Of a stretch of 62,017 nt of DNA, positions 1-62,017 are shown in pieces. The DNA is from Verrucomicrobiales bacterium (GTDB lineage: Bacteria > Verrucomicrobiota > Verrucomicrobiia > Verrucomicrobiales > DEV007): contig PAAG01000050.1 of assembly GCA_002698785.1 (NCBI GenBank), forward strand, positions 1-62,017, read 5' to 3'. Position 1 is the stretch's first letter. Every line of letters starts with the position of its first letter. The position numbers were made by a program, and so were the translations under genes. Under the pieces are notes generated by a model. That model ran no database searches. It saw only the letters and a program-made list of their open reading frames with translations, and was not told the origin of the DNA.

Positions 1-176
1 GAGATGACCTGCGCCACGAGATCTTCGATCTGTTCCGCCGAATCATACGGTAGTTTCCCTTTTGCGGTCATCCACCCTACTCTCCAGAGCTCTTCGTATG
101 CCATGGCCCAGGATTCGGATCGATCATCTCTCAGATCCTTGAGCGTGACAGCGTCAGATGGGCCTACCTGCGTCAT
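1..176 (-). CDS. ECF-type RNA polymerase sigma factor, N-terminal part (runs off the window)
   Basis: Reading the minus strand from the ATG at 176 gives an open frame to the window edge (58 codons). Residues about 20-58 look like sigma-70 region 2: a WAMAYEELW helix, then GWMTAKGKLP and AEQIEDLVAQVI, which matches the usual ELY-R-LW ... DAEDLVQEVF pattern of extracytoplasmic-function sigma factors. The rest of the gene lies to the left of the window, so region 4 cannot be checked. It is divergent from the secreted-protein/pilus locus and might regulate it, but that is a guess from position only. Being short and cut off, it could also be a related DNA-binding protein. Confidence 0.55.
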   Translation of the reverse strand, partial: MTQVGPSDAVTLKDLRDDRSESWAMAYEELWRVGWMTAKGKLPYDSAEQIEDLVAQVI

Positions 177-433
177 AATAGAAACCTTCGTCTTGATTGA
201 TTGCCTGCTCTCTAATGCCAAAGGCCGGGTGAAGGTGCAAGCGGCGAATGGCAGGTCGATGAATCCACATGGAATCTGGAGTGATGCAATCATCAATTCA
301 TTTGGCCCTCATTCCCAATCTGATTTTGAGAAATTCAGGTCTTTCGCAGGTCGTTTCGTTCGAGGTGATTTCATAGGTCGGGGAATGACTGGTTACTCAT
401 AGAGAATCGAATCGAAGGCCCTTCTGATTGGGA

Positions 434-454
434 TTCTGGAAATTTTTTCCAGAA
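434..454. other. Short hairpin (8-bp stem)
   Basis: TTCTGGAA (434-441) pairs with TTCCAGAA (447-454) around a 5-base loop. No clear T-tract follows on either strand, so it may be an operator or a weak terminator rather than a standard Rho-independent terminator. Confidence 0.4.
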
Positions 455-508
455 CCGGTGGAAGTCTTTTGATGCATCCAGAACTGCCCCTCCAATCCGC
501 CACACCCT

Positions 509-523
509 AATTTTATGAAAATT
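509..523. promoter_or_regulatory. AATTTT-N3-AAAATT palindrome
   Basis: This perfect inverted repeat with a 3-base spacer (AATTTTATGAAAATT) lies about 100 bases before the first secreted-protein gene. The same palindrome, with spacer ATA, recurs at 9102-9116 before the PilT-like gene, and a left half with partial right half occurs at 13524-13536. The recurrence within one locus suggests a shared regulatory site or a common promoter element; AT-richness alone is the alternative. Confidence 0.35.
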
Positions 524-620
524 ATATTTCTTATTGCTATTATTGTAGGATTTGCTATTTTTTATGTTGGAATCCTCCTACACGAAAGGTTTTCCCACAC
601 AACACACCACTCAGACAGTT

Positions 621-1535
621 ATGAAATCAGCAACCGCAATGGTGGTCGGGCTCGTCATGATGCTTGGCCTCTCAACACTAAATGCCCAGAATGAGGAGAC
701 ACCGCTCATTCCTGTAGGCTCTCTCAGTGCGTTCCCGACAATCGTTCAAACAGGCACGCACCCAACCCTAACCTGGGACATCGTCCTCCCAGAAATCGTT
801 GACGACGTAGTCGATATCGAAGGTCCAGGCACTCTTGTTCCTACTCGAGACCTCGTAATGGATGTTCGAGTCGTCGGTGCATCAGTGAAACGTGTCTGGC
901 TGAACTATTACGGCCAAATTGTAGACTGGGAATGGGTGATGACCCAATTGCAGATAAACTACAACGGTGAAGGGTACAACGAAATTTTCTTCAACACCCA
1001 AGATCACGTAAATCCCAATGAGATTGTTTACAGTCGGGTTGTACAGGAAGGTGCCCCGGTAGACTTTGGGGGAAGGTATGTAAATTCGAACGGGTCCTGG
1101 TCCACTTGGTACAGCACGACAAACAGCACTAACGTGGTAGCGCTCCAGAACGGTGATACACCTCCGACTACGACTCCGATGTATGATCAACCAACCATCG
1201 AATCGTTCATTCTCCCCTACCTTGATGAGAACGGGAAGATCAAGCTTGGAGCGAGGGATGTAATCGTCCTGATGGAACTGACTCACACCAATCCTGATGA
1301 CGGTGGCTACGACCTTCAGGACCTCGCGGTTCTAGTCACCTTCTATGATGAGGTTATCGAGGATGATGGGACTACGACCGATGCTTCGGACTCATCCTAC
1401 GAGCACACCAACAACGGACACGGTAACAACGATGATGGTGTCGATATGAGTAACCCCGGTAATTCCAAGGCGGGTGAGGACTCTGACCCCACCGTCGATG
1501 ACGAGTCTAAGAAGCGCGGTCGCCGTAAGAAGTAA
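621..1535 (+). CDS. Exported protein of unknown function
   Basis: I do not recognise a family. The ATG at 621 is preferred over upstream codons because it gives a clean signal peptide: MKSATA, a hydrophobic run VVGLVMMLGLS, and a cleavage site near LNAQ. The mature part of about 280 residues is acidic and rich in beta-strand-like sequence. The C-terminus has a low-complexity stretch with a HGNNDDGVDMSNPG motif followed by a strongly basic tail (KKRGRRKK). The D/N-rich GVDxSNPG motif looks like a spacer or calcium-type turn and the basic tail is unusual after it. It heads a run of exported proteins and pseudopilins on the same strand, so a role as a surface or pilus-associated protein is plausible but unproven. 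Confidence 0.7.
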   Translation: MKSATAMVVGLVMMLGLSTLNAQNEETPLIPVGSLSAFPTIVQTGTHPTLTWDIVLPEIVDDVVDIEGPGTLVPTRDLVMDVRVVGASVKRVWLNYYGQIVDWEWVMTQLQINYNGEGYNEIFFNTQDHVNPNEIVYSRVVQEGAPVDFGGRYVNSNGSWSTWYSTTNSTNVVALQNGDTPPTTTPMYDQPTIESFILPYLDENGKIKLGARDVIVLMELTHTNPDDGGYDLQDLAVLVTFYDEVIEDDGTTTDASDSSYEHTNNGHGNNDDGVDMSNPGNSKAGEDSDPTVDDESKKRGRRKK

Positions 1536-1580
1536 TAATAAAAAGGCATCGGTCACCCTACAACACAGCTCACTATTCCT

Positions 1581-2177
1581 ATGATCAAATCGTCTACGAC
1601 TCTCGTTCTTATTGGCCTTCTGGCAGGAAGCCTTGCTCCGAGTGCAGCCACCGCTGCACCGGGGAAAAAGTCCAAAACAGTGATGCGCGATGCCGCTACT
1701 CACAATGAGTTGAGCAACAAGTTGCGCATGGCCCAACAGAAGGACCCTATTCGCGATCTTGGCCCCGCCATCGGGAAGACCGAAGAGGACCCCGCAGCGA
1801 AATTCGCCGGGCGTGATTTGGTCAAAGACTCCGCCATTATCTGCTATCGCGGGTATCTGACGCTTGTTCCAAAGAAATCTGTGCTTCATACGCCGGACCA
1901 TTTGAAAGATCGTTTCGGTGAAAAACCGAACATCAAGATCGTTCGCTGGCCCGATTTCTTTCAAGCGAATCGAGGCTGGATTCGAACGATGGAGGTTACA
2001 AAAGACCAGGTCATGGGTAATGCACCGCTTCCAGAATCCACCCTGGAAGCCATTCAGAAGAGTTCATCTCTTATCATTGCCACCTTCAACGGTGGTCCCG
2101 TATCCGTACTGCCCTACGAGCCGCCTTCCGAAGATGAAGCTACGAACACTACAGAGGGCAACACCAACCAGGAATAA
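1581..2177 (+). CDS. Exported protein of unknown function (198 aa)
   Basis: The N-terminus MIKSSTTLVLIGLLAGSL followed by small residues and ATAAPG is a clear signal peptide. The mature protein of about 170 residues is mixed charge with no motif I can name. It has a single Cys (in AIICYRGYL) and an acidic Thr/Asn-rich C-terminus. It lies 45 bases after the previous gene and 5 bases before the next, so it is probably co-transcribed with the exported and pseudopilin-like proteins downstream. Confidence 0.7.
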   Translation: MIKSSTTLVLIGLLAGSLAPSAATAAPGKKSKTVMRDAATHNELSNKLRMAQQKDPIRDLGPAIGKTEEDPAAKFAGRDLVKDSAIICYRGYLTLVPKKSVLHTPDHLKDRFGEKPNIKIVRWPDFFQANRGWIRTMEVTKDQVMGNAPLPESTLEAIQKSSSLIIATFNGGPVSVLPYEPPSEDEATNTTEGNTNQE

Positions 2178-2182
2178 TCCTC

Positions 2183-3214
2183 ATGAAATTTCAATTCTCA
2201 ACAGCACTGACAATTCTCTCAGCAGCTCTACTGCTGAACGCGCCTCAGACATCACAGTCTGACGACTACACTCACTTCGTCCGGCAGATTCAAATGCCCG
2301 AAGCAGCCGAGTATGACATGGATGTAGAACAGGAGGGTTCTCGCCAATCCAATCTACCAATCAATCCAAACGGCGCTCGATTCGAGCTCTGGACGGTGAA
2401 GGCAGATCCCCTGACCAGCTACCTTCTGGATACTACCTACGTGAACTCCTACATCCCTGTAGCGTCCATTTCGATCACATCCGAAGATCCATATGAAGTA
2501 ATCCCCCGCACCAGGGCGGACCGTCCCTTCGAGGTTACGATCGAAGTGAGTGGAATGAGCACAGATCCAGCCGCTCCAGAACCGGCTCGATCCGTGAAGC
2601 TGCTGCGCCACGTGCAGGATTACCCTGGAAAAGGAAACGGTAAAAACATTGACCGCGGACAAGCCACACTCATTTCCCAAGGTTCACTCAACAGCAATGG
2701 CGCCCATACCTTGAATTACACTGTGACTTCCATTCCCGGCAGCGACAGGACAAAGGTTCGTGGAGAAGAACGCTTTTCCGTATTCTCTCTCGAAGACTAC
2801 GAAGCGCCGGAGTCTCAACTTTCAGCGGAATTTATTCAGATTTGGCCTGTTGCTGATTGTTCGGTCAGCGGACTTACCAACGGAGAGAAGATCACTGGTA
2901 CAGCCCCTGACGTCACAGTAGATCTCAACGACCTTTACCCAGACTCCTGGACCTATGCACAGGTCTATGAAGGGCAACCTTCCCTGGGCACGAACGGAGT
3001 CCTCGTCCCCGGAAGTTCGATCCTTGTCGATACTTCGGTTCCGAAGGACGAAAAGATGAGAATCAGAGACTGGGACAGTGTGATTGAAGAGGATGGCACC
3101 TGGACAATCGAAATTATCACCGTCACTCCATTTGGCTCCGACAGATTGGCTTACAAGGTCTTCGAAGTTGACCGTAAGCTAGAAATCAACGGAGCAGTAA
3201 CATCAGTCGAGTAA
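2183..3214 (+). CDS. Exported protein of unknown function (343 aa)
   Basis: The start MKFQFSTALTILSAALLLNAP is a signal peptide with cleavage likely near QTSQS. The mature part seems built of beta-rich segments, for example YEVIPRTRADRPFEVTIEVSG and later VTVDLNDLYPDSWTY, as in Ig-like or adhesin modules, but I cannot assign a family. It begins 5 bases after the preceding stop and is followed 27 bases later by a pseudopilin-like gene. The spacing supports one operon that ends in minor pilins; a surface or pilus-tip role is inference. Confidence 0.7.
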   Translation: MKFQFSTALTILSAALLLNAPQTSQSDDYTHFVRQIQMPEAAEYDMDVEQEGSRQSNLPINPNGARFELWTVKADPLTSYLLDTTYVNSYIPVASISITSEDPYEVIPRTRADRPFEVTIEVSGMSTDPAAPEPARSVKLLRHVQDYPGKGNGKNIDRGQATLISQGSLNSNGAHTLNYTVTSIPGSDRTKVRGEERFSVFSLEDYEAPESQLSAEFIQIWPVADCSVSGLTNGEKITGTAPDVTVDLNDLYPDSWTYAQVYEGQPSLGTNGVLVPGSSILVDTSVPKDEKMRIRDWDSVIEEDGTWTIEIITVTPFGSDRLAYKVFEVDRKLEINGAVTSVE

Positions 3215-3241
3215 GATCAAAAACGACTTCCTTCTCTCGTC

Positions 3242-3724
3242 ATGCGTAATCTCAAACATCGTAAATCCCGCGAAAGAGGCTCTGCCCTCATTGAGATTGC
3301 TGTGAGCTATGGTGTGCTAGTAACGATAGCCGTTCTTACGCTGAAAGCATCAGTCAACGCCTCCACTGCCCAGATGTGGACGGTGAAACAGGCCATGACC
3401 GATGCCTTCGTTACTCGAGAAAGCGCCCTTGCCTCCCGGTATCCATTCGACGAAGTGACGGGAGACAGCTCACTCTGGGCGTTGTACCCCTCGACTTCGG
3501 CTTCGACGGTGACAGTAGGTAAACTGCCAGGGGGAGCAGAAGTTACGGCAAAGCTCTACCGCACTCGTATTCCTGACTCGAACAACCTCCCCAGTGCTGG
3601 CGGGTCAGGAACGTCTACGACGAATCCGGGTGGGACAGAAGCCTGGAAACTTCAGTCGGTCCTCGCCTACACCGTAGGAGACAAGGAATACGTGAAAACC
3701 AGAACCACGCTCCGCACACGATGA
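3242..3724 (+). CDS. Type IV pilin-like (minor pseudopilin) protein
   Basis: The N-terminus has a short basic leader (MRNLKHRKSRERG) followed by SALIEIAVSYGVLVTIAVL, which is the class III signal: Gly at -1, Glu at +5 (SALIE), and a hydrophobic helix. The rest (160 residues) is a globular domain with a Ser/Thr/Gly-rich loop near residues 110-130. The stop overlaps the next start by 4 bases, so translation is likely coupled. This fits a minor pseudopilin of a type II secretion or type IV pilus machine. No prepilin peptidase gene is visible in the window. Confidence 0.7.
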   Translation: MRNLKHRKSRERGSALIEIAVSYGVLVTIAVLTLKASVNASTAQMWTVKQAMTDAFVTRESALASRYPFDEVTGDSSLWALYPSTSASTVTVGKLPGGAEVTAKLYRTRIPDSNNLPSAGGSGTSTTNPGGTEAWKLQSVLAYTVGDKEYVKTRTTLRTR

Positions 3725-4245
3725 AACGTCTGCCCGAGAAGCTAAGAAGAAAAGCCTTTACCGTTCTGGAAATGACCATGGCGATGGCGCTGGCTATGGG
3801 CATTGCGGCAACCGTCATCGGATTGCTGCAACAGCAGGTTTCCTTTACGTCGATTCTAACAAAGTTCAGTTTTCTTCGAGACGATGCACCACAGGTAAAC
3901 ACCCTGTTGTCATCGATCGTGAGTCGAGCAGATACCTACCGTCTCTTCGGGAGCTATCAAAATGCAAAATCGCTTTCGAACCCTGTCCGAAGCAATGCCA
4001 CAACTCTCTGGCTGCGCTTTCGCAATCCGGACGGCTCTATTGACAATGGAGCGGTGGTCTTCGAGAACGAAGAACTCAATTTCTATTACAAGAACCACAA
4101 CACGGCCAATTGGCCTTCCTCCCCATCCTGGACAATCTCGTCCAAACCAACATCCGTCGTTTTTGCCAACACAAGTGGAGTCCTCGAAATTACTATGAGA
4201 GGACCAACCGGGGAGGAAATCACCTACGCAGGTAACCCCGACTAA
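3721..4245 (+). CDS. Type IV pilin-like protein (PulJ/GspJ or PilW position)
   Basis: The leader MKRLPEKLRRKA is followed by FTVLEMTMAMALAMGIAA, with Glu at +5 and a hydrophobic helix. The residue before the cleavage site is Ala instead of the usual Gly, which prepilin peptidases tolerate. At 174 residues, with this position (second of three coupled genes), it resembles a GspJ/PilW-type minor pilin. It overlaps the previous gene by 4 bases and abuts the next directly. Confidence 0.7.
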   Translation: MKRLPEKLRRKAFTVLEMTMAMALAMGIAATVIGLLQQQVSFTSILTKFSFLRDDAPQVNTLLSSIVSRADTYRLFGSYQNAKSLSNPVRSNATTLWLRFRNPDGSIDNGAVVFENEELNFYYKNHNTANWPSSPSWTISSKPTSVVFANTSGVLEITMRGPTGEEITYAGNPD

Positions 4246-6258
4246 ATGAAAGCTACATTCTCCTCAGGCAAAGCGACCCGAAACAAAGGGTACGCAACAA
4301 TCGCCGTCGTCTGCGCCATCGCCATGGTTCTCCTCGCGATGTCAGCCTTCACCATGCGCGGAAACATGAACAGTTTCGGCTCCCAGGCTCGCGCCCAGGT
4401 GAAACAAGACTACTCACAGAAGGAAGACGCGATTCTCAATTCACTTTTACATATCGTTCCCAACAAGGCCATTGGTGCCATGCAGAGGAATTCTGCGAGC
4501 AGTGCAAGTGATTACACCTGGGACACAATTTTTGAAGAGGCTCTTGATCTGGCAAATGCCGAGCAAGCAGCGAGTGTCGAACTTTTGCAATCGCTAGATC
4601 TCGCATCCGCTATTTCGGCCAATACGGGAGATTCGGATTTCAGCTCGGCTTCTGATTTCGTCGAAGCACCTGTACACACCGCAGAGGGAGATTCGAACCT
4701 TGTCAATGGTGGAAACTGGTGGGAGTACTACATGCTCCAAGACGGAACAATTGGGCCTAACATTCCAGCCGCATTACGAACGCCCAACTACAACCTCTAT
4801 CTGCTCGATAAGAAGTATCCGATCATCTCCACTCAGAAGCAGTATGTGGATTGGTATCAGAAGGGGCTTTACCTGAACCCATACTACTATCCCGACTTCA
4901 ACCTCATCCAATATCCAGATGTGAAATTCGGTTATAAGCGACCCGGCGAACTTTTTGTCGCAAAGCGGAACTGGTGGGTGTTCTCCCTGATTTTCGGTAA
5001 ACACAACGAAGACAAGACGGGAATCCCGCCAGTTCGGAAAGACTACGTTCTATCTATCTACGAGATCCCCTCTCAATTGCCCCTCACAGCAAGTTCCTTG
5101 ATGAAAGTCGGTCAATTCGCAGATGGCACAGATTGGAGCAATATCAGCCTCGACGGCGGAATCTATGCTGATGTTCTCCAGACAGACGGTACAGTCAACG
5201 TTTCGCAAGGTTCGATCTCTGCTCGCAAGTCTGTGAATTTAAATGGCACGACAACCGTTGCCGGAACGACTGTCACTTCAGGCTTTGATGATATCGGAGA
5301 ACGGGAAGAGAGGGCCTTGTCTTCCGATTCCGGCACTGACTTCTATGATGCCTCAGTTACAGGAAACGTAGGAAAAGTCGCCTTTATTCCTCTGAATCCA
5401 GGGAACGATTTCCTGAAACGAAGCAGCGACGGATCGTCCAGCGAGCGGATCTCTCCCACCGGTTGGAAGGATTATACTCGGGGCGCAAACCGGGCTGTTA
5501 TGCGGATCGAGATCCTGGAAATGTCCGACATCGACACTCAGATTCCTACCAAGATTCGCCTCTATTACAGAGACAACAGCAACAGCCTGCGGAACGTCAC
5601 GTATACGCGAGGCTCAAACTGGCCATCAGAAGTCGAGTCCGGTGGAGCCTCCTTCCCTTTTCAGACCGACGTTCTCGACAACCTTCGGAATGCTTTCGTG
5701 GTGTATCTGGATCGACTGCCAACTTTTCTGGAAGGACTCCCCTACCCGGGAAATATCGAAAGAAACAATTCCATCTACATCGCCCCTGATGAATCGGATC
5801 CCACCGTCCAAGCTCCCAGCATCCCCTCCGTCGACTCTGACGCGGCCATCACTCTTCGCGAAGGAAAGGACATGTCGCGCTACACGTCTGGATTCTCGGT
5901 GGTTACCAATCTTAGATTGTATATCGGGGACAGCTTGAATAATGTCGCAATCACACCGCCAGTTAACTCGGGAATTCCTTCGGGTTCTGAATTTTTTCCT
6001 CCTATCTCGCTCTTTGCTCCGGAAAAACGTTTCGGAGAGACTTTGTCTGTCGAAAAGTCTGTAGATCTGCGAGGACAAATCAGCACCTTGAAAAACTCCA
6101 CGGGCGATACTTTCAACCCACTGGACCTGAAAGGTGCTGATGATTCGCGTGTCGAATCACACAAATTGAACGCGGAACTCATTTCTCTTCGAAGCCCTGC
6201 GGAACTCCCTCCCATCTATATGATGAACTGGATGGTGACGATCGAGGAGATTCAGTGA
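4246..6258 (+). CDS. Large membrane-anchored protein with pilin-like N-terminus (670 aa)
   Basis: The N-terminus has a basic leader, then KGYATIAVVCAIAMVLLAMSAF, resembling the start of PilX/GspK-type proteins (Gly, then a hydrophobic helix), although the usual Glu at +5 is missing. The remaining 630 residues form a large extracellular-type domain rich in Asn, Tyr and Ser, with no repeat I can name. As the last gene of three coupled pseudopilin-like genes it occupies the place of GspK/PilX, but it is about twice the usual size. The missing Glu+5 fits GspK-like proteins that cap the pseudopilus tip. The exact role is inferred. Confidence 0.6.
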   Translation: MKATFSSGKATRNKGYATIAVVCAIAMVLLAMSAFTMRGNMNSFGSQARAQVKQDYSQKEDAILNSLLHIVPNKAIGAMQRNSASSASDYTWDTIFEEALDLANAEQAASVELLQSLDLASAISANTGDSDFSSASDFVEAPVHTAEGDSNLVNGGNWWEYYMLQDGTIGPNIPAALRTPNYNLYLLDKKYPIISTQKQYVDWYQKGLYLNPYYYPDFNLIQYPDVKFGYKRPGELFVAKRNWWVFSLIFGKHNEDKTGIPPVRKDYVLSIYEIPSQLPLTASSLMKVGQFADGTDWSNISLDGGIYADVLQTDGTVNVSQGSISARKSVNLNGTTTVAGTTVTSGFDDIGEREERALSSDSGTDFYDASVTGNVGKVAFIPLNPGNDFLKRSSDGSSSERISPTGWKDYTRGANRAVMRIEILEMSDIDTQIPTKIRLYYRDNSNSLRNVTYTRGSNWPSEVESGGASFPFQTDVLDNLRNAFVVYLDRLPTFLEGLPYPGNIERNNSIYIAPDESDPTVQAPSIPSVDSDAAITLREGKDMSRYTSGFSVVTNLRLYIGDSLNNVAITPPVNSGIPSGSEFFPPISLFAPEKRFGETLSVEKSVDLRGQISTLKNSTGDTFNPLDLKGADDSRVESHKLNAELISLRSPAELPPIYMMNWMVTIEEIQ

Positions 6259-6396
6259 GCCAGCAGAACGGAAAAAGGCATTTTGCGGCGCAATTTGCTG
6301 TCGAAAAATCCTGCGCCTCCAAGCCCTAACCTTCGCAGAAGTAGGCTAAATATGCCTCAAGACTGCGATAATGGTTAAGAAACGCGAATAAAGCTC

Positions 6397-6424
6397 TTGA
6401 TTATTAAAATTATTGAAATAATAG
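6397..6424 (+). promoter_or_regulatory. Candidate promoter before the ABC transporter genes
   Basis: TTGATT (6397-6402) and TAATAG (6419-6424) are separated by 16 bases in an AT-rich stretch, 42 bases before the ATG at 6466. The match is imperfect and the whole stretch is AT-rich, so this is a weak call. Confidence 0.3.
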
Positions 6425-6465
6425 TTTAAATAATCATTTTGTTTTCTGTTTTCTTTAGCCAACTC

Positions 6466-7155
6466 ATGAATACATCCAGCTCTGACCCGTCCGTGACGAT
6501 TCCTGAAGGAGTCACCATCGGCTATCGCAGTCGAAAGCTACTCGGTGGCAGTCCAGAAACCCTTCTGGCAACCGCTGAACGGCAGATTTCTCTCACGCCC
6601 GGCCGCCACCTGCTTCTTGCCAGGAATGGTCGAGGAAAAACCACGCTACTCAAAACGATAGCTCGAATCATCCCCTCTCTCGAAGGGGAGATCGGATGTG
6701 ATGGAACAGTCCAGTTTGTCGATGAAGACCTTCGATTCGACAATGAGTTGAAGCCCAAGCAAATCTTTGCTGCGCTTTTCAAAAACGGTCAGAGAGCTTT
6801 CGCTATGGAAATGGCCGAACGCATCGAGTTGGATGTCAATAAGCCCTATGGAAAACTTTCCAAAGGTAATCGGCAAAAAGTGGGACTGATCGTCGCCGAA
6901 GCAAGAACCTACGGAGATGGCCCTCATATCTTACTTCTTGATGAGCCATTCTCCGGTCTCGATTTCGCGGCAAGAGAAAAGGTCGACGAGATCTGGAAGG
7001 AGAATAATGACCACATCGTGAGGATCGTCTGCGTTCATCCTGACGAACCTACGCTGAAAGCAGACAGTGCCCTGCTCATTCGGGAGGGAGCGCTCGAACA
7101 ACTTGAGGTCGACGGAGAGCTCGACTGGATGGAAACCAAACACTCACTGAATTAA
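6466..7155 (+). CDS. ABC transporter ATP-binding protein
   Basis: This 229-residue protein carries the complete ABC nucleotide-binding set: Walker A as ARNGRGKTTLL (Arg in place of the usual Gly or Ser of GxxGxGKT), signature LSKGNRQKVGL, Walker B ILLLDEP, D-loop SGLDF, and a switch His in CVHPDEP. The ATG at 6466 is chosen over a TTG at 6439, since the upstream codons are Phe-rich promoter-like sequence. A membrane protein and a His-rich protein follow on the same strand with short or overlapping spacing, so this is the motor of a small exporter-type ABC system (ABC-2 style). The substrate is unknown. Its place inside the pilus-type locus may link it to surface assembly. Confidence 0.85.
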   Translation: MNTSSSDPSVTIPEGVTIGYRSRKLLGGSPETLLATAERQISLTPGRHLLLARNGRGKTTLLKTIARIIPSLEGEIGCDGTVQFVDEDLRFDNELKPKQIFAALFKNGQRAFAMEMAERIELDVNKPYGKLSKGNRQKVGLIVAEARTYGDGPHILLLDEPFSGLDFAAREKVDEIWKENNDHIVRIVCVHPDEPTLKADSALLIREGALEQLEVDGELDWMETKHSLN

Positions 7156-7187
7156 TCCTGCGTTATCCAATCACCCTTCGCATCACC

Positions 7188-7949
7188 ATGGAACTTTACA
7201 AATTAACGCTAGTTTCGATCCTGAACCGGAAAACGTTTGCCATCTTCGGACTACTCCTAGTGGCTTTGCCTTTCGTATTTCCGCTTATCACGCCCTGGGA
7301 ATCCAAGCCTTCCCTGTTGGAGCCTGCCAGAGCCCAGACAGCTTGGGTTCTTCTCTGGATTACTGCCCTTGGCTGGCTCCTTTTCCAGGGATCCGCTATT
7401 GGTGACCGTTGGTCATCCCACGGAATACTGGAATATTTCAAAACCCTTGGTCACTCAAAGATCAATCAGCTGTTCCAGCTCTGGCTCAGTTGCTTCACCA
7501 TTTTTGGTGTTTTTGCCCTGATTACCTTCGTGATCAGCACTTTTACCGCTCTTCCGAGTGATCCAGTCGAATCGAAACAATGGATCGCCACTAACATCCA
7601 ATACCTTCTGCTGTTCCTGCTGGTGACGGGTCCCCTGCTAGTGCTTTCAATCTCACTCGGAACGAGATTGAATGGTGCTGCTGCCTACGCCATCACTGGA
7701 GCACTTGGTCTCTACGGCCTCTTCGGCATTGGTCAATTGGAGGTCTTTCTTGCAGATAACAAGAACACTTTTCTGAATCTTGTTTATTTGATCTCTCCGC
7801 ACTATCACCTCTCTGACCTGACTTCCCGCCTCGTATTCAAACTGGGAAGTATACCTTGGAATGAGCTGGCACAAATCGCAGCCTACCTCGGTGGTCTCGC
7901 ACTTGTCACTCTTGGTATTTCCTATCCCCTCTATCGCGAAGGAAAATGA
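7188..7949 (+). CDS. ABC transporter membrane subunit
   Basis: The protein has 253 residues with about six hydrophobic segments: near residues 15-35, 52-68, 101-120, 140-158, 166-185 and 230-248. It follows the ATPase gene by 32 bases, and the next gene overlaps it by 4 bases (ATGA). Size and topology match ABC-2-type permeases; no family signature is strong enough to name a substrate. It most likely pairs with the ATPase at 6466. Confidence 0.75.
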   Translation: MELYKLTLVSILNRKTFAIFGLLLVALPFVFPLITPWESKPSLLEPARAQTAWVLLWITALGWLLFQGSAIGDRWSSHGILEYFKTLGHSKINQLFQLWLSCFTIFGVFALITFVISTFTALPSDPVESKQWIATNIQYLLLFLLVTGPLLVLSISLGTRLNGAAAYAITGALGLYGLFGIGQLEVFLADNKNTFLNLVYLISPHYHLSDLTSRLVFKLGSIPWNELAQIAAYLGGLALVTLGISYPLYREGK

Positions 7950-8923
7950 ACGATCTGACGAAGAAATCCCTCTGGGTAATCCCCGTAGTAGCCGGAGTTC
8001 TCTTGACTGCGTCTGCAACAGGGTCCCTTTACGACGCAGGCAATCTCCGACACGGGAACAATGTCTTCGCTATTGAACGATCGGCCTACGGTCGCCTTCT
8101 TGCCCGGCTCTCCGAGACCACGATCGACCGCGTCTGGCATCTGGGAGTAGAACAGATCGTTCCGCACAACATCCCCGGACATTCTGATAGCCATGCAGGT
8201 GACACTGGTCATGAACACTGTGATCATGACCACGGTGTTTGTGAGCATGATGATGGTCACGACGAGCATGTAGCAAAAGGACCTAGGAAGTCTCCTATCG
8301 AAGCAACCAAAGCATGGTTCGATGAGATGCGTGTTGTGAAATATACGCGGACCAACCCCTACGCTATTAGCGAGCGGCACTCTCAAATGGTAAAGCGAGA
8401 AATCGAAGAGATGCTACTGAAAAGTTACCGGATGGATCCAACCCATTACGGCGCCTACAATTCGTATCACCTCTTCCTCACCACCTATGATTTTGGAGGC
8501 AATGATAAGAAACGTGAGCATGCGAGATTGATTGCAGAGAGAACTATTGCCGAAGTATTCAAAGAAAAAGAAGACCCCGAACCTTGGCTGACCGCTGCTT
8601 CAGCAGCAATGAACCTTTTCCTCCTGGATACCGAAAAATTCACCGTCGAGGACAAGCCGATTCCTTCCGACATACTGAAGCTCCATCAATCGCGCGTTGG
8701 CTACTGCCTCGCTCAGTTCGACCAGCTCCAGAAGCAATCCGAGAAATTGGGCATTTGGGAGAACCTCTCCACGGAGCGGCAAATTGAAATCACCCAACGG
8801 CAACGATTTGCTGAACGGACATTCGTACAATTCGAAGCGATGATTGCTCGTGCGGATGCGGCAAAATCGGCCAACGATGAAGGCGAAGTGGCCACTTCTA
8901 ACGGCGACGAAGCAGACAATTAG
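7946..8923 (+). CDS. Membrane-anchored protein with a His/Asp-rich segment
   Basis: The protein has 325 residues with one N-terminal hydrophobic segment (about 8-24), so it is likely a signal anchor facing outward. Residues about 75-110 are packed with His and acidic residues (HSDSHAGDTGHEHCDHDHG, then CEHDDGHDEH), a pattern typical of Zn/Ni/Cu binding loops. The C-terminal part is helical and looks like tetratricopeptide-type helices without a clear consensus. Its start overlaps the ABC permease stop, so it probably works with that transporter. A strong terminator follows at 8954, which closes this operon. Function is unknown; metal binding is an inference from composition. Confidence 0.7.
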   Translation: MNDLTKKSLWVIPVVAGVLLTASATGSLYDAGNLRHGNNVFAIERSAYGRLLARLSETTIDRVWHLGVEQIVPHNIPGHSDSHAGDTGHEHCDHDHGVCEHDDGHDEHVAKGPRKSPIEATKAWFDEMRVVKYTRTNPYAISERHSQMVKREIEEMLLKSYRMDPTHYGAYNSYHLFLTTYDFGGNDKKREHARLIAERTIAEVFKEKEDPEPWLTAASAAMNLFLLDTEKFTVEDKPIPSDILKLHQSRVGYCLAQFDQLQKQSEKLGIWENLSTERQIEITQRQRFAERTFVQFEAMIARADAAKSANDEGEVATSNGDEADN

Positions 8924-8953
8924 CGCTCGCCAACCTCTATCTTCTGTTTTGCG

Positions 8954-8988
8954 AACGCTCTTTCGAAAGAAAGGGCGTTTTTGCTTTT
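8954..8988 (+). terminator. Rho-independent terminator
   Basis: AACGCTCTTTC (8954-8964) and GAAAGGGCGTT (8969-8979) form an 11-bp stem with one G-T pair around a GAAA tetraloop, followed by a T-rich run (TTTGCTTTT). It ends the ABC/His-rich operon and separates it from the PilT-like gene. Confidence 0.85.
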
Positions 8989-9101
8989 CGCAATTGGTCG
9001 TTCCGCTATCTCAAAAAGGACGAGACACCACAAACTTCGGCTGTCACAGGGTAAACGAGCCGAGACTATTTCATAAAAGCCAGAAAAGTTAATTCTTTTT
9101 A

Positions 9102-9116
9102 AATTTTATAAAAATT
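9102..9116. promoter_or_regulatory. AATTTT-N3-AAAATT palindrome, second copy
   Basis: This perfect palindrome (AATTTT, ATA, AAAATT) lies directly upstream of the candidate -35 of the PilT-like gene. The surrounding 20 bases match the copy at 509-523 at about 18 positions. It may be an operator or UP-like element. Confidence 0.4.
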
Positions 9117-9119
9117 ATC

Positions 9120-9147
9120 TTGAATTATGGTTTTTATTGTTTATATT
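9120..9147 (+). promoter_or_regulatory. Candidate promoter of the pilT-to-pilin operon
   Basis: TTGAAT (9120-9125) and TATATT (9142-9147) are separated by 16 bases, and the ATG follows at 9179. The two hexamers are each one mismatch from the sigma-70 consensus or close to it. The site comes after the terminator at 8954. Confidence 0.45.
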
Positions 9148-9178
9148 TCGATTATATTATTACCGCTAGTACTTTTTG

Positions 9179-10396
9179 ATGGAGCCCTCCTTAGAGACAA
9201 AACAAGCCCACCATGTCATGAGCGAAGTGTTCACTCGTGCCGGGGCAAACTCTATCTCCGATATCCAGATACGGAGCGGCACCTGCGTGTATTGTCACAC
9301 AAAACAGGGGCTGGAAATTATCTCAACGCTCGGTGAGCTCCCTTCCAACATCGTAATGGCGGTGATCGAATACCTTTACGATCGCCAAGAGTCGGAAGCA
9401 GGAGCACAAGTCGCATCCCTTCAAAATATGCGGGCGGTTCGCGAGCGACTCCTTGAAGACAAGGTCGCTGACTTCAGTTGCGATGGCTTTCCCCTACCCG
9501 ACGGCACTATCTCTGGCCGGATGCGTGTGCAGGCCCACCTCAGCACCTCGGGCCCTGGAGTTACCTGTCGTATTTTGAGCGACGATATCGCTGAACTCGA
9601 TACTCTTGGTCTCGGCAAGGACACTATTCGTTCTCTTCGTGAGTTCATGAAACGCCGCCAAGGTTTCGGTCTGGTTACCGGGCAAACTGGCTCTGGTAAA
9701 TCGACCACGCTTGCAGCGATTCTCGACTGGCTTCGCCAGAATCACCCTCGTCATATCGTTTCCGTAGAGGACCCGATTGAGTATCGCTACTCTCGTTATT
9801 TGAAAAACGCCGACGCACATGGTCGGCCCATTCCTGCCCCCGGATTTGTTACGCAGCAGGAGGTCGGTAAGCACGTAGGAACTTACAAGCAAGGTCTGAA
9901 GGATGCCCTGCGTAAAGCACCCCACGTCATTCTGATCGGTGAGATTCGTGATCGTGAAACAATGGAGATCGCAATCGAGGCTGCCCAGACTGGACACATC
10001 GTTATTTCAACACTCCACACCAACGGAGCTGTGAAGACGCTCAGCCGTATTCTAGAATTTTTCCCCCAGGAGCAACACCGCTCTCTTCTCGGGCGGATGT
10101 CAGAGATCCTGATGTTCATTCTTTCCCAGGGGCTTATCCCCACCCAGAACGGTCGAGTTTTGAATTACGAATTTCTACAGAACAACAGTTCTGCAGTTCG
10201 TAGCGGTATCGCCTCGTATGACGGTGCCGCGAAGTCCCTCGAAGATGCCATTCGCCACGCAGGCAACATCGAGTGGGACGCGAACCTGAGGAACCTGCTC
10301 AATATGGGCAAAATAACCTATCAAGCATTTCAGATGAATCGCATGAACGAAGAAGAGGGAGACGATCTCCTCTTCATTCCGGGAAAAGCGAGCTGA
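9179..10396 (+). CDS. PilT/PilU-like type IV pilus retraction-type ATPase
   Basis: This 405-residue cytoplasmic hexameric ATPase has a PAS-like N-terminal region, Walker A GQTGSGKST (168-176), an Asp box (SVEDPIEY), Walker B HVILIGEIRD (249-258) and the His box TGHIVISTLHT (271-281). Length, and the lack of a tetracysteine zinc motif, match PilT better than PilB. Between the Asp box and the QQEVG motif there is an extra loop of about 20 residues (near 203-224) compared with standard PilT. The ATG at 9179 is preferred over the adjacent TTG. Together with the PilB-like ATPase at 17190 it suggests extension and retraction of a pilus, not a pure secretion system. Confidence 0.88.
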   Translation: MEPSLETKQAHHVMSEVFTRAGANSISDIQIRSGTCVYCHTKQGLEIISTLGELPSNIVMAVIEYLYDRQESEAGAQVASLQNMRAVRERLLEDKVADFSCDGFPLPDGTISGRMRVQAHLSTSGPGVTCRILSDDIAELDTLGLGKDTIRSLREFMKRRQGFGLVTGQTGSGKSTTLAAILDWLRQNHPRHIVSVEDPIEYRYSRYLKNADAHGRPIPAPGFVTQQEVGKHVGTYKQGLKDALRKAPHVILIGEIRDRETMEIAIEAAQTGHIVISTLHTNGAVKTLSRILEFFPQEQHRSLLGRMSEILMFILSQGLIPTQNGRVLNYEFLQNNSSAVRSGIASYDGAAKSLEDAIRHAGNIEWDANLRNLLNMGKITYQAFQMNRMNEEEGDDLLFIPGKAS

Positions 10397-10468
10397 AAAC
10401 CCTCTTGGCCACAGTCTTCTCGGACTGGGCTGGGAAATCAACAACAACAAATAAATACATACAACATA

Positions 10469-10858
10469 ATGAAACTGAACAACACTAAAAAGCAGGCTGG
10501 TCTTACTCTTATCGAGATCACTCTTGTTATCGCAGTCCTCCTTGGACTTATCAGCGTTCTCTTCATCGGCGTTTCCGCCTACAAGGAGGGATCAAACCGT
10601 TCGAAGTGCATCCTGAACATCTCTAACGTTCAGAAGGCAGTTCGTTCCTACCAGAACCTTTACGAGATGGAAGAAGACGATGTTCTTACGCAAGGCACCA
10701 TCGCCGGCACAGGAAAAATGCTTGAAACAGTTCCTACATGCCCAAGCGACGGTGATTACACTTGGCTCGGAACTGTTCCTGCAGTTGGAACAGTATATCT
10801 CACCTGCTCGTTGGCTACTAGCGACCAGCACGCACCTAAAGACCCTACAGGTTGGTAA
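10469..10858 (+). CDS. Type IV pilin / major pseudopilin
   Basis: The leader MKLNNTKKQAG is followed by LTLIEITLVIAVLLGLISVL, a good prepilin signal with Gly at -1 and Glu at +5; the +1 residue is Leu instead of Phe. At 129 residues, with Cys residues near 46, 91 and 112, it is pilin-sized. It lies 72 bases after the PilT-like gene and is followed by a very stable hairpin at 10899. That layout (pilin with a stem after it, before assembly genes) fits the most abundant subunit of the machine. Confidence 0.8.
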   Translation: MKLNNTKKQAGLTLIEITLVIAVLLGLISVLFIGVSAYKEGSNRSKCILNISNVQKAVRSYQNLYEMEEDDVLTQGTIAGTGKMLETVPTCPSDGDYTWLGTVPAVGTVYLTCSLATSDQHAPKDPTGW

Positions 10859-10898
10859 TATAACCAGCCCCCTACTACGGGAGCACTAAAATCTAACA

Positions 10899-10931
10899 CC
10901 GGCCCGCGCGATTTCATTTCGTGCGGGCCGG
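10899..10931 (+). terminator. Very stable hairpin after the pilin gene
   Basis: A 13-bp, GC-rich stem (10899-10911 with 10919-10931, one G-T pair) closes a 7-base loop. Only a short pyrimidine stretch (ACTTTCCC) follows rather than a T-run, so it may cause partial termination or protect the 3' end of an abundant pilin mRNA, lowering expression of the assembly genes. The remaining bases up to 11125 hold no clear gene. Confidence 0.6.
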
Positions 10932-11125
10932 ACTTTCCCAAGACGAAAATCGACTCTCAAATACAGAACAGAACACGACCACCGTCTGTTTTCTCTTTGA
11001 TAGTCAATTGCAGATCACCACTGACCGCACCTGGCCCTGACACTATGAAACCATCAGAACCACCAGCGGTCCGACTAGCATTGAAAACGTAGCTTTCCCC
11101 AACACAACAACAAGGCAACCAGATC

Positions 11126-12949
11126 ATGGAACTTCTCGACACCAAAGCAAACCCTCTCAAGATCTACCGCCAGGCAAAGCGAATTCTGAAGAGCACCAGT
11201 CGTGCCCGGAACGCGGACTGGTACAAAACAGCCGAAGAGCTCCCCCTACAATGGCATCTCTGGATCGGAGCGCACCGCGTCGTATCCGCGATCTACAATT
11301 CAGCACAGAACCAATGGTTCGAAGGCCCCCAGATTCCGGATGTCTCATTCGACATCGACGAAAATGGAAACCACACGGGACTTGACGATGGCTCCAGAAA
11401 CTTGGTTCACGAACTGCTCCGCCAGATTCTGTCCACGAAAGAATTCGGCAAGAAACCAAAATCCCTGGGTATTTCCATTCACCTGGCCAATGACTTTCGA
11501 GTTCGCGATCTCGCGCCGGATTTTTCGGCCGATACGGACTTCAACGCACTAAACGAACTTCTTGTTTCTGCCCCTGATATCGCTCTCGGAGACGATACCA
11601 TCCTCAAGTCCGACGGAAACTGGCGCCTCCTTCCCCTATTGGGAGTGAAGGACTCGGACAAGCGATCAGTCGCGGTTCAGGTCACCAACCAACTCGAACT
11701 CGTAGCGAAAGAGTTCCGAGAATATGGGGAAATGAGGAACATGCCCATTATCGTAAATGCTAAGGCGGCTCCTCTCGAAGCTTTGTCTGCCCTGCCCTAT
11801 CTCGCTCCCCAGTTTGGAACTTTTGAGAACACTATTTGTCTACTTCAGTACGAGTCTTACACTGTCATAGCGGCGACAGGCAAACGAGGAGAATTACTTC
11901 TGATACGTCCTCTCTTCCACCGCTCAGGAGTCAGTTTGTCAGAATCAGAGGTCTCGGATGTCATTACTAAGACTGGAGCACTCCTCGACATGAAATCTCC
12001 ACGCATCCTGTATCTTGCACTCGCAGGAGCTGGTGGAGAGGAATTGAAGAAGACGCTTTCTCTCTATCTCGAAGGAAACTCAGACGCTGTCTTCCAATGT
12101 GCGTCCGTCTCTAACATTCCTATTACACAGGGTGTTCCAGGTGGCCTGCTCGAACTGGCAATGGCTACCAACCCTGAGTTGCCTGAAGAGTCCAGCTCGG
12201 CAACGATTCTTGAATACCGCAATGAATGGGGCCTACAGGATTTCTTCGGCCCATCTGGGGAAGAAATACTCAGAATGCCCACCCGTGGCGACCTTCAGCT
12301 ATTAAAGTTCAGCGGCTATGCTCAAAAGGCAGCAATCCTCTGTCTACTTGGGTTCGCGGGTTGGACCGGAATGGATTTCTTTACAAAAATGAGGTCGGAA
12401 GCCTGGAAGCTTGAGCCTGCTGCCGCCGAAGAAATGGAGGCCAACCTCGTAAAACTCCAGAAGGAACGGATCGAATGGTCTCATTGGAACAACCTGCTTG
12501 AGAAGCGTTCTGAAGGTTGGCTCGCCATGGAAGCACTCCTCGAGCTCTTTCCCGACAATGGTGGGGTTATCTTGAGGTCAGCAAATTACCGAGCGGAGTC
12601 AACTACCGCGAATGAACGGTCAAACGAGGATAAGCTAGGCGTGACTCGGACATGGGAATTGTCGGGCTATTCAAATCCAGAAGTGGCCACCCAGATCTCC
12701 AGCCTCGGCAGCCGTACTCACATCGCTTCTCTATTGAATGAGATAGCCGAGAAAAACAAAGCTGACTATCTCGCTGTCGGTGAAGAATCACGCAGCCTCG
12801 ATGTAACCCTGCAGCAGAAGCAAGCTTCTATGCCATCATCATTCGACTTCCCGGCGAAAGTCGCCAGGCATTTTCGAAACTCCTTCGAATTAAAAATCGA
12901 CCAGAGCATCGATGCTACCGACGAACTCGCCTTCAACATCAGCAAGTAA
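11126..12949 (+). CDS. PilM/PilN-like (GspL-like) assembly protein
   Basis: The protein has 607 residues. Residues 1-395 are soluble and sit in the position of the actin-like PilM/GspL cytoplasmic domain. One membrane segment follows at about 403-421 (AILCLLGFAGWTGMDFF), then a periplasmic part of about 185 residues with a coiled stretch, as in PilN or GspL. It is directly followed by a PilO-like, a PilP-like and a secretin gene, the classical M-N-O-P-Q order, which is the main support. Sequence identity to known PilM is not obvious: I do not see a clean actin-type phosphate loop. It may be a natural PilM-PilN fusion. Confidence 0.6.
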   Translation: MELLDTKANPLKIYRQAKRILKSTSRARNADWYKTAEELPLQWHLWIGAHRVVSAIYNSAQNQWFEGPQIPDVSFDIDENGNHTGLDDGSRNLVHELLRQILSTKEFGKKPKSLGISIHLANDFRVRDLAPDFSADTDFNALNELLVSAPDIALGDDTILKSDGNWRLLPLLGVKDSDKRSVAVQVTNQLELVAKEFREYGEMRNMPIIVNAKAAPLEALSALPYLAPQFGTFENTICLLQYESYTVIAATGKRGELLLIRPLFHRSGVSLSESEVSDVITKTGALLDMKSPRILYLALAGAGGEELKKTLSLYLEGNSDAVFQCASVSNIPITQGVPGGLLELAMATNPELPEESSSATILEYRNEWGLQDFFGPSGEEILRMPTRGDLQLLKFSGYAQKAAILCLLGFAGWTGMDFFTKMRSEAWKLEPAAAEEMEANLVKLQKERIEWSHWNNLLEKRSEGWLAMEALLELFPDNGGVILRSANYRAESTTANERSNEDKLGVTRTWELSGYSNPEVATQISSLGSRTHIASLLNEIAEKNKADYLAVGEESRSLDVTLQQKQASMPSSFDFPAKVARHFRNSFELKIDQSIDATDELAFNISK

Positions 12950-12954
12950 AACTA

Positions 12955-13524
12955 ATGAAAGCTTCCCCTCACCGCCAAGCGATCGTTATCTTTGGAATTA
13001 TCATCCCGATTGTGTTCATCGGAGCCCTTCTGGGTGGTACTTTCTACGGAAAATCTAAGATCGCACACATACATAACGACAAAGTAGCGAAACTCGAGCG
13101 CTACGAAGCAGCCAAGGTTCAAGCGAACCAGCTAGAAGCCACAATGTCTGCCGACAATCGTCGTGAAAAGATGGAGTATTGGAACTCCAAGCTGGAGCAG
13201 GATTTCATTCAATCGGTAACCAGCAACTTGAATACAATTCTCGCGAAGTTCGAGCCTGATGTTCTTACGCGGACCGAAATGGGTCAGGCGCCTGGAGCAA
13301 GTAATATCGGACCAAAAACGGAAAACCCACATGTCCGTATTCAATTGAGCTTCGAAGGCGGCTACAAACCGATGCAATTGCTCCTCGCGGAATTAGAAGC
13401 GGAAATGCCCCAATTGATACTGGAGAGCCTCTCTATTCAACCCATTCCATCGAAGTCAGAACGAGATCTAGGAAAACTCAGATTCGGAGTCGTCTATCTC
13501 GGCTGGGAAAAACCAAAAGCATAA
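12955..13524 (+). CDS. PilO/GspM-like assembly protein
   Basis: The protein has 189 residues: a short cytoplasmic tail, one membrane helix (about 10-31, VIFGIIIPIVFIGALLGGTF), a coiled-coil region (about 38-75) and a C-terminal alpha/beta domain. This is the PilO/GspM layout. It starts 5 bases after the PilM/N-like gene and precedes the PilP-like gene. The call rests on topology and position; the sequence itself is too diverged for a firm family match. Confidence 0.55.
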   Translation: MKASPHRQAIVIFGIIIPIVFIGALLGGTFYGKSKIAHIHNDKVAKLERYEAAKVQANQLEATMSADNRREKMEYWNSKLEQDFIQSVTSNLNTILAKFEPDVLTRTEMGQAPGASNIGPKTENPHVRIQLSFEGGYKPMQLLLAELEAEMPQLILESLSIQPIPSKSERDLGKLRFGVVYLGWEKPKA

Positions 13525-13545
13525 ATTTTATAAAAAGGAACGGTC

Positions 13546-14154
13546 ATGAAACCTCTCATCACTATCTCGACCGCAATCGCAATGATCGCATCGCCTGCAT
13601 TCGCGCAGGAGGCAACACCACCCACCCCGCAAGGTGCGGAAGTTGAGCCTGCAACTCCGGCGGAAAGCACCGGAACGGCGAAAATCGTTCAACAACGTGC
13701 AGATTTTGTCGTTGCGAAAGTAAACAGCAACTCACGTGTCCGAGATCCATTCGGCATGATTATGGACCCGACGAATACTGTCGAAAATGGTCTTGCCGAT
13801 CAATACGCTGAGGAAGAAGAAACTGTCGTTCTCAATAATTCCTCCCTCAAGAACGCTCTGCAGGACTTACCCATCACGGGTGTTTACCCCAACCGTCAGA
13901 TGATTGTCCTGGGAGCTCGCGCATTCTCGAAAGGCGGACAATTTGGTATGAAACTCGATGAGCTCACAATTCGGCTCCGATTTGAAGGCATAAAGGGATC
14001 CGAAGTCTACTTCAAAGACATGGACACGCAGGAAGTGGCCACGGTCGATTTCAATCCCAAGCCGAAGGAATTCGAGGCAATCACGAAGGATACAAAGAAC
14101 AAACCAAGGGGTAACGGCATCCTCCCCATGAACGATTTATTTATAGTAAATTAA
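13546..14154 (+). CDS. Exported protein in the PilP/GspC position
   Basis: It has a signal peptide (MKPLITISTAIAMIASPAFA, cut near AQE), a Pro/Glu/Thr-rich linker, then a domain with RDPFGMI (near residue 67) and ITGVYPNRQMIVLGARAF (about 113-130). The order - linker, a DPF motif, a small beta domain with GV and hydrophobic strands - resembles PilP/GspC, which bridge the inner-membrane complex to the secretin. PilP itself is a lipoprotein, whereas here no lipobox is seen. A good ribosome-binding site (AAGGAA) precedes the ATG. Confidence 0.5.
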   Translation: MKPLITISTAIAMIASPAFAQEATPPTPQGAEVEPATPAESTGTAKIVQQRADFVVAKVNSNSRVRDPFGMIMDPTNTVENGLADQYAEEEETVVLNNSSLKNALQDLPITGVYPNRQMIVLGARAFSKGGQFGMKLDELTIRLRFEGIKGSEVYFKDMDTQEVATVDFNPKPKEFEAITKDTKNKPRGNGILPMNDLFIVN

Positions 14155-14239
14155 ACTTTCTTATAGAAAAATTTTGTAAAAGATGCTAAATTTCCATAAG
14201 TTTCATATCTTTTAAAGATCTCCTCGCCCAAACAACACA

Positions 14240-16522
14240 ATGAAAACTTACGAAATAGGAACCGTAATCGTAGCTGGCGTGCTTTCGCTGGCATCGCTTC
14301 TCCTCATAGAACAGAGGGAGAAAGCGCCAAATCCACCTTCTTCAAGCGACTCAGCTGAAGAAACTGTTCTCTTCACGGATGACTCTGCGATCATTGAGCA
14401 TTCGGTTCCCGCACCGACAGCAGAACCCCCTGCAACGGATGAGGAAGTGGTTTTTGAATCAGTAGGAGGAGGCGCACCCGTTCCTGTCTCTCGAGGAGCT
14501 GACGGTCAGCCAATGAGCCCTCCAGTCGAGGAAGATGCCCCAGAGTTCGGCGCAATCGACGAATCTTCAGTAGCTCCTGTCACTGAACCTGCTATGCCGA
14601 TTGTTGAAAACGGAGAAGCAGTTGAAGGAACGCCTTCCCCTGATGACAACAGCACGAGCCTTGCCGGCCTGGGATTTGACACGGGCGAAGAGGAAGAAGA
14701 GTCATCCGACGAGGTTTCTGCCTTCGAAGAAGCGATTGCTGCAGCTACCGGAAGCGCACCGACCACTCAAACTCGGCCCGAACCCACTGCTGCCGATGCA
14801 GGCACAGGAGAGCCCGGCGCGGAAGCCGAACCTGCCTCCATCATTGAGGAGACCCCCACAGGCTTCTGGCTCAAAGACGCAAAGCTTAACGACGTATTCC
14901 AACACCTCGCACAACTCGGAAATTTTCAGTACTTCCACAATACTGATCTCGAAGGGCCACAGTATGTTGTGACGGGACAATTGATGGACGACGACCCAGT
15001 CAAACAGATGGAAGAACTTTCCCTCATGTATGGTGTCACCATCCACAAAAAGGGAAATACGGTATATGCACTCACCTCGCCTCAGCTTTCACAGCTTCCT
15101 ACAGAGCCATTCCGCTACCAGTTGAAATACCTTCGCCCTTCGGATATTGAGCAGATCAAACTAATCCTCCAGCCGTTCCTAACACCTGGAAGTGGCATCA
15201 TCGAATACGAGAGCAAAACAAATACGCTTATCGTAATGGACAATGCCCGCAAGCTGGATGCTCTTGCTCTCTTCCTCGATCAGATCGATCAGCCTAAGCA
15301 GCAGATCGCAATCGAAACTCGAATCCTCCGCGTAACAAGCAGTTCGCGAAATCGAATCGGTGTGGACTGGTCATCAGTTCTGGGCGACGGCCTGCAATTC
15401 AGCGGTGCCTCAAGTCTGAATGCTCTTTTCAATCTCCCCAGCCTTGATCAGGTAGACCAAGTGCTGACATCCGCGGGAACACTTTCCGGCAATGTTCAGG
15501 GCGGTCAATTCCAAGTCGTTGAGAACTCACGTGATTACTCATTCGAAGCCACCAGAACAAAGTCTAACAACGAGGCAAACCTCGTCCTCTCCCCTCTCCA
15601 GCTCACCGCAGTGCTTAGAGCCCTCAATGCTGGTGGACTTGCTCAGCAGGAATCCAGCCCGACGCTGATTGCCGAGGATAACGAGGAAGGTTTGATCTCC
15701 ATTATTGATCGTATCCCAATCATTACCTCTACGATCAGCGAGACAGATGCCGGTCAGAACATCTCTGAAGACGTTCGCTACGCTATTGACGAATCGGATC
15801 CAGTTGGTGACCCTGCCACAACTCGTGAAGTTGGTGTCTCGGTCTCGGTAACTCCGACAATTCTTCCTGACAATACGATTCGTATGTCACTCCGTCCCCG
15901 TTCTGCACAGGTTGTCGAGTATATTCAGGGTCTTTCCGGAAACCTCTATCCTCGAGTGAATGAATCAACCGTTACAACCACCGCACGGGTTCCTAACGGA
16001 CACTCTCTCTTGATTGGTGGATTCTATGAAGAGATCGAATCCACTGACTCGAACAAAGTTCCTGTCCTCGGAGATCTTCCAGCGGTGAACCTCTTGTTCA
16101 AATCTTCCGACAAAGTCAAAGAGCATACAAGCCTCGTCTTCATCGTCACTCCGAAGATGTATCGCCCAAATGATACATTCGAGAATGATCTGATGTCTCA
16201 CGAAATCCACGATGCCCACGTGCTCCCAACCGACCACGACTATCCTGACCGTCGTCACCCAGGCACAACCTATCGTTCAAATCTCAAAGATACCTTGAAC
16301 AACGCCTTTGAGAAGTACGAGCCAGACGCACCATCCAACCTCCTTCACCCGGAACACCCCTACAACCTTCCCCAGGCCAAGCCTGTTCACGGAAAAGTAG
16401 GTGGTCCTGAACCACAGTTCAACAGCCCTAGCGTGAAAGTGCGCTCTGCGAATGGCAATCGCCAGAAGGGCGGCTTTCTGGGAAAAATGTTCGGAGGAAA
16501 TAAGTCCAACCGAGTTCAATGA
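14240..16522 (+). CDS. Outer-membrane secretin (PilQ/GspD family)
   Basis: The protein has 760 residues. A hydrophobic N-terminal segment (8-23) is followed by a long, very acidic, low-complexity linker (about 25-205), then N-domains starting at FWLKDAKLNDVFQHLA (209 on) and a secretin domain ending near VPVLGDLPAVNLLFKS and TSLVFIVTPKM. The last two motifs are the hallmark of the secretin core and the transmembrane/lip region. It forms the outer-membrane channel for the pilus or secreted protein. The acidic linker is much longer than usual, and the C-terminus after the core has an additional basic tail of about 100 residues. The upstream 85 bases are AT-rich and may hold a promoter. Confidence 0.9.
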   Translation: MKTYEIGTVIVAGVLSLASLLLIEQREKAPNPPSSSDSAEETVLFTDDSAIIEHSVPAPTAEPPATDEEVVFESVGGGAPVPVSRGADGQPMSPPVEEDAPEFGAIDESSVAPVTEPAMPIVENGEAVEGTPSPDDNSTSLAGLGFDTGEEEEESSDEVSAFEEAIAAATGSAPTTQTRPEPTAADAGTGEPGAEAEPASIIEETPTGFWLKDAKLNDVFQHLAQLGNFQYFHNTDLEGPQYVVTGQLMDDDPVKQMEELSLMYGVTIHKKGNTVYALTSPQLSQLPTEPFRYQLKYLRPSDIEQIKLILQPFLTPGSGIIEYESKTNTLIVMDNARKLDALALFLDQIDQPKQQIAIETRILRVTSSSRNRIGVDWSSVLGDGLQFSGASSLNALFNLPSLDQVDQVLTSAGTLSGNVQGGQFQVVENSRDYSFEATRTKSNNEANLVLSPLQLTAVLRALNAGGLAQQESSPTLIAEDNEEGLISIIDRIPIITSTISETDAGQNISEDVRYAIDESDPVGDPATTREVGVSVSVTPTILPDNTIRMSLRPRSAQVVEYIQGLSGNLYPRVNESTVTTTARVPNGHSLLIGGFYEEIESTDSNKVPVLGDLPAVNLLFKSSDKVKEHTSLVFIVTPKMYRPNDTFENDLMSHEIHDAHVLPTDHDYPDRRHPGTTYRSNLKDTLNNAFEKYEPDAPSNLLHPEHPYNLPQAKPVHGKVGGPEPQFNSPSVKVRSANGNRQKGGFLGKMFGGNKSNRVQ

Positions 16523-17193
16523 CCACGGCAGCCGCACAGCCTAGCACTAATCCCAATCCTACTCCACAATCTACAATAGCGCCAGACGCCGGCGCCTCCA
16601 CCGGAGGTGTGGGCGCCCCTAAAAAGGAGCAGGGATCACGGATTACATACGATTTGCTGAGAAGACAAATGTCTCACTGCGGCGAATACACTTACCAAGC
16701 CCTGAACAAGGTCGGTAAGCTGAGCCCAGAAGACACCAGCCGAATCTCACAGCAATATCTCAAGTATGTAAGCCAGGTGGAAAAAGGGAAGCCGTTCGAA
16801 GATGCGCTCTGCTTCCTTGTCATCCACGGATGGAAAAAATCAGAGATTGAAGCAAGAGACGTCATGTTGGAACTCACCAAAGGACTGATCCGTTATTCAA
16901 AAACGAAGATCACTCACCTGAGTTTCGCTCAACAGACAGAAACTCCCCTCGATTTTTACAACAACTTCCCTGCTATATCGGAAATCTGCCGACTGCTGAG
17001 TTGCCCAATCATCCAAGTAAACGAAAAGGATTTCTTTATGGTGACGTCAGTGAACCCCTTCACTGCCACCGCAGCTGCGAGGATTATTTCAAACGAAGTA
17101 GAAGCGGAAGTGGGACGAAAGCCCTTCGCATTTTCAACAACAACCGACCTGAACTCCTGGCGATACGCCTGTGAACGACACTTCGGAACATGA
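16519..17193 (+). CDS. Separate MshEN/GspE-N-like protein
   Basis: The protein has 224 residues: a Pro/Thr/Ala-rich first 35, then a helical region (about 40-110) and a C-terminal alpha/beta part (about 150-224). The last part reads like a GspE N-terminal (MshEN) half: CPIIQVNEKDFFMVTSVNPF, then AAARIISNEVEAEVGRKPF, and a final helix with YACERHFG. MshEN domains are normally fused to the PilB/GspE ATPase. Here the gene overlaps both the secretin stop and the ATPase start by 4 bases, which supports a split or duplicated ATPase N-terminal module. The assignment is by pattern and is tentative. Confidence 0.5.
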   Translation: MTTAAAQPSTNPNPTPQSTIAPDAGASTGGVGAPKKEQGSRITYDLLRRQMSHCGEYTYQALNKVGKLSPEDTSRISQQYLKYVSQVEKGKPFEDALCFLVIHGWKKSEIEARDVMLELTKGLIRYSKTKITHLSFAQQTETPLDFYNNFPAISEICRLLSCPIIQVNEKDFFMVTSVNPFTATAAARIISNEVEAEVGRKPFAFSTTTDLNSWRYACERHFGT

Positions 17194-18878
17194 ATCTCAA
17201 TATCGGAATCAATCTCAATGAGACGATCACTGATGCCATTGTGGATCAGTTGATCGAGCATGAGCCAAGCCTCGCAGAGAGATCCCGTGAAGATATTCCG
17301 CGTACCTGCACCGCGAACAGAATCCTCGCAAGTATCGGTGCGCTCACCTCCTTGCCCCTATTCCTCAAAATCAAAGACTTCGTAGATCGGTCTCTTCTTG
17401 AGGAATCTGACCCTTCCCTCCTCAACCGGGGAATGTTCGTGCCGTTGTGCAGAGATAACGAGCAAATTTACATCGCTGTAGCGAATCCCTGGGATCCAAC
17501 CGCCGAAGACACCTTCGGTCAGCAATATCCGGATCTCGAAGTGACCAAAGTTCTTGCCCCAGTCGCTGAGATAACTCAGGTGATTGAAACCGTCGCGAGA
17601 ACATCTGGACCTTCCCAATCCGACCTTGATGCGATCGAAGTCGATGAGCGAGGTGATGAAGTTCATGATTTTAACGTTACCGAGAAACACGAAGAGCCTT
17701 TGGCTCAGTTGGTGGCAAAGATAGTGTCTGACGGAGTAAAAAATCGAGCCTCCGATATTCACATCAAATGTGAAAAAGACCGGGTCCACTACAGTTACCG
17801 TATCGACGGTGACATGGGGGAAAAATTCGAGATTCCCATGAAGTTGAAAGACAGGGTCGACGCATTCCTGCTCAACCTCATGGGACTCGCCCCCGAAGAG
17901 CGAGCGAAACGCCCTGGAATCTCCGGCCGTTTCACCGTGAACTATCTGCGACGCCCTATCGATATGCGTTTTGAGCGTCACAAAACGTATCGAGGCTACC
18001 ACGTGACCATGCGTATCCTCGATAAGAGCCACTTTGAGGCAAAACTCGGGGTTGGTTCGCTCTCGTTCGATTCGGCGACCCTTTTCGAAATGGAAAAGGT
18101 GATGGCGATTCCTGCTGGAATTATCGTCATGTCAGGTCCGACAGGTTCGGGTAAATCGACAACCCTAAACGCGATGCTTCGCGAGTTGAACCGCCCGGAA
18201 GACAATATTCTCACTTTGGAGAACCCGGTTGAGGATGAAATCCAGGGCGTACTTCACTGCGACATTCGGCCGGAGGAGTTCAAACCGATGATCGCCAGTT
18301 TCATGCGTTCCGACCCTGACATCATTCTCATGGGTGAGGTTCGCGACTTTGACTCTGCGGAGCTAGCCATCGAAGCGGCGATTACCGGTCACAAAGTTCT
18401 TACTACGATTCACACCCCGAGAGCTTCACAAATTATTGAACGTTTTGAACAGCTCGGAATCGAGAGATGGAAAATTGCCCAGACACTGAAGGCAGCATGC
18501 GCCCAGCGTCTCGTGAAGCTTCTGTGCCCATACTGCAAGATCAAGAAGCCGGGACTGACAGAGCGTGAGATCAAGAAATTTAATCTTACAGAAGAATGGC
18601 GCGAAACGCCCGTCTGCCACAGGAATATAGATGGATGCAACGAATGTGGTAATCGAGGCTATCTCGGACGAACGGCGATTCTTGAAATCATCCCAATCAC
18701 TCCGGAATGGTCAGATGCACTCTCAAAAGGTGACCTGACTCCCTATGAGTTGGAACTTGCCGTTCGAGAGCAAGGTATTCTCCCGTCCCTTCGAAAGAGC
18801 GGACTTAAACTTGTGCGCGAAGGGCGGTCAGACCTCGATGCACTCCGTAAGGTAATTGATATGTCTACTTCTGACTAG
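17190..18878 (+). CDS. PilB/GspE-type assembly ATPase
   Basis: This 562-residue traffic ATPase has an N-terminal MshEN-like domain (about 1-140), Walker A GPTGSGKST (316-324), an Asp box (LENPVED), Walker B DPDIILMGEVRD (375-386), a His box (TTIHTPRA) and a zinc tetracysteine site CPYC...CNEC (446-449, 483-486). The zinc motif and length mark it as the extension/secretion ATPase, distinct from the PilT-like protein at 9179. It drives pilin assembly at the inner membrane with the platform protein encoded next. It overlaps the upstream gene by 4 bases. Confidence 0.93.
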   Translation: MNLNIGINLNETITDAIVDQLIEHEPSLAERSREDIPRTCTANRILASIGALTSLPLFLKIKDFVDRSLLEESDPSLLNRGMFVPLCRDNEQIYIAVANPWDPTAEDTFGQQYPDLEVTKVLAPVAEITQVIETVARTSGPSQSDLDAIEVDERGDEVHDFNVTEKHEEPLAQLVAKIVSDGVKNRASDIHIKCEKDRVHYSYRIDGDMGEKFEIPMKLKDRVDAFLLNLMGLAPEERAKRPGISGRFTVNYLRRPIDMRFERHKTYRGYHVTMRILDKSHFEAKLGVGSLSFDSATLFEMEKVMAIPAGIIVMSGPTGSGKSTTLNAMLRELNRPEDNILTLENPVEDEIQGVLHCDIRPEEFKPMIASFMRSDPDIILMGEVRDFDSAELAIEAAITGHKVLTTIHTPRASQIIERFEQLGIERWKIAQTLKAACAQRLVKLLCPYCKIKKPGLTEREIKKFNLTEEWRETPVCHRNIDGCNECGNRGYLGRTAILEIIPITPEWSDALSKGDLTPYELELAVREQGILPSLRKSGLKLVREGRSDLDALRKVIDMSTSD

Positions 18879-18895
18879 TCTCTCCCCTGCTACCC

Positions 18896-20074
18896 ATGAG
18901 CACCGAAACGAAAAATCAATCAGCTGCACAGGCAGCGCTTGCTGCCAGGATCGAGCAGAAAAACAAATCCATGGGAAACCACCATGGACAGAAGCGGGCT
19001 CTGTTTCAGAGAGACACTGAAAAGATCTCCAAATTTCCGAACAAAGAGCTCATTAAGCTGTGTCGGGGACTCGCCTCAATGCTTCGTGCGAACATCAACA
19101 CAGCAGACGCACTCCGCTATTATTCGGATGGCCACCCCTCACCAGTTGTGCGCTCCACCCTGAAAACAGTTCGCGACCACATTGAGGAAGGTCAGCCTGC
19201 ATACGCCGCTTTCGCAAAAACAAAACGATTCGAAGATAAATTCATTTCCCTGGTTCGCGCGGGAACAGACTCCGGACAACTGGATAAGGCCTTCGAGGCA
19301 ATTGCCGGTCGCCTGAAGAAAGAAGCGGAGTTCAAAGGGAAAATGCGAAAAGCAACGATGATGCCTGGAATCATTATCTTTGCGCTCATCATGCTCTTCA
19401 TCGGAGCGCAGCTAAAGATCATTCCAGAGATCGAGAAAATCATCAGTGATGTGGGCCAGGAGCCAGATACCCTCTCTGGAATTCTCTTCAAAATGAGTCA
19501 TATCACGAAGAAGGTCTGGATTCCGTTTGTGCTAGCACTGCTCGGAGCCGTCTTCTCATTCCTCTTCGTTGAGAAAGTGCGCAATGCAGTCACCTACTTC
19601 ATGATGGCCCGCTGGCGCCTACTTCGAAAACTCGTTATGGGAATGAGACAGCTTTTGTTCCTCGGTTCGATGGACATGCTGCACTCGAACGGGATCAATC
19701 TGGCGCGTTCGGTAGAAATCTCCGCTGAAGGTCTCAAGGGAACTCCGATGCATGACGAGCTTCTCGAAGCTGGCAAACGCTATATAGAAACGGGCCTTCC
19801 CTTCTCGGATGCCATGAGAAAGTTCACTTCTTGTGATCCGCAGGTGTCGCACCTGATTTCGATTGGTGAACGCTCATCCTCTCTAGGAACTCAACTCAAG
19901 CTTCTCACCCAGATGTATGAGGAAGATGTCGATCAAATCGTGAACGAATTCGCGACCATTGTGAACATTATCGTTCTCTTCTCCGCTGCGATCCTTATCA
20001 CAATGGTTTTCATCGGAGCATTCCTCCCAATCTTCCTGATGGGACCGAAGATGATGAATGGCCAGGGACTCTAA
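18896..20074 (+). CDS. PilC/GspF inner-membrane platform protein
   Basis: The protein has 392 residues. It has the duplicated T2SSF fold: a first cytoplasmic domain (about 50-155, with GLASMLRANINTADALRYY and LVRAGTDSGQLDKAF), membrane helices near 160-180 and 208-225, a second copy (about 250-350, MDMLHSNGINLARSVEISAE and SIGERSSSLGTQ), and a last helix near 360-385. The paired G-x-x-S/T-G-x-L motifs are diagnostic. It sits right after the PilB-like ATPase, its usual partner. Confidence 0.92.
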   Translation: MSTETKNQSAAQAALAARIEQKNKSMGNHHGQKRALFQRDTEKISKFPNKELIKLCRGLASMLRANINTADALRYYSDGHPSPVVRSTLKTVRDHIEEGQPAYAAFAKTKRFEDKFISLVRAGTDSGQLDKAFEAIAGRLKKEAEFKGKMRKATMMPGIIIFALIMLFIGAQLKIIPEIEKIISDVGQEPDTLSGILFKMSHITKKVWIPFVLALLGAVFSFLFVEKVRNAVTYFMMARWRLLRKLVMGMRQLLFLGSMDMLHSNGINLARSVEISAEGLKGTPMHDELLEAGKRYIETGLPFSDAMRKFTSCDPQVSHLISIGERSSSLGTQLKLLTQMYEEDVDQIVNEFATIVNIIVLFSAAILITMVFIGAFLPIFLMGPKMMNGQGL

Positions 20075-20094
20075 CTTTCTCACCCAGAAAATCC

Positions 20095-20541
20095 ATGCAA
20101 AAGACCGGAATCGATCGTTGGCTGCAGAAAAAATACATCTACGTCACGCAGGTGTACTGCAACACGCTGCCACATCACATCCCTTCTGGAGTGAACCTCG
20201 ATGAAACCACCGAAGAAACTGGAGGTCGGTATCTCTATCGATTCACTGCCAACAATGACCGTGCGCTCAACGAGCTCACGGCTCATCTAGAGGTCGAAAA
20301 TATCACCTATACCTCAAGGATTTCCGAGGCTGGTGGTATGAAAGCGAAGCTGTTCAACAACCCACAAAAGAGTTTTACAATGGGCGTTTTTTGGATAATT
20401 TTCATAATTGCAATACTTGCGGTAATTTTCTCAGGACTCCCCGTCAAAATGTGGAAAGAACTTTCAGTGCAGGATGAATCAGAACTGGAAACCGGGGGAA
20501 AAAATCGCCAACCGGGGGTCGAACTCCTGGAGGAATCCTAA
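20095..20541 (+). CDS. Small single-pass membrane protein in the pilus locus
   Basis: The protein has 148 residues with a soluble N-terminal domain (1-93), one membrane helix (about 96-118, MGVFWIIFIIAILAVIF) and an acidic tail. I do not recognise a family. It lies between the platform gene and the last pilin gene with short gaps (20 and 12 bases), so it is probably an accessory part of the same machine. Confidence 0.6.
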   Translation: MQKTGIDRWLQKKYIYVTQVYCNTLPHHIPSGVNLDETTEETGGRYLYRFTANNDRALNELTAHLEVENITYTSRISEAGGMKAKLFNNPQKSFTMGVFWIIFIIAILAVIFSGLPVKMWKELSVQDESELETGGKNRQPGVELLEES

Positions 20542-20553
20542 CCCAGCGAAAAC

Positions 20554-20961
20554 ATGAAACCTTTACGCAACAAACACACCACTCGAGGTCTTTCGCTAAT
20601 CGAGATCACGCTTGTAATAGGATTGATGCTCGCATTGGCGTCCATCATTACTTATTCCGTTTCCGCAATGACGGATTGGCAGAAAGGGCGAGACGCATCT
20701 GAAAAATTGAAGGCTGTCTACATCGCTCAAAAGTCTTACATGGCCGATCATCCATCGAAGGTTGCATCAAGTTTTACCAGTTCTGAACTAATTCCCTATC
20801 TCCCCAATCGCCCAGGTGCCATGCCCAGCGCCAATTCATTGGAAGATCAGAGTCTGGAATTGAACTTTGCAGTAATGCCACCTCAATTTTTCTTGGGTGG
20901 AGCGAAGTACGACCCCTCAGACTCACCCACTGATTCACTCTGGGATGTAGGGAGTCTCTAA
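20554..20961 (+). CDS. Type IV pilin-like protein
   Basis: The leader MKPLRNKHTTRG is followed by LSLIEITLVIGLMLALASII, with Gly -1 and Glu +5. It is 135 residues and close in its N-terminus to the pilin at 10469 (LxLIEITLVI in both), so these two are likely paralogues. The last 27 bases overlap the 3' end of the convergent glpD gene. Being last in the operon, it may be a minor subunit. Confidence 0.75.
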   Translation: MKPLRNKHTTRGLSLIEITLVIGLMLALASIITYSVSAMTDWQKGRDASEKLKAVYIAQKSYMADHPSKVASSFTSSELIPYLPNRPGAMPSANSLEDQSLELNFAVMPPQFFLGGAKYDPSDSPTDSLWDVGSL

Positions 20962-22437
20962 GGACCGCAACTCAGAAAAACGGGTTAGTTCTTCGCTGAC
21001 CCACTCGTCAGATTTCCCCAAGAGTCCCGCCATTCGACGGGCAACTTCTGGGGCGATTTCCTTCGACTCTTTCGTTTCAAGAAAAGTGCATCGAGTGCGC
21101 CGACTTAGGACATCGTCCAGTGTTTGTGCCATCTCCTGCTCGACCGCACGGTCAATATCATCCCATCTGTATGGTAGACTGGGTGAGATCGTTTCAGCCT
21201 TTGCTTCGCTTGGTTCCTCGCAGAGCAATGGTAAATCGGCCGTAATACAAGCCCGACTTTCAAAGTCCCCAACTCGCTCGGCAAGGGTAACAGTATCTTC
21301 GGCCATCTCGCGGTAAGTAGTCCATTTTCCACCTGCGATCGTGACGAGATTTGATTCACCGACCGTAAGGCTGTGACTCCGAGAGATTGAAGCGGTGTCT
21401 CCTCCTGCCACAGAAGCCGGCTTGACTAGTGGCCTCAGACCAGCAAAAACGGCTTTGATATCCCCCACTCCTGGAGCCTTCTCAAAATATCGACCCGCAT
21501 GCTCAAGCAGGTAGGCGACCTCCTCACTCTCTGGCTTGGGATGTAATTCTACCGGCACTGGTCCGGTATCAGTCGTTCCTAACAGAACCCTGCCTTTCCA
21601 CGGTATCGCGAAGAGCACCCGACCATCATCCGTGCTTGGGATCATCACCGCTGTTTCTCCTCCCAGAAAGCTCTGATCGAGAACAATATGAATTCCCTGG
21701 CTAGGAGCGATTCGCTCTTCAGCTTCAGGATCATCCATTTTCCGGATCGAGTCTGAGAATACACCCGTCGCGTTGATTACGACCTTCGCCCGGATCTCGA
21801 ACTCATCTTCACCAACCTGATTTTTCGCGGCAACTCCGACCACTCTCCCTTTTTCTTTCAGCAGCCTCTCTACGCCCATGTGGTTCACAACCGCCGCACC
21901 ATGTTCGTAAGCTGTCCTAGCCATCGCTATGGCTAAACGCGCATCGTCAAACTGGCCATCCCAATAAAATGTGCTCCCATACAGCCCCTTGCCGCGAAGG
22001 TTCTGCACTTTTCCGATCGTCTCGAGGTCGGAAAGATGCCCCGTCGAACCGATTCCGAGGTCGCCAGCCAGCAAATCATACAGAGTCAATCCGCTCCCGT
22101 AGAAGAACTGCTCATACCACCGGTAAGCTGGAACGACAAAAGAAAGCGGTTTCACCAATGCAGGCGCATTTCGAAGCAATCGCCCTCTTTCCCGAAGGGA
22201 TTCTCGCACCAGACCGACTTCGCCGCCTCTCAGATACCGTACACCTCCGTGGATCAACTTCGTGCTTTTGGAAGATGTGCTTTCTGCAAAATCAGCTTTT
22301 TCCAGCAACGCAGTTCGATAGCCCCTCGAAGCCGCATCGACAGCAATGCCAAGACCTGTCGCTCCGCCACCAACAATCAGGATATCCCATTCTTCAGACT
22401 TATCAGCCAGACGGGCGATACTCTCGGCACGATTCAT
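20935..22437 (-). CDS. glpD: Aerobic glycerol-3-phosphate dehydrogenase
   Basis: This FAD enzyme oxidises sn-glycerol 3-phosphate to dihydroxyacetone phosphate and passes electrons to quinone at the inner membrane. The 500-residue protein has the dinucleotide-binding motif VGGGATGLGIAVDAA near residue 22, the conserved STKLIHGGVRYL block, PWKGRVLLGTTDTG, and the IAGGKWTTYREMAEDTV block near the C-terminus, all typical of GlpD. The ATG at 22437 is chosen over a TTG two codons upstream. It is convergent with, and overlaps by 27 bases, the last pilin gene. No glycerol kinase or facilitator is nearby. Confidence 0.92.
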   Translation of the reverse strand: MNRAESIARLADKSEEWDILIVGGGATGLGIAVDAASRGYRTALLEKADFAESTSSKSTKLIHGGVRYLRGGEVGLVRESLRERGRLLRNAPALVKPLSFVVPAYRWYEQFFYGSGLTLYDLLAGDLGIGSTGHLSDLETIGKVQNLRGKGLYGSTFYWDGQFDDARLAIAMARTAYEHGAAVVNHMGVERLLKEKGRVVGVAAKNQVGEDEFEIRAKVVINATGVFSDSIRKMDDPEAEERIAPSQGIHIVLDQSFLGGETAVMIPSTDDGRVLFAIPWKGRVLLGTTDTGPVPVELHPKPESEEVAYLLEHAGRYFEKAPGVGDIKAVFAGLRPLVKPASVAGGDTASISRSHSLTVGESNLVTIAGGKWTTYREMAEDTVTLAERVGDFESRACITADLPLLCEEPSEAKAETISPSLPYRWDDIDRAVEQEMAQTLDDVLSRRTRCTFLETKESKEIAPEVARRMAGLLGKSDEWVSEELTRFSELRSLETPYIPE

Positions 22438-22489
22438 TTGCAAACTTCTACTCTTATAACCTGTCTACGAAGGGAACGACGAACCCGAC

Positions 22490-23290
22490 TCAACTCTCCG
22501 AGAAGACGTATCTCCCCTGCTCCAGTTCCACGTTCGGAGGGCTATTATTTTCCTCGAACCACCGCCAACCTTCAGCCAGATTCTTCCAGAAATCGTGATG
22601 AGGACTCTCTTGGTGATTCTCCAGATTCTCTCTTGTCATGCGAAACGGAAAGCTATGCACCCGGACGAAGGGTTGGCCGCTCTTCAGGGCCGCATCGACC
22701 AGTGTATAGATTTGCTCGATCGATGCATCTGTCATCGCAAAGCAGCCGATAGAGACAGACTTTCCGTGTATCATCAGGTAGTTCCCAGTTCTTCCATGAT
22801 GTCGATCATACGAATTCGGGTATCCCAGATCCATCGAAATATGGTAGCTGCTATTCGGATTCAATGAACCGCGAGTCATAAAATAGAATCCCTCGGGAGC
22901 CTGATTATCTCCCTGCTTAGTCTTCGGGCCGATATCTCCGCTGAAATAGGAAATCCGATATGTTTTAAACAATTCAAACTGATCCCCACTCTCTTTCTCC
23001 AGCCACACTTCAAGTATTCCATCTCGATTGTCATTCTTGATGATTCGAATAAACATCGGCCTCCCAAGAACGGAGTAGTCCCAGTAGTAAGGTTCTTCCG
23101 TCGCAGGAGTCTCCTCCGGCCATGCTTCCGGATCGCTCCATTTTCGTATGGCTTTCGCTGCTCGATCCGGATCGTCACTGGAAATGTCCGACGGACCGCC
23201 CCCGAAACAGTCCTTCGTGTTCTCTTCGTCGGCATTGCTGTAAGAGAATAGGGCCAGCAATAAGGCCCACGCTAGTGTGCGAAAATTCAT
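22490..23290 (-). CDS. L,D-transpeptidase (YkuD)-like exported protein
   Basis: The protein has 266 residues with a signal peptide (MNFRTLAWALLLALFSYSNA). The catalytic YkuD signature is complete: YLMIHGKSVSIGCFAMTD, with His175 and Cys183. Upstream it has the EGFYFMTRGSLNP segment typical of the family. Such enzymes form 3-3 peptide cross-links or attach proteins to peptidoglycan, but the ErfK/YafK-like subset, which this one resembles by its long surrounding domain, can also cleave or modify such links. It sits 52 bases before glpD on the same strand, with no obvious functional tie. Confidence 0.8.
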   Translation of the reverse strand: MNFRTLAWALLLALFSYSNADEENTKDCFGGGPSDISSDDPDRAAKAIRKWSDPEAWPEETPATEEPYYWDYSVLGRPMFIRIIKNDNRDGILEVWLEKESGDQFELFKTYRISYFSGDIGPKTKQGDNQAPEGFYFMTRGSLNPNSSYHISMDLGYPNSYDRHHGRTGNYLMIHGKSVSIGCFAMTDASIEQIYTLVDAALKSGQPFVRVHSFPFRMTRENLENHQESPHHDFWKNLAEGWRWFEENNSPPNVELEQGRYVFSES

Positions 23291-23368
23291 CTCCCAAAAC
23301 ATGCGGCCAATTACGCTCCACGCAATCGCGTGCTTTCAGTCTATTTGCCTTGCGCAAACTCCACACAA

Positions 23369-23386
23369 CTCTATAGAGTCGTATAC
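23369..23386. promoter_or_regulatory. Palindromes immediately before the GntR-type regulator start
   Basis: CTCTATAGAG (23369-23378) is a perfect 10-base palindrome and GTATAC (23381-23386) a second one; the ATG follows at 23389. Position right at the start of a GntR gene suggests an autoregulatory operator of this regulator, which would also control the catabolic operon behind it. Confidence 0.4.
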
Positions 23387-23388
23387 AA

Positions 23389-24087
23389 ATGTCCTCAAAC
23401 CACTCCCAGCGGGCCTATCGCCACATCCGAAAAAAGCTACTCGACGGCTCGGTTCCTCCGGGTTCTCGGCTTTCCTACGGAACGATTGGAAAAGAGATTG
23501 GGGTCAGCGCGACTCCTGTGCGAGAAGCGATCGGACAGCTCGCGAGTGAAGGTTTCATTGAGTTAGTCCCCCAACTCGGCGCAGTCGTACGGGAACTGAC
23601 ACGCGAAGAAGCAATCGAGCTCTATGAGCTGCGCGAAGCGATGGAATCCTACGCAGCAGCACGCGCGGCAGAGAGAATCAGTGAACGGCAACTGGGAGAG
23701 TTAACCGACATTCTGGCCGAAGCCGCCAACCTTGTCGATAAGGTGCGAAAATCTAAGAAGCCGACCGACGAATCAATCGCGAAAAAGTTTCACTCACTCG
23801 ACCTCGCGTTTCACATGACGATAATTGAGGCTTCCAGAAACCGCCGCATGCTGAAAGTCGTCGGTGACTCCCACATCCTCACGCGAATCTTCCAGGCAGA
23901 TCGTCACGAGTTTCGACTCGATATTCTCGAAACGACGCAAGCCGAGCATGAAGCCATCGCAAAAGCGATCTCTTCCCGAGATGCTGCAGCATCTCACGAC
24001 GCTATGCAGCGGCACATTCGCAACAGCCTCGACCTGACACTGACCGAAGCGGACGAAGAAAATGCCGACCGCTGGTGGACCGAGTAA
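23389..24087 (+). CDS. GntR-family transcriptional regulator with FCD domain
   Basis: The protein has 232 residues. The N-terminal winged helix (about 5-70) carries the GntR pattern YRHIRKKLLDG...PPGSRLS and GVSATPVREAIGQLASEG. The C-terminal all-helical FCD ligand-binding domain (about 75-220) has conserved ELREAMESYAA, FHSLDLAFHMTIIEASRN and the AEHEAIAKAI...A...MQRHI helices, whose Asp and His residues usually bind a metal and a sugar acid. It is the first gene of the sulfatase/sialidase operon (22 bases before the next ATG). NanR of sialic acid operons belongs to the same subfamily. It likely represses this operon until an acidic sugar appears. Confidence 0.9.
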   Translation: MSSNHSQRAYRHIRKKLLDGSVPPGSRLSYGTIGKEIGVSATPVREAIGQLASEGFIELVPQLGAVVRELTREEAIELYELREAMESYAAARAAERISERQLGELTDILAEAANLVDKVRKSKKPTDESIAKKFHSLDLAFHMTIIEASRNRRMLKVVGDSHILTRIFQADRHEFRLDILETTQAEHEAIAKAISSRDAAASHDAMQRHIRNSLDLTLTEADEENADRWWTE

Positions 24088-24109
24088 TCCTTTACCCCAA
24101 CAAAACCCC

Positions 24110-27055
24110 ATGAAAAAAGCCCTGACGATCGCGATCGCCTTGTTCTTTCAGTTTTCCCATGCGCAGGAAGACTGGAAACTGCAGGAACTGAAATACAACA
24201 ACCCTGGCCTGAAAGTCGACCTTGGCGTCGGCCTTTGGGCATGGCCGTTGCCAATGGACTTTGATGGCGATGGCGACCTCGACCTTGTCGTTTCCTGCCC
24301 TGACAAGCCCTCCAACGGATTCTACTATTTTGAAAACCCCAGTCAGGATCCGAACGAGAAATTTCCCGTTTTCAAAGCCGGAAAACACATTGGTTCCACA
24401 GGACACAATGTCCAGGTCAGCTATGTCGATGGAAAACCACGGGTGCTGAAAGAGAATCTTGAGTACACCGATTTCCTCGGTAAAACCTTCGACAAAACAG
24501 AGAAAATCTACGACGACGCTCGTTTTCACAAAGGGAACACCCGAGCTCGCATGTGGCGCTATGTCGACTGGGAAGGAGATGGAGACCAGGACCTTGTCGT
24601 TGGAGTTGGCGACTGGTCCGATTACGTGTGGGACCAAGCCTACGACAGCCAGGGGCGCTGGAGGAACGGACCACTGCACGGCTACGTTTATCTCATCGAG
24701 AACGACAACGGAGAATACTCAAAGAACCCGGTGAAGATCAACGCAGGCGGATCGCCCATCGATGTGTTTGGTTGGCCCAGTCCTAATTTCGCAGACTTCG
24801 ACGGCGATGGCGACCTCGACCTCCTCTGTGGTGAGTTTCTCGACGGCTTTACCTACTTCGAGAACATCGGAACGCGTGAAGAGCCCACTTATGCCAGTGG
24901 CTTCAAACTCACCGACGACACCGGAAAGCCGCTCGTCATGCATCTCCAGATGATTACTCCTATCGCTATCGATTGGGACCAGGACGGAGATCAGGATTTG
25001 ATTGTTGGCGACGAAGACGGACGTGTCGCCCTTGTGGAAAACGTCTCAACTGACACACAGAAGACACCGGTCTTCAAAGCTCCTGTCTATTTTCAGCAGA
25101 AAGCGGACACTCTCAAATTCGGTGCGCTGGCTACTCCCTTTGCGCATGACTGGGATGGAGATGGAGACGAAGACATCGTTTGCGGAAATACAGCAGGAAA
25201 TATCGCCATTTTCACCAACCTCGACGGAAAAGGCACGAAGTGGAGTGCTCCTGAGTTGGTGGAAGCCGATGGGCGTGAATTTCGAATCCTCGCCGGTGAG
25301 AGCGGCTCCATCCAGGGACCAGCCGAAGCCAAGTGGGGCTACACGACCCTCTCGGTTGCTGACTGGGATTCTGACGGAAATGACGACATCATCGTGAATT
25401 CGATCTGGCCCAAACTGGTGATGCTCCGTAATACCGGAGACGGACTAACCGAACAGCCTCTCCCCTTTTGGACGGAGGAGTCAGCGCCTGATTTCTACTG
25501 GTGGAAAGACAAAGCCGAAAACCTCCAGACCCAGTGGCGCACCACTCCACTAGCCACAGACTTTGACGGAGATGGAAAACTCGACCTCGTGATTCTCGAT
25601 CAGGAAGGGTACCTGACCTGCCAGAGCAGAGCGACCGAAGAGACGCGAATTTTCATCGACGAAGACAACCAACCCATTCGCCTCAACTCACAGACAGCTG
25701 GCCGTAGTGGACGCGTGAAGCTCGATGTCGTCGACTGGGACATGGACGGTCGCCTCGACATCATCGTGAACAGTGAGAATGCAGCATGGTGGCGTAACTG
25801 TGAGGATCGCGATGGGAAGATCGTTCTGAAAAAGATCGGTAATCTCGCAGACCGAAAAGTCTCCGGACACACATCCAGTCCTACAGCTTGCGATTTTGAT
25901 CAAGACGGAAAACCTGACTTGGTTGTCGGTGCCGAGAATGGCAGGATCTACTTCATCAAGCACGACGACTGCATCCAATATTCCGACGACAAACTCCAGG
26001 CTCGTTCGGCCAAGACTCCTGCCAAGCCGAAGTTCTCCGGTTTTGTCAGCGAGGGCTTCATTTATGAAAAGGCGTCTTTCCCCCAGTGCCATGCTTCCAC
26101 AATCGTGGAGACACCTCGCGGTCTTGTAGCGGCATGGTTCGGAGGAACAAAAGAGAAAGATCCAGATGTGGGTATCTGGACCAGCTACAACGATGGCAGA
26201 GGCTGGTCATCTCCCAAAGAGTGGGCCAATGGAATCCAGCACGCGGACCTTCGCTACCCATGCTGGAATCCGGTTCTCTTTCAGCCACCTGGCGACAATC
26301 CATTGATGCTCTTCTTCAAAGTGGGACCAAACCCAGCCGACTGGTGGGGCGAGGTAATGGTCAGCTACGATGCGGGACGTTCTTTCCGCGACCGAGTCCG
26401 CCTTCCGGAAGGCATTCATGGACCGGTTCGCTCGAAGCCGGTTCTCCTTCCTAACGGAAAGCTTCTCAGCCCCAGCTCTACAGAACACAACGACGACTGG
26501 CGCATGCACTACGAGATCATGCAAAACTTTGATGATCCGGAGATTGGCAACACATGGAAGCGCGTCGAGCCAGAAGAGCAACCATTCCAGGTGATCCAGC
26601 CATCTTTTCTCACACACCCTGATGGGACGATTCAGGCGCTGTTACGATCAAAGAACGAAAAGATCATCGAGAGCTACTCGAAGGACAATGGCCTAACCTG
26701 GTCACCTATGGAGCCTACGATGCTCCCGAATAATAACTCCGGCATCGAAGCCCTGACACTACAAGACGGCCGTCACCTGCTCCTCTATAACCACATGGGT
26801 GGACGAAAGGATAGAAAAGACGGCTGGGGCAAGCGCAATGTCATTCACCTGGCGATCAGCGATGATGGAAAAGAGTGGAAGGCGGCCGCAATTGTCGAAG
26901 AGACTGACAAGGGCGAGTTCTCCTACCCTGCCATGATCCAAGCTGAAGATGGCATGATCCACATGACCTACACCTGGAAGAGACAAAAGGTGAAGCATGT
27001 GGTCGTTGATCCCAAAGGGTTAGAAGCGAAGCCGATTTCAGAATTCGACAAGTAA
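24110..27055 (+). CDS. Exported FG-GAP/VCBS repeat protein with C-terminal sialidase (BNR) domain
   Basis: The protein has 981 residues with a signal peptide (MKKALTIAIALFFQFSHA). The first two-thirds holds about nine FG-GAP/VCBS repeats with calcium loops such as DFDGDGDLDLV, DWEGDGDQDLVVG, DWDQDGDQDLIVG and DFDQDGKPDLVVG. These form a beta-propeller. The last 330 residues read as an exo-sialidase-type BNR domain: GLVAAWFGGTKE, then Asp-box-like repeats SYNDGRGW, SYDAGRSF and SKDNGLTW. The classical Arg triad cannot be confirmed by eye. The ATG at 24110 is preferred over upstream in-frame codons because it gives the signal peptide. It likely acts in the periplasm or on the surface on a sulfated glycan, together with the sulfatases that follow. 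Confidence 0.82.
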   Translation: MKKALTIAIALFFQFSHAQEDWKLQELKYNNPGLKVDLGVGLWAWPLPMDFDGDGDLDLVVSCPDKPSNGFYYFENPSQDPNEKFPVFKAGKHIGSTGHNVQVSYVDGKPRVLKENLEYTDFLGKTFDKTEKIYDDARFHKGNTRARMWRYVDWEGDGDQDLVVGVGDWSDYVWDQAYDSQGRWRNGPLHGYVYLIENDNGEYSKNPVKINAGGSPIDVFGWPSPNFADFDGDGDLDLLCGEFLDGFTYFENIGTREEPTYASGFKLTDDTGKPLVMHLQMITPIAIDWDQDGDQDLIVGDEDGRVALVENVSTDTQKTPVFKAPVYFQQKADTLKFGALATPFAHDWDGDGDEDIVCGNTAGNIAIFTNLDGKGTKWSAPELVEADGREFRILAGESGSIQGPAEAKWGYTTLSVADWDSDGNDDIIVNSIWPKLVMLRNTGDGLTEQPLPFWTEESAPDFYWWKDKAENLQTQWRTTPLATDFDGDGKLDLVILDQEGYLTCQSRATEETRIFIDEDNQPIRLNSQTAGRSGRVKLDVVDWDMDGRLDIIVNSENAAWWRNCEDRDGKIVLKKIGNLADRKVSGHTSSPTACDFDQDGKPDLVVGAENGRIYFIKHDDCIQYSDDKLQARSAKTPAKPKFSGFVSEGFIYEKASFPQCHASTIVETPRGLVAAWFGGTKEKDPDVGIWTSYNDGRGWSSPKEWANGIQHADLRYPCWNPVLFQPPGDNPLMLFFKVGPNPADWWGEVMVSYDAGRSFRDRVRLPEGIHGPVRSKPVLLPNGKLLSPSSTEHNDDWRMHYEIMQNFDDPEIGNTWKRVEPEEQPFQVIQPSFLTHPDGTIQALLRSKNEKIIESYSKDNGLTWSPMEPTMLPNNNSGIEALTLQDGRHLLLYNHMGGRKDRKDGWGKRNVIHLAISDDGKEWKAAAIVEETDKGEFSYPAMIQAEDGMIHMTYTWKRQKVKHVVVDPKGLEAKPISEFDK

Positions 27056-27067
27056 TTGGAGAGTTCG

Positions 27068-28501
27068 ATGCGATTTCTATTATCTGCATTACTCGTTTTT
27101 CTTGGCTCGTCTGTTTACGCAGGCGGGCCAAATGTGATTTTCATCTTCGCCGACGACCTCGGTTGGGGTGACATCGGTTGTTACGGGAATGAGTGGTTTG
27201 AGACCCCTCACCTGGACAAGTTGGCGGTAGAAGGAATGCGTTTCACGAACGCTTATGCCGCCGCCCCGATCTGTTCTGCGTCGCGAGCGGGCGTGTTGAC
27301 AGGAAAGACTCCCGCTCGTCTTGGCTTCGAGTTTGTCACCAAACACGAAGAGGGATATCAGCCCATCGAGGCTCCTCTACGAGCACCGCCCTACACCATG
27401 AACCTTCCACTGGAAGAAGTGACGATTCCTGAAATGATCAGCGACCGGGACACCGGCTTCTTTGGAAAATGGCATCTCAACAAGCACCACAACGGCTACC
27501 TTGGCTGGAGTCCTACTCACGGGCCAAAGGCACAAGGATTCGATGTCGCGATCGAAGACTTTGGCAGTCACCCTTACTCCTATCGAGGAAAGAATGCAGA
27601 CCGATCTTTTCTCGATCTGCCGAAAGGTGAATTCCCGACCGACGCGGTGACGGAAAACGCAATTGAGTTTCTCCGAGCTCCCCATGAGCAACCGTTCTTT
27701 CTGATGGTGTCTCACTTCTACGTGCACGACCCGATCCACACTCGGGTGAAGTGGTTGCACGATCACTATCTCGAAAAGATTCCCGATACACATCCAAGAA
27801 AAGCGATCCTCGCTCACTACGGCGCAATGGTTACCGCTCTCGATCATTATGTCGGGCAAGTCGTAGCGGCAGTTGACGAGCATCTCGGCGATGAAAAGAA
27901 CCTCATCATCTTTACATCAGACAATGGAGGTCATCCCAATTACTTCGGCAATGCGCCCCTGCGTGGCAGTAAATGGAACCTCTATGAAGGCGGCATTCGC
28001 GTCCCCTTTATCGCGCGATGGAAAGACACCATAGCAAAAGAAAGTGTGAATGACACGCCAGTCTGGTCGCTCGACATCGCTCCTAGCGTAGCCGAGTTGG
28101 CTAATGTGGAAATCCCTGACAATGTCGACGGCCAGTCCCTTCTGCCGATTCTTCAGGAATCTTCGACTTCCACCGAGGGGCGAACATTCATCTGGCACTT
28201 TCCTTATTACCACCCCGAGAAAGGCTACTCCGAAGCTCCTCTGACAATCGGAAGTGATGACGGCGTGACGAGCAAGACGAAACCCCACTCCGCCATTCGA
28301 AAAGGAGACTGGAAGCTGCTCCACTTTTACGAGGACGGCCGGAACGAACTCTACTTTCTCCCCGACGATCTCTCCGAAGAGAACGACCTTTCTGAAGCCG
28401 AACCGGAAGTGGCAAAGCGTCTCTTGGAGGAACTCCAGAAAAGCCTCGAAGAAGCGCACGCGCGTTTCCCTGACAAAAACCCGAACTACCATAATCAATG
28501 A
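27068..28501 (+). CDS. Exported sulfatase (formylglycine type) 1
   Basis: The protein has 477 residues with a signal peptide (MRFLLSALLVFLGSSVYA). The alkaline-phosphatase-fold sulfatase pattern is complete: metal-binding FADDLGWGD (Asp29 and Asp30), the maturation motif C69-S-A-S-R followed by AGVLTGK, FFGKWHL, FTSDNGGH, and LRGSKWNLYEGGIRVP. Cys69 must be converted to formylglycine by an FGE- or anSME-type enzyme, not encoded here. The ATG at 27068 has GGAGAG in front. It removes sulfate esters from a polymer fragment; similar proteins are often annotated as N-acetylgalactosamine or arylsulfatases. It overlaps the next gene by 4 bases. Confidence 0.9.
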   Translation: MRFLLSALLVFLGSSVYAGGPNVIFIFADDLGWGDIGCYGNEWFETPHLDKLAVEGMRFTNAYAAAPICSASRAGVLTGKTPARLGFEFVTKHEEGYQPIEAPLRAPPYTMNLPLEEVTIPEMISDRDTGFFGKWHLNKHHNGYLGWSPTHGPKAQGFDVAIEDFGSHPYSYRGKNADRSFLDLPKGEFPTDAVTENAIEFLRAPHEQPFFLMVSHFYVHDPIHTRVKWLHDHYLEKIPDTHPRKAILAHYGAMVTALDHYVGQVVAAVDEHLGDEKNLIIFTSDNGGHPNYFGNAPLRGSKWNLYEGGIRVPFIARWKDTIAKESVNDTPVWSLDIAPSVAELANVEIPDNVDGQSLLPILQESSTSTEGRTFIWHFPYYHPEKGYSEAPLTIGSDDGVTSKTKPHSAIRKGDWKLLHFYEDGRNELYFLPDDLSEENDLSEAEPEVAKRLLEELQKSLEEAHARFPDKNPNYHNQ

Positions 28502-29913
28502 AGTTCACTTTCCTCGCTATCTCGCTGCTCTTTTCTTCACTCTCCATCGCAGGAGAAAAGAACGTGCTTTTTATCGTCTGCGATGACCTCAATTGTGCCA
28601 TCAGCCCTTACGGCGACAAAACCGCAGTGACTCCGAATTTGGACCGTCTTGCAGCGCAGGGAGTCACCTTCAATAGAGCCTACTGCCAGCAAGCCGTTTG
28701 CAATCCTTCGCGAGCCTCTTTTCTCACCGGCAAACTCCCGAGTGCCACAGGTGTAGACGATCTCAGCAAACACTTCCGGACAAAACTCCCCGACGTAGTC
28801 ACGCTACCACAGGCGTTTCTAAACGATGGCTATTTCACCCAGTGCGTTGGAAAGATTTTCCACAACATGGGAGACACAAAAGATCGCCAGTCGTGGTCGG
28901 TGGATGAATATCTTCATGAAGGCCCCCACTCGGCTGACACGATATACAACCAGATGCCGAAGACGCCTGACACCCCAAAATATAAAGCGCCGGTAACCGA
29001 GTCCCCAGAAGTCCCTGACACTGCCTACAAAGACGGGCGCATCACAGAACGAGCCGTTGACGCAATTCTTCGATCTAGTGAGAAGGGAAAGCCTTTCTTC
29101 CTCGCCGTCGGTTTCTGGCGCCCTCACCTCCCCTTTGTCGCTCCGAAGAAATACTGGGATCTCTACGATCCACTATCAATCCCATACGCAAGCCCAACCG
29201 ACCCACCAGCCAGGGTTCCGGAGATTGCACTTCACCCTAACAAGGAAGTGCATGGATACGGAGAAGTACCTGAAGGCCCCATTACCCCCGAACTCGAACA
29301 ACACCTCCGCCACGGATACTATGCGTCGATCAGTTTCATTGATGCACAGGTAGGTCAGCTACTCGACGCGCTGAAGAAGGCTAAGATCGCAAAGGACACG
29401 ATCATTGTTTTCACCAGTGATCACGGATATCACCTTGGCGAACACGACCTGTGGGCAAAAACGACCAACTTCGAACTGGACGCCCGTGTTCCTCTGATCA
29501 TCGCCGATCCTTCCCGCCCGAAAAACCATGGGACTACCACCGACTCACTCGCTGAGTTGATGGATCTCATTCCGACGCTAACCGAACTGGCCGGCGTGCC
29601 CACTCCATCCGGGCAGCACGGTGCCAGCCAGGTCCCGGCGATGATGGATCCAGCCACCATGGTCAAAGAGTATGCTCGCACTCAACATCAGCACCCCTTT
29701 TACGGAAAATCCGGCGCGACCCACATGGGTTATTCCCTCAGAACGGACCGATGGCGCTACACAGAATGGCACAACATCAAATCCGGAGAAATCGACGATT
29801 ACGAACTTTACGATCACAATCAGGATGGAATGGAATCCGTTAACGTAGCTCAAGACAATCCGGATGTCCTAAAAGAGCTCTCACCAATCCTGAAAGAAAA
29901 GTTCCAGTATTAG
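28498..29913 (+). CDS. Exported sulfatase 2 (iduronate-2-sulfatase-like)
   Basis: The protein has 471 residues with a signal peptide (MKFTFLAISLLFSSLSIA). Sulfatase motifs: FIVCDDLN, C68-N-P-S-R followed by ASFLTGK, VGKIFHN, GFWRPHLPFVAPKKYW and FTSDHGYHLGEHDLWAKTT. The GFWRPHLPF and GEHxxWxKxT blocks place it with iduronate-2-sulfatase-type and choline-sulfatase-type enzymes. It is coupled to sulfatase 1 by a 4-base overlap and sulfatase 3 starts one base after its stop. It is probably specific for a different sulfate position than its neighbours. Confidence 0.9.
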   Translation: MKFTFLAISLLFSSLSIAGEKNVLFIVCDDLNCAISPYGDKTAVTPNLDRLAAQGVTFNRAYCQQAVCNPSRASFLTGKLPSATGVDDLSKHFRTKLPDVVTLPQAFLNDGYFTQCVGKIFHNMGDTKDRQSWSVDEYLHEGPHSADTIYNQMPKTPDTPKYKAPVTESPEVPDTAYKDGRITERAVDAILRSSEKGKPFFLAVGFWRPHLPFVAPKKYWDLYDPLSIPYASPTDPPARVPEIALHPNKEVHGYGEVPEGPITPELEQHLRHGYYASISFIDAQVGQLLDALKKAKIAKDTIIVFTSDHGYHLGEHDLWAKTTNFELDARVPLIIADPSRPKNHGTTTDSLAELMDLIPTLTELAGVPTPSGQHGASQVPAMMDPATMVKEYARTQHQHPFYGKSGATHMGYSLRTDRWRYTEWHNIKSGEIDDYELYDHNQDGMESVNVAQDNPDVLKELSPILKEKFQY

Positions 29914-29914
29914 T

Positions 29915-31282
29915 ATGTTCGTCTTTCGCTTTGCTACCGCTCTCGTATTTCTCTTCACAAGCCTGCTGGCGGCACAAGAGAAGCCAAATGTAATCCTCAT
30001 CCTTGCCGATGATCTGGCGATCGGCGACCTATCTCTTTTCAATGATGACCTCTGCGAGACACCGCATATCGATGCCCTGATCGAAGATAGCGTATACTTC
30101 AATCGCGCCTACTCTGGTTCCCCAGTCTGTGCACCATCCAGAGCGGCATTGTTGACAGGTAGATCCCCTCATCGCACGGGAGTCGTTAGCCTGAATCAAA
30201 TCAAGTATCCGGGCCTGACACGTCTCTACAAAGATGAAGTTACACTGGCCAATCTTTTCCAGGAAAACGGATATGCGACGGGACTCGTCGGCAAATGGCA
30301 CTCTGGCAATGGCGAAGGATACCACCCTCTCGATCGTGGCTTTGAGCACTTCGAAGGGTTCAACGCCAGCGTCGATATTAAAACCTATTTTGAATACAAA
30401 CTCGACCTCCAGGGAGATTACCAAGACTTCTCAGGAGAATACCTCACCGACAGCCTGACCAGGCGGGCCATCGCTTATGTGAACGAACACAAGTCAGAAC
30501 CTTTCTTTCTCCATCTAGCTCACTACGCTCCACACCGCCCTCTCAGCGCTCCAGACGAAATGATCGCCAAGTACACGGCTAAAGGAGTCGAAGAAAAGAT
30601 CGCGAAAGTGTACGCAATGGTCGATATCCTCGACAAAGGAATCGGCGAATTGATGACCGAACTGGACCGGCTGAAACTGCGGGAGAAAACAATCGTGATA
30701 TTCTCCAGTGACAATGGCCCGGACCCGATCCCTGGCGAGCGTTTCAACCTCGATATGCGGGGCATGAAATACGAAGTCTACGAGGGCGGAATTCATGTAC
30801 CGTTTCTGGTCAATTGGAAAGGGACTCTCTCTCCTGCGAAGCACGACGAGATCATACAGTTCATCGATGTCTTCCCTACCCTGATGGAAATTTGTTCAAT
30901 AAATCCAGTTCCAGAAACCAGACCCCTAGACGGGGCAAGTTTTGCGGGACTTCTCTCAGAGAAATACGCCCCCGTTTCGTTACCAGAACAACGCTTCTGG
31001 CAATGGAATCGCACGGTCCCCATGTATTCTCACAATGCCGCTATTCGTGAAGGCGACTGGAAGCTCGTTCGCCCATTTGTGACGCGAAATGTCCCTCAAG
31101 GCGAATCACAGGAAGCCCCGATTTTGTATCACCTCGGTCAGGATCCGGCCGAGGACCGCGATGTCGGAGAGTTTAATCCAAATATCCGCGACCGTCTAAA
31201 TGCTCGTCTCGAAGAATGGACAAACGAGATCGAATCCGATCGGCGCCGGAACCCTGACACCCCCACCGCCATCTCTGAATGA
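29915..31282 (+). CDS. Exported sulfatase 3
   Basis: The protein has 455 residues with a signal peptide (MFVFRFATALVFLFTSLLAA). It has ILADDLAIGD, C72-A-P-S-R followed by AALLTGRSPHRTG, LVGKWHSG, HLAHYAPHRPL, FSSDNGPDP and MRGMKYEVYEGGIHVPF. All are typical of the arylsulfatase A family. Three sulfatases of clearly different subtypes in a row point to a glycan with several kinds of sulfate esters. It overlaps the symporter gene by 4 bases. Confidence 0.9.
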   Translation: MFVFRFATALVFLFTSLLAAQEKPNVILILADDLAIGDLSLFNDDLCETPHIDALIEDSVYFNRAYSGSPVCAPSRAALLTGRSPHRTGVVSLNQIKYPGLTRLYKDEVTLANLFQENGYATGLVGKWHSGNGEGYHPLDRGFEHFEGFNASVDIKTYFEYKLDLQGDYQDFSGEYLTDSLTRRAIAYVNEHKSEPFFLHLAHYAPHRPLSAPDEMIAKYTAKGVEEKIAKVYAMVDILDKGIGELMTELDRLKLREKTIVIFSSDNGPDPIPGERFNLDMRGMKYEVYEGGIHVPFLVNWKGTLSPAKHDEIIQFIDVFPTLMEICSINPVPETRPLDGASFAGLLSEKYAPVSLPEQRFWQWNRTVPMYSHNAAIREGDWKLVRPFVTRNVPQGESQEAPILYHLGQDPAEDRDVGEFNPNIRDRLNARLEEWTNEIESDRRRNPDTPTAISE

Positions 31283-32745
31283 AGACTTTTGACCTCCTTG
31301 TTTTAGTTATCTATCTCGTAGTCGTTGTCGGGCTAGGCATCTGGCTGGCGAAGCGCTCAAAGACCACCGATGGATTCATGTCGGCAGGTGGTGCCCTTCC
31401 CGGCTGGGCCGTCGGCCTCTCAATTTTCGGGACCTTCGTGAGCAGTATCAGCTTTCTCGCCAATCCGGGAAAAGCATTCGATGCCAACTGGAACCCTTTC
31501 GTTTTTGGATTGTCGCTACCTATAGCGGCCTGGATCGCCACCCGCTATTTCGTTCCCTTCTTTCGCAAGAAAGGAGAAGTCTCCGCATATACCCACTTGG
31601 AGAATCGCTTCGGCCCGTGGGCTCGCGTCTACGCTGTCATCTGTTATCTCCTGACACAGATGGGTCGCGTCGGAACGATTCTCTATCTCGTGGCGCTTGC
31701 GCTCCACCCACTGACTGGATGGAGCGTCGTAACCATCATTATCGTCACAGGTGTTCTGGTCACGATTTACACCCTCATAGGAGGTATTGAGGCTGTGATC
31801 TGGACAGATGTGGTGCAGAGCATCGTGCTCACCTTGGGAATTTTTCTCTGCCTGGGTGTCATCTTCTTCGGAATGCCTGAAGGCCCGGGCCAGGTGTTTA
31901 CGATAGCCGCAGAGTCGGACAAATTCTCTCTAGGCAGCTATGGGGTCTCACTCTCGGAACCGACGTTCTGGGTCATCCTGATTTTTGGCCTCTTCATTAA
32001 CCTGCAGAATTTCGGGATCGACCAGAGCTACGTGCAACGCTATGCCACGGCAAAAAGTGAGGATGCCGCAAAGAAAAGCGTGTGGCTCGGTGCTCTTCTC
32101 TACGTCCCGATCTCAGCCCTCCTTTTCCTGATCGGCACGGGTTTGTTCGCTTTTTACCAGGCCCAGCCAGATCTTTTACCTGATACAATTGAGAAAGGTG
32201 ATCGCGTCTTCCCTCATTTCATAGCCGCCGAGTTGCCCACCGGAATCACCGGCCTACTCATCGCGGCCGTCCTCGCTGCCGCGATGAGCTCCGTCGACTC
32301 TTCTCTCAATGGCTCCGCTACCCTGATCTGGTGCGATCTGGTGAAAAGATTTCGAAAAGAACCAGCCTCCGAAGAAACAGGAATGAAAGTCCTCCATGGA
32401 GCTACTATCGCGTTCGGAATCGTTGGCACCTGCGCGGCACTTGCCATGATTCGCGTAGAAAGCGCCCTCGATGCCTGGTGGAAAATCTCGTCAATTTTCT
32501 CCGGCGGGATCCTCGGTCTGTTCCTACTCGGCCTAATCGTGAAAAAGGCACACAATGTAGCAGCAGTCACTGGGGTTACGGTCGGGGTCCTGATCATCTT
32601 TTGGCTCACCGCAGCCGGACAAGGATGGCTTCCTGAGTCACTGAAGCCTGCTCTTCACGGGAATCTCACCATCGTAGTCGGGACCCTGTCGATCTTCCTG
32701 GTTGGCTTACTCGTGAGCCAACTCACTTCGAAATCACGTGCATGA
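31279..32745 (+). CDS. Sodium:solute symporter (SSS family)
   Basis: The protein has 488 residues with about 13 membrane helices and the SSS start (FDLLVLVIYLVVVVGLGIWLAKR), then GGALPGWAVGLSIFGTFVSS, the Na-binding-type helix, IDQSYVQRYATAKSEDAAKKS, and AAVLAAAMSSVDSSLNGSA. The last block contains the conserved Ser-Ser that helps bind sodium. It imports a product of the upstream extracellular enzymes, most likely a free sugar or sugar acid. SSS proteins are a known sialic-acid transporter class, but specificity cannot be read from sequence. Confidence 0.9.
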   Translation: MKTFDLLVLVIYLVVVVGLGIWLAKRSKTTDGFMSAGGALPGWAVGLSIFGTFVSSISFLANPGKAFDANWNPFVFGLSLPIAAWIATRYFVPFFRKKGEVSAYTHLENRFGPWARVYAVICYLLTQMGRVGTILYLVALALHPLTGWSVVTIIIVTGVLVTIYTLIGGIEAVIWTDVVQSIVLTLGIFLCLGVIFFGMPEGPGQVFTIAAESDKFSLGSYGVSLSEPTFWVILIFGLFINLQNFGIDQSYVQRYATAKSEDAAKKSVWLGALLYVPISALLFLIGTGLFAFYQAQPDLLPDTIEKGDRVFPHFIAAELPTGITGLLIAAVLAAAMSSVDSSLNGSATLIWCDLVKRFRKEPASEETGMKVLHGATIAFGIVGTCAALAMIRVESALDAWWKISSIFSGGILGLFLLGLIVKKAHNVAAVTGVTVGVLIIFWLTAAGQGWLPESLKPALHGNLTIVVGTLSIFLVGLLVSQLTSKSRA

Positions 32746-33575
32746 GATTTCTGGTTCTGGCAGTCTTAGTGTTTTGCAGTTCCGCACTTCGCGCGGAAGA
32801 CAGCATCCCTTACGTAAGTCGCGACGGATCGGACCTGCTTCTGGACATTCATCTTCCCGAAGAGAGTGAAGGAGAGCTCTACCCAACCATCCTTTGGATT
32901 CACGGAGGCGGCTGGCGCCAAGGGTCGAAGGAGAATTGGAAATTGCTCGATTGGTTACCCAAAAACGGATTTGCGGTCGTTTCGATCAATTATCGACTGA
33001 CTAACACAGCGCCATTCCCCGCTCAGATTCAGGATTGTGTCAGTGCTCTGGAGTGGCTCGAAAAACACGGCAGAGAGCACAAAATCGATACCGAGTGTCT
33101 GTATGTGGCAGGACTATCTGCAGGAGCACATCTCGCCTCTCTTCTCGGTACATCAGGAAATCACTTTGCTAAGGAAGGCACCTCCCTCCCCTCGATTCGT
33201 GGCATCCTGCATTTTTTTGGCCCCAGCGATTTCATTTCGATGATGAAATACGCAAAACAACCAACCGATACGCTGAATACTGCCAAGTCTCCGGTCTATG
33301 GCCTCCTTGGTGGCCCGCTTCGCGAAAACGAATCTCTGGCTCGGGAGGCAAGCCCGGTCACCTACTTGGATGCTTCCGATCCCCCTCTCCTCATTCTTGT
33401 GGGCACAGCCGATTCCCTGATGACCCAGCGCCAGTGCAAGCGATTGAATAACGTGGCGCAGGACACCGGGATTACCTCTTCTATCCACACCATCGAGGGC
33501 GCAGGTCACGGTGGTCCCGAATTCAAAGATGACACTCGGCAGAAACTTATCCTCCAATTCCTCACATCATCATGA
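32742..33575 (+). CDS. Exported alpha/beta hydrolase (carbohydrate esterase-like)
   Basis: The protein has 277 residues with a signal peptide (MRFLVLAVLVFCSSALRA). It has oxyanion-hole HGGG (54-57), nucleophile G-L-S126-A-G, an acid Asp in VGTADSLM and a His in GAGHGGPEF. This is the BD-FAE / acetyl-esterase-like family. In this operon it likely removes acetyl or similar groups from the sulfated glycan. It overlaps both neighbours by 4 bases. Confidence 0.85.
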   Translation: MRFLVLAVLVFCSSALRAEDSIPYVSRDGSDLLLDIHLPEESEGELYPTILWIHGGGWRQGSKENWKLLDWLPKNGFAVVSINYRLTNTAPFPAQIQDCVSALEWLEKHGREHKIDTECLYVAGLSAGAHLASLLGTSGNHFAKEGTSLPSIRGILHFFGPSDFISMMKYAKQPTDTLNTAKSPVYGLLGGPLRENESLAREASPVTYLDASDPPLLILVGTADSLMTQRQCKRLNNVAQDTGITSSIHTIEGAGHGGPEFKDDTRQKLILQFLTSS

Positions 33576-34483
33576 CTCCAAAATACACGGGCATTATACC
33601 GCCCATGATCACTCCCCTTTGTAACTACGACGAACTCGACGTTGAGGGGCTGGAACGCCTGATCAACCGCATGATCGATGGCGGAGTTTCCGCACTGTTC
33701 GCACTCGGCACCACGGGAGAAGCTCCCAGCTTGAGTTACCGACTGCGCCGCGAGTTGATCGAACGCACCATGGAGATCGTCGAAGGTAGAGTTCCCGTGC
33801 TCGTAGGAATCACCGATACCTCTCTGATCGAGTCGGCAGCTCTTGCCAGATTTGCTGCGGACAAAGGTGTCGATTCTGTCGTTACCTCGGCACCTTACTA
33901 TTTCTCTTCCGGCCAGCCGGAATTGAAGGATTACCTCGAGCATCTACTTCCTGAACTCCCCGTTCCGTTGATGCTTTACAATATGCCCGCCCTGACAAAG
34001 ACTTCATTTCATCGCGAAGTCGTCGAGTGGGCGCTCGATCAGGAGAAAGTGATCGGGCTCAAGGACAGCTCGGGAGACCTTGTGTATTTTCGAAAGATGC
34101 AGCGTCTCGCCGCGAAGAGCCGCCCCGACTGGTCCCTCCTTGTCGGCCCCGAAGAACTACTCGGCGAAGTCGTTCTCCTCGGCGGTCACGGTGGAGTGAA
34201 CGGCGGAGCAAATCTGCACCCCAGCCTGTATGTCGAACTATTCAGAGCCGCCCTCGACGGCGACTTGCCCAAAGTCCGCGATTTGAGCCAGAAGGTAATG
34301 GCCATCAGTGAGGCCATTTATACCGTCGGTCGCCACGGTTCCGCTATCATCAAGGGCATCAAATGCTCACTGTCCATTCTCGGTATCTGTGACGACTTCA
34401 TGGCTGCACCCTTTTCTCGTTTTCACGACACGGAACGCCGTGTTATTCAGAATCATCTCGAAACCCTTGAAATAACCGCATGA
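33572..34483 (+). CDS. DapA/NanA-superfamily class I aldolase
   Basis: The protein has 303 residues, a TIM barrel of the dihydrodipicolinate synthase / N-acetylneuraminate lyase family. Seen are GTTGE (46-50), the proton-relay Tyr136 in MLYNMPA and the Schiff-base Lys164 in IGLKDSSGD. The substrate may be sialic acid, a 2-keto-3-deoxy sugar acid or a similar compound. True DapA is unlikely, given the catabolic operon with sulfatases, a sialidase-like protein and an SSS importer. It probably cleaves the imported or isomerised sugar to pyruvate and an aldehyde. Overlaps of 4 bases on both sides couple it to its neighbours. Confidence 0.88.
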
Positions 34484-36075
34484 TTGCACCCAAAGTCCTA
34501 CTCGCGGCGAGCGGTGACGCCCGCCTCCCCGCCAACCGCCTCTGCTGGCCGACTCAGTCTGCCATGGAGGAAGATCTCAAAGCCGCGATCACCGATCTCG
34601 GTGTCGAAGTAGAACGCCTCCATCCCGTTGATGAGGAAGCAGGCCATGGCTTCCTCGATTCACAGAAAAGATGCCTGGAAGTGTTTCGCGACATCGACAA
34701 AGACGCGCCTCTCATTGTCGCAGAAAGCGTCTGGCAATACAGCCACCATATTCTCGCAGGATTGATCGGCCATCGTGGCCCCATCCTAACGGTTGCAAAT
34801 TGGTCAGGTCAGTGGCCCGGTCTGGTGGGCATGCTGAATCTCAACGGCTGTCTCATCAAGGCAGGCGTCACATTCTCTACCTTGTGGGGCGAAGACTTCT
34901 CCGACGAAGCCTTCCGTTCAAAGTTGAAAGAATGGCTCGAAACCGGAACCATCACTCACGATCTCTCTCAGTGTAAAACATACACTCCCGGAACATCGGA
35001 CAGCGAGGCAGCAGGCAAAGAACTGGCGGAGACCTTTCGCTCCAATCGAGCCATCATGGGAGTCTTCGACGAGGGCTGCATGGGAATGTACAACGCGATC
35101 ATCCCCGACGAACTTCTGTTTCCGTTAGGCGTTTTCAAAGAACGCCTTTCTCAAAGTGCCCTGCTCTTTGCCATGAGTGAAGTTACTGACGTGGAAGCGG
35201 ATGAAGTCTTCACCTGGCTGGTGGATCGTGGCTTCCAGTTCCATTTCGGATCTGACGATGCTACCGAATTGACCCGCCAGCAGGTCATCGAACAATGTCG
35301 GATGTATGTTGCTGCCTGCCGACTCGGTGATGACTTCGGATGCGACACAATCGGTATCCAATATCAGCTCGGTCTCAAAGACATGTGTGCCGCATCTGAC
35401 CTGGTTGAAGGTCTACTGAATAATAGCGAGCGACCACCGGTCTCACGACCTGACGGTTCCGTGATCCTCGAGGGAGAGCCATTCCCCCATTTCAATGAAG
35501 TGGACGAATGCGCCGGTCTCGATGCTCTCCTCATCAATCGCGTTCACTCCAAACTCGGACAGCCGGTGGAGACCACTCTTCACGATCTTCGATGGGGCGA
35601 CTATGATCAAAGCGGAACTACCGACGAGTATGTCTGGGTTTTGGAAATCAGCGGCGCTGCTCCCCCGGCCCACCACATCGGCGGAATTGCCGGCACGCAC
35701 GGCTATCGCCAGCCTGCGATGTATTTCCCGAAAGGTGGATCTTCTTGCGCCGGAGTAGCCAAGCCAGGTGAGATCGTCTGGAGCCGTATCTTTGTCGCCG
35801 ACGGTGGACTGAAAATGGACATCGGTCGAGGTCATGTCGTCGAACTTCCAGAAGAAGAAACCAAACGGCGTCTCGAATCGACTACGAAAGAATGGCCGAT
35901 CATGCACGGGGTATTGAATGGCGTCAGCCGGGACCAGATGATGGCCCGTCATGCGGCCAACCACATCCAGGTTGTCTACGCCAGCGACGCCGCATCAGCA
36001 AAAGAATGTCTTCTCGCCCGCGCCTCCATGGCTGCTGAGCTGGGAATCGACGTGACAATCTGCGGAGAGGTGTGA
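34480..36075 (+). CDS. L-fucose/L-arabinose isomerase-like protein
   Basis: The protein has 531 residues. It has the three-part organisation of the fucose/arabinose isomerase superfamily: N-terminal Rossmann-like domains (to about 330; [19 protein letters not shown] and [21 protein letters not shown] resemble the metal/substrate region) and a C-terminal beta domain ([36 protein letters not shown]). It is the last gene of the operon and overlaps the aldolase. It may interconvert an aldose and ketose, for example fucose released from a fucoidan-like glycan, but related proteins can have other roles. Confidence 0.72.
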
Positions 36076-36169
36076 GGCTCGCCTCGCCGTCCCCCATAAT
36101 TCGCGAAATTTCTCCTGCAAAGAGCTGTTTCGTTTCTTATGCTTGCTTCGATTAATCGCAGCAAGAAGC

Positions 36170-37705
36170 ATGTTTCGTTTATCAATTCTATCTGTAGTTC
36201 TAGCATCCCTTTGCGTCTGTACAAACGGAGCAGAATACCAGGGAAACGTAGGAAAGTTAAAAGCCACCTTTCAGATCGAATGGGATGGCGAGAAAGTCTC
36301 CGGTTCGTACTCATACAACAATCGACCCGGCACGGTGTACACCCTGCAGGGTAACAATCCAGAACCAGGTGTAATCAACCTCAGCGAATACACCGGAAAC
36401 GAACTCACTGCACGATGTCAGCTCACAAAACGAGTCACGGACGATGAAATTATCTGGGAAGGTCGCATGCACAACACCGACGGGCGCGAGTTTCTCATGT
36501 CGTTTTCGCGAATCCGGAAAGCGGAAATGCCCTTCACACCAACGGAGGAGGGTCCCATTGAATTCAATTATAATGAGAACATTCACCGGGATGTCGTCTC
36601 CGCCGCAATCGGCGCTCGAGATAGTCTGGAAGCCCATCTCTATGGTAACCTTTACTACGGCTGGCACGTGCCAGGAGGCATTGTTTCGGAGGACGCTTCG
36701 ATCGACACCGTAAAAGAGTATGTCATCCATGGCGACAGCACATGGGCGGCGATTCGGTTTGCTGGATCGAAAGTAGAATTACAGTTCGAGACACCCGACG
36801 GAAACCGTCGCACCCTGACAGGAACCAACCCGGACGATGGAGTTCTCGAACTCAATGATGGATCGGGCCATCCTTGGACCTTCTGGAAAGAACTACACGA
36901 AAGAGCAATCATCTGGTGGGGAATGCCCCGCGGCGGAGGCGAGTCTCTCCTCGTATATCGCCCACGCCCAGAGCTTTTCCCTTACGCGCAAAAGGAGATG
37001 CCCCTGGTTGCGCCAGAAGCGTTTCTCTGGGAATACAATGAATGGGGAGCGGAGTTCCACCGGGCAAGGTTCGCATACGCGTACGACGAGGAAGTCCCGG
37101 CAACGGTTGATAAGATCATGGAGTCCGACGGCAGGGTAACCGCCATACACTTCGGTCTCAAGGACGGGACCGAACTCGTCCTGTCGCTCTCCCCTTCCCG
37201 CCCCCGAAACAGGGTACCGCTCGCAGAAGGCTTTCCGGCGACAATTCACGGGAAAGACGAAGAGATTCTCAGTGTGGTAGCGATGTTAACTCCTCTGTCT
37301 TGGAGGCAGAACGGGACCAATACGCTCGAGTACCTGATGGTTTCTACCGACCTTGCAGACTTCCAGTATGACGACCTCTGGAACCCCACTCTGGCCCCTG
37401 GAAGATTGGAGACCCTGACAAAGATACCCGTTCAACCCGACTTTGCAATCCCTGCTCACGATGTAGCCGTTAAATGGCAAACCAAAGAAGACAAGATCAC
37501 TTGGGGGATCGGTGACCGTGGGGCCGGAATGCTGGAACTGGAATCCATCTCCTTCGAAAATATCGAAGATACATCGTTGCGATCGGACTTTACCGCTTCG
37601 GAGTGGTATCCACTTGAGAAGCAAGTCGATTTTCCCAATAACCAGCTTCGTATTTCGAATCTGAATCTAACGACAGGATTCAATCAGGTGCTTGAAATTC
37701 CCTAG
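36170..37705 (+). CDS. Exported protein of unknown function with internal repeats
   Basis: The ATG at 36170 gives a signal peptide (MFRLSILSVVLASLCVCTNG, cut near AEY), and 511 residues in all. The mature part has about three related segments of roughly 120-150 residues; repeated themes are YQGNVGKLKATFQIEWDG with VYTLQGNNPEPGVINL, ELQFETPDGNRRTLTGTNP with DDGVLELNDG, and ELVLSLSPSRPRN. These read as beta-rich repeated domains. It begins 94 bases after the isomerase-like gene and has its own upstream region, so it may or may not belong to the operon. No family recognised. It ends 4 bases into the convergent RsmA-Nudix gene. Confidence 0.65.
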   Translation: MFRLSILSVVLASLCVCTNGAEYQGNVGKLKATFQIEWDGEKVSGSYSYNNRPGTVYTLQGNNPEPGVINLSEYTGNELTARCQLTKRVTDDEIIWEGRMHNTDGREFLMSFSRIRKAEMPFTPTEEGPIEFNYNENIHRDVVSAAIGARDSLEAHLYGNLYYGWHVPGGIVSEDASIDTVKEYVIHGDSTWAAIRFAGSKVELQFETPDGNRRTLTGTNPDDGVLELNDGSGHPWTFWKELHERAIIWWGMPRGGGESLLVYRPRPELFPYAQKEMPLVAPEAFLWEYNEWGAEFHRARFAYAYDEEVPATVDKIMESDGRVTAIHFGLKDGTELVLSLSPSRPRNRVPLAEGFPATIHGKDEEILSVVAMLTPLSWRQNGTNTLEYLMVSTDLADFQYDDLWNPTLAPGRLETLTKIPVQPDFAIPAHDVAVKWQTKEDKITWGIGDRGAGMLELESISFENIEDTSLRSDFTASEWYPLEKQVDFPNNQLRISNLNLTTGFNQVLEIP

Positions 37706-39039
37706 CTTGCTCGCCAGGCGCGATAGCAGGTCATGAAGCCGGTCGCAAAATCCTGGGGACGCTCTTCGATCCATCGATCGATTTCTTCCAATGCGAAGTA
37801 GCGCCCACAGTCGACCTCTTTGCCGTGCACGCGAATCTTCCCCTTCGGCTCAGCAACGAAAACTTCGATAAATTCCAGGTCAGTCAACTCTGAGGCCGGG
37901 ATTCGTGCAACGCGCTCGATCTCCCCTTTCGGTTCCACCCAGACTTCTTCCCACATTTCGCGACGAGCACAGTCGATATAGCTTTCCCCCGGGTCGACAT
38001 GCCCCGAGGCACTGCTATCCCAGGCCCCTGGATGGGTATCTTTCAGATGAGACCGCTTCTGCAAATAGAGCTCGCCCTGTTTATTCAATAGGAAGACATG
38101 AACAGCCCGATGCAGATGCTTTTCCGCATGGATCTGTTTTCGCGGAAGCGTGTCGATCACCACATCGTTTTCATCCACTGCATCGAGCGACTCCGTCGCT
38201 GACGGAGGCAGGTCAGCACAGGGATGCAACTCGAGAAGGTTCGAGAGCTTCACCCAATCTTCCAGTCCCAGCTCCTCGGCCCTGACACTTTCCTTTTGCC
38301 CCAGCTTCTCGCAAAACGCCGGCCAGTCTTCCTTCTCTACCGGAAGATTATTATGCAGCTGTTTCCTCCGCTGAGAAAACCCCTGCTTCACCGTGCGGGC
38401 ATAGACCTCAGGAGAATGCAGAGGCAGTTCAGAAATCGGGCGTGGATCGAAACGCAAGATCGTCGAGTCCACAGCCGGGCGAGGATGAAAGAGCGAAGGC
38501 CCCACGGTCTTCAAAGCAGCAGGTTTCCAACGCTCCTGTAGCATCAGGCTCAACACGCCGTAGTCTTTCGTTCGTGGTTCGGCGACAAACCGGTCTCCCA
38601 CTTCCTTCTGTACCATCACCACCGCCGACGTCACCGGACTCGGAGCATCAAGGAACCGCTGCAGAATCGCGTTGCCAGCCGAATAGGGCAGATTCCCGAT
38701 GAACTTCACACCACCTTCGCGGAAGAGTGGGCGCACATCGTATTCCGTCGCATCTGTGTGAACCACCTCGACACCCATCGGACCGAATTTCTCGGCAAGA
38801 AAGGACGCCAGTCGCCCATCTTTCTCAATCAGAATAAGTCGACGGCATTTCCCCGCGAGGTGCTCTGTCAGGGCACCAAACCCAGGGCCGACTTCCACCA
38901 CAACGTCATCGGGCTGAACCTGTAATTGAGCAGCGATCCAGCGAGAGACATTTTCATCCACGAGAAAGCTCTGCCCCAGCTTCCTGCTGGGAGTCAGGTC
39001 GAGAGTATTGAGATGGCCTTGAAGTTCGGAGAGGTTCAC
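37702..39039 (-). CDS. rsmA: 16S rRNA dimethyladenosine transferase (RsmA/KsgA) fused to a Nudix hydrolase
   Basis: Residues 1-270 are a complete RsmA: SAM-binding EVGPGFGALTEHL (49-61), motif IV NLPY (116-119), and FSQRRKQLHNNL at the end. It dimethylates two adjacent adenines in 16S rRNA helix 45. Residues about 300-445 are a Nudix domain resembling the isopentenyl-diphosphate-isomerase/YfcD-like group: HRAVHVFLLNKQGELYLQKR, then the Nudix box G346-x5-E-x7-REMWEE (the last Gly is Trp). There is no stop or frameshift between the two. Standard RsmA is about 270 residues, so this is a true fusion. The Nudix part may remove a modified nucleotide. Confidence 0.88.
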   Translation of the reverse strand: MNLSELQGHLNTLDLTPSRKLGQSFLVDENVSRWIAAQLQVQPDDVVVEVGPGFGALTEHLAGKCRRLILIEKDGRLASFLAEKFGPMGVEVVHTDATEYDVRPLFREGGVKFIGNLPYSAGNAILQRFLDAPSPVTSAVVMVQKEVGDRFVAEPRTKDYGVLSLMLQERWKPAALKTVGPSLFHPRPAVDSTILRFDPRPISELPLHSPEVYARTVKQGFSQRRKQLHNNLPVEKEDWPAFCEKLGQKESVRAEELGLEDWVKLSNLLELHPCADLPPSATESLDAVDENDVVIDTLPRKQIHAEKHLHRAVHVFLLNKQGELYLQKRSHLKDTHPGAWDSSASGHVDPGESYIDCARREMWEEVWVEPKGEIERVARIPASELTDLEFIEVFVAEPKGKIRVHGKEVDCGRYFALEEIDRWIEERPQDFATGFMTCYRAWRAS

Positions 39040-39108
39040 GTGAGGAGTATGGCGGAGATTGGGCGGGTTAGCAAATCGGGCGCGTCAGTAGTGGTAGCTG
39101 CCATCGTT

Positions 39109-39195
39109 CAGCTACAGGCTCCACTGTCGGAATTTCATTGTCGACTTCGAAAGCGACAATTTGTAGCTGGGGTCTTTGACCCCGGATTCGGTCTC
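39109..39195 (+). repeat. REP/BIME-like repeat, copy 1
   Basis: CAGCTACA near 39109 and TGTAGCTG near 39162 flank an internal hairpin (TTGTCG...CGACAA). It is followed by GGGTCTTTGACCCCGGATTCGGTCT, which itself holds a short inverted repeat (GGGGTC/GACCCC). The tail GGATTCGGTCT is also found in copy 2 at 39869-39948. A further inverted segment (GTAGCTG at 39094 with CAGCTAC) lies just before. These are extragenic palindromes next to a RAYT gene. Confidence 0.65.
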
Positions 39196-39322
39196 ACACC
39201 CACGATGAACGTGCTGATAAACTTTTGTATTTAGCCGCCGATTTTTTGTTTACCCTGCCGGTCTGACAGAAACCAGATACAGAACTTCTCGTCAGACACC
39301 GAAGATTGGACTATGTCGAAAT

Positions 39323-39799
39323 ATGCCCGACAAGAAGAAACATCTCACACGCCTGGACAGAGTGTTTCCTCGCCATCCGACCTACTTTATTACCACAACG
39401 ACCGTGGACCGCAGGAAGGTTCTGGATTCGAGCGCCGTTCACGAGATCTTCACGGAGGTCTGGGAGAATTGTGTAGATCTGTATGGGTGGTCAACAGGCC
39501 CCTATGTAATCATGCCGGATCACGTTCATTTCTTTGTCCAATCAGGAAACGAAGACGCAATAGAATTGAGCCATTTCGTAGGAAAATGGAAAGAGTGGAC
39601 CTCGAAGTACCTGGATCGACGTCTGGGGATACCTGCACCTCTCTGGCAGCCTGAGTTTTTCGACCATGTGATTCGGTCAACCGAGTCTTTCAGAAAGAAG
39701 GTTGAATATGTTTGGCAAAATCCTGTACGGGCGGGATTGGTCGAAGAACCAAAAGATTGGAAGTTTCGGGGTAACGCGAGCGATTGGATAATTTGCTAG
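39323..39799 (+). mobile_element. RAYT (REP-associated tyrosine transposase), TnpA_REP / Y1 family
   Basis: The protein has 158 residues. It has the Y1 HUH signature PYVIMPDHVHFFV (His67 and His69) and the catalytic Tyr129 in KKVEYVWQNPVRAGLV. This is the RAYT pattern: a short single-domain nuclease not surrounded by IS ends but by palindromic repeats. Copies at 39109-39195 and 39869-39948 are in the expected places and share a tail. RAYTs cut single-stranded DNA at REP hairpins and help spread or maintain them. Both catalytic motifs are intact, so it may be active. Confidence 0.85.
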
Positions 39800-39868
39800 T
39801 CTTTAGAGTATTGGACCTACAAAGAAAAGTTGAAGGTTGTCGCTGTTTCCGTCCGGCCTCATAGAGGC

Positions 39869-39948
39869 CAGCTACAAGCTTTGCGATCGAAATACCGACT
39901 TTGATCGCAGCAATCTGTAGCCGGAGTCTGTGATCTTGGATTCGGTCT
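39869..39948 (+). repeat. REP/BIME-like repeat, copy 2
   Basis: CAGCTACA, an imperfect internal hairpin and CTGTAGCCGGAGTCTGTGAT followed by TTGGATTCGGTCT align over about 80 bases in the same orientation as copy 1. Just upstream, GGCCTC and GAGGCC form a small hairpin. Together with copy 1 it brackets the RAYT gene. Confidence 0.65.
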
Positions 39949-39972
39949 GGATCAATCGAACTACAATCGAGC

Positions 39973-40449
39973 CTACCCCAGCACCTCCAGCAGCAAATCC
40001 ACATGCTCAGCCGGCTTCACCTTTGGAAAAACTGCCAGCACTTTCCCATTCTCATCCAGAACGAAAGTCGTTCGCTCCGTCCCCATGTAGGTCTTGCCAT
40101 ACATCTTCTTCTCTACCCAGACGCCGTATGCTTCCACCATCGTCTTTTCCTCATCACTGATGAGCGGAAACGGAAGCTCATATTTGTCGATGAACTTCTG
40201 GTGTTTCTTGATCGGGTCGATGCTCACACCGAACACTTTCGCCTTTTTGGAAAGCTCACCCCACACATCCCGAATGCCACAGGCCTGCGTCGTGCACCCA
40301 GGGGTATCGTCCTTCGGATAGAAATACAGGACCACTTTCGATCCCTTCAATTTCGAAAGGCTGATCTTGCTACCTTCCTCGTATTCACCACCGACGACCG
40401 GAAGCGAAAAAGAAGGAGCCTTTTTACCAACAGGAGGCTTTTCTGACAT
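39973..40449 (-). CDS. bcp: Thioredoxin-dependent peroxiredoxin (Bcp/PrxQ)
   Basis: The protein has 158 residues. It has the Bcp active site KDDTPGCTTQACGIRD with peroxidatic Cys52 and resolving Cys57 five residues later, and an FVLDENGKV strand. It reduces H2O2 and organic peroxides with electrons from thioredoxin. It is followed 6 bases upstream on the same strand by the esterase gene (40456), so the two are likely co-transcribed with the channel gene. No in-frame TGA was seen at the catalytic Cys codon, so this one is not a selenoprotein despite the sel genes elsewhere in the window. Confidence 0.92.
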   Translation of the reverse strand: MSEKPPVGKKAPSFSLPVVGGEYEEGSKISLSKLKGSKVVLYFYPKDDTPGCTTQACGIRDVWGELSKKAKVFGVSIDPIKKHQKFIDKYELPFPLISDEEKTMVEAYGVWVEKKMYGKTYMGTERTTFVLDENGKVLAVFPKVKPAEHVDLLLEVLG

Positions 40450-40455
40450 ACAAGA

Positions 40456-41310
40456 CTACTGGCGCACGGAGGAGAGAAAATCCAGCATCGCCTTTCGAAA
40501 CTGACTCCGATATGGCTCTTTTCCCCACGCACCGTGCTTCGCACCGGGAACCATGACAAATTCGTTCCGCACACCGAACTCATCCAACTTCTTCCGATAA
40601 TCGACATATCGCTCCCCCGGGCGATCCTTCTCTCCGTCGATCATCAGGGTTGGCGGCGTGCTCTCGGAAATATGTGTGATCGGAGAGCCCTGAGCATATA
40701 ACTCTGGCACCTCGTCGTACTCTCCGCCGAAGAAAATGACACAGTTCTTGATACTTCCGCTCTTCGACTCCTTCACTCTCGCGACCTGATCGACACCGGC
40801 GCCCATCATGATGATAGCCTGCACCGAATCGGAATTCTCTGGATAATCACCCGGCGCATCGAAAAGCTGAGTCTCTCCCGTATTCGCAATCATTCCCGCC
40901 AGGTGCCCACCTGCAGAGCCGCCGATGGCCGCGATAAAGCTCAAATCCAGCCCCAAATTCTCCGCGTTCCCACGCATCCATCGAACAGCAGCTTTGCAAT
41001 CGACCACAGCGCCTGGAAACTTCGCTTCGGTAGCGAGCCGGTAGTCTACATTGGCGACTACGTAGCCAGCAGTGGCCAATTCTTTCGCCATTGGCTCAAA
41101 TGCTTTCCTGCTACCTCCGGTCCAGCCTCCGCCATGGATCAGGATGATCCCCGGGTAGGTCTTGTCATCATCAGGTCGGAACCAGTCCAGCAGCAACTCC
41201 TTCTCTCCTACCGTCGCATAGCTGATTTCCTTTCCTTCACGCAGGCCGTCTGCCGCCCCAGCAACAACCGCCAGAGCACTCAGCAAAAAGACAAAAATCG
41301 ATCGTCTCAT
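40456..41310 (-). CDS. Exported alpha/beta hydrolase (esterase/lipase-like)
   Basis: The protein has 284 residues with a signal peptide (MRRSIFVFLLSALAVVAGAA). Oxyanion-hole HGGGW and nucleophile motif GGSAGGHL are present, with DGEKDRPG (acid Asp) and PGAKHGAWG (His) at the end. It belongs to the same broad BD-FAE family as the esterase at 32742 but is not closely similar. It overlaps the channel gene by 4 bases and precedes bcp. Substrate unknown. Confidence 0.85.
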   Translation of the reverse strand: MRRSIFVFLLSALAVVAGAADGLREGKEISYATVGEKELLLDWFRPDDDKTYPGIILIHGGGWTGGSRKAFEPMAKELATAGYVVANVDYRLATEAKFPGAVVDCKAAVRWMRGNAENLGLDLSFIAAIGGSAGGHLAGMIANTGETQLFDAPGDYPENSDSVQAIIMMGAGVDQVARVKESKSGSIKNCVIFFGGEYDEVPELYAQGSPITHISESTPPTLMIDGEKDRPGERYVDYRKKLDEFGVRNEFVMVPGAKHGAWGKEPYRSQFRKAMLDFLSSVRQ

Positions 41311-42167
41311 AGTTTATTTCCGCACATCTTGCAGAACGTAGCCTTGGGATCGTGCCCCGTATGACCGCATTCACGGCAGCGGCGCTTATCGAGTCGCACC
41401 TCGGCCATACTCATATTCGCCTCGGCAATCACAATACCGGTCGGCACCGCGATCGTTCCATATCCAATCAGGATAATGAGCGTCGAAATAAATTTTCCCA
41501 CCACTGTGATCGGAGTGACATCTCCGTAGCCGACGGTTGAAATGGTGACGATCCCCCAGTAGATCGACTGGGGAACGCTATTGAAGCCTTCATTTCCCGC
41601 GATCAGCCCCTCGACGACATACATCATCGTCCCGAGGATCATGGTCACCGCTACCACGACAAACAGGAAAACGGTGATCTTCCCGATACTCGCCCGGAAC
41701 GAATTCAGCAGCAGATTCGCTTCCCCAATGTGACGGGCCATCTTCAGCACACGAAACACCCGCAGCAGTCGGAGAATCCGTACCACAAGGAAATACTCGC
41801 TGCCCGCGATGAAAAAAGTCAGATAGGTAGGGATAATCGAGAGCAAATCGACCACTCCGAAAAAGGAGAAGATGTAAGCAGGCTTGTTTCGCACTACCAC
41901 GATTCGAACGATATATTCGATCGTGAACAGGACGGTGAAAGTCCATTCGAGAAAATTGAACAACGAGAGATGCTTATCCCGATACGACTCCACACTCTCC
42001 AGCATCACCACCCCGACGCTGATTCCGATCAGCCAGAGCAGGGCCACATCGAATGCATGACCCGCCTTCGTATCCGAGAGAAAAATGATCCTCCAGATAC
42101 GGTCCCGAAGCGAATTGCTATCGTGCTCGGAAGCGCGGTTGCTTAGATCGTCGAACATTATCCCCAT
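41307..42167 (-). CDS. Voltage-gated-type ion channel with C-terminal zinc ribbon
   Basis: The protein has 286 residues (or 283 from a second ATG at 42158). It has six transmembrane segments: S1-S3 at about 41-120, an Arg-rich S4 (ILRLLRVFRVLK, 131-142), S5 at about 163-185 and S6 at about 227-249. A pore loop holds the potassium filter TVGYGD (211-216). This is a Kv-like potassium channel. The C-terminus (264-286) adds C-x2-C...C-x2-C (CRECGHTG...FCKMCGNKL), a rubredoxin-like zinc ribbon after the last helix. That would give a small cytoplasmic metal-binding tip. It is divergent from the MoxR operon. Confidence 0.88.
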   Translation of the reverse strand: MGIMFDDLSNRASEHDSNSLRDRIWRIIFLSDTKAGHAFDVALLWLIGISVGVVMLESVESYRDKHLSLFNFLEWTFTVLFTIEYIVRIVVVRNKPAYIFSFFGVVDLLSIIPTYLTFFIAGSEYFLVVRILRLLRVFRVLKMARHIGEANLLLNSFRASIGKITVFLFVVVAVTMILGTMMYVVEGLIAGNEGFNSVPQSIYWGIVTISTVGYGDVTPITVVGKFISTLIILIGYGTIAVPTGIVIAEANMSMAEVRLDKRRCRECGHTGHDPKATFCKMCGNKL

Positions 42168-42285
42168 AAAGCACGCTCACAAAGCACCCTGTCAAGCCGC
42201 GAAACGATTCTTCTGGGGCTTAAATTTCACCTTTCCTCCCCCGCAGCCCGCACCTATCGTTTCAGAGAGAGAATCCTGAATACCC

Positions 42286-43308
42286 ATGCCCGACTCGATC
42301 GCACCTCCAGAAGAACTCCAGGCCGACGATGTGGCCGCTATTGACGAGCTCCGAAGCTCTTACGACCAACTCCGCGGCGAGCTCGGAAAAATCATTGTCG
42401 GTCAGGAATCGGTAATCGAGCAGCTTTCGATCTGCCTTTTCGCCAGAGGCCACGCTCTTCTCATGGGTGTCCCCGGTCTTGCCAAGACCCTCCTGGTCTC
42501 CCGTCTGGCGGAAACGATGAACCTGAGTTTCAGCCGCATCCAGTTCACCCCCGACCTGATGCCCATGGACATCACAGGAACGGAAATCCTCCAGGACGAC
42601 GGTAGCGGACGGCGCCAGTTCGAATTCGCAAAAGGCCCGGTCTTTGCCAATATCGTTCTTGCCGACGAGATCAACCGAGCGCCCTCAAAAACTCAGGCAG
42701 CTATGCTTGAGGCCATGCAGGAGCACCGCGTCACTGTTGCGGGTCACAGCTTTACCCTCGATCCTCCGTTCTTTGTCCTCGCGACTCAGAACCCCATCGA
42801 GCAGGAAGGCACTTACCCCCTCCCCGAAGCACAGCTCGACCGATTCATGTTCATGATCGGGGTCGAATATCCCAGCCGTGATGAAGAGATCGCAATTGCA
42901 CGGTCTACCACCGGGGCAAAACTCCCTACACTGGAGCACATCCTCGATGCGGAAAAGGTTATGCGTTTTCAAGAGCTTGTCCGCCGCGTCCCTGTTCCGG
43001 ATCACATCTTCCACTTCGCTGTCGACCTGGTCCGCCGCACCCGTCCGGATTCCGAAGAGTCGCCCGACTGGATCCAGCCCTACGTTGGCTGGGGTGCAGG
43101 CCCGCGAGCTGTACAATACCTGATTCTCGGTGCTCGTGCCCGTGCAGCACTCCTTGGAAGCTACATGGTCCGCCAGGAAGACGTGATCGCTGTCGCCGAG
43201 CCGGTCCTTCGACACCGCGTAATCAAAACCTTCACCGCCGAATCGGAAGGAGTTACCTGTCGTTCCATTATCGCACGCCTTGTTGAAGAACTGAGTCACG
43301 AAGAATAG
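42286..43308 (+). CDS. MoxR-type AAA+ ATPase
   Basis: The protein has 340 residues. It has Walker A GVPGLAKTLL, the Walker B/sensor region IVLADEINRAPSKTQ, the pre-sensor block QAAMLEAMQEHRVTVAG, sensor-1 VLATQNPIEQEGTYPLPEAQ and a C-terminal lid. MoxR proteins act as chaperones for VWA/DUF58 partners, often in metal or stress-related maturation. Those partners are encoded directly downstream. The upstream gap to the channel gene is divergent and short (118 bases). A GAGAGAG Shine-Dalgarno lies before the ATG. Confidence 0.92.
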   Translation: MPDSIAPPEELQADDVAAIDELRSSYDQLRGELGKIIVGQESVIEQLSICLFARGHALLMGVPGLAKTLLVSRLAETMNLSFSRIQFTPDLMPMDITGTEILQDDGSGRRQFEFAKGPVFANIVLADEINRAPSKTQAAMLEAMQEHRVTVAGHSFTLDPPFFVLATQNPIEQEGTYPLPEAQLDRFMFMIGVEYPSRDEEIAIARSTTGAKLPTLEHILDAEKVMRFQELVRRVPVPDHIFHFAVDLVRRTRPDSEESPDWIQPYVGWGAGPRAVQYLILGARARAALLGSYMVRQEDVIAVAEPVLRHRVIKTFTAESEGVTCRSIIARLVEELSHEE

Positions 43309-43347
43309 CGCCCGACTTTCCTTTCAACTTCTGCCTAACCACTCGGA

Positions 43348-44277
43348 GTGTCAGACCATACCCAGCGCGATTTTCTCGATCCTGCCGTTCTCGGTAAGCT
43401 CCTCGGTCTGCCGTTGAATTCCCGCTACCCGATGTTGGGTAGTGTTTCCGGCAAACACCGCAGCCCAGTCAAAGGGTCCGCGCTCGAGTTCGCTCAATAC
43501 AGAAAGTACGTCCCCGGTGACGATACCCGTCGACTAGACTGGAGAACCTGGGGAAGGACGGATCGATATTACATCAAAGAGTTCGAGGCAGACACCAACC
43601 TACGCCTCTGCCTGATCGTCGACACAAGCGGCTCAATGGGCTACGGCGAAGAGGGCAAAACCCGCCTCGACTACGCGAAAAGTCTGGCAGGCACCCTCGG
43701 ATATATTGCCGGACATCAAGGCGACGCGGTTGGCATCTATTGCCATTCAGGCGACGGATCGACAAAAGGATTTCAGCACGAAGTACCCCCCAAGCGTGGG
43801 CCACTGCACCTCGGCATTGTCCTCGACCAAATCGCAATGCTCGAAGCGAGTGGAGAAACGGGAATGGTCCAAGCCATTCACCAAGCTGCTGAAAAAATCC
43901 CCCAGCGCGCGCTCATCGTTATCATTTCCGATCTCCTTTTTGACCTCGATCCACTGCAGGAGGCCTTTCAGCATCTGCGTTACCGAAAACACGACGTGGC
44001 GGTCTTTCATCTCCTCGACCGACAGGAGATTGAATTCAAATTCGACCGCCCTACTCGCTTTCTCGATTTGGAAGGAAACGCCTCGCTCTTGGCTGACCCT
44101 ATGCTGATCGAGCGTCGATATCGAGATGCAGTGGAAGAATACCTTTCTCGAATTGATCAGATCGTGAACCATTCCGTGATCGACTATCATCGAGCTCTCC
44201 TTGATGAACCATACGATCAGGTGCTCGCCCGTTTCCTCATGGGGAGAAATCCGAAGACGGCCCGTAGCGCGAGATGA
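43348..44277 (+). CDS. DUF58 domain protein (VWA-like)
   Basis: The protein has 309 residues from a GTG start at 43348, the only reasonable choice. It has the DUF58 block GSALEFAQYRKYVPGDDTRRLDWRTWGRTDRYYIKEFE and a VWA-like LIVDTSGSMGYG metal site. DUF58 proteins pair with MoxR ATPases. It is followed by a 4-base overlap with the BatA-like gene. Localisation is probably cytoplasmic at the membrane. Confidence 0.9.
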   Translation: MSDHTQRDFLDPAVLGKLLGLPLNSRYPMLGSVSGKHRSPVKGSALEFAQYRKYVPGDDTRRLDWRTWGRTDRYYIKEFEADTNLRLCLIVDTSGSMGYGEEGKTRLDYAKSLAGTLGYIAGHQGDAVGIYCHSGDGSTKGFQHEVPPKRGPLHLGIVLDQIAMLEASGETGMVQAIHQAAEKIPQRALIVIISDLLFDLDPLQEAFQHLRYRKHDVAVFHLLDRQEIEFKFDRPTRFLDLEGNASLLADPMLIERRYRDAVEEYLSRIDQIVNHSVIDYHRALLDEPYDQVLARFLMGRNPKTARSAR

Positions 44278-46319
44278 GTTTTCTTCAACCCATCCTACTT
44301 GCTGCATTACCGCTCGCGTTGCTGCCGATCGTGATCCACCTGATCAATCAGCACCGACATCGCACGGTAAAATGGGCCGCCATGATGTTTCTTCTCGATG
44401 CGAAGAAGATGACAAAAGGGTTTGCTCGCATTCGCCAGATCCTCATTCTCGCGATGCGGGTACTTGCAGTGATTCTTCTGCTCTTCGCAGCCAGCCGCCC
44501 TCTGGCCGGAGGTTGGCTCGCCCTCACAGGAGGAAAAGCGTCGACGATCATCGTTCTTCTCGACCGATCGGCTTCGATGGAACAGCAAAACCTTGAGACT
44601 GGAATCTCGAAACGCTCTGCCGCACTGTCAAAAATCGTCGACCTGCTTGGAAAGACCGGTAAAGGTAGCGAAATCGTCCTTATCGACAGCGCTACTCTCA
44701 CACCAACAACTGTCGAAGATATCGCATCCCTGCCAGATCTTCCTATCACCTCCCCCACAGCAACCTCAGCGGACATTCCAAACCTACTGCAGGCCGCTCT
44801 CGACTTTATCGCAAAGGACAACAGCGGAAGAACCGATATCTGGCTCGCTTCAGATCTTCGTCAAAGTGATTGGCTTCCGGGTGACGGAAAGTGGCAAGCG
44901 CTGAGGACGGATTTCGCAGCCCTCGAAAATACGCGACTTTTCCTTCTGAATTTTCCCAGTATCCGTGAAGGTAATTTTTCCGTTGCTGTCGACAACGTTC
45001 AAAGAAAGAGAGCGTCAGAGGGCCTGCAGCTTGTCATGGACCTTAAGATCCAGCGCGACACCAGGGATAGCGACTCTGAGACAACGATCCCGGTTGAGTT
45101 CACCGTTAACGGAACGAGAACGGTCCAGGAGATGACCATCTCTGGCGAACAGCTAGTTCGGCTCGGATACACAGTTCCCCTCGGCAACAGTGATGCCAGA
45201 GGTTGGGCACGCTTCGACCTTCCCGCAGATGACAATGAAATGGACAACCATGCCTACCTTGTTTTCGACGAACCGGCGGCAAAACTGACCACTATTGTCT
45301 CCGACGACACCAACGTGGGGAAAACGATCCGTGCCGCAGTATCTTCTCCCGTTGAATCGAATTTCACCTACGAGGCGAAGGTTTTCACGACAAAGCAAAC
45401 TGCTCAAATTCCGTGGGAAGAATCAGCATTGGTTATTTGGAACGCCCCCCTCCCTTCCCCGGATTCGAATGACTCAGCCCTCCTGACACAGCACATCGAA
45501 TCAGGTCGAACATTGATCCTTCTTCCTCCCGAGAATGTGAACAGCGAACCGAACTCATTTCTTGGTATCGAATGGGGAGATTGGATTGAACCGGATTCTC
45601 AATCACTCGAGTTGGGATGGTGGCGAACTGACTCAGATCTTCTGGAAAACACAAGAAGTGGTGATCCCCTCCCCGTGAACGAACTAAAGCTCTTTCGCAC
45701 GAGATTTTTCCAGGGAGAAGTTCAGCCCCTCCTGAAACTAGCCTCTGGGGAATCAGTAGTCGCACGGGTTTTCGGTGAGCATGCAGCGCCAAACCAGGGA
45801 GCCGTCTACATCTGGGGCACGCTGCCGCGGGCCGATCATTCCACATTCGCCAGCGAGGGTATCACCTTCTTTGTAATGCTCCACCGGGCACTCGATCAGG
45901 GAGCTGCCTCGGTATCCAAAGCTCGCGGCATAGCATGCGGAGACGGCGTCCTTCCACAATCACTGGAGTGGGAGATTCTCAACAATACGGAAACCGGTAA
46001 TAGCACAGTATCACCAGAACTTTTACCCGGCGCATTTGAGCTGAGAAATACATCAGGAACTACGTCACTTCTTTCGTTGAATCGACCGGTAAGTGAGGAT
46101 GATGTGCGAACCCTATCTGAGGAAAACCTCTCAGGCCTCCTCGAAGGCATAGAATATCGTAGTATTGCCGATGAAGTCGACAGCAACAGCTCACTGGCTT
46201 CCGAAATTTGGAGAATTTTCCTCATAGCCATGGCTCTCGCACTGTTGGCTGAGGCAGCACTCTGCCTTCCTCCACGTATAGAGGAAAAGAAAGAATCCAC
46301 ACCTCTAGCGAGCACCTAG
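44274..46319 (+). CDS. BatA-like membrane protein with VWA domain
   Basis: The protein has 681 residues. The N-terminal pair of helices (about 8-24 and 55-72) with LPLALLPIVIHLINQHRHRTVKW is typical of BatA/TIGR02226-type proteins. The VWA domain follows, with MIDAS residues D97-x-S-x-S (LLDRSASM). A long periplasmic beta-rich part and one helix at about 648-665 come after. It is coupled by a 4-base overlap to DUF58. It probably anchors the MoxR system at the membrane. Confidence 0.82.
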   Translation: MSFLQPILLAALPLALLPIVIHLINQHRHRTVKWAAMMFLLDAKKMTKGFARIRQILILAMRVLAVILLLFAASRPLAGGWLALTGGKASTIIVLLDRSASMEQQNLETGISKRSAALSKIVDLLGKTGKGSEIVLIDSATLTPTTVEDIASLPDLPITSPTATSADIPNLLQAALDFIAKDNSGRTDIWLASDLRQSDWLPGDGKWQALRTDFAALENTRLFLLNFPSIREGNFSVAVDNVQRKRASEGLQLVMDLKIQRDTRDSDSETTIPVEFTVNGTRTVQEMTISGEQLVRLGYTVPLGNSDARGWARFDLPADDNEMDNHAYLVFDEPAAKLTTIVSDDTNVGKTIRAAVSSPVESNFTYEAKVFTTKQTAQIPWEESALVIWNAPLPSPDSNDSALLTQHIESGRTLILLPPENVNSEPNSFLGIEWGDWIEPDSQSLELGWWRTDSDLLENTRSGDPLPVNELKLFRTRFFQGEVQPLLKLASGESVVARVFGEHAAPNQGAVYIWGTLPRADHSTFASEGITFFVMLHRALDQGAASVSKARGIACGDGVLPQSLEWEILNNTETGNSTVSPELLPGAFELRNTSGTTSLLSLNRPVSEDDVRTLSEENLSGLLEGIEYRSIADEVDSNSSLASEIWRIFLIAMALALLAEAALCLPPRIEEKKESTPLAST

Positions 46320-46338
46320 AAAACCTGCCTCCTACCAC

Positions 46339-48543
46339 GTGACCCTGACAGATAGCGAACTGACTTTTGCCTGGACCCCGTCTACCGCGGTTCTCGGCAT
46401 TCTCATGGTCGTCGCTGCGCTCGCTCTGAGCTTCATGATCTGGAAACGCAACCGGTTTTCAGCCTCCACAGGTTTCCTGGAGTTGATCCGCGTAGTCATC
46501 ATCACAGGCGTCGCAATCACCCTGAACCAACCCGAGTGGAGGGAAATCTTCGAACCAGACGAAAAACCAGTTCTGGCAGTGCTCTACGACGACACGGGAA
46601 GTATGAAAACGAAAGACGTAGTCCCAGAAGACGGGACCGTTTCTGCTGCACGTGAGCGTAACGAAATCGCGAATCAACTGGCGATCCCGGAAGCATGGCA
46701 ATCGCTGGAGGATCGATTCGAAGTTGAACTACAGCCCTTTGGTTCAGAAACGGAAGGAGCTCCGAACGGAACAGACATCAGCGGAGCACTGTCGGACGCA
46801 ATGACCGAATACTCCAGTTTGCGTGGAGTTGTGCTGATTTCAGACGGGGATTGGAACACGGGAGAGCCACCGTCCTCAATTGCCACTAGGTTACGAATGC
46901 AGGAAACCCCGGTCTTTACCGTCCCCGTGGGTAGCGAGACAAAACTTCCTGACCTTGCCGTCACCGCCTTTGACATTCCCACCTTCGGTATCGCAGGGAA
47001 ACCCGTTCGACTTCCCTTCACAATTACCAGCTCTCTCCCTCGCTCTCACACTGCCACCATTTCGATCAAGACGAGCGAAGGTGAAGCTCTCAGCCAATCG
47101 GTAACCATTCCTGCCATGGGGCGACTACAAGACACTCTCCTGTGGACACCGCAAACCGTTGGCGACTTTTCCCTGACACTGACCCTTCCGACATCAGAAG
47201 AAGAGCACGATACAGAAAACAACTCACTCTCAGCACCTATCACTATCCGAAAAGAAGAACTAAAAGTTTTAGTCATCGAGTCGTTTCCGAGATGGGAATA
47301 CCGATATCTTCGGAATGCACTCGAGCGAGACCCTGGTGTCGAGGTTTCCTGCCTGCTCTTCCATCCCGGACTGGAGGGAAAAGGCGACGGTCCCGGCTAC
47401 ATCCAGGAGTTCCCGGAACCTGAAGAGCTTTCTGAATTCGATGTCATATTTCTCGGGGATGTCGGTATTCGCCCGAAGCAACTGACTCAGAGCAACGTCG
47501 TCTCGATCAAACAGCAAGTAACGACACAAGCCTCAGGCCTTGTCCTTCTCCCTGGCTTCCGAGGCAACCAGCTCTCTTTAGTGGGAAGTGAAATCGACGA
47601 CTTGTTTCCGGTCATTCTGGACGCAGCCCAACCACGCGGCTGGGGCTCCGCAACACCGGGTCAGTTCGAACTGACAGAACTCGGTGCACGCAGTCTACTC
47701 ACGCGTCTCGAAGACACCGAAAACGCGAACGCCGCGATCTGGTCGTCCCTTCCCGGATTTCAATGGTACGCGGGAGTCACGAGAGCCAAGGCAGGATCTG
47801 AAATTCTTGCCACCCACAGTTCCGAGACAAATCGCTACGGTCGAATTCCTCTCATTGTTACCAAGACTTTCGGCACCGGAAAAATTCTCTTTATGGGAAC
47901 TGATGGTGCCTGGCGCTGGAGAAAAGGCGTGGAAGACAAATATCACTATCGCTTTTGGGGGCAGGTTGCTCGCTGGATGGCATACCAGAGGAACATGGCC
48001 AGCGATGATCTCATGCGCCTGTTTTATTCCCCTGACAGACCGCAGACCGGCGATACCCTGACATTGAACGCAAACGCGATGAGTATTGGAGGTGAACCTC
48101 TCCAGGAAGCGAATGTCATCGTCCAGATCACAGAACCGCAAGGGAAAGTAAAATCCATTCGACTCCAACCCGCCGGAGAAGACCAATGGGGATTATTCAC
48201 AGGAACCTACTCCCCTACTGAACCGGGAGAGCACCAGCTACTGATGACCTGTGAAGAAAACGGCGGCCTTCTGGAAACCACGATAGCAGTGCAAGGAACG
48301 AGCCTTGAACAAACCGGACGTCCCGCCCGTTACGATGTCATGGAAGAAATCGCACGCATCACGCGCGGTGAGATGCTCGATGTTCCTGACGTCGAAATGA
48401 TTAAAAACGCAGTGGCCGCGGTTCCAGATCCCGAACCAATAGAGCGGCGTCTGCGCCTCTGGGCACACCCCGTTTGGATCGGAGTGTTGATACTGTTTCT
48501 GACCATATTCTGGATCGGTAGAAAAGCTGTTGGAGCCGTCTAA
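46339..48543 (+). CDS. VWA / glutamine-amidotransferase-like membrane protein
   Basis: The protein has 734 residues from a GTG start. Two N-terminal helices (about 15-33, 47-60) are followed by a VWA-like part (VLYDDTGSMKTKD, with Thr at the second MIDAS place), a CARDB-like beta region (about 230-310), a GATase-1-like fold (KVLVIESFPRWEYRYLRNAL ... VIFLGDVG), and a last helix near 710-728. Large VWA/GATase-like proteins of this type are common at this position of MoxR operons in PVC and Bacteroidota genomes. Confidence 0.78.
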   Translation: MTLTDSELTFAWTPSTAVLGILMVVAALALSFMIWKRNRFSASTGFLELIRVVIITGVAITLNQPEWREIFEPDEKPVLAVLYDDTGSMKTKDVVPEDGTVSAARERNEIANQLAIPEAWQSLEDRFEVELQPFGSETEGAPNGTDISGALSDAMTEYSSLRGVVLISDGDWNTGEPPSSIATRLRMQETPVFTVPVGSETKLPDLAVTAFDIPTFGIAGKPVRLPFTITSSLPRSHTATISIKTSEGEALSQSVTIPAMGRLQDTLLWTPQTVGDFSLTLTLPTSEEEHDTENNSLSAPITIRKEELKVLVIESFPRWEYRYLRNALERDPGVEVSCLLFHPGLEGKGDGPGYIQEFPEPEELSEFDVIFLGDVGIRPKQLTQSNVVSIKQQVTTQASGLVLLPGFRGNQLSLVGSEIDDLFPVILDAAQPRGWGSATPGQFELTELGARSLLTRLEDTENANAAIWSSLPGFQWYAGVTRAKAGSEILATHSSETNRYGRIPLIVTKTFGTGKILFMGTDGAWRWRKGVEDKYHYRFWGQVARWMAYQRNMASDDLMRLFYSPDRPQTGDTLTLNANAMSIGGEPLQEANVIVQITEPQGKVKSIRLQPAGEDQWGLFTGTYSPTEPGEHQLLMTCEENGGLLETTIAVQGTSLEQTGRPARYDVMEEIARITRGEMLDVPDVEMIKNAVAAVPDPEPIERRLRLWAHPVWIGVLILFLTIFWIGRKAVGAV

Positions 48544-48591
48544 GTAATTAAATACGTTGACCAGATCGCCTGTTTCCGGGAAATAACTACT

Positions 48592-49830
48592 ATGCGACAT
48601 CTCGCAATAACTCTGTTCCTTTCCCTGTTTCTCTGGGGCTTCTTTGGCCAGGCAACGCTACAGGCAGAAGAACCGACAATCCTGCCTGAAATGGCCGAAG
48701 ATGGTAGACTTCCCGGAGTCGGACTGGCAGAGGGAGTCTCCCAGATCACTGGAGTGGCAATTTCGCCGCTTCTCGGTGTGAGTGGTGTTGGATGCTGGAA
48801 ATACTTTACGACAGCAGAAGAACAACGCCATCTTCTTCCCTGGTTTTCTCACCCGGCGGCATGGGGAATCGGATTTTCCATTCTGGGCCTTGTATTCTTG
48901 AAAGATTCCCTCGGCACAGGCGCACCAGCAATCCTCAAGAAGCCTCTCGACTTCATCGAACTGTTCGAAGACAAAATCAGTGCCGCCATCGCCGCCGGCA
49001 CGTTGGTTCCTTACATCGCCACTCAGATGGCAGAGCATTTTTCACCACCGGAAGTATCCGCACTTGGCTTTTCAGGAAACCTCTACCTCGCCGTCGCCCC
49101 AGCCCTCCTTGCCTGGATACTCATACCACTCTGTATTATGGGATTTTTCGCGGTGTGGCTCCTGAGCCATGCGGTGAATGTCTTGCTGTTGCTTTCTCCC
49201 TTCGGAGCCATCGACGCCGTGATGAAGCTTTCCAAGCTCGCGACGATCGTCATGATGATGTTATTGTATGCGATCAGCCCGGTTCTTGCGGCCATCTTGG
49301 CGGTCATCATCATTGTGATCGCTGTATTTCTGGCCCCCGCCACGTTCCGCTTGTGCGTGTTCGGGACAGTGATGTCTGGGGACTACCTTCGTTCCCTTGT
49401 CAGGAAATCAGATACCGTAAACACAGCCCGCTGTTTCCTTGCCCGGAAATCTGACTCAGGTCTAAAAGCACGAACGTTCGGCCGTGTGATTGCAACAGAG
49501 GAGGGAGAATTGTCATTCGTATCCCGCTTCTTCTTTTTTGGACATAAAAGGACCATTCCCCTTCCCTCGGCAGATCGACTCACCATTCATAGAGGAATAC
49601 TGTTTCCTTCTCTCACGACCGACTGCCCAAGCACGGATCGGAGAATTGCACTGGTTCATTTTCTCCCCAGGTATCGACATAGTATCAACTCACTGGGAGA
49701 CCTTCTTTCCGTCACTCAATTTACAGACAATCCTGTCGTAAAGGGAGTAAAAGCACTTTCTTCCTGGGCGAGAGGATCGGTGAAAGCATCACGCCTTCGA
49801 ATCTCAGGCCCCAAGCCGGAAACGAACTAA
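48592..49830 (+). CDS. Multi-pass membrane protein of unknown function
   Basis: The protein has 412 residues: signal peptide (MRHLAITLFLSLFLWGFFGQ), membrane helices near 88-103, 160-185, 188-210 and 220-252, then a soluble cytoplasmic domain from about 265. I recognise no family. It lies 48 bases after the VWA/GATase gene on the same strand and is likely the last gene of that operon. Its last 4 bases overlap the convergent selB stop. Confidence 0.7.
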   Translation: MRHLAITLFLSLFLWGFFGQATLQAEEPTILPEMAEDGRLPGVGLAEGVSQITGVAISPLLGVSGVGCWKYFTTAEEQRHLLPWFSHPAAWGIGFSILGLVFLKDSLGTGAPAILKKPLDFIELFEDKISAAIAAGTLVPYIATQMAEHFSPPEVSALGFSGNLYLAVAPALLAWILIPLCIMGFFAVWLLSHAVNVLLLLSPFGAIDAVMKLSKLATIVMMMLLYAISPVLAAILAVIIIVIAVFLAPATFRLCVFGTVMSGDYLRSLVRKSDTVNTARCFLARKSDSGLKARTFGRVIATEEGELSFVSRFFFFGHKRTIPLPSADRLTIHRGILFPSLTTDCPSTDRRIALVHFLPRYRHSINSLGDLLSVTQFTDNPVVKGVKALSSWARGSVKASRLRISGPKPETN

Positions 49831-51776
49831 GCTTTCAATCTCCGGTCGTCACCTTCCCTGACAGTAACCCCATCTGCGTCGAGCTTCTCAAGCAGCGGCA
49901 TCAGGATTCGTCTTACCGTTCCCGTATGCTGGCGAAGATCACTCGCTGTCGCTTTTCCGTGCTCTTTCAAATACGCAACGATCTCATCGCGGATTTTCTC
50001 AAACCCTTGGCTGGAAATTACAGTCTTCGGATCGAGATCAACCACCTCTCCAGTATGGGTAAGAAATCGTAGTGCTTTCTCCTCGTCCACATTCGTTGCA
50101 GTCTCGCCCTTGTTCGGCGGAGAAATGAGATCCGATGCGAGGCGTTTCCGGACCAGCTCCCCCGGCCGGACAAGATCGGGCGGCAGCATCGGCACATGAT
50201 CTTTGTGCCTGATGTTAGGACCGGCCTTAGCAAAGTCACCCGCGAGAAGCCCTTCCAGAACCATATCGAAAAACTTTGGAGCAGGCAGCTCGGGCTCCAT
50301 CAATACACGAAGGTCACGGAGCGGAAGCCCCAGTTGGTCAGGGTGTTTCCGATGGAGGTCTTGCACCTTCTCCGCCGCAAGACTGGATATGTTTTTCCAC
50401 CACGCCGCTTGAAACACCCAGTCGCCGTCTTGCCTCAGGATGCCGGCGCTTACAAGCTCTTCGGCACACTCCCGAATAGCGGCTTTACTGAAACGGGATT
50501 TTGCCAGCAACACATCAAGGTTAGCGACCATATCGCGCTTCAACTGCGATTCGACTAATATGTTCAGGTCTTCGGCATTACCCTTTCTCGCTTCCAGAAA
50601 CTCTCCTTGGAATGGTTTTCGAAAAGCACGCCGGTTCGCATCCTCATCCAACACAACACCACCAGCAAGGGTCATCCCCATGGACGCATCTCGAAGGACG
50701 AATCGATCGCCAACAAAAACATAAACCGGTTCTTTGAAGCGCACTTCCGCCACAGTTTCCTCCCCCGGTTCGAGTACCTTTCGGTCGCGGAAATGAATCC
50801 GACACGGAATGCCTAGACTACCATGATGGAACATCACTTGTCGTCCCGTGCGAATCGCCTTTTTTGATCGTCGCATACCCCGAATCTCCCGATCTGACTT
50901 TTCAATCACCACATCGATCGCAGTAACGGCTTCGCCAAGTTCAGGCAAGGTTAGAACATCGCCCCGTTCCACTCCGTCCCTCGCTCCTTTTTTGCGTTCA
51001 TCCTGGAGGCCAATGCCTGAAAGGTTTACCGCGGTTCGTGTTCCCGGCGGCACTTCTTTCGTATCGCTACCGTGAGACTGCGCGGTCCGAACATGAGCTG
51101 CTAACCCCGCAGGCTGGATCACATAGTTCTCACCGGCCCGAACCACACCATCCGCGAGCGTTCCGGTAATCACGGTCCCTACCCCCTTGATGGAAAAGGC
51201 ACGGTCCACGGGCAGCCGAGGCTTTCCGCAGTCATTTACCAGAGGCGCTTCGGTCAGCGTTGTCGAAATCACATCTCGTAGCTCCTCAATCCCCTCTCCC
51301 GTGTGTGATGAAACGGGCACAACGGGAATCGAATCCCACGGGCCGCCAAGCAGATTCTCTTTCACATCATCGAGCACAAGCTCAAGATCTTCCGCCAGAT
51401 CGCTCTTCGTCAGGGCTACGATCGCTCGTTTTACCCCGAGATATTGGAGGATCTGATAATGCTCCTCTGTCTGTGGCATCCACCCATCATCTGCCGCCAC
51501 GACAAACAGCGCCAAATCGATCGCTCCGACCCCTGCCACCATGTTCTTAACAAAATCAGCGTGACCAGGAACGTCAACCACCCCTAGGGCGAGTTCGTCG
51601 CCAGAATCATCAGTCGTGGGAAGCGACAACTGGGCAAAACCCAATTCGATCGTCATACCACGTTTCTTCTCTTCGGGCAGACGGTCGGGGTCTGTCCCAG
51701 TCAGGGCTTCGATCAGCGAACTCTTTCCGTGGTCAATATGTCCGGCCGTTCCAACGATGTAATGGCGATCAGGCAT
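49827..51776 (-). CDS. selB: Selenocysteine-specific translation elongation factor SelB
   Basis: SelB brings selenocysteinyl-tRNA to the ribosome at UGA codons with a SECIS. The 649-residue form from ATG 51776 (653 from a GTG at 51788) has an EF-Tu-like GTPase: G1 GHIDHGKS, G2 [11 protein letters not shown]3 DVPGH and G4 TKSD. Beta-barrel domains ([15 protein letters not shown] region) follow, and from about residue 380 on a C-terminal region of winged helices ([18 protein letters not shown] at the end) that binds the SECIS stem. Length matches known SelB (about 610-650). It is preceded by a DUF433/DUF5615 pair and a PhnE-type transporter rather than selA, and overlaps the convergent gene by 4 bases. 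Confidence 0.94.
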
Positions 51777-51791
51777 TCCGGTTCTCACAAC

Positions 51792-52121
51792 TTACCGAAT
51801 CTCAATCAATTGGTCTCCGTTAGAAATACGATTTTTTATGTCGTCAAGAAATGGAGCGAACCAATTCAATAACTCTCCCCGAGAACAGTTCCCGATCCGA
51901 AGCCACACAATTGATGGAGAAGTTTCGGCCAAAGATGCTCGAACTGGAAAGTCTTCATCTTTCGTCACAATCACAGAATTGTTGGCGATCGCATAATCCC
52001 AGATTTCGGAATCTGTAGCCTGCATCAATCCTACATCTGAGACATGCTCGGCCTCCTCATCCTGATCGCACAGAAAACGTGAGAGTGCAGGCGGTAATTG
52101 TGCATCCACGATCCAGCGCAT
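51792..52121 (-). CDS. DUF5615 PIN-like protein, putative toxin
   Basis: The protein has 109 residues. It has the DUF5615 pattern: MRWIVDAQLPPALSRFL, a TDSEIWDYAIANNSVIVTKDEDF block (acidic residues of a PIN-like active site), and a SIVWLRIGN strand. Such proteins are the nuclease partner of DUF433-type antitoxins. It starts 5 bases after the antitoxin stop and ends 3 bases before the GTG of selB. The pair sits inside the selenium island. Confidence 0.82.
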   Translation of the reverse strand: MRWIVDAQLPPALSRFLCDQDEEAEHVSDVGLMQATDSEIWDYAIANNSVIVTKDEDFPVRASLAETSPSIVWLRIGNCSRGELLNWFAPFLDDIKNRISNGDQLIEIR

Positions 52122-52126
52122 TGGAC

Positions 52127-52363
52127 TCAGGCAGCACTTTCCGAAACAGTGAAAACCGGATGATCAATCTGCTCAGCAGCATATTGAATCGACGCATCAA
52201 TATCCTCAGGCTCCAGATACGGATAATCTTCAAGAATCTCTTCCCTCGAAACATCCGAAGCGAGAAGTTCGAGAATGTCTTTCACTCGAATCCGCATTCC
52301 TCTAATGCAAGGTCGCCCGCCACATTTCTCGGGGTCAATCGTGATTCGATCTCTAAAATTCAT
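52127..52363 (-). CDS. DUF433 protein, putative antitoxin
   Basis: The protein has 78 residues from the ATG at 52363, which is the usual DUF433 start (MNFRDRITIDPEKCGGRPCI). The family motif GGRPCIRGMRI is complete, followed by helices with VKDILELLASDVSREEILEDYP. DUF433 proteins are DNA-binding antitoxins paired with PIN-like or Mut7-C-like toxins. An alternative ATG further upstream gives an unusual basic extension and is less likely. Confidence 0.85.
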   Translation of the reverse strand: MNFRDRITIDPEKCGGRPCIRGMRIRVKDILELLASDVSREEILEDYPYLEPEDIDASIQYAAEQIDHPVFTVSESAA

Positions 52364-52425
52364 ATAATGAGATAATAGACTGATTTTTCTTTTTTCGCAC
52401 GTCTCTTTCACGCAGTTCTAGTTAG

Positions 52426-53343
52426 TCACCGTAGTCTGCGGCGGAGGAAAGTCGAGAATAGGTCACCAATCAGAATCACTGAAGCGCCAAGTAAGATGTA
52501 AAAGAATACCCGGTCCCAATGAAACCCTTTCTCGAGCATGATGAGTTTTCCCAGCGTCAGTAATCCCAGCATCCCCAACACCGTCGCATCTTTCATACAG
52601 GTCTCCCAGCGATAGAAAAAGTAGATCAGGAATCGATTAAAATTGGCAGGAAAAATCCGGGAGAGATAAGCGCTGAAACGCCCTCCACCAGCCGCAATCG
52701 ATTGTTCCGTAGCTTCCACATCCGCATTCTCCACCACCTCGCCCCACAACCGCCCAAGAATACCAAAATTGTGAATCGCCAGAGCCAGGACAAGCGGCCA
52801 AACCTGCAGTCCAAGTAGTGAGAGAAGCAAAAACGCGATCAAATACTCCGGAACCGACCTCGCCAGAACAAACGAAAACCGAACGACCGGTCCCACGACT
52901 CGCCAGACCGTTTGTGAGAACTGATTCCGACGCCCTCCCCAGATTCCCATCGGATTCGAGTTGGCAAGCTTACGACTCGATAGCGGCAACCAGGGCGATA
53001 CAAACAACGCAGACAGAATAATGGCAGCAGAAGCGATCCCAAATGTAATCAGCAAAGCTTCCAGTCCCTTGTCAGTAAACAGCTCCCAGGCCCAGGGAAT
53101 CGCATCTCCCCAGTTGCCTGATTTATCTACGGGAGCAGGAACCAACTCTCCCACAAAATTCTTAAAATTAGTCCACCTTCGCTCGGCCGAAAGCCTCCCC
53201 AGCAAAGGACCGCCCGAAGTCCATGCCCATACGATTGCTCCGAGCACGACGAATCCACTGAACCGCAGGAAAACGCTCTTCGTTCGATTGCGCCGCAGTT
53301 CCACGACGCGCTGATAGCGATCTGTCAGGGTCGTGGTTGCCAT
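52426..53343 (-). CDS. PhnE-type ABC permease 2 (phosphonate-type; predicted selenium-oxyanion transport)
   Basis: The protein has 305 residues from ATG 53343 (the start MATTTLTDRYQ; earlier in-frame codons lie inside the previous gene). It has about six membrane helices, including VFLRFSGFVVLGAIVWAW and ALLITFGIASAAIILSALFV, and an EAA-type loop, ENADVEATEQSIAAGGG, that contacts the ATPase. It overlaps the first permease gene by 19 bases, so the two are translationally coupled and probably form a heterodimeric channel. The last gene of the transport cluster. Confidence 0.85.
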   Translation of the reverse strand: MATTTLTDRYQRVVELRRNRTKSVFLRFSGFVVLGAIVWAWTSGGPLLGRLSAERRWTNFKNFVGELVPAPVDKSGNWGDAIPWAWELFTDKGLEALLITFGIASAAIILSALFVSPWLPLSSRKLANSNPMGIWGGRRNQFSQTVWRVVGPVVRFSFVLARSVPEYLIAFLLLSLLGLQVWPLVLALAIHNFGILGRLWGEVVENADVEATEQSIAAGGGRFSAYLSRIFPANFNRFLIYFFYRWETCMKDATVLGMLGLLTLGKLIMLEKGFHWDRVFFYILLGASVILIGDLFSTFLRRRLR

Positions 53344-54224
53344 GCCTCGGTTGTAGGATGAAGACGTTTTCGAATGGCCGCCCCCCAGAAGTCGACCAAA
53401 ACAATCAATGCGATTAACAGATACAGGTAAGTCCACACCTCCCGGTAGTAAGACTCCCCATACGAAAACTCGATATACAGCCCGATCGTCTCGATTCCGA
53501 CAAAACCAAGAACAGCAGACGACCGCAGGGCACATTCAAAACGATAAAAGCTGTATGTAATCAGATTCGGAAGAGCTCTCGGAAAAATCCCAACCAGAAA
53601 AGTCTGCACAGGACCATGCCCGATCGCTTTCAAAGCCGACGCAGCATCGCGAGCCTCTTCGTCAATCAACTCAGAGAAAACCTTCCCCAAGGTTCCGGAA
53701 AACGGAAGAGCCAGCGCCATCATGCCCGCCAGCGGAGAAACACCCATCGCAGAAAGAAACAGCAACGCCCAGATCAATTCGTGGATCGAACGAGCGAGAC
53801 TCATCCAGAATCGGCAGATCGTGAAAACGGTCTGCAGAAAAAGCCGAAGTCCCCTTCCACATGGTTCAGGCCACCAGGCCGAAGAACCGAAAAAACCAAG
53901 AAACAACGCGGTAGGAACCGCAATACTCATCGCCCCAAAAGCAAACCTCAGCGTCAGGAGCAGCCCTTTGAACCCCTTTACCCAGATTGGATCGGCGTCA
54001 TCAGGCACATTCGGATCCTGATAATCCGTAGCCGGATGCAACGCCGCTGCAAAAAACTTCCCCGTCCTCTCCCAATGCGTTGAGTCAGGCGGCAGCAGCC
54101 CTTTGGGAGTCAATCCTAGCGCCCACGCACAGATAAAAAAGACAACGATAAGCCCCAGAACGACCCAGCGGCGACCGCTTGTCCGACCAGTTCGAATAAA
54201 AGGGTCTGGAGATCCTGACGACAT
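53325..54224 (-). CDS. PhnE-type ABC permease 1 (phosphonate-type; predicted selenium-oxyanion transport)
   Basis: The protein has 299 residues from the ATG at 54224 (MSSGSPDP), 7 bases after the upstream stop. It has about six membrane helices, first near 20-38 (WVVLGLIVVFFICAWALG), and the EAA loop IDEEARDAASALKAIGHGP. It resembles the PhnE family. The neighbours are a PhnC-like ATPase, a PhnD-like lipoprotein and a second PhnE-like permease. Phosphonate genes (phnG-M, phnX) are absent, whereas sel genes flank both ends, so a selenium substrate is favoured over phosphonate. Confidence 0.85.
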   Translation of the reverse strand: MSSGSPDPFIRTGRTSGRRWVVLGLIVVFFICAWALGLTPKGLLPPDSTHWERTGKFFAAALHPATDYQDPNVPDDADPIWVKGFKGLLLTLRFAFGAMSIAVPTALFLGFFGSSAWWPEPCGRGLRLFLQTVFTICRFWMSLARSIHELIWALLFLSAMGVSPLAGMMALALPFSGTLGKVFSELIDEEARDAASALKAIGHGPVQTFLVGIFPRALPNLITYSFYRFECALRSSAVLGFVGIETIGLYIEFSYGESYYREVWTYLYLLIALIVLVDFWGAAIRKRLHPTTEAWQPRP

Positions 54225-54231
54225 AATTTCT

Positions 54232-56073
54232 CTACTCGGCTCCTGGCAGCGGCATACCTGCGGGATCCAAAACCGAAATCTCAAACAGTATTAGTTTAAC
54301 GCTATCTCCTACGGACGATTTTCGAATCGCACAATAGCGTTTCTCGTGGATATCCGATGAAACCAACGGATACGAAATCCGAATAGAGTTAGATTCATTC
54401 CCGGTCAGACGCCGAAACTCCACCGCATAATGTTTCCCCGTCGGGTAAATCCACGCTCGAACACTATGAGTTCCTTCGTTTAGCTCTAAGGCTTTTTCCC
54501 GAATTGTATTGAAACCCTCGCTGCTGGGAGACTTCAATCGGTCAGGGCTCCGGGGGAGGATAGAATACAATTCAGCAAACCGTTCGGCATCGATTTTCAC
54601 CACCTCAAAACCATCTTCACAAACGCTCTCGCTCCCTTGAAGCATCGCACTCGTCTCCGTCCCACCAACGGAACCTGACCAGGCACGAACGAAGATCGTA
54701 AAGGGAAGCCCTCTCCCCAATACATTGGGATGACAAAGCGTATTAAACTGATAAATCCTGTCACGCGTCCCCACTATATTCACTCCTACGTCATAGGTCG
54801 TACTCCGTCCCGAATCTATTTCCACGACCTCCATGTCGATCCCGCGGTTTTGCAGATACTGAATCGGAGTCAATTCCGAAGGTCCCTCTCCTACCTTCAG
54901 CCAAGCCCGAGATAACGTATACCTCGCTTTCGTCACCGGAGCCGCAGGAATCATGCCCACCAAAGGCCCCGAAAAAATGGAGAAGAGAAATGCACCGGAG
55001 ACAGACAATACCGAAACGAACGCAAATCGACTCTTCGTCGTTGGGTAGCCTCGAATCAACACCCACGCACCTGACAACAAGACAACACGAAGAATACATG
55101 AAGGCACCAAGTCCCTCCACATCATCTCCCCAGGGTAGAATCTCGGAAACCACATCGGAAAGCCATCAAATAAGGCCACAGCAAGATATATTGTACCTGC
55201 CGCAACCACAGCACGCCACTGATGCCGCCACCCCACTGCAAATGTAACGAAAATGAGAAGAACGACTGCGTCCAACATCGCCAGAGAGTATGGCACTCGG
55301 AAATCGGCAAAGTGTGCACACTGAATCGACACAGTTCGACCTCCATCCGATCCAGTCTCCACAGTAGACCAGAAACCAATCGGCAAAATGCCAGAGTCAG
55401 CCATTCCGAACACGTCTCTTCTGCCATTCCCGACAATCGACTCACCACGATTGTCGAAAACAACAGGCCAAAAACCACCATACCCACCCGCCCACGTAAA
55501 CGATGAGGGAACTTGGAAATCATTTGCCTCAGCCTTCACTTCGACTCCCTCCCGAACAACGTACTTTCGACTCTTGACCTTGACGCCTTTGATTCCCTCC
55601 AAGCGTCGGAGCGCAGGGGCCAACTCGATCGCAGCTCCCGAGTGCCCAATCGGAATCGCGTCCTCCGAAAGTGCCCTCCCTCCTTGAAAGGCCATATTCA
55701 TGCTCAATCTCCATTTGGCTCGCTTGAGATCCCAACCTTCCAGGCCAAAAATATCCTCGGGAGGCTCGGCGATAGGCTGCGTTAGGGCCAGCATGTGCCA
55801 GTGCTCCAAAATCTTCTTCCGATGTCGGCGGGACATCGCAGGATGCATCTCGTTGAATAAAGGGATCTCTCGATAAACCCCGTCCATTCGATCAAGCTCA
55901 GAAGCAGCCTCCGGCGAGATCGTCACCTCTATCAACTGAACCCATCTGCACAAGAAAATCCCTTGGAGGAGTGCCTTAACCGAGTCGAACCGAGTCATCG
56001 CAATGCAATCTCCAGACACCATCAGTGTAATCAGCGCCAAGAATACACACCAGTATCTGGATATTGCTTCCAT
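54232..56073 (-). CDS. Unknown multi-pass membrane protein inside the selenium/PhnCDE-type operon
   Basis: The protein has 613 residues. A first helix (8-24, VFLALITLMVSGDCIA) is followed by a soluble region (25-260), four helices near 263-281, 287-303, 325-341 and 349-376, then a second soluble domain (380-613). The first soluble region has no motif I can name; the second contains IDMEVVEIDSGRSTTYDVGV and RLTGNESNSIRISYPLVS, beta-rich. Its ATG shares one base with the phnC-type stop (TAATG), so it is coupled to the ATPase gene, and the first permease gene follows by 7 bases. I do not recognise a family. It is either a regulator or sensor of the transporter or an extra transport part. Base composition is like the neighbours. 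Confidence 0.7.
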   Translation of the reverse strand: MEAISRYWCVFLALITLMVSGDCIAMTRFDSVKALLQGIFLCRWVQLIEVTISPEAASELDRMDGVYREIPLFNEMHPAMSRRHRKKILEHWHMLALTQPIAEPPEDIFGLEGWDLKRAKWRLSMNMAFQGGRALSEDAIPIGHSGAAIELAPALRRLEGIKGVKVKSRKYVVREGVEVKAEANDFQVPSSFTWAGGYGGFWPVVFDNRGESIVGNGRRDVFGMADSGILPIGFWSTVETGSDGGRTVSIQCAHFADFRVPYSLAMLDAVVLLIFVTFAVGWRHQWRAVVAAGTIYLAVALFDGFPMWFPRFYPGEMMWRDLVPSCILRVVLLSGAWVLIRGYPTTKSRFAFVSVLSVSGAFLFSIFSGPLVGMIPAAPVTKARYTLSRAWLKVGEGPSELTPIQYLQNRGIDMEVVEIDSGRSTTYDVGVNIVGTRDRIYQFNTLCHPNVLGRGLPFTIFVRAWSGSVGGTETSAMLQGSESVCEDGFEVVKIDAERFAELYSILPRSPDRLKSPSSEGFNTIREKALELNEGTHSVRAWIYPTGKHYAVEFRRLTGNESNSIRISYPLVSSDIHEKRYCAIRKSSVGDSVKLILFEISVLDPAGMPLPGAE

Positions 56074-56849
56074 TAGGCATCCACCATCATTTCCTCGTCA
56101 CTGAGATCGAACAGTTCGGTCAACGTATCGCCAGGTATTCTCTCGGGATCTGAATCAAAAGCCATCTTCCCAGCACGCAGACCCACCAGCCTCGGAAAAT
56201 ACTCCTTCGCCAGATCCACGTGGTGAAGGCTCACACACAAAACGAATCCAAACTCTTTCGACAGTTCACATAACAAAGCCACCGTGTCCCTCGCACGGGC
56301 AGGGTCGACACTCGAAACCGGCTCATCAGCAAGCAGCGCATCCGGTTTTTGAAAAAGCGCTCGGGCAATCGCGACTCGCTGCTGCTGCCCGCCGGAAAGG
56401 CTCGATGTTCGAGAATACAATTTCTCCTCGATACCGACACGTTCGAGAATCTTGTGGATCTCCAGGACGTCTTCTTTCGATGGTATCAGCAAATCTCTTA
56501 CTGATCGAAGAGCCCCCCTCTTTCCCCCTCGGCCGAGAATGATATTCTGAACCACGGTCAAATTGGGAACCAACCCCAGGTGCTGCGGGATAGTCGCCAG
56601 CCGTGAGCGCAGTTTCCTCAGCTCTTTTGCCGAGAATTGGGAAATGTCATCCCCAAAAACAGAAACGCGCCCCGCGTCCGGAGCGCGCATCGTGTTCATC
56701 AGTCGCAGCAGCGTTGTCTTTCCGCTACCGCTTGGGCCAATCAAGGCCACTTGTTCCCCCTGTCCGACCTCCAGACTTACATCGTCGACCGCTGCCAGAT
56801 CACCGAATCGGCAAGTAACAGCATCGAGAGAAAACGCAGGATCGGACAT
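56073..56849 (-). CDS. PhnC-type ABC ATPase (predicted selenium-oxyanion transport)
   Basis: The protein has 258 residues with Walker A GPSGSGKTT (38-46), Q-loop, signature LSGGQ (151-155), Walker B ALLADEP (171-177), D-loop SSVDP and a switch His (SLHHVDLA). The closest well-known family is PhnC of phosphonate uptake. It starts 16 bases after the PhnD-type gene. It powers the transporter formed with the two PhnE-type permeases. Confidence 0.88.
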   Translation of the reverse strand: MSDPAFSLDAVTCRFGDLAAVDDVSLEVGQGEQVALIGPSGSGKTTLLRLMNTMRAPDAGRVSVFGDDISQFSAKELRKLRSRLATIPQHLGLVPNLTVVQNIILGRGGKRGALRSVRDLLIPSKEDVLEIHKILERVGIEEKLYSRTSSLSGGQQQRVAIARALFQKPDALLADEPVSSVDPARARDTVALLCELSKEFGFVLCVSLHHVDLAKEYFPRLVGLRAGKMAFDSDPERIPGDTLTELFDLSDEEMMVDA

Positions 56850-56865
56850 GAGGAAACACGAGACA

Positions 56866-57807
56866 TCAGCTGTCGATCAAACCGAGTTTGACCGCAGTTT
56901 CTTTGATCCCGTCGAAATCTTCATTCTTCGCAGGAATGATGGCTTCGCGATTGATCGCCTTCAGCGTATCAGAATCAGCAGGCGCTTCAATAAGAGCCGT
57001 CTGCACCTTTCCGATAAATCCTTCACCGAATGCCTTCTCCACTTCTGGATGGATCGTGAAGTTGTAGTCAGCATAGAAAGGAGTCGTCCAGATCTTCACG
57101 GTGTTCTCCGCGATTTTTGGATCTTCCGCTACGAGCGAGTCATAGGTCTTGTAGTTCAGTGCACCGGTCTGGTAGGTGCCGTCAGCAACCGCATTTGCAG
57201 TCGCCACGTGGCCACCAGTTGCCTGGTATCCAGGCTCTGTAGCGAACCACTCATCAGGAGCAACGCCGCCATTGTTCTGCATGATGAAGAACGTAGGCAT
57301 AAGACGACCGGATGTAGATCCGGGAGACCCAAATGTGAAGGTCATGTCTTTGATCGCGGCAGGGAAATCAGCAGACTCTTTCAAGCCAGTCGATTTGTTC
57401 GCTATAAAGTATGACTTGTACTTTGGATCGGCTTTCCCCTGAGCAATCGCCTGCGATCCTTCGACCGCCATGCGTGCCTGAACGCCGGAGAGTCCACCGA
57501 ACCAGACGAGATGAACCTCGCCGTTCTTGAACTTGGTGACAGAGTCAGCGTAATCCTTGGAGAAAACAAACTCAGCAGGAACGCCAAGCTTCTCGGAAAG
57601 GTATTCAGCAAGTTTATCAAACTTCGCTTTCTGATCCGTGATCTTCTCGTCGGGAATCGCCGAGATGTATAGAGTCGCTTCAGCAGCATCGCTGGAAGCG
57701 CTGTCATTGTTGGAGTCGGGCGTGGCTGCATCATCACCGCCACAGCCGACAATGGCTAGAGCAGTTACCGCAGCCAGACCGACGCGGAAAAGGTGTCTTT
57801 TCAGCAT
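56866..57807 (-). CDS. PhnD-type substrate-binding lipoprotein (putative selenate/selenite-binding)
   Basis: The protein has 313 residues. The ATG at 57807 gives a lipoprotein signal (MLKRHLFRVGLAAVTALAIVGC; lipobox AIVGC). The two-lobed fold is of the phosphate/phosphite/phosphonate-binding family: LYISAIPDEK, NGEVHLVWFGGLSGVQA, FTFGSPGSTSGRLMP with the Ser-rich anion-binding loop, and DGTYQTGALNYKTY. From memory, protein-family databases define a clade of these as putative selenate-binding because it occurs beside selD and the SenB-like glycosyltransferase; the context here fits exactly. Substrate not proven; phosphite, phosphonate or selenite are alternatives. It follows selA by 108 bases with a structured leader at 57855. 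Confidence 0.86.
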   Translation of the reverse strand: MLKRHLFRVGLAAVTALAIVGCGGDDAATPDSNNDSASSDAAEATLYISAIPDEKITDQKAKFDKLAEYLSEKLGVPAEFVFSKDYADSVTKFKNGEVHLVWFGGLSGVQARMAVEGSQAIAQGKADPKYKSYFIANKSTGLKESADFPAAIKDMTFTFGSPGSTSGRLMPTFFIMQNNGGVAPDEWFATEPGYQATGGHVATANAVADGTYQTGALNYKTYDSLVAEDPKIAENTVKIWTTPFYADYNFTIHPEVEKAFGEGFIGKVQTALIEAPADSDTLKAINREAIIPAKNEDFDGIKETAVKLGLIDS

Positions 57808-57854
57808 CGTTGGTATGGTTGGTTTATTTGGTATTCTTTGATCATTTCTGAACA

Positions 57855-57899
57855 ATCCAGAATACGAACCGCAAGGCATTGCGGATTGCAATTCTGGAT
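57855..57899 (-). promoter_or_regulatory. Structured leader before the PhnD-type gene
   Basis: A two-tier stem-loop: ATCCAGAAT pairs with ATTCTGGAT (57855-57863 with 57891-57899, 9 bp), then a 5/6-base internal loop, then CCGCAA with TTGCGG (57869-57874 with 57879-57884, 6 bp) and a 4-base loop. It lies in the selA-phnD gap, transcribed on the minus strand, and is not followed by a T-run. So it is more likely a control element or mRNA stabiliser than a terminator. Confidence 0.5.
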
Positions 57900-57915
57900 G
57901 GGACGACTCCACTCT

Positions 57916-59328
57916 TCAGAGCTTTCCGAAAATTGCGAGAATATTCTTTGTGAGAATCTCGTCTTGCTCGGGGAAAATCGTGCGTAGATCCAGCCTATAT
58001 CGATCTTCCGCAGTATACCCAATTACCGGCATCTCCCCTTTCCGCAAAAGATCGGCAAACTTCGCTAGCCCCATCGTTTCAGGCTTCAAATCCAGAGCCA
58101 GAGAAGGTATCTCCGCCTTCGGCATCGTCCCGCCACCACACCGGGCAATCGTCTCTACCAAGCCGACCTGCAGCCCCTCGATCGCAGTCAAATGCTCCAC
58201 CAACGCTTCGGCTCGCGGGCGAAGATCATCCTCCACCTTTGCCGAAAGCATTCTCGCCAGAGGAAGCTCCGGCTTCTCTCCTTGTCCTTTTGACAGATAC
58301 TCCAGAACCGTTTCCTGAAGCCCGGTCAAAATCAGTTTATCGCACCGCAGCGCTCGGAAAAACGGCTCTTTCTTAATTCCCGCCACGAGATCTGCCCGTC
58401 CCGCAATGATCCCCGCTTGGGGCCCACCAAAAAGCTTGTCCCCACTCACACATACCAGATCCACACCGCGCTTCAGCACCTCAGTGGCTGTCGGCTCATG
58501 AGGAATCGGAGCCAGAGACTCGGTCGGAATCATCGCCCCACTGCCCAGGTCTTCCACGACAGGCAGTCCATGCGCTTTCCCCAGCTCAACCAACTCTTCC
58601 GTCGTTGGCTCGTCAGTGAAACCGTCCATCCAGAAGTTCGAACGATGCACCTTCAGCAGCATCCCCGTATTCGGCGTGATCGCCTTTTCGTAGTCTTCCA
58701 GCGAAGTCTTATTCGTCGCCCCCACCTCCACCAGTTTCGCCCCGCTCACCTCCATGATTTCTGGCACACGGAAGCCGCCACCGATCTCCACGAGCTCCCC
58801 GCGGGAAATAATCACCTCGTTCTTTTCCCCATTTGCCAGATGCTTCAAAATCAGGATCAAAGCCGCAGCGCAATTATTTGAAACCGTAGCCGACTCGGCT
58901 TCGATCAGCGTCGCCAGACAGGTTTCCAGAAAACCACCGCGCTTCCCCCTTTCGCCCGTATCGAGATTCATCTCGATGTTGTTGTAATATTTCCCAACCG
59001 AGGTCAGAGCCGCCACCGTCTTATCACTTAGCGGAGAGCGCCCCATATTCGTATGGATACAAACCCCCGTCCCGTTGATGGCCGGATGAATACGTGACCG
59101 ATACAGAGAATCGATCTTCTCCCGAATCATCGATACCGTTTCATCAAATTCCCCTACCTCCAGCGTCCCGGCCTTAACACCCTGACGCATCTCCTCGACC
59201 GTCTTCCTCACCAGATCCGTGATCAACGGCTGCGGAACAGGCGGCAACTCATCCCCCTTCTCAAGGGCGACAAGCACTTTATCGACCGCGGGGATGCGGC
59301 TGAAAGGATTGGGGCTTTTTGAGGTCAT
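57916..59328 (-). CDS. selA: L-seryl-tRNA(Sec) selenium transferase (SelA)
   Basis: SelA turns seryl-tRNA(Sec) into selenocysteinyl-tRNA(Sec) using selenophosphate. The 470-residue PLP protein matches bacterial SelA in length. It shows IHPAINGTGVCIHTNMGRSPL near residue 80, YYNNIEMNLDTGERGKRG, NNCAAALILIL and the PLP lysine block SGDKLFGGPQAG, with Lys298 the expected internal aldimine. It ends 108 bases before the PhnD-type gene and is preceded by selD 241 bases upstream on the same strand. Its product is used by SelB at 49827. Confidence 0.95.
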   Translation of the reverse strand: MTSKSPNPFSRIPAVDKVLVALEKGDELPPVPQPLITDLVRKTVEEMRQGVKAGTLEVGEFDETVSMIREKIDSLYRSRIHPAINGTGVCIHTNMGRSPLSDKTVAALTSVGKYYNNIEMNLDTGERGKRGGFLETCLATLIEAESATVSNNCAAALILILKHLANGEKNEVIISRGELVEIGGGFRVPEIMEVSGAKLVEVGATNKTSLEDYEKAITPNTGMLLKVHRSNFWMDGFTDEPTTEELVELGKAHGLPVVEDLGSGAMIPTESLAPIPHEPTATEVLKRGVDLVCVSGDKLFGGPQAGIIAGRADLVAGIKKEPFFRALRCDKLILTGLQETVLEYLSKGQGEKPELPLARMLSAKVEDDLRPRAEALVEHLTAIEGLQVGLVETIARCGGGTMPKAEIPSLALDLKPETMGLAKFADLLRKGEMPVIGYTAEDRYRLDLRTIFPEQDEILTKNILAIFGKL

Positions 59329-59400
59329 CTTGTCTGACTGAAGGCTCCGGCAGTGAGGTGTTAGCTAGGTTGTTTACGGAATAGCACGAGAGATTTTTCC

Positions 59401-59463
59401 AAATCGCAAGGCGTTCGCGAGGAGCGAATTGAAATTCGTGACGAGCGAAGAACGCAGCGATTT
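59401..59463. other. Interrupted inverted repeat between selD and selA
   Basis: AAATCGC (59401-59407) pairs with GCGATTT (59457-59463), GCGTTC (59411-59416) with GAACGC (59450-59455), and CGAATT (59425-59430) with AATTCG (59433-59438), with internal loops between them. It may be a transcript structure between selD and selA, an intergenic palindromic repeat, or a terminator relic. It is not a tRNA: no T-arm or CCA end is visible. Confidence 0.4.
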
Positions 59464-59569
59464 CGGGGAAAGATCCGTGCTCTCAAATTCAAAACGTCGC
59501 ATCGCGACGGACACTATATCCCCCAAGGAAGATAAAATCTATTCCGTAAAGAACTTAGCTAACGCCGAA

Positions 59570-60643
59570 CTAGAGAACCGAAATCAGCGAACTTCCTTCG
59601 TCTGCCGGGAGAATGCGGCCTACCACCGCCTTCGATAAGGTCGCCTCAGCATCGCAGATCGCAAGCACCGCATCGAGGTTCTCTTCTGGCACAGCGCAGA
59701 GCAACCCTCCACTCGTCTGCGCGTCAGCGAGGATGAACTTCATCGCCTCAGACACACCCTCACCCCAGCTCACGTCAGGGTCCGATGTTCGCAAGTTCTC
59801 CTTCGTTCCACCCGGCACGCAGCCCTCCTCCTCGATCAATCGAACGATCTCCGGATCGATGACCGGCATCTCGGCGGAATTCAACTCCGCCTGCACACCG
59901 CTCGATTTACAGAGCGAACGCAAATGCCCCAGCAGGCCGAAACCAGTCACATCAGTGGCGCACTTCACCAGCCCTTGCTCAGCCATCTTCTGGCCCGGCT
60001 TGTTCAGACGACTCATCAATTCCACACCTCGATCGACCAACTCACCAGTCACCAGGCCCCGCTTGATGCCCGTCGTTAAAATCCCCGTCCCAAGCGGTTT
60101 CGTCAGGATCAAAATATCCCCCGCCTTCGCATCCGCATTGGTGATCATGCGTTTCGGATGCACGAGGCCCGTCACCGAGAGACCATAGATCGGCTCTGGA
60201 TTCTTAATCGAATGCCCACCTGCGAGAGCACACTCCGCCTCTTTCACCTTATCCGCCCCACCTTTGAGAATCTCGTTGATGATCTCCTCGCTCAAAATAT
60301 CCGCCGGCATCCCCACGACATTCATCGCCGTCACCGGACGACCACCCATCGCATACACATCCGAAAGCGAGTTCGTCGCCGCGATTTGCCCATACAGGTA
60401 GGGATCATCAACGATCGGTGTGAAAAAGTCGATCGTCTGCACCATCGCGAGATCGTCGTTCAAAATGTACACGGCGGCATCGTCGGATGTGCTTGATCCG
60501 ACTACCAGATTCGAATCTTCGTGCTGACTGAGCCCACGCAAGACCTGCGTGAGTGCCTCCTGGCTAAGCTTGGAGGCTCAACCCGCGCACGACGACAGCG
60601 AAGTAAGCTTGATGGGATCTTCTGACATGGATAGTTCTGACAT
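59570..60643 (-). CDS. selD: Selenide, water dikinase (SelD), selenocysteine-containing
   Basis: SelD makes selenophosphate from selenide and ATP. From the ATG at 60643 the frame runs 357 residues with one in-frame TGA at codon 22 (60580-60578), read here as selenocysteine. The local sequence is SSCAG-U-ASKL, which aligns with the GAGCGCKI region of E. coli SelD, so U replaces catalytic Cys17 and Lys25 is the essential Lys20. The rest is a full AIRS-like SelD: STSDDAAVYIL, QTIDFFTPIVDDP, ALAGGHSIKNPEPIYGLSVTG, DVTGFGLLGHL and AQTSGGLLCAVP. A conventional caller would start after the TGA and lose the active site. A second ATG (60628) is possible. A SECIS-like stem follows the TGA immediately. 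Confidence 0.93.
60550..60580 (-). promoter_or_regulatory. SECIS-like stem-loop after the selD TGA
   Basis: Read on the minus strand, the six bases right after TGA (GCCTCC, 60577-60572) pair with GGAGGC (60560-60555), enclosing an 11-base loop. TGA itself (60580-60578) can pair with TCA (60552-60550) across a 2-base bulge, for a 9-bp interrupted stem. A stem starting at the UGA, inside the coding region, is what bacterial SelB needs. The loop sequence does not clearly show the usual E. coli G-U pattern, so the exact contact with SelB is unknown. Confidence 0.65.
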
Positions 60644-60696
60644 GATTTTGAAAAAGGTTGGGGCTACGGTTGTGGACGGTTATCGTCACACGAAGC

Positions 60697-60717
60697 TTTC
60701 ACCTTTTCCAAGTGAAA
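60697..60717. promoter_or_regulatory. Inverted repeat in the selD/senB divergent promoter region
   Basis: TTTCAC (60697-60702) and GTGAAA (60712-60717) form a palindrome with a 9-base spacer in the 95-base gap between the divergent selD and SenB-like starts. This is the natural place for a shared operator. No matching regulator is encoded nearby. Confidence 0.35.
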
Positions 60718-60738
60718 TCGCGCCTCTTTTCGGACGCA

Positions 60739-61707
60739 ATGAGAATCCAAATCGTATCACCCAGCTCCTCACTCAAGCGCACCGGAAATCGCGCCACTTC
60801 CGCTCAATGGGCAGAACTCCTCACCGAACTTGGCCACGAAGTCACCAACACTACCACCTACAAGCCCGGACCGGTTGACCTTCTCATCGCCTTGCATGCC
60901 GAGCGCTCCTTCCGACCCATTGAAAAATACCGCAAAGAACATCCAGACGGTCCCCTCATAGTCGGACTCGGCGGCACTGACATCTATCCTACCGTCACCC
61001 CCACCGGCCATCGCTCCATGGAAATGGCCGATGCTCTCATCGCCCTGCAGGACAAAGCGGTCGAACAGGTCCCCATCGCGTACCAAGGGAAAGTCCACGT
61101 CATCATTCAATCCGCTCAGCCCGCAGCCAATCCCCGTCCGAAAAGCACACGTTATTTCGACATCTGCGTCGTCGGTCATCTCCGCGATGTAAAAGACCCC
61201 ATGCTCGCCGCTTGGGCCTCCCGCGACCTCCCTAATGACTCCACCATCCGAATCCGACACGCCGGTGGAATCCTCGACTCCAAATACGAATCCATTGTCT
61301 CCGTCGAACGAAACATCAATCCACGCTACGACTGGCTTGGAGAACTCTCAGGCGACGACACCGCCCGCCTCATATCCTCCTGCCATGCCATGATCCTAAG
61401 CTCCCATAGCGAAGGTGGCGCACGAGTCGTTGGTGAAGCCATCGTCAATGGCACGCCCCCTCTTTCCACCCACATCGATGGAATCGTAGGGCTCCTCGGT
61501 GAAGACTATCCCGGCTACTTCCCCGTCGGCGACGACCATAAGCTCGCCGAACTGATGTACAGACTCGAAACCGACACCGAGTTCCGCGACCAACTCCACA
61601 CCGTCATCAAAGAGAAAGCCCCCCGCTTTTCCCGGGAACTCGAAAAAGAATCCCTCGATCAACTCGTGAACAACGTAGTACAAAGAAATACACAAAGAAA
61701 TACCTGA
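60739..61707 (+). CDS. senB: Selenosugar synthase family glycosyltransferase (SenB-like)
   Basis: The protein has 322 residues from the ATG at 60739. I recognise the TIGR04348 / SenB pattern: TGNR (15-18), VDLLIALHAERS (46-57), GLGGTDIY (76-83), VIIQSA (121-126), GHLRDVKDP (146-154), NPRYDWLGE (194-202), the EGGARVVGEAI block (225-235) and GLLGEDYPGYFPVGD (251-265). SenB of selenoneine biosynthesis joins selenophosphate to a UDP-sugar to form a 1-seleno-sugar. Divergent from selD, it has its selenophosphate source next door. No senA (EgtB-like) is seen in the window, so the fate of the selenosugar is open. The earlier in-frame TTG start is rejected because homologues begin at MRIxIVSP. Confidence 0.88.
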   Translation: MRIQIVSPSSSLKRTGNRATSAQWAELLTELGHEVTNTTTYKPGPVDLLIALHAERSFRPIEKYRKEHPDGPLIVGLGGTDIYPTVTPTGHRSMEMADALIALQDKAVEQVPIAYQGKVHVIIQSAQPAANPRPKSTRYFDICVVGHLRDVKDPMLAAWASRDLPNDSTIRIRHAGGILDSKYESIVSVERNINPRYDWLGELSGDDTARLISSCHAMILSSHSEGGARVVGEAIVNGTPPLSTHIDGIVGLLGEDYPGYFPVGDDHKLAELMYRLETDTEFRDQLHTVIKEKAPRFSRELEKESLDQLVNNVVQRNTQRNT

Positions 61708-61819
61708 CCGTGCCTTCCCAAACAAAATCCCACTCTTTTTCTTTATCTTACTCCTAATCTTTTTCTCCCACACGATCGAGCTTCCAAAGCCCCCACCAGA
61801 AGTCCCCAACAAACAAAAA

Positions 61820-61865
61820 GTGTTACCCATGTTCTGAACCACCGGTGTTACCTATGTTTTGAACC
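61820..61865 (+). repeat. Pair of 21-base direct repeats, likely insertion-sequence end
   Basis: GTGTTACCCATGTTCTGAAC (61820 on) and GTGTTACCTATGTTTTGAAC (61845 on) are direct repeats with two differences, 4 bases apart. Repeated TGTTACC-ATGT-TGAACC units are typical of multiply repeated ends of IS21/IS481-like elements, by general recollection. No transposase gene is in the window, so only the end of such an element or a relic can be present. Confidence 0.5.
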
Positions 61866-61875
61866 TGCACCCGCT

Positions 61876-62017
61876 CCGACCTCCGACCTCCGACCTCCGA
61901 CCTCCGACCTCCGACCTCCGACCTCTGATTACTGATTACTGATTACTGATTACTGATTACCGATTACCGATTACCGATTACCGATTACCGATTACCGATT
62001 ACCGATTACCGATTACC
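61876..62017 (+). repeat. Heptanucleotide tandem array in three versions
   Basis: CCGACCT is repeated 7 times (61876-61924), then CTGATTA 5 times (61925-61959), then CCGATTA 8 times plus CC (61960-62017), all in one 7-base phase. The array runs to the window edge and may continue. Together with 61708-61875 it fills the non-coding end of the window after the SenB-like gene. No gene was found there. Confidence 0.9.

Follow-up and report, generated by a model that had tools for sequence, protein, structure and literature searches.

A putative selenate transporter operon with an inserted gene

The minus strand of the window (the whole stretch of DNA that was analysed, 62,017 nucleotides, from source genome G000) carries a selenium cluster with the gene order selD-selA-phnD-phnC-ORF613-phnE1-phnE2-DUF433/DUF5615 pair-selB. 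Its features are as follows.

59570..60643, minus strand: selD; with Sec at the in-frame TGA (60578-60580), its product would itself be a selenoprotein
57916..59328, minus strand: selA (PF03841)
56866..57807, minus strand: phnD-like substrate-binding protein (TIGR04553, 265.2 bits, cut-off 250); start codon inferred
56073..56849, minus strand: phnC-like ATPase (ABC_tran; TIGR02315, 233.5 bits, under the cut-off of 266.1)
54232..56073, minus strand: ORF613, a 613-aa orphan membrane protein with an ATG start, between phnC and phnE1
53325..54224, minus strand: phnE1 permease (BPD_transp_1; TIGR01097, 168.5 bits, under the cut-off of 216.7)
52426..53343, minus strand: phnE2 permease (BPD_transp_1; TIGR01097, 103.5 bits, under the cut-off); start inferred
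51792..52411, minus strand: DUF433/DUF5615 gene pair, a second insertion in the cluster, between phnE2 and selB
49827..51776, minus strand: selB; start inferred

The phnE2 and phnE1 genes overlap by 19 bases. We take the DUF433/DUF5615 pair to be toxin-antitoxin-like, with DUF5615 being PIN-like.

The selenium ABC operon setting that was proposed in the original prediction has become firmer. The phnD-like protein passes the curated cut-off of TIGR04553 (265.2 vs 250 bits), a model named 'putative selenate ABC transporter substrate-binding protein', and the source genome has a tRNA-Sec match of 59 bits, over the cut-off. Since the tRNA-Sec search returned matches in all 14 control genomes, over the cut-off in 5, only the over-cut-off match was counted. 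Among relatives, selA adjoins phnD in 21 and phnE2 adjoins selB in 12. This recurrent position of a TIGR04553-type transporter next to sel genes makes the transporter (52426-59328 region) a strong candidate for a dedicated selenium importer. A putative transporter set between selA and selB makes the operon of interest in itself. According to two reviews, a specific high-affinity transporter for selenium is still unidentified in prokaryotes (PMC9312934, PMC13188914), and an ABC ATPase near orphan selD genes has already been noted in an earlier report (PMC5029168).

The TGA at 60578-60580 (minus strand) in selD falls in the sequence SSCAGUASK, and the listed open reading frame starts only downstream of it. 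The U in this motif presumably occupies the position of the active-site Cys in SelD, and the selD product is itself probably a selenoprotein.

ORF613 is a real gene of no recognized family

The reading frame at 54232-56073 had been described as 613 residues long, with a TAATG on the phnC side and a 7-base gap to phnE1, which is exact: the ATG of ORF613 uses the last A of the phnC stop codon TAA, and 7 bases separate the TAG stop of ORF613 from the ATG of phnE1. The frame contains no internal stops, against 12-28 in the other five frames. Its GC content (0.514) and GC3 (0.54) are similar to those of the neighbouring genes. The codon-bias score of 0.013 is higher than in all five other frames of the same stretch, and in a comparison of 13 genes, 10 of which also formed the reference, it is the second lowest, with only the DUF5615 gene lower. 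In view of the open frame, the neighbour-like composition and a 612-aa counterpart in another genome, ORF613 is a real coding gene.

That it belongs to no known family and is membrane-bound, as expected from the start, was borne out by searches and by hydropathy, respectively. No match at E≤1 was found in Pfam or NCBIfam, the transporter families of both included, nor in PADLOC or PHROGs, and a profile search of solved structures with ORF613 returned 0 matches at E≤10.

Domain layout and predicted topology

By hydropathy, the soluble stretches of ORF613 are about 235 (first) and 240 (second) residues long and flank a helical region at residues ~263-371. The parts of the protein are:

55999..56073, minus strand: residues 1-25, signal-peptide-like hydrophobic N-terminus (hydropathy)
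55288..55998, minus strand: residues 26-262, N-terminal soluble domain, predicted to be periplasmic; the only convincing relative found is the G023 protein described below
54961..55287, minus strand: residues 263-371, cluster of four transmembrane helices joined by short loops (hydropathy)
54235..54960, minus strand: residues 372-613, C-terminal soluble domain, a putative strongly diverged, gate-less secretin-derived module
54250..54270, minus strand: residues 602-608, C-terminal LDPAGMP motif, an ending also present in the secretins of the genus

The order of a soluble region, four helices and a second soluble region in the original prediction stands by hydropathy, and the beta-rich character of the second soluble domain shows up in low-confidence AlphaFold models only. 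These models, the structure prediction that had been suggested as a check, were run with two-row alignments for ORF613 and its G023 homologue; at mean pLDDT values of 38.7 and 40.7, respectively, they provide no usable fold. Reading the N-terminal domain as another secretin-like one was rejected, with hhalign probabilities below 1%.

The two inside loops, between helices 1-2 and 3-4, are each 7 residues long in ORF613, going by helix boundaries that we set ourselves; the corresponding lengths for the G023 protein are 6 and 9. These loops contain 2 and 1 K/R residues in ORF613 and 2 and 4 in the G023 protein; the outside loop of ORF613 has 2 K/R and 2 D/E, giving a modest positive-inside signal. 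Under the positive-inside rule, the K/R residues of the inside loops suggest that both soluble domains are periplasmic and sit on a four-helix anchor. Cytoplasmic loops of 7 residues leave little for contact with an ATPase or for holding a cofactor, and a protein of the predicted form could not accommodate a signalling or enzyme domain in the cytoplasm.

A single homologue outside the selenium context

The only homologue found is a protein of 612 aa in G023 (Verrucomicrobiales bacterium AH-707-L10, contig JAOFXR010000034.1), from the same genus, with approximately 20% identity. With one homologue at 20% identity, dN/dS is not computable. The BLASTP score between the two proteins is 40.0 bits, as compared to 28.9 for the best of 1000 segment-preserving shuffles. 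The best-aligned stretch, residues 120-310, takes in part of the helix region; a second collinear segment lies at the extreme C-terminus, and the layout is common to both proteins (613 and 612 aa). The resemblance thus beats chance and points to homology.

Reading the initial 20 kb of the 29.9-kb contig for ORFs of 130 aa or more placed the G023 gene next to a spermidine-synthase-like membrane gene on one side and a DUF1080-like gene on the other, with no selenium or transporter gene beside it. The transporter operon of G023 itself is located on another contig, where phnC and phnE1 are adjacent. The sole homologue found therefore lies outside a selenium or transporter setting, an outcome that the original prediction had itself named as refuting the transporter role proposed for ORF613.

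The family, which here means two sequences, appears to be rare. With a full-length profile of the two sequences, which could miss a divergent homologue, full-length matches were obtained in 2/33 genomes of the genus (G000 and G023). When the profile covered only the N-terminal and membrane half, it matched 2/386 genomes of the order, plus three short, weak fragments (E 5e-4 to 8e-3), two of which have internal stops; in 387 genomes of the phylum it detected no further genome besides one order fragment, with at most 5 first-look candidates scored per genome in both searches. Scanning genome contigs with two short peptide patterns gave one locus, in G023, and no family match was found in viral contigs, phage records or plasmid records.

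The phnC-phnE1 junction in relatives

To compare the operon across relatives, phnD and phnE1 were used as probes in 56 genomes, G000 included, and spacings were measured on the fetched loci. In 23 genomes besides G000 (18 of the same genus and 5 of other genera) phnC and phnE1 are on one contig. ORF613 is present between them in 0/23, in agreement with the initial view that such a gene is not normal in this operon type. The two genes are adjacent in 21/23, with a spacing of -55 to +171 bp. The remaining two, G013 and G027, have a spacing of approximately 860 bp, filled by an insert unrelated to ORF613. In G013 (L134, G013:C87, 2378-3175) the insert is an antisense DUF4058 gene (1.5e-50), and the G027 insert (G027:C219) has nearly the same length and starting bases.

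Several loci were left out of the 23. The genes are on separate contigs in G024, G016 and G018, where unrelated genes follow phnC and phnE1 is on a different contig; in G002 the contig ends inside phnC, and G040 offered only a weak phnE match (2.1e-4) and no phnC in the locus. G038 and G045 gave weak, partial phnE matches, and the stretches separating their aligned phnC and phnE parts, unaligned ends included, measure 539 and 464 bp, respectively, which is too short for ORF613. The phnC-phnE1 junction repeatedly breaks or admits unrelated genes. At the other insertion site in the window, the phnE2-selB gap is 18-45 bp in 12/12 measured relatives, and the DUF433/DUF5615 pair is absent there.

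The transporter proteins of G000 have mean identities to those of 15 relatives of 81% (phnD), 67% (phnC), 77% (phnE1) and 65% (phnE2), inside the range of these relatives and near its low end in all four cases; the phnE2 value of G031 in this comparison (26%) stems from a contig break. Since the proteins fall within the range of the relatives, the operon has not decayed through the insertion of ORF613.

One explanation for the position of ORF613 is that it acts, in this species alone, as an accessory subunit of the selenate transporter, i.e., a periplasmic docking or capture protein that would be anchored by the PhnE permeases and co-translated with them. The tight coupling on both sides, the periplasmic domains expected from the topology and the intact transporter genes, within the range of relatives, all fit this role, but ORF613 is missing from the operon in 23/23 relatives, including G023 with its homologue elsewhere, and we consider the explanation unlikely. 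ORF613 is encoded inside a PhnCDE-type putative selenate transporter operon (TIGR04553), yet is not a conserved member of it. Given its absence from orthologous operons, there is no support for regarding it as a standing transporter component, and the same absence (23/23), together with the 7-residue loops, leaves the suggested functions as substrate sensor, transporter regulator, channel or oxidoreductase part without support. Tight translational coupling made ORF613 resemble a transporter part; the orthologous operons show an insertion. A selenium-context family for ORF613 was also rejected, with the G023 homologue outside sel and transporter genes and 0/23 operons carrying the gene.

Proposed relation of the C-terminal domain to pilus secretins

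At positions of the second soluble domain, the profile of the ORF613/G023 pair matches other proteins, with some match in 30/33 genomes of the genus. The matched frames are 861-1002 codons long in 25/33 genomes, and the one in G032 is gate-less. One such protein was run against NCBIfam and scored 991 bits (cut-off 750) as a pilus secretin of the Amuc_1098 family. This family of type IV pilus secretins in Verrucomicrobia (NF042912) includes PilQ of Akkermansia muciniphila (PMC4960237).

Residues 362-474 of the G023 homologue correspond to positions 357-479 of NF042912 (1.8e-7; 29.6 bits vs a cut-off of 750), and the protein scores 90.4 bits (1.2e-26) with an HMM built on 11 gate-less modules from this genus; it has no Pfam match at E≤1. 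Judged by these profile matches, the C-terminal domain of the G023 homologue derives from an Amuc_1098-type pilus secretin, with the gate left out. With the same HMM, ORF613 reached 6.8 bits (E 0.38), which is short of significance on its own but higher than any of 2000 shuffles (best 2.1). Comparison of its C-terminal domain alone with three secretin-type profiles gave hhalign probabilities of 41, 14 and 11%, the best alignment spanning 36 columns, and the 99% obtained for the two-row profile comes from the G023 row. The Secretin models PF00263 and NF042912 did not match ORF613 at E≤1.

A DNA pattern for [FILM]DPAGMP, built from the ORF613 motif, matched 30 times in 33 genomes, and the reversed control 0 times. 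Going by the 60 residues ahead of the motif, 21 of the matches are secretins with a gate and 7 are secretin-like proteins without one; the other two are ORF613 and its G023 homologue. The GGLI gate segment precedes the motif in 21/30 of the proteins and is missing there in ORF613 and the G023 protein; a scripted GGL flag also fired for the G023 protein and for a single gate-less protein, at other places in their frames. The DPAGMP ending common to the secretins and the G023 protein strengthens the link for ORF613, and we infer that its C-terminal domain is of secretin origin too.

The likeness to the Amuc_1098 secretin is located in residues 362-474 of the G023 homologue and in the DPAGMP ending, which follows the last strand in both. 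ORF613 shares this ending and the layout of its homologue, but unlike the secretin it lacks both a gate (GGLIRED...) and a match to the Secretin Pfam model, has four membrane helices in its chain and carries a shorter module. Gate-less proteins of the genus with LysM or M56 parts combine an N-domain, a gate-less beta-domain and a DPAG ending, an arrangement that is clear in the G023 homologue and putative in ORF613. Neither the N-terminal domain nor the cluster of four helices seen in ORF613 occurs in the gate-less frames that were read, and the peptidase of the M56 fusions is missing in ORF613.

The gate-less proteins carry LysM, TPR- and STN-like parts, with LysM over the cut-off in the two that were tested and STN below it. 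G024 has two fusions in which an M56 peptidase is followed by a secretin-derived module, which is whole in one (L127, G024:C151, 4121-6634) and restricted to its start in the other (L128, G024:C201, 4611-6611), where the frame ends early. In BlaR1, an external sensor domain occupies the position taken by the secretin-derived module in the G024 fusions. This Verrucomicrobiales genus thus appears to reuse the N- and beta-domains of a pilus secretin, without the gate, in several architectures. In G032 (L122, G032:C7, 2829-8573), two adjoining frames were read as containing three gate-less secretin modules in total, with LysM- and STN-like ends. A gate-less secretin gene of G024 (G024:C289) lies approximately 4.9 kb from phnC on the phnD contig; it was rejected as a parallel to ORF613 because it is separated from phnC by several opposite-strand genes, among them an apparent Suf cluster. 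The literature found on selenium transport, the Amuc_1098 secretin and Verrucomicrobia fusions, for which ORF613 was not itself the query, contained no ORF613-like proteins or secretin-M56 fusions.

The shared module raises the question whether ORF613 serves the pilus. As an accessory of the secretin or type IV pilus, its module would contact the Amuc_1098-type secretin or the surrounding peptidoglycan, similar to the LysM-bearing proteins of the genus. The presence of the module in both gate-bearing secretins and gate-less LysM proteins argues for such a function. On the other hand, no pilus gene was read beside ORF613 in the selenium cluster or in 20 kb of the G023 contig, and full-length matches are confined to 2/33 genomes of the genus, vs 21/33 for gate-bearing secretins with the same ending. 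A pilus function therefore seems improbable to us.

ORF613 as a probable passenger of the operon

We favour, with moderate confidence, the interpretation that ORF613 is a rare and fast-evolving envelope protein, so far found in one genus only, that was inserted at a tolerated junction, and that it is a passenger rather than a transporter subunit. The gene would have entered between phnC and phnE1 of an already existing selenate-type ABC operon, leaving the operon unbroken. Its N-terminal signal would direct export, the four helices would hold the protein in the inner membrane, and the two soluble domains would be exposed to the periplasm. The C-terminal domain may descend from the pilus secretin of the same genus, with its N-domain and beta-domain retained and the gate lost; such a gate-less module should no longer make an outer-membrane pore. 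ORF613 could then serve in the periplasm as a binding or adaptor protein anchored in the inner membrane, and its position would imply that it is produced along with the transporter from a common transcript. The gene, its place in the operon, its absence from the operons of relatives, the homologue at another locus and the secretin origin of that homologue's C-terminal domain are shown; passenger status, topology, adaptor role and a secretin origin in ORF613 itself are inferred. The precise TAATG coupling and the 613 uninterrupted codons point to a gene that is translated and kept, which is not required of a pure passenger.

A more speculative possibility, which we regard as decidedly unlikely, is that a secretin-derived periplasmic module on a four-helix anchor in the inner membrane became, solely in this lineage, an additional component of a dedicated selenium-oxyanion transporter. 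If true, ORF613 could hold the transporter beside an outer-membrane or peptidoglycan partner, and would represent a new way to wire an ABC importer into the envelope.

The extreme divergence, the codon-bias score that is second lowest of 13 and a contamination estimate of 4.97% for the source genome could also indicate a decaying, non-functional gene or a chimeric artefact of assembly or binning. The full-length frame, the neighbour-like composition, the clean junctions within one 62-kb contig and a homologue of nearly equal length make this very unlikely. A relic of a BlaR1-like sensor, with four helices and an external module and with the M56 peptidase lost, is brought to mind by the two G024 frames that join such a peptidase to a whole or partial secretin-derived module, but it is most improbable given that ORF613 has no Pfam M56 match at E≤1 and no HExxH on reading the sequence, and that its clustered helices with 7-residue inside loops cannot fit a cytoplasmic protease domain.

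Elsewhere in the window, at 4246-20074, the open reading frames were read as a cluster resembling a type IV pilus or type II secretion system, in which ATPases and a PilC-like gene occur. This cluster has its own secretin-like protein of 760 aa, encoded at 14240-16522.
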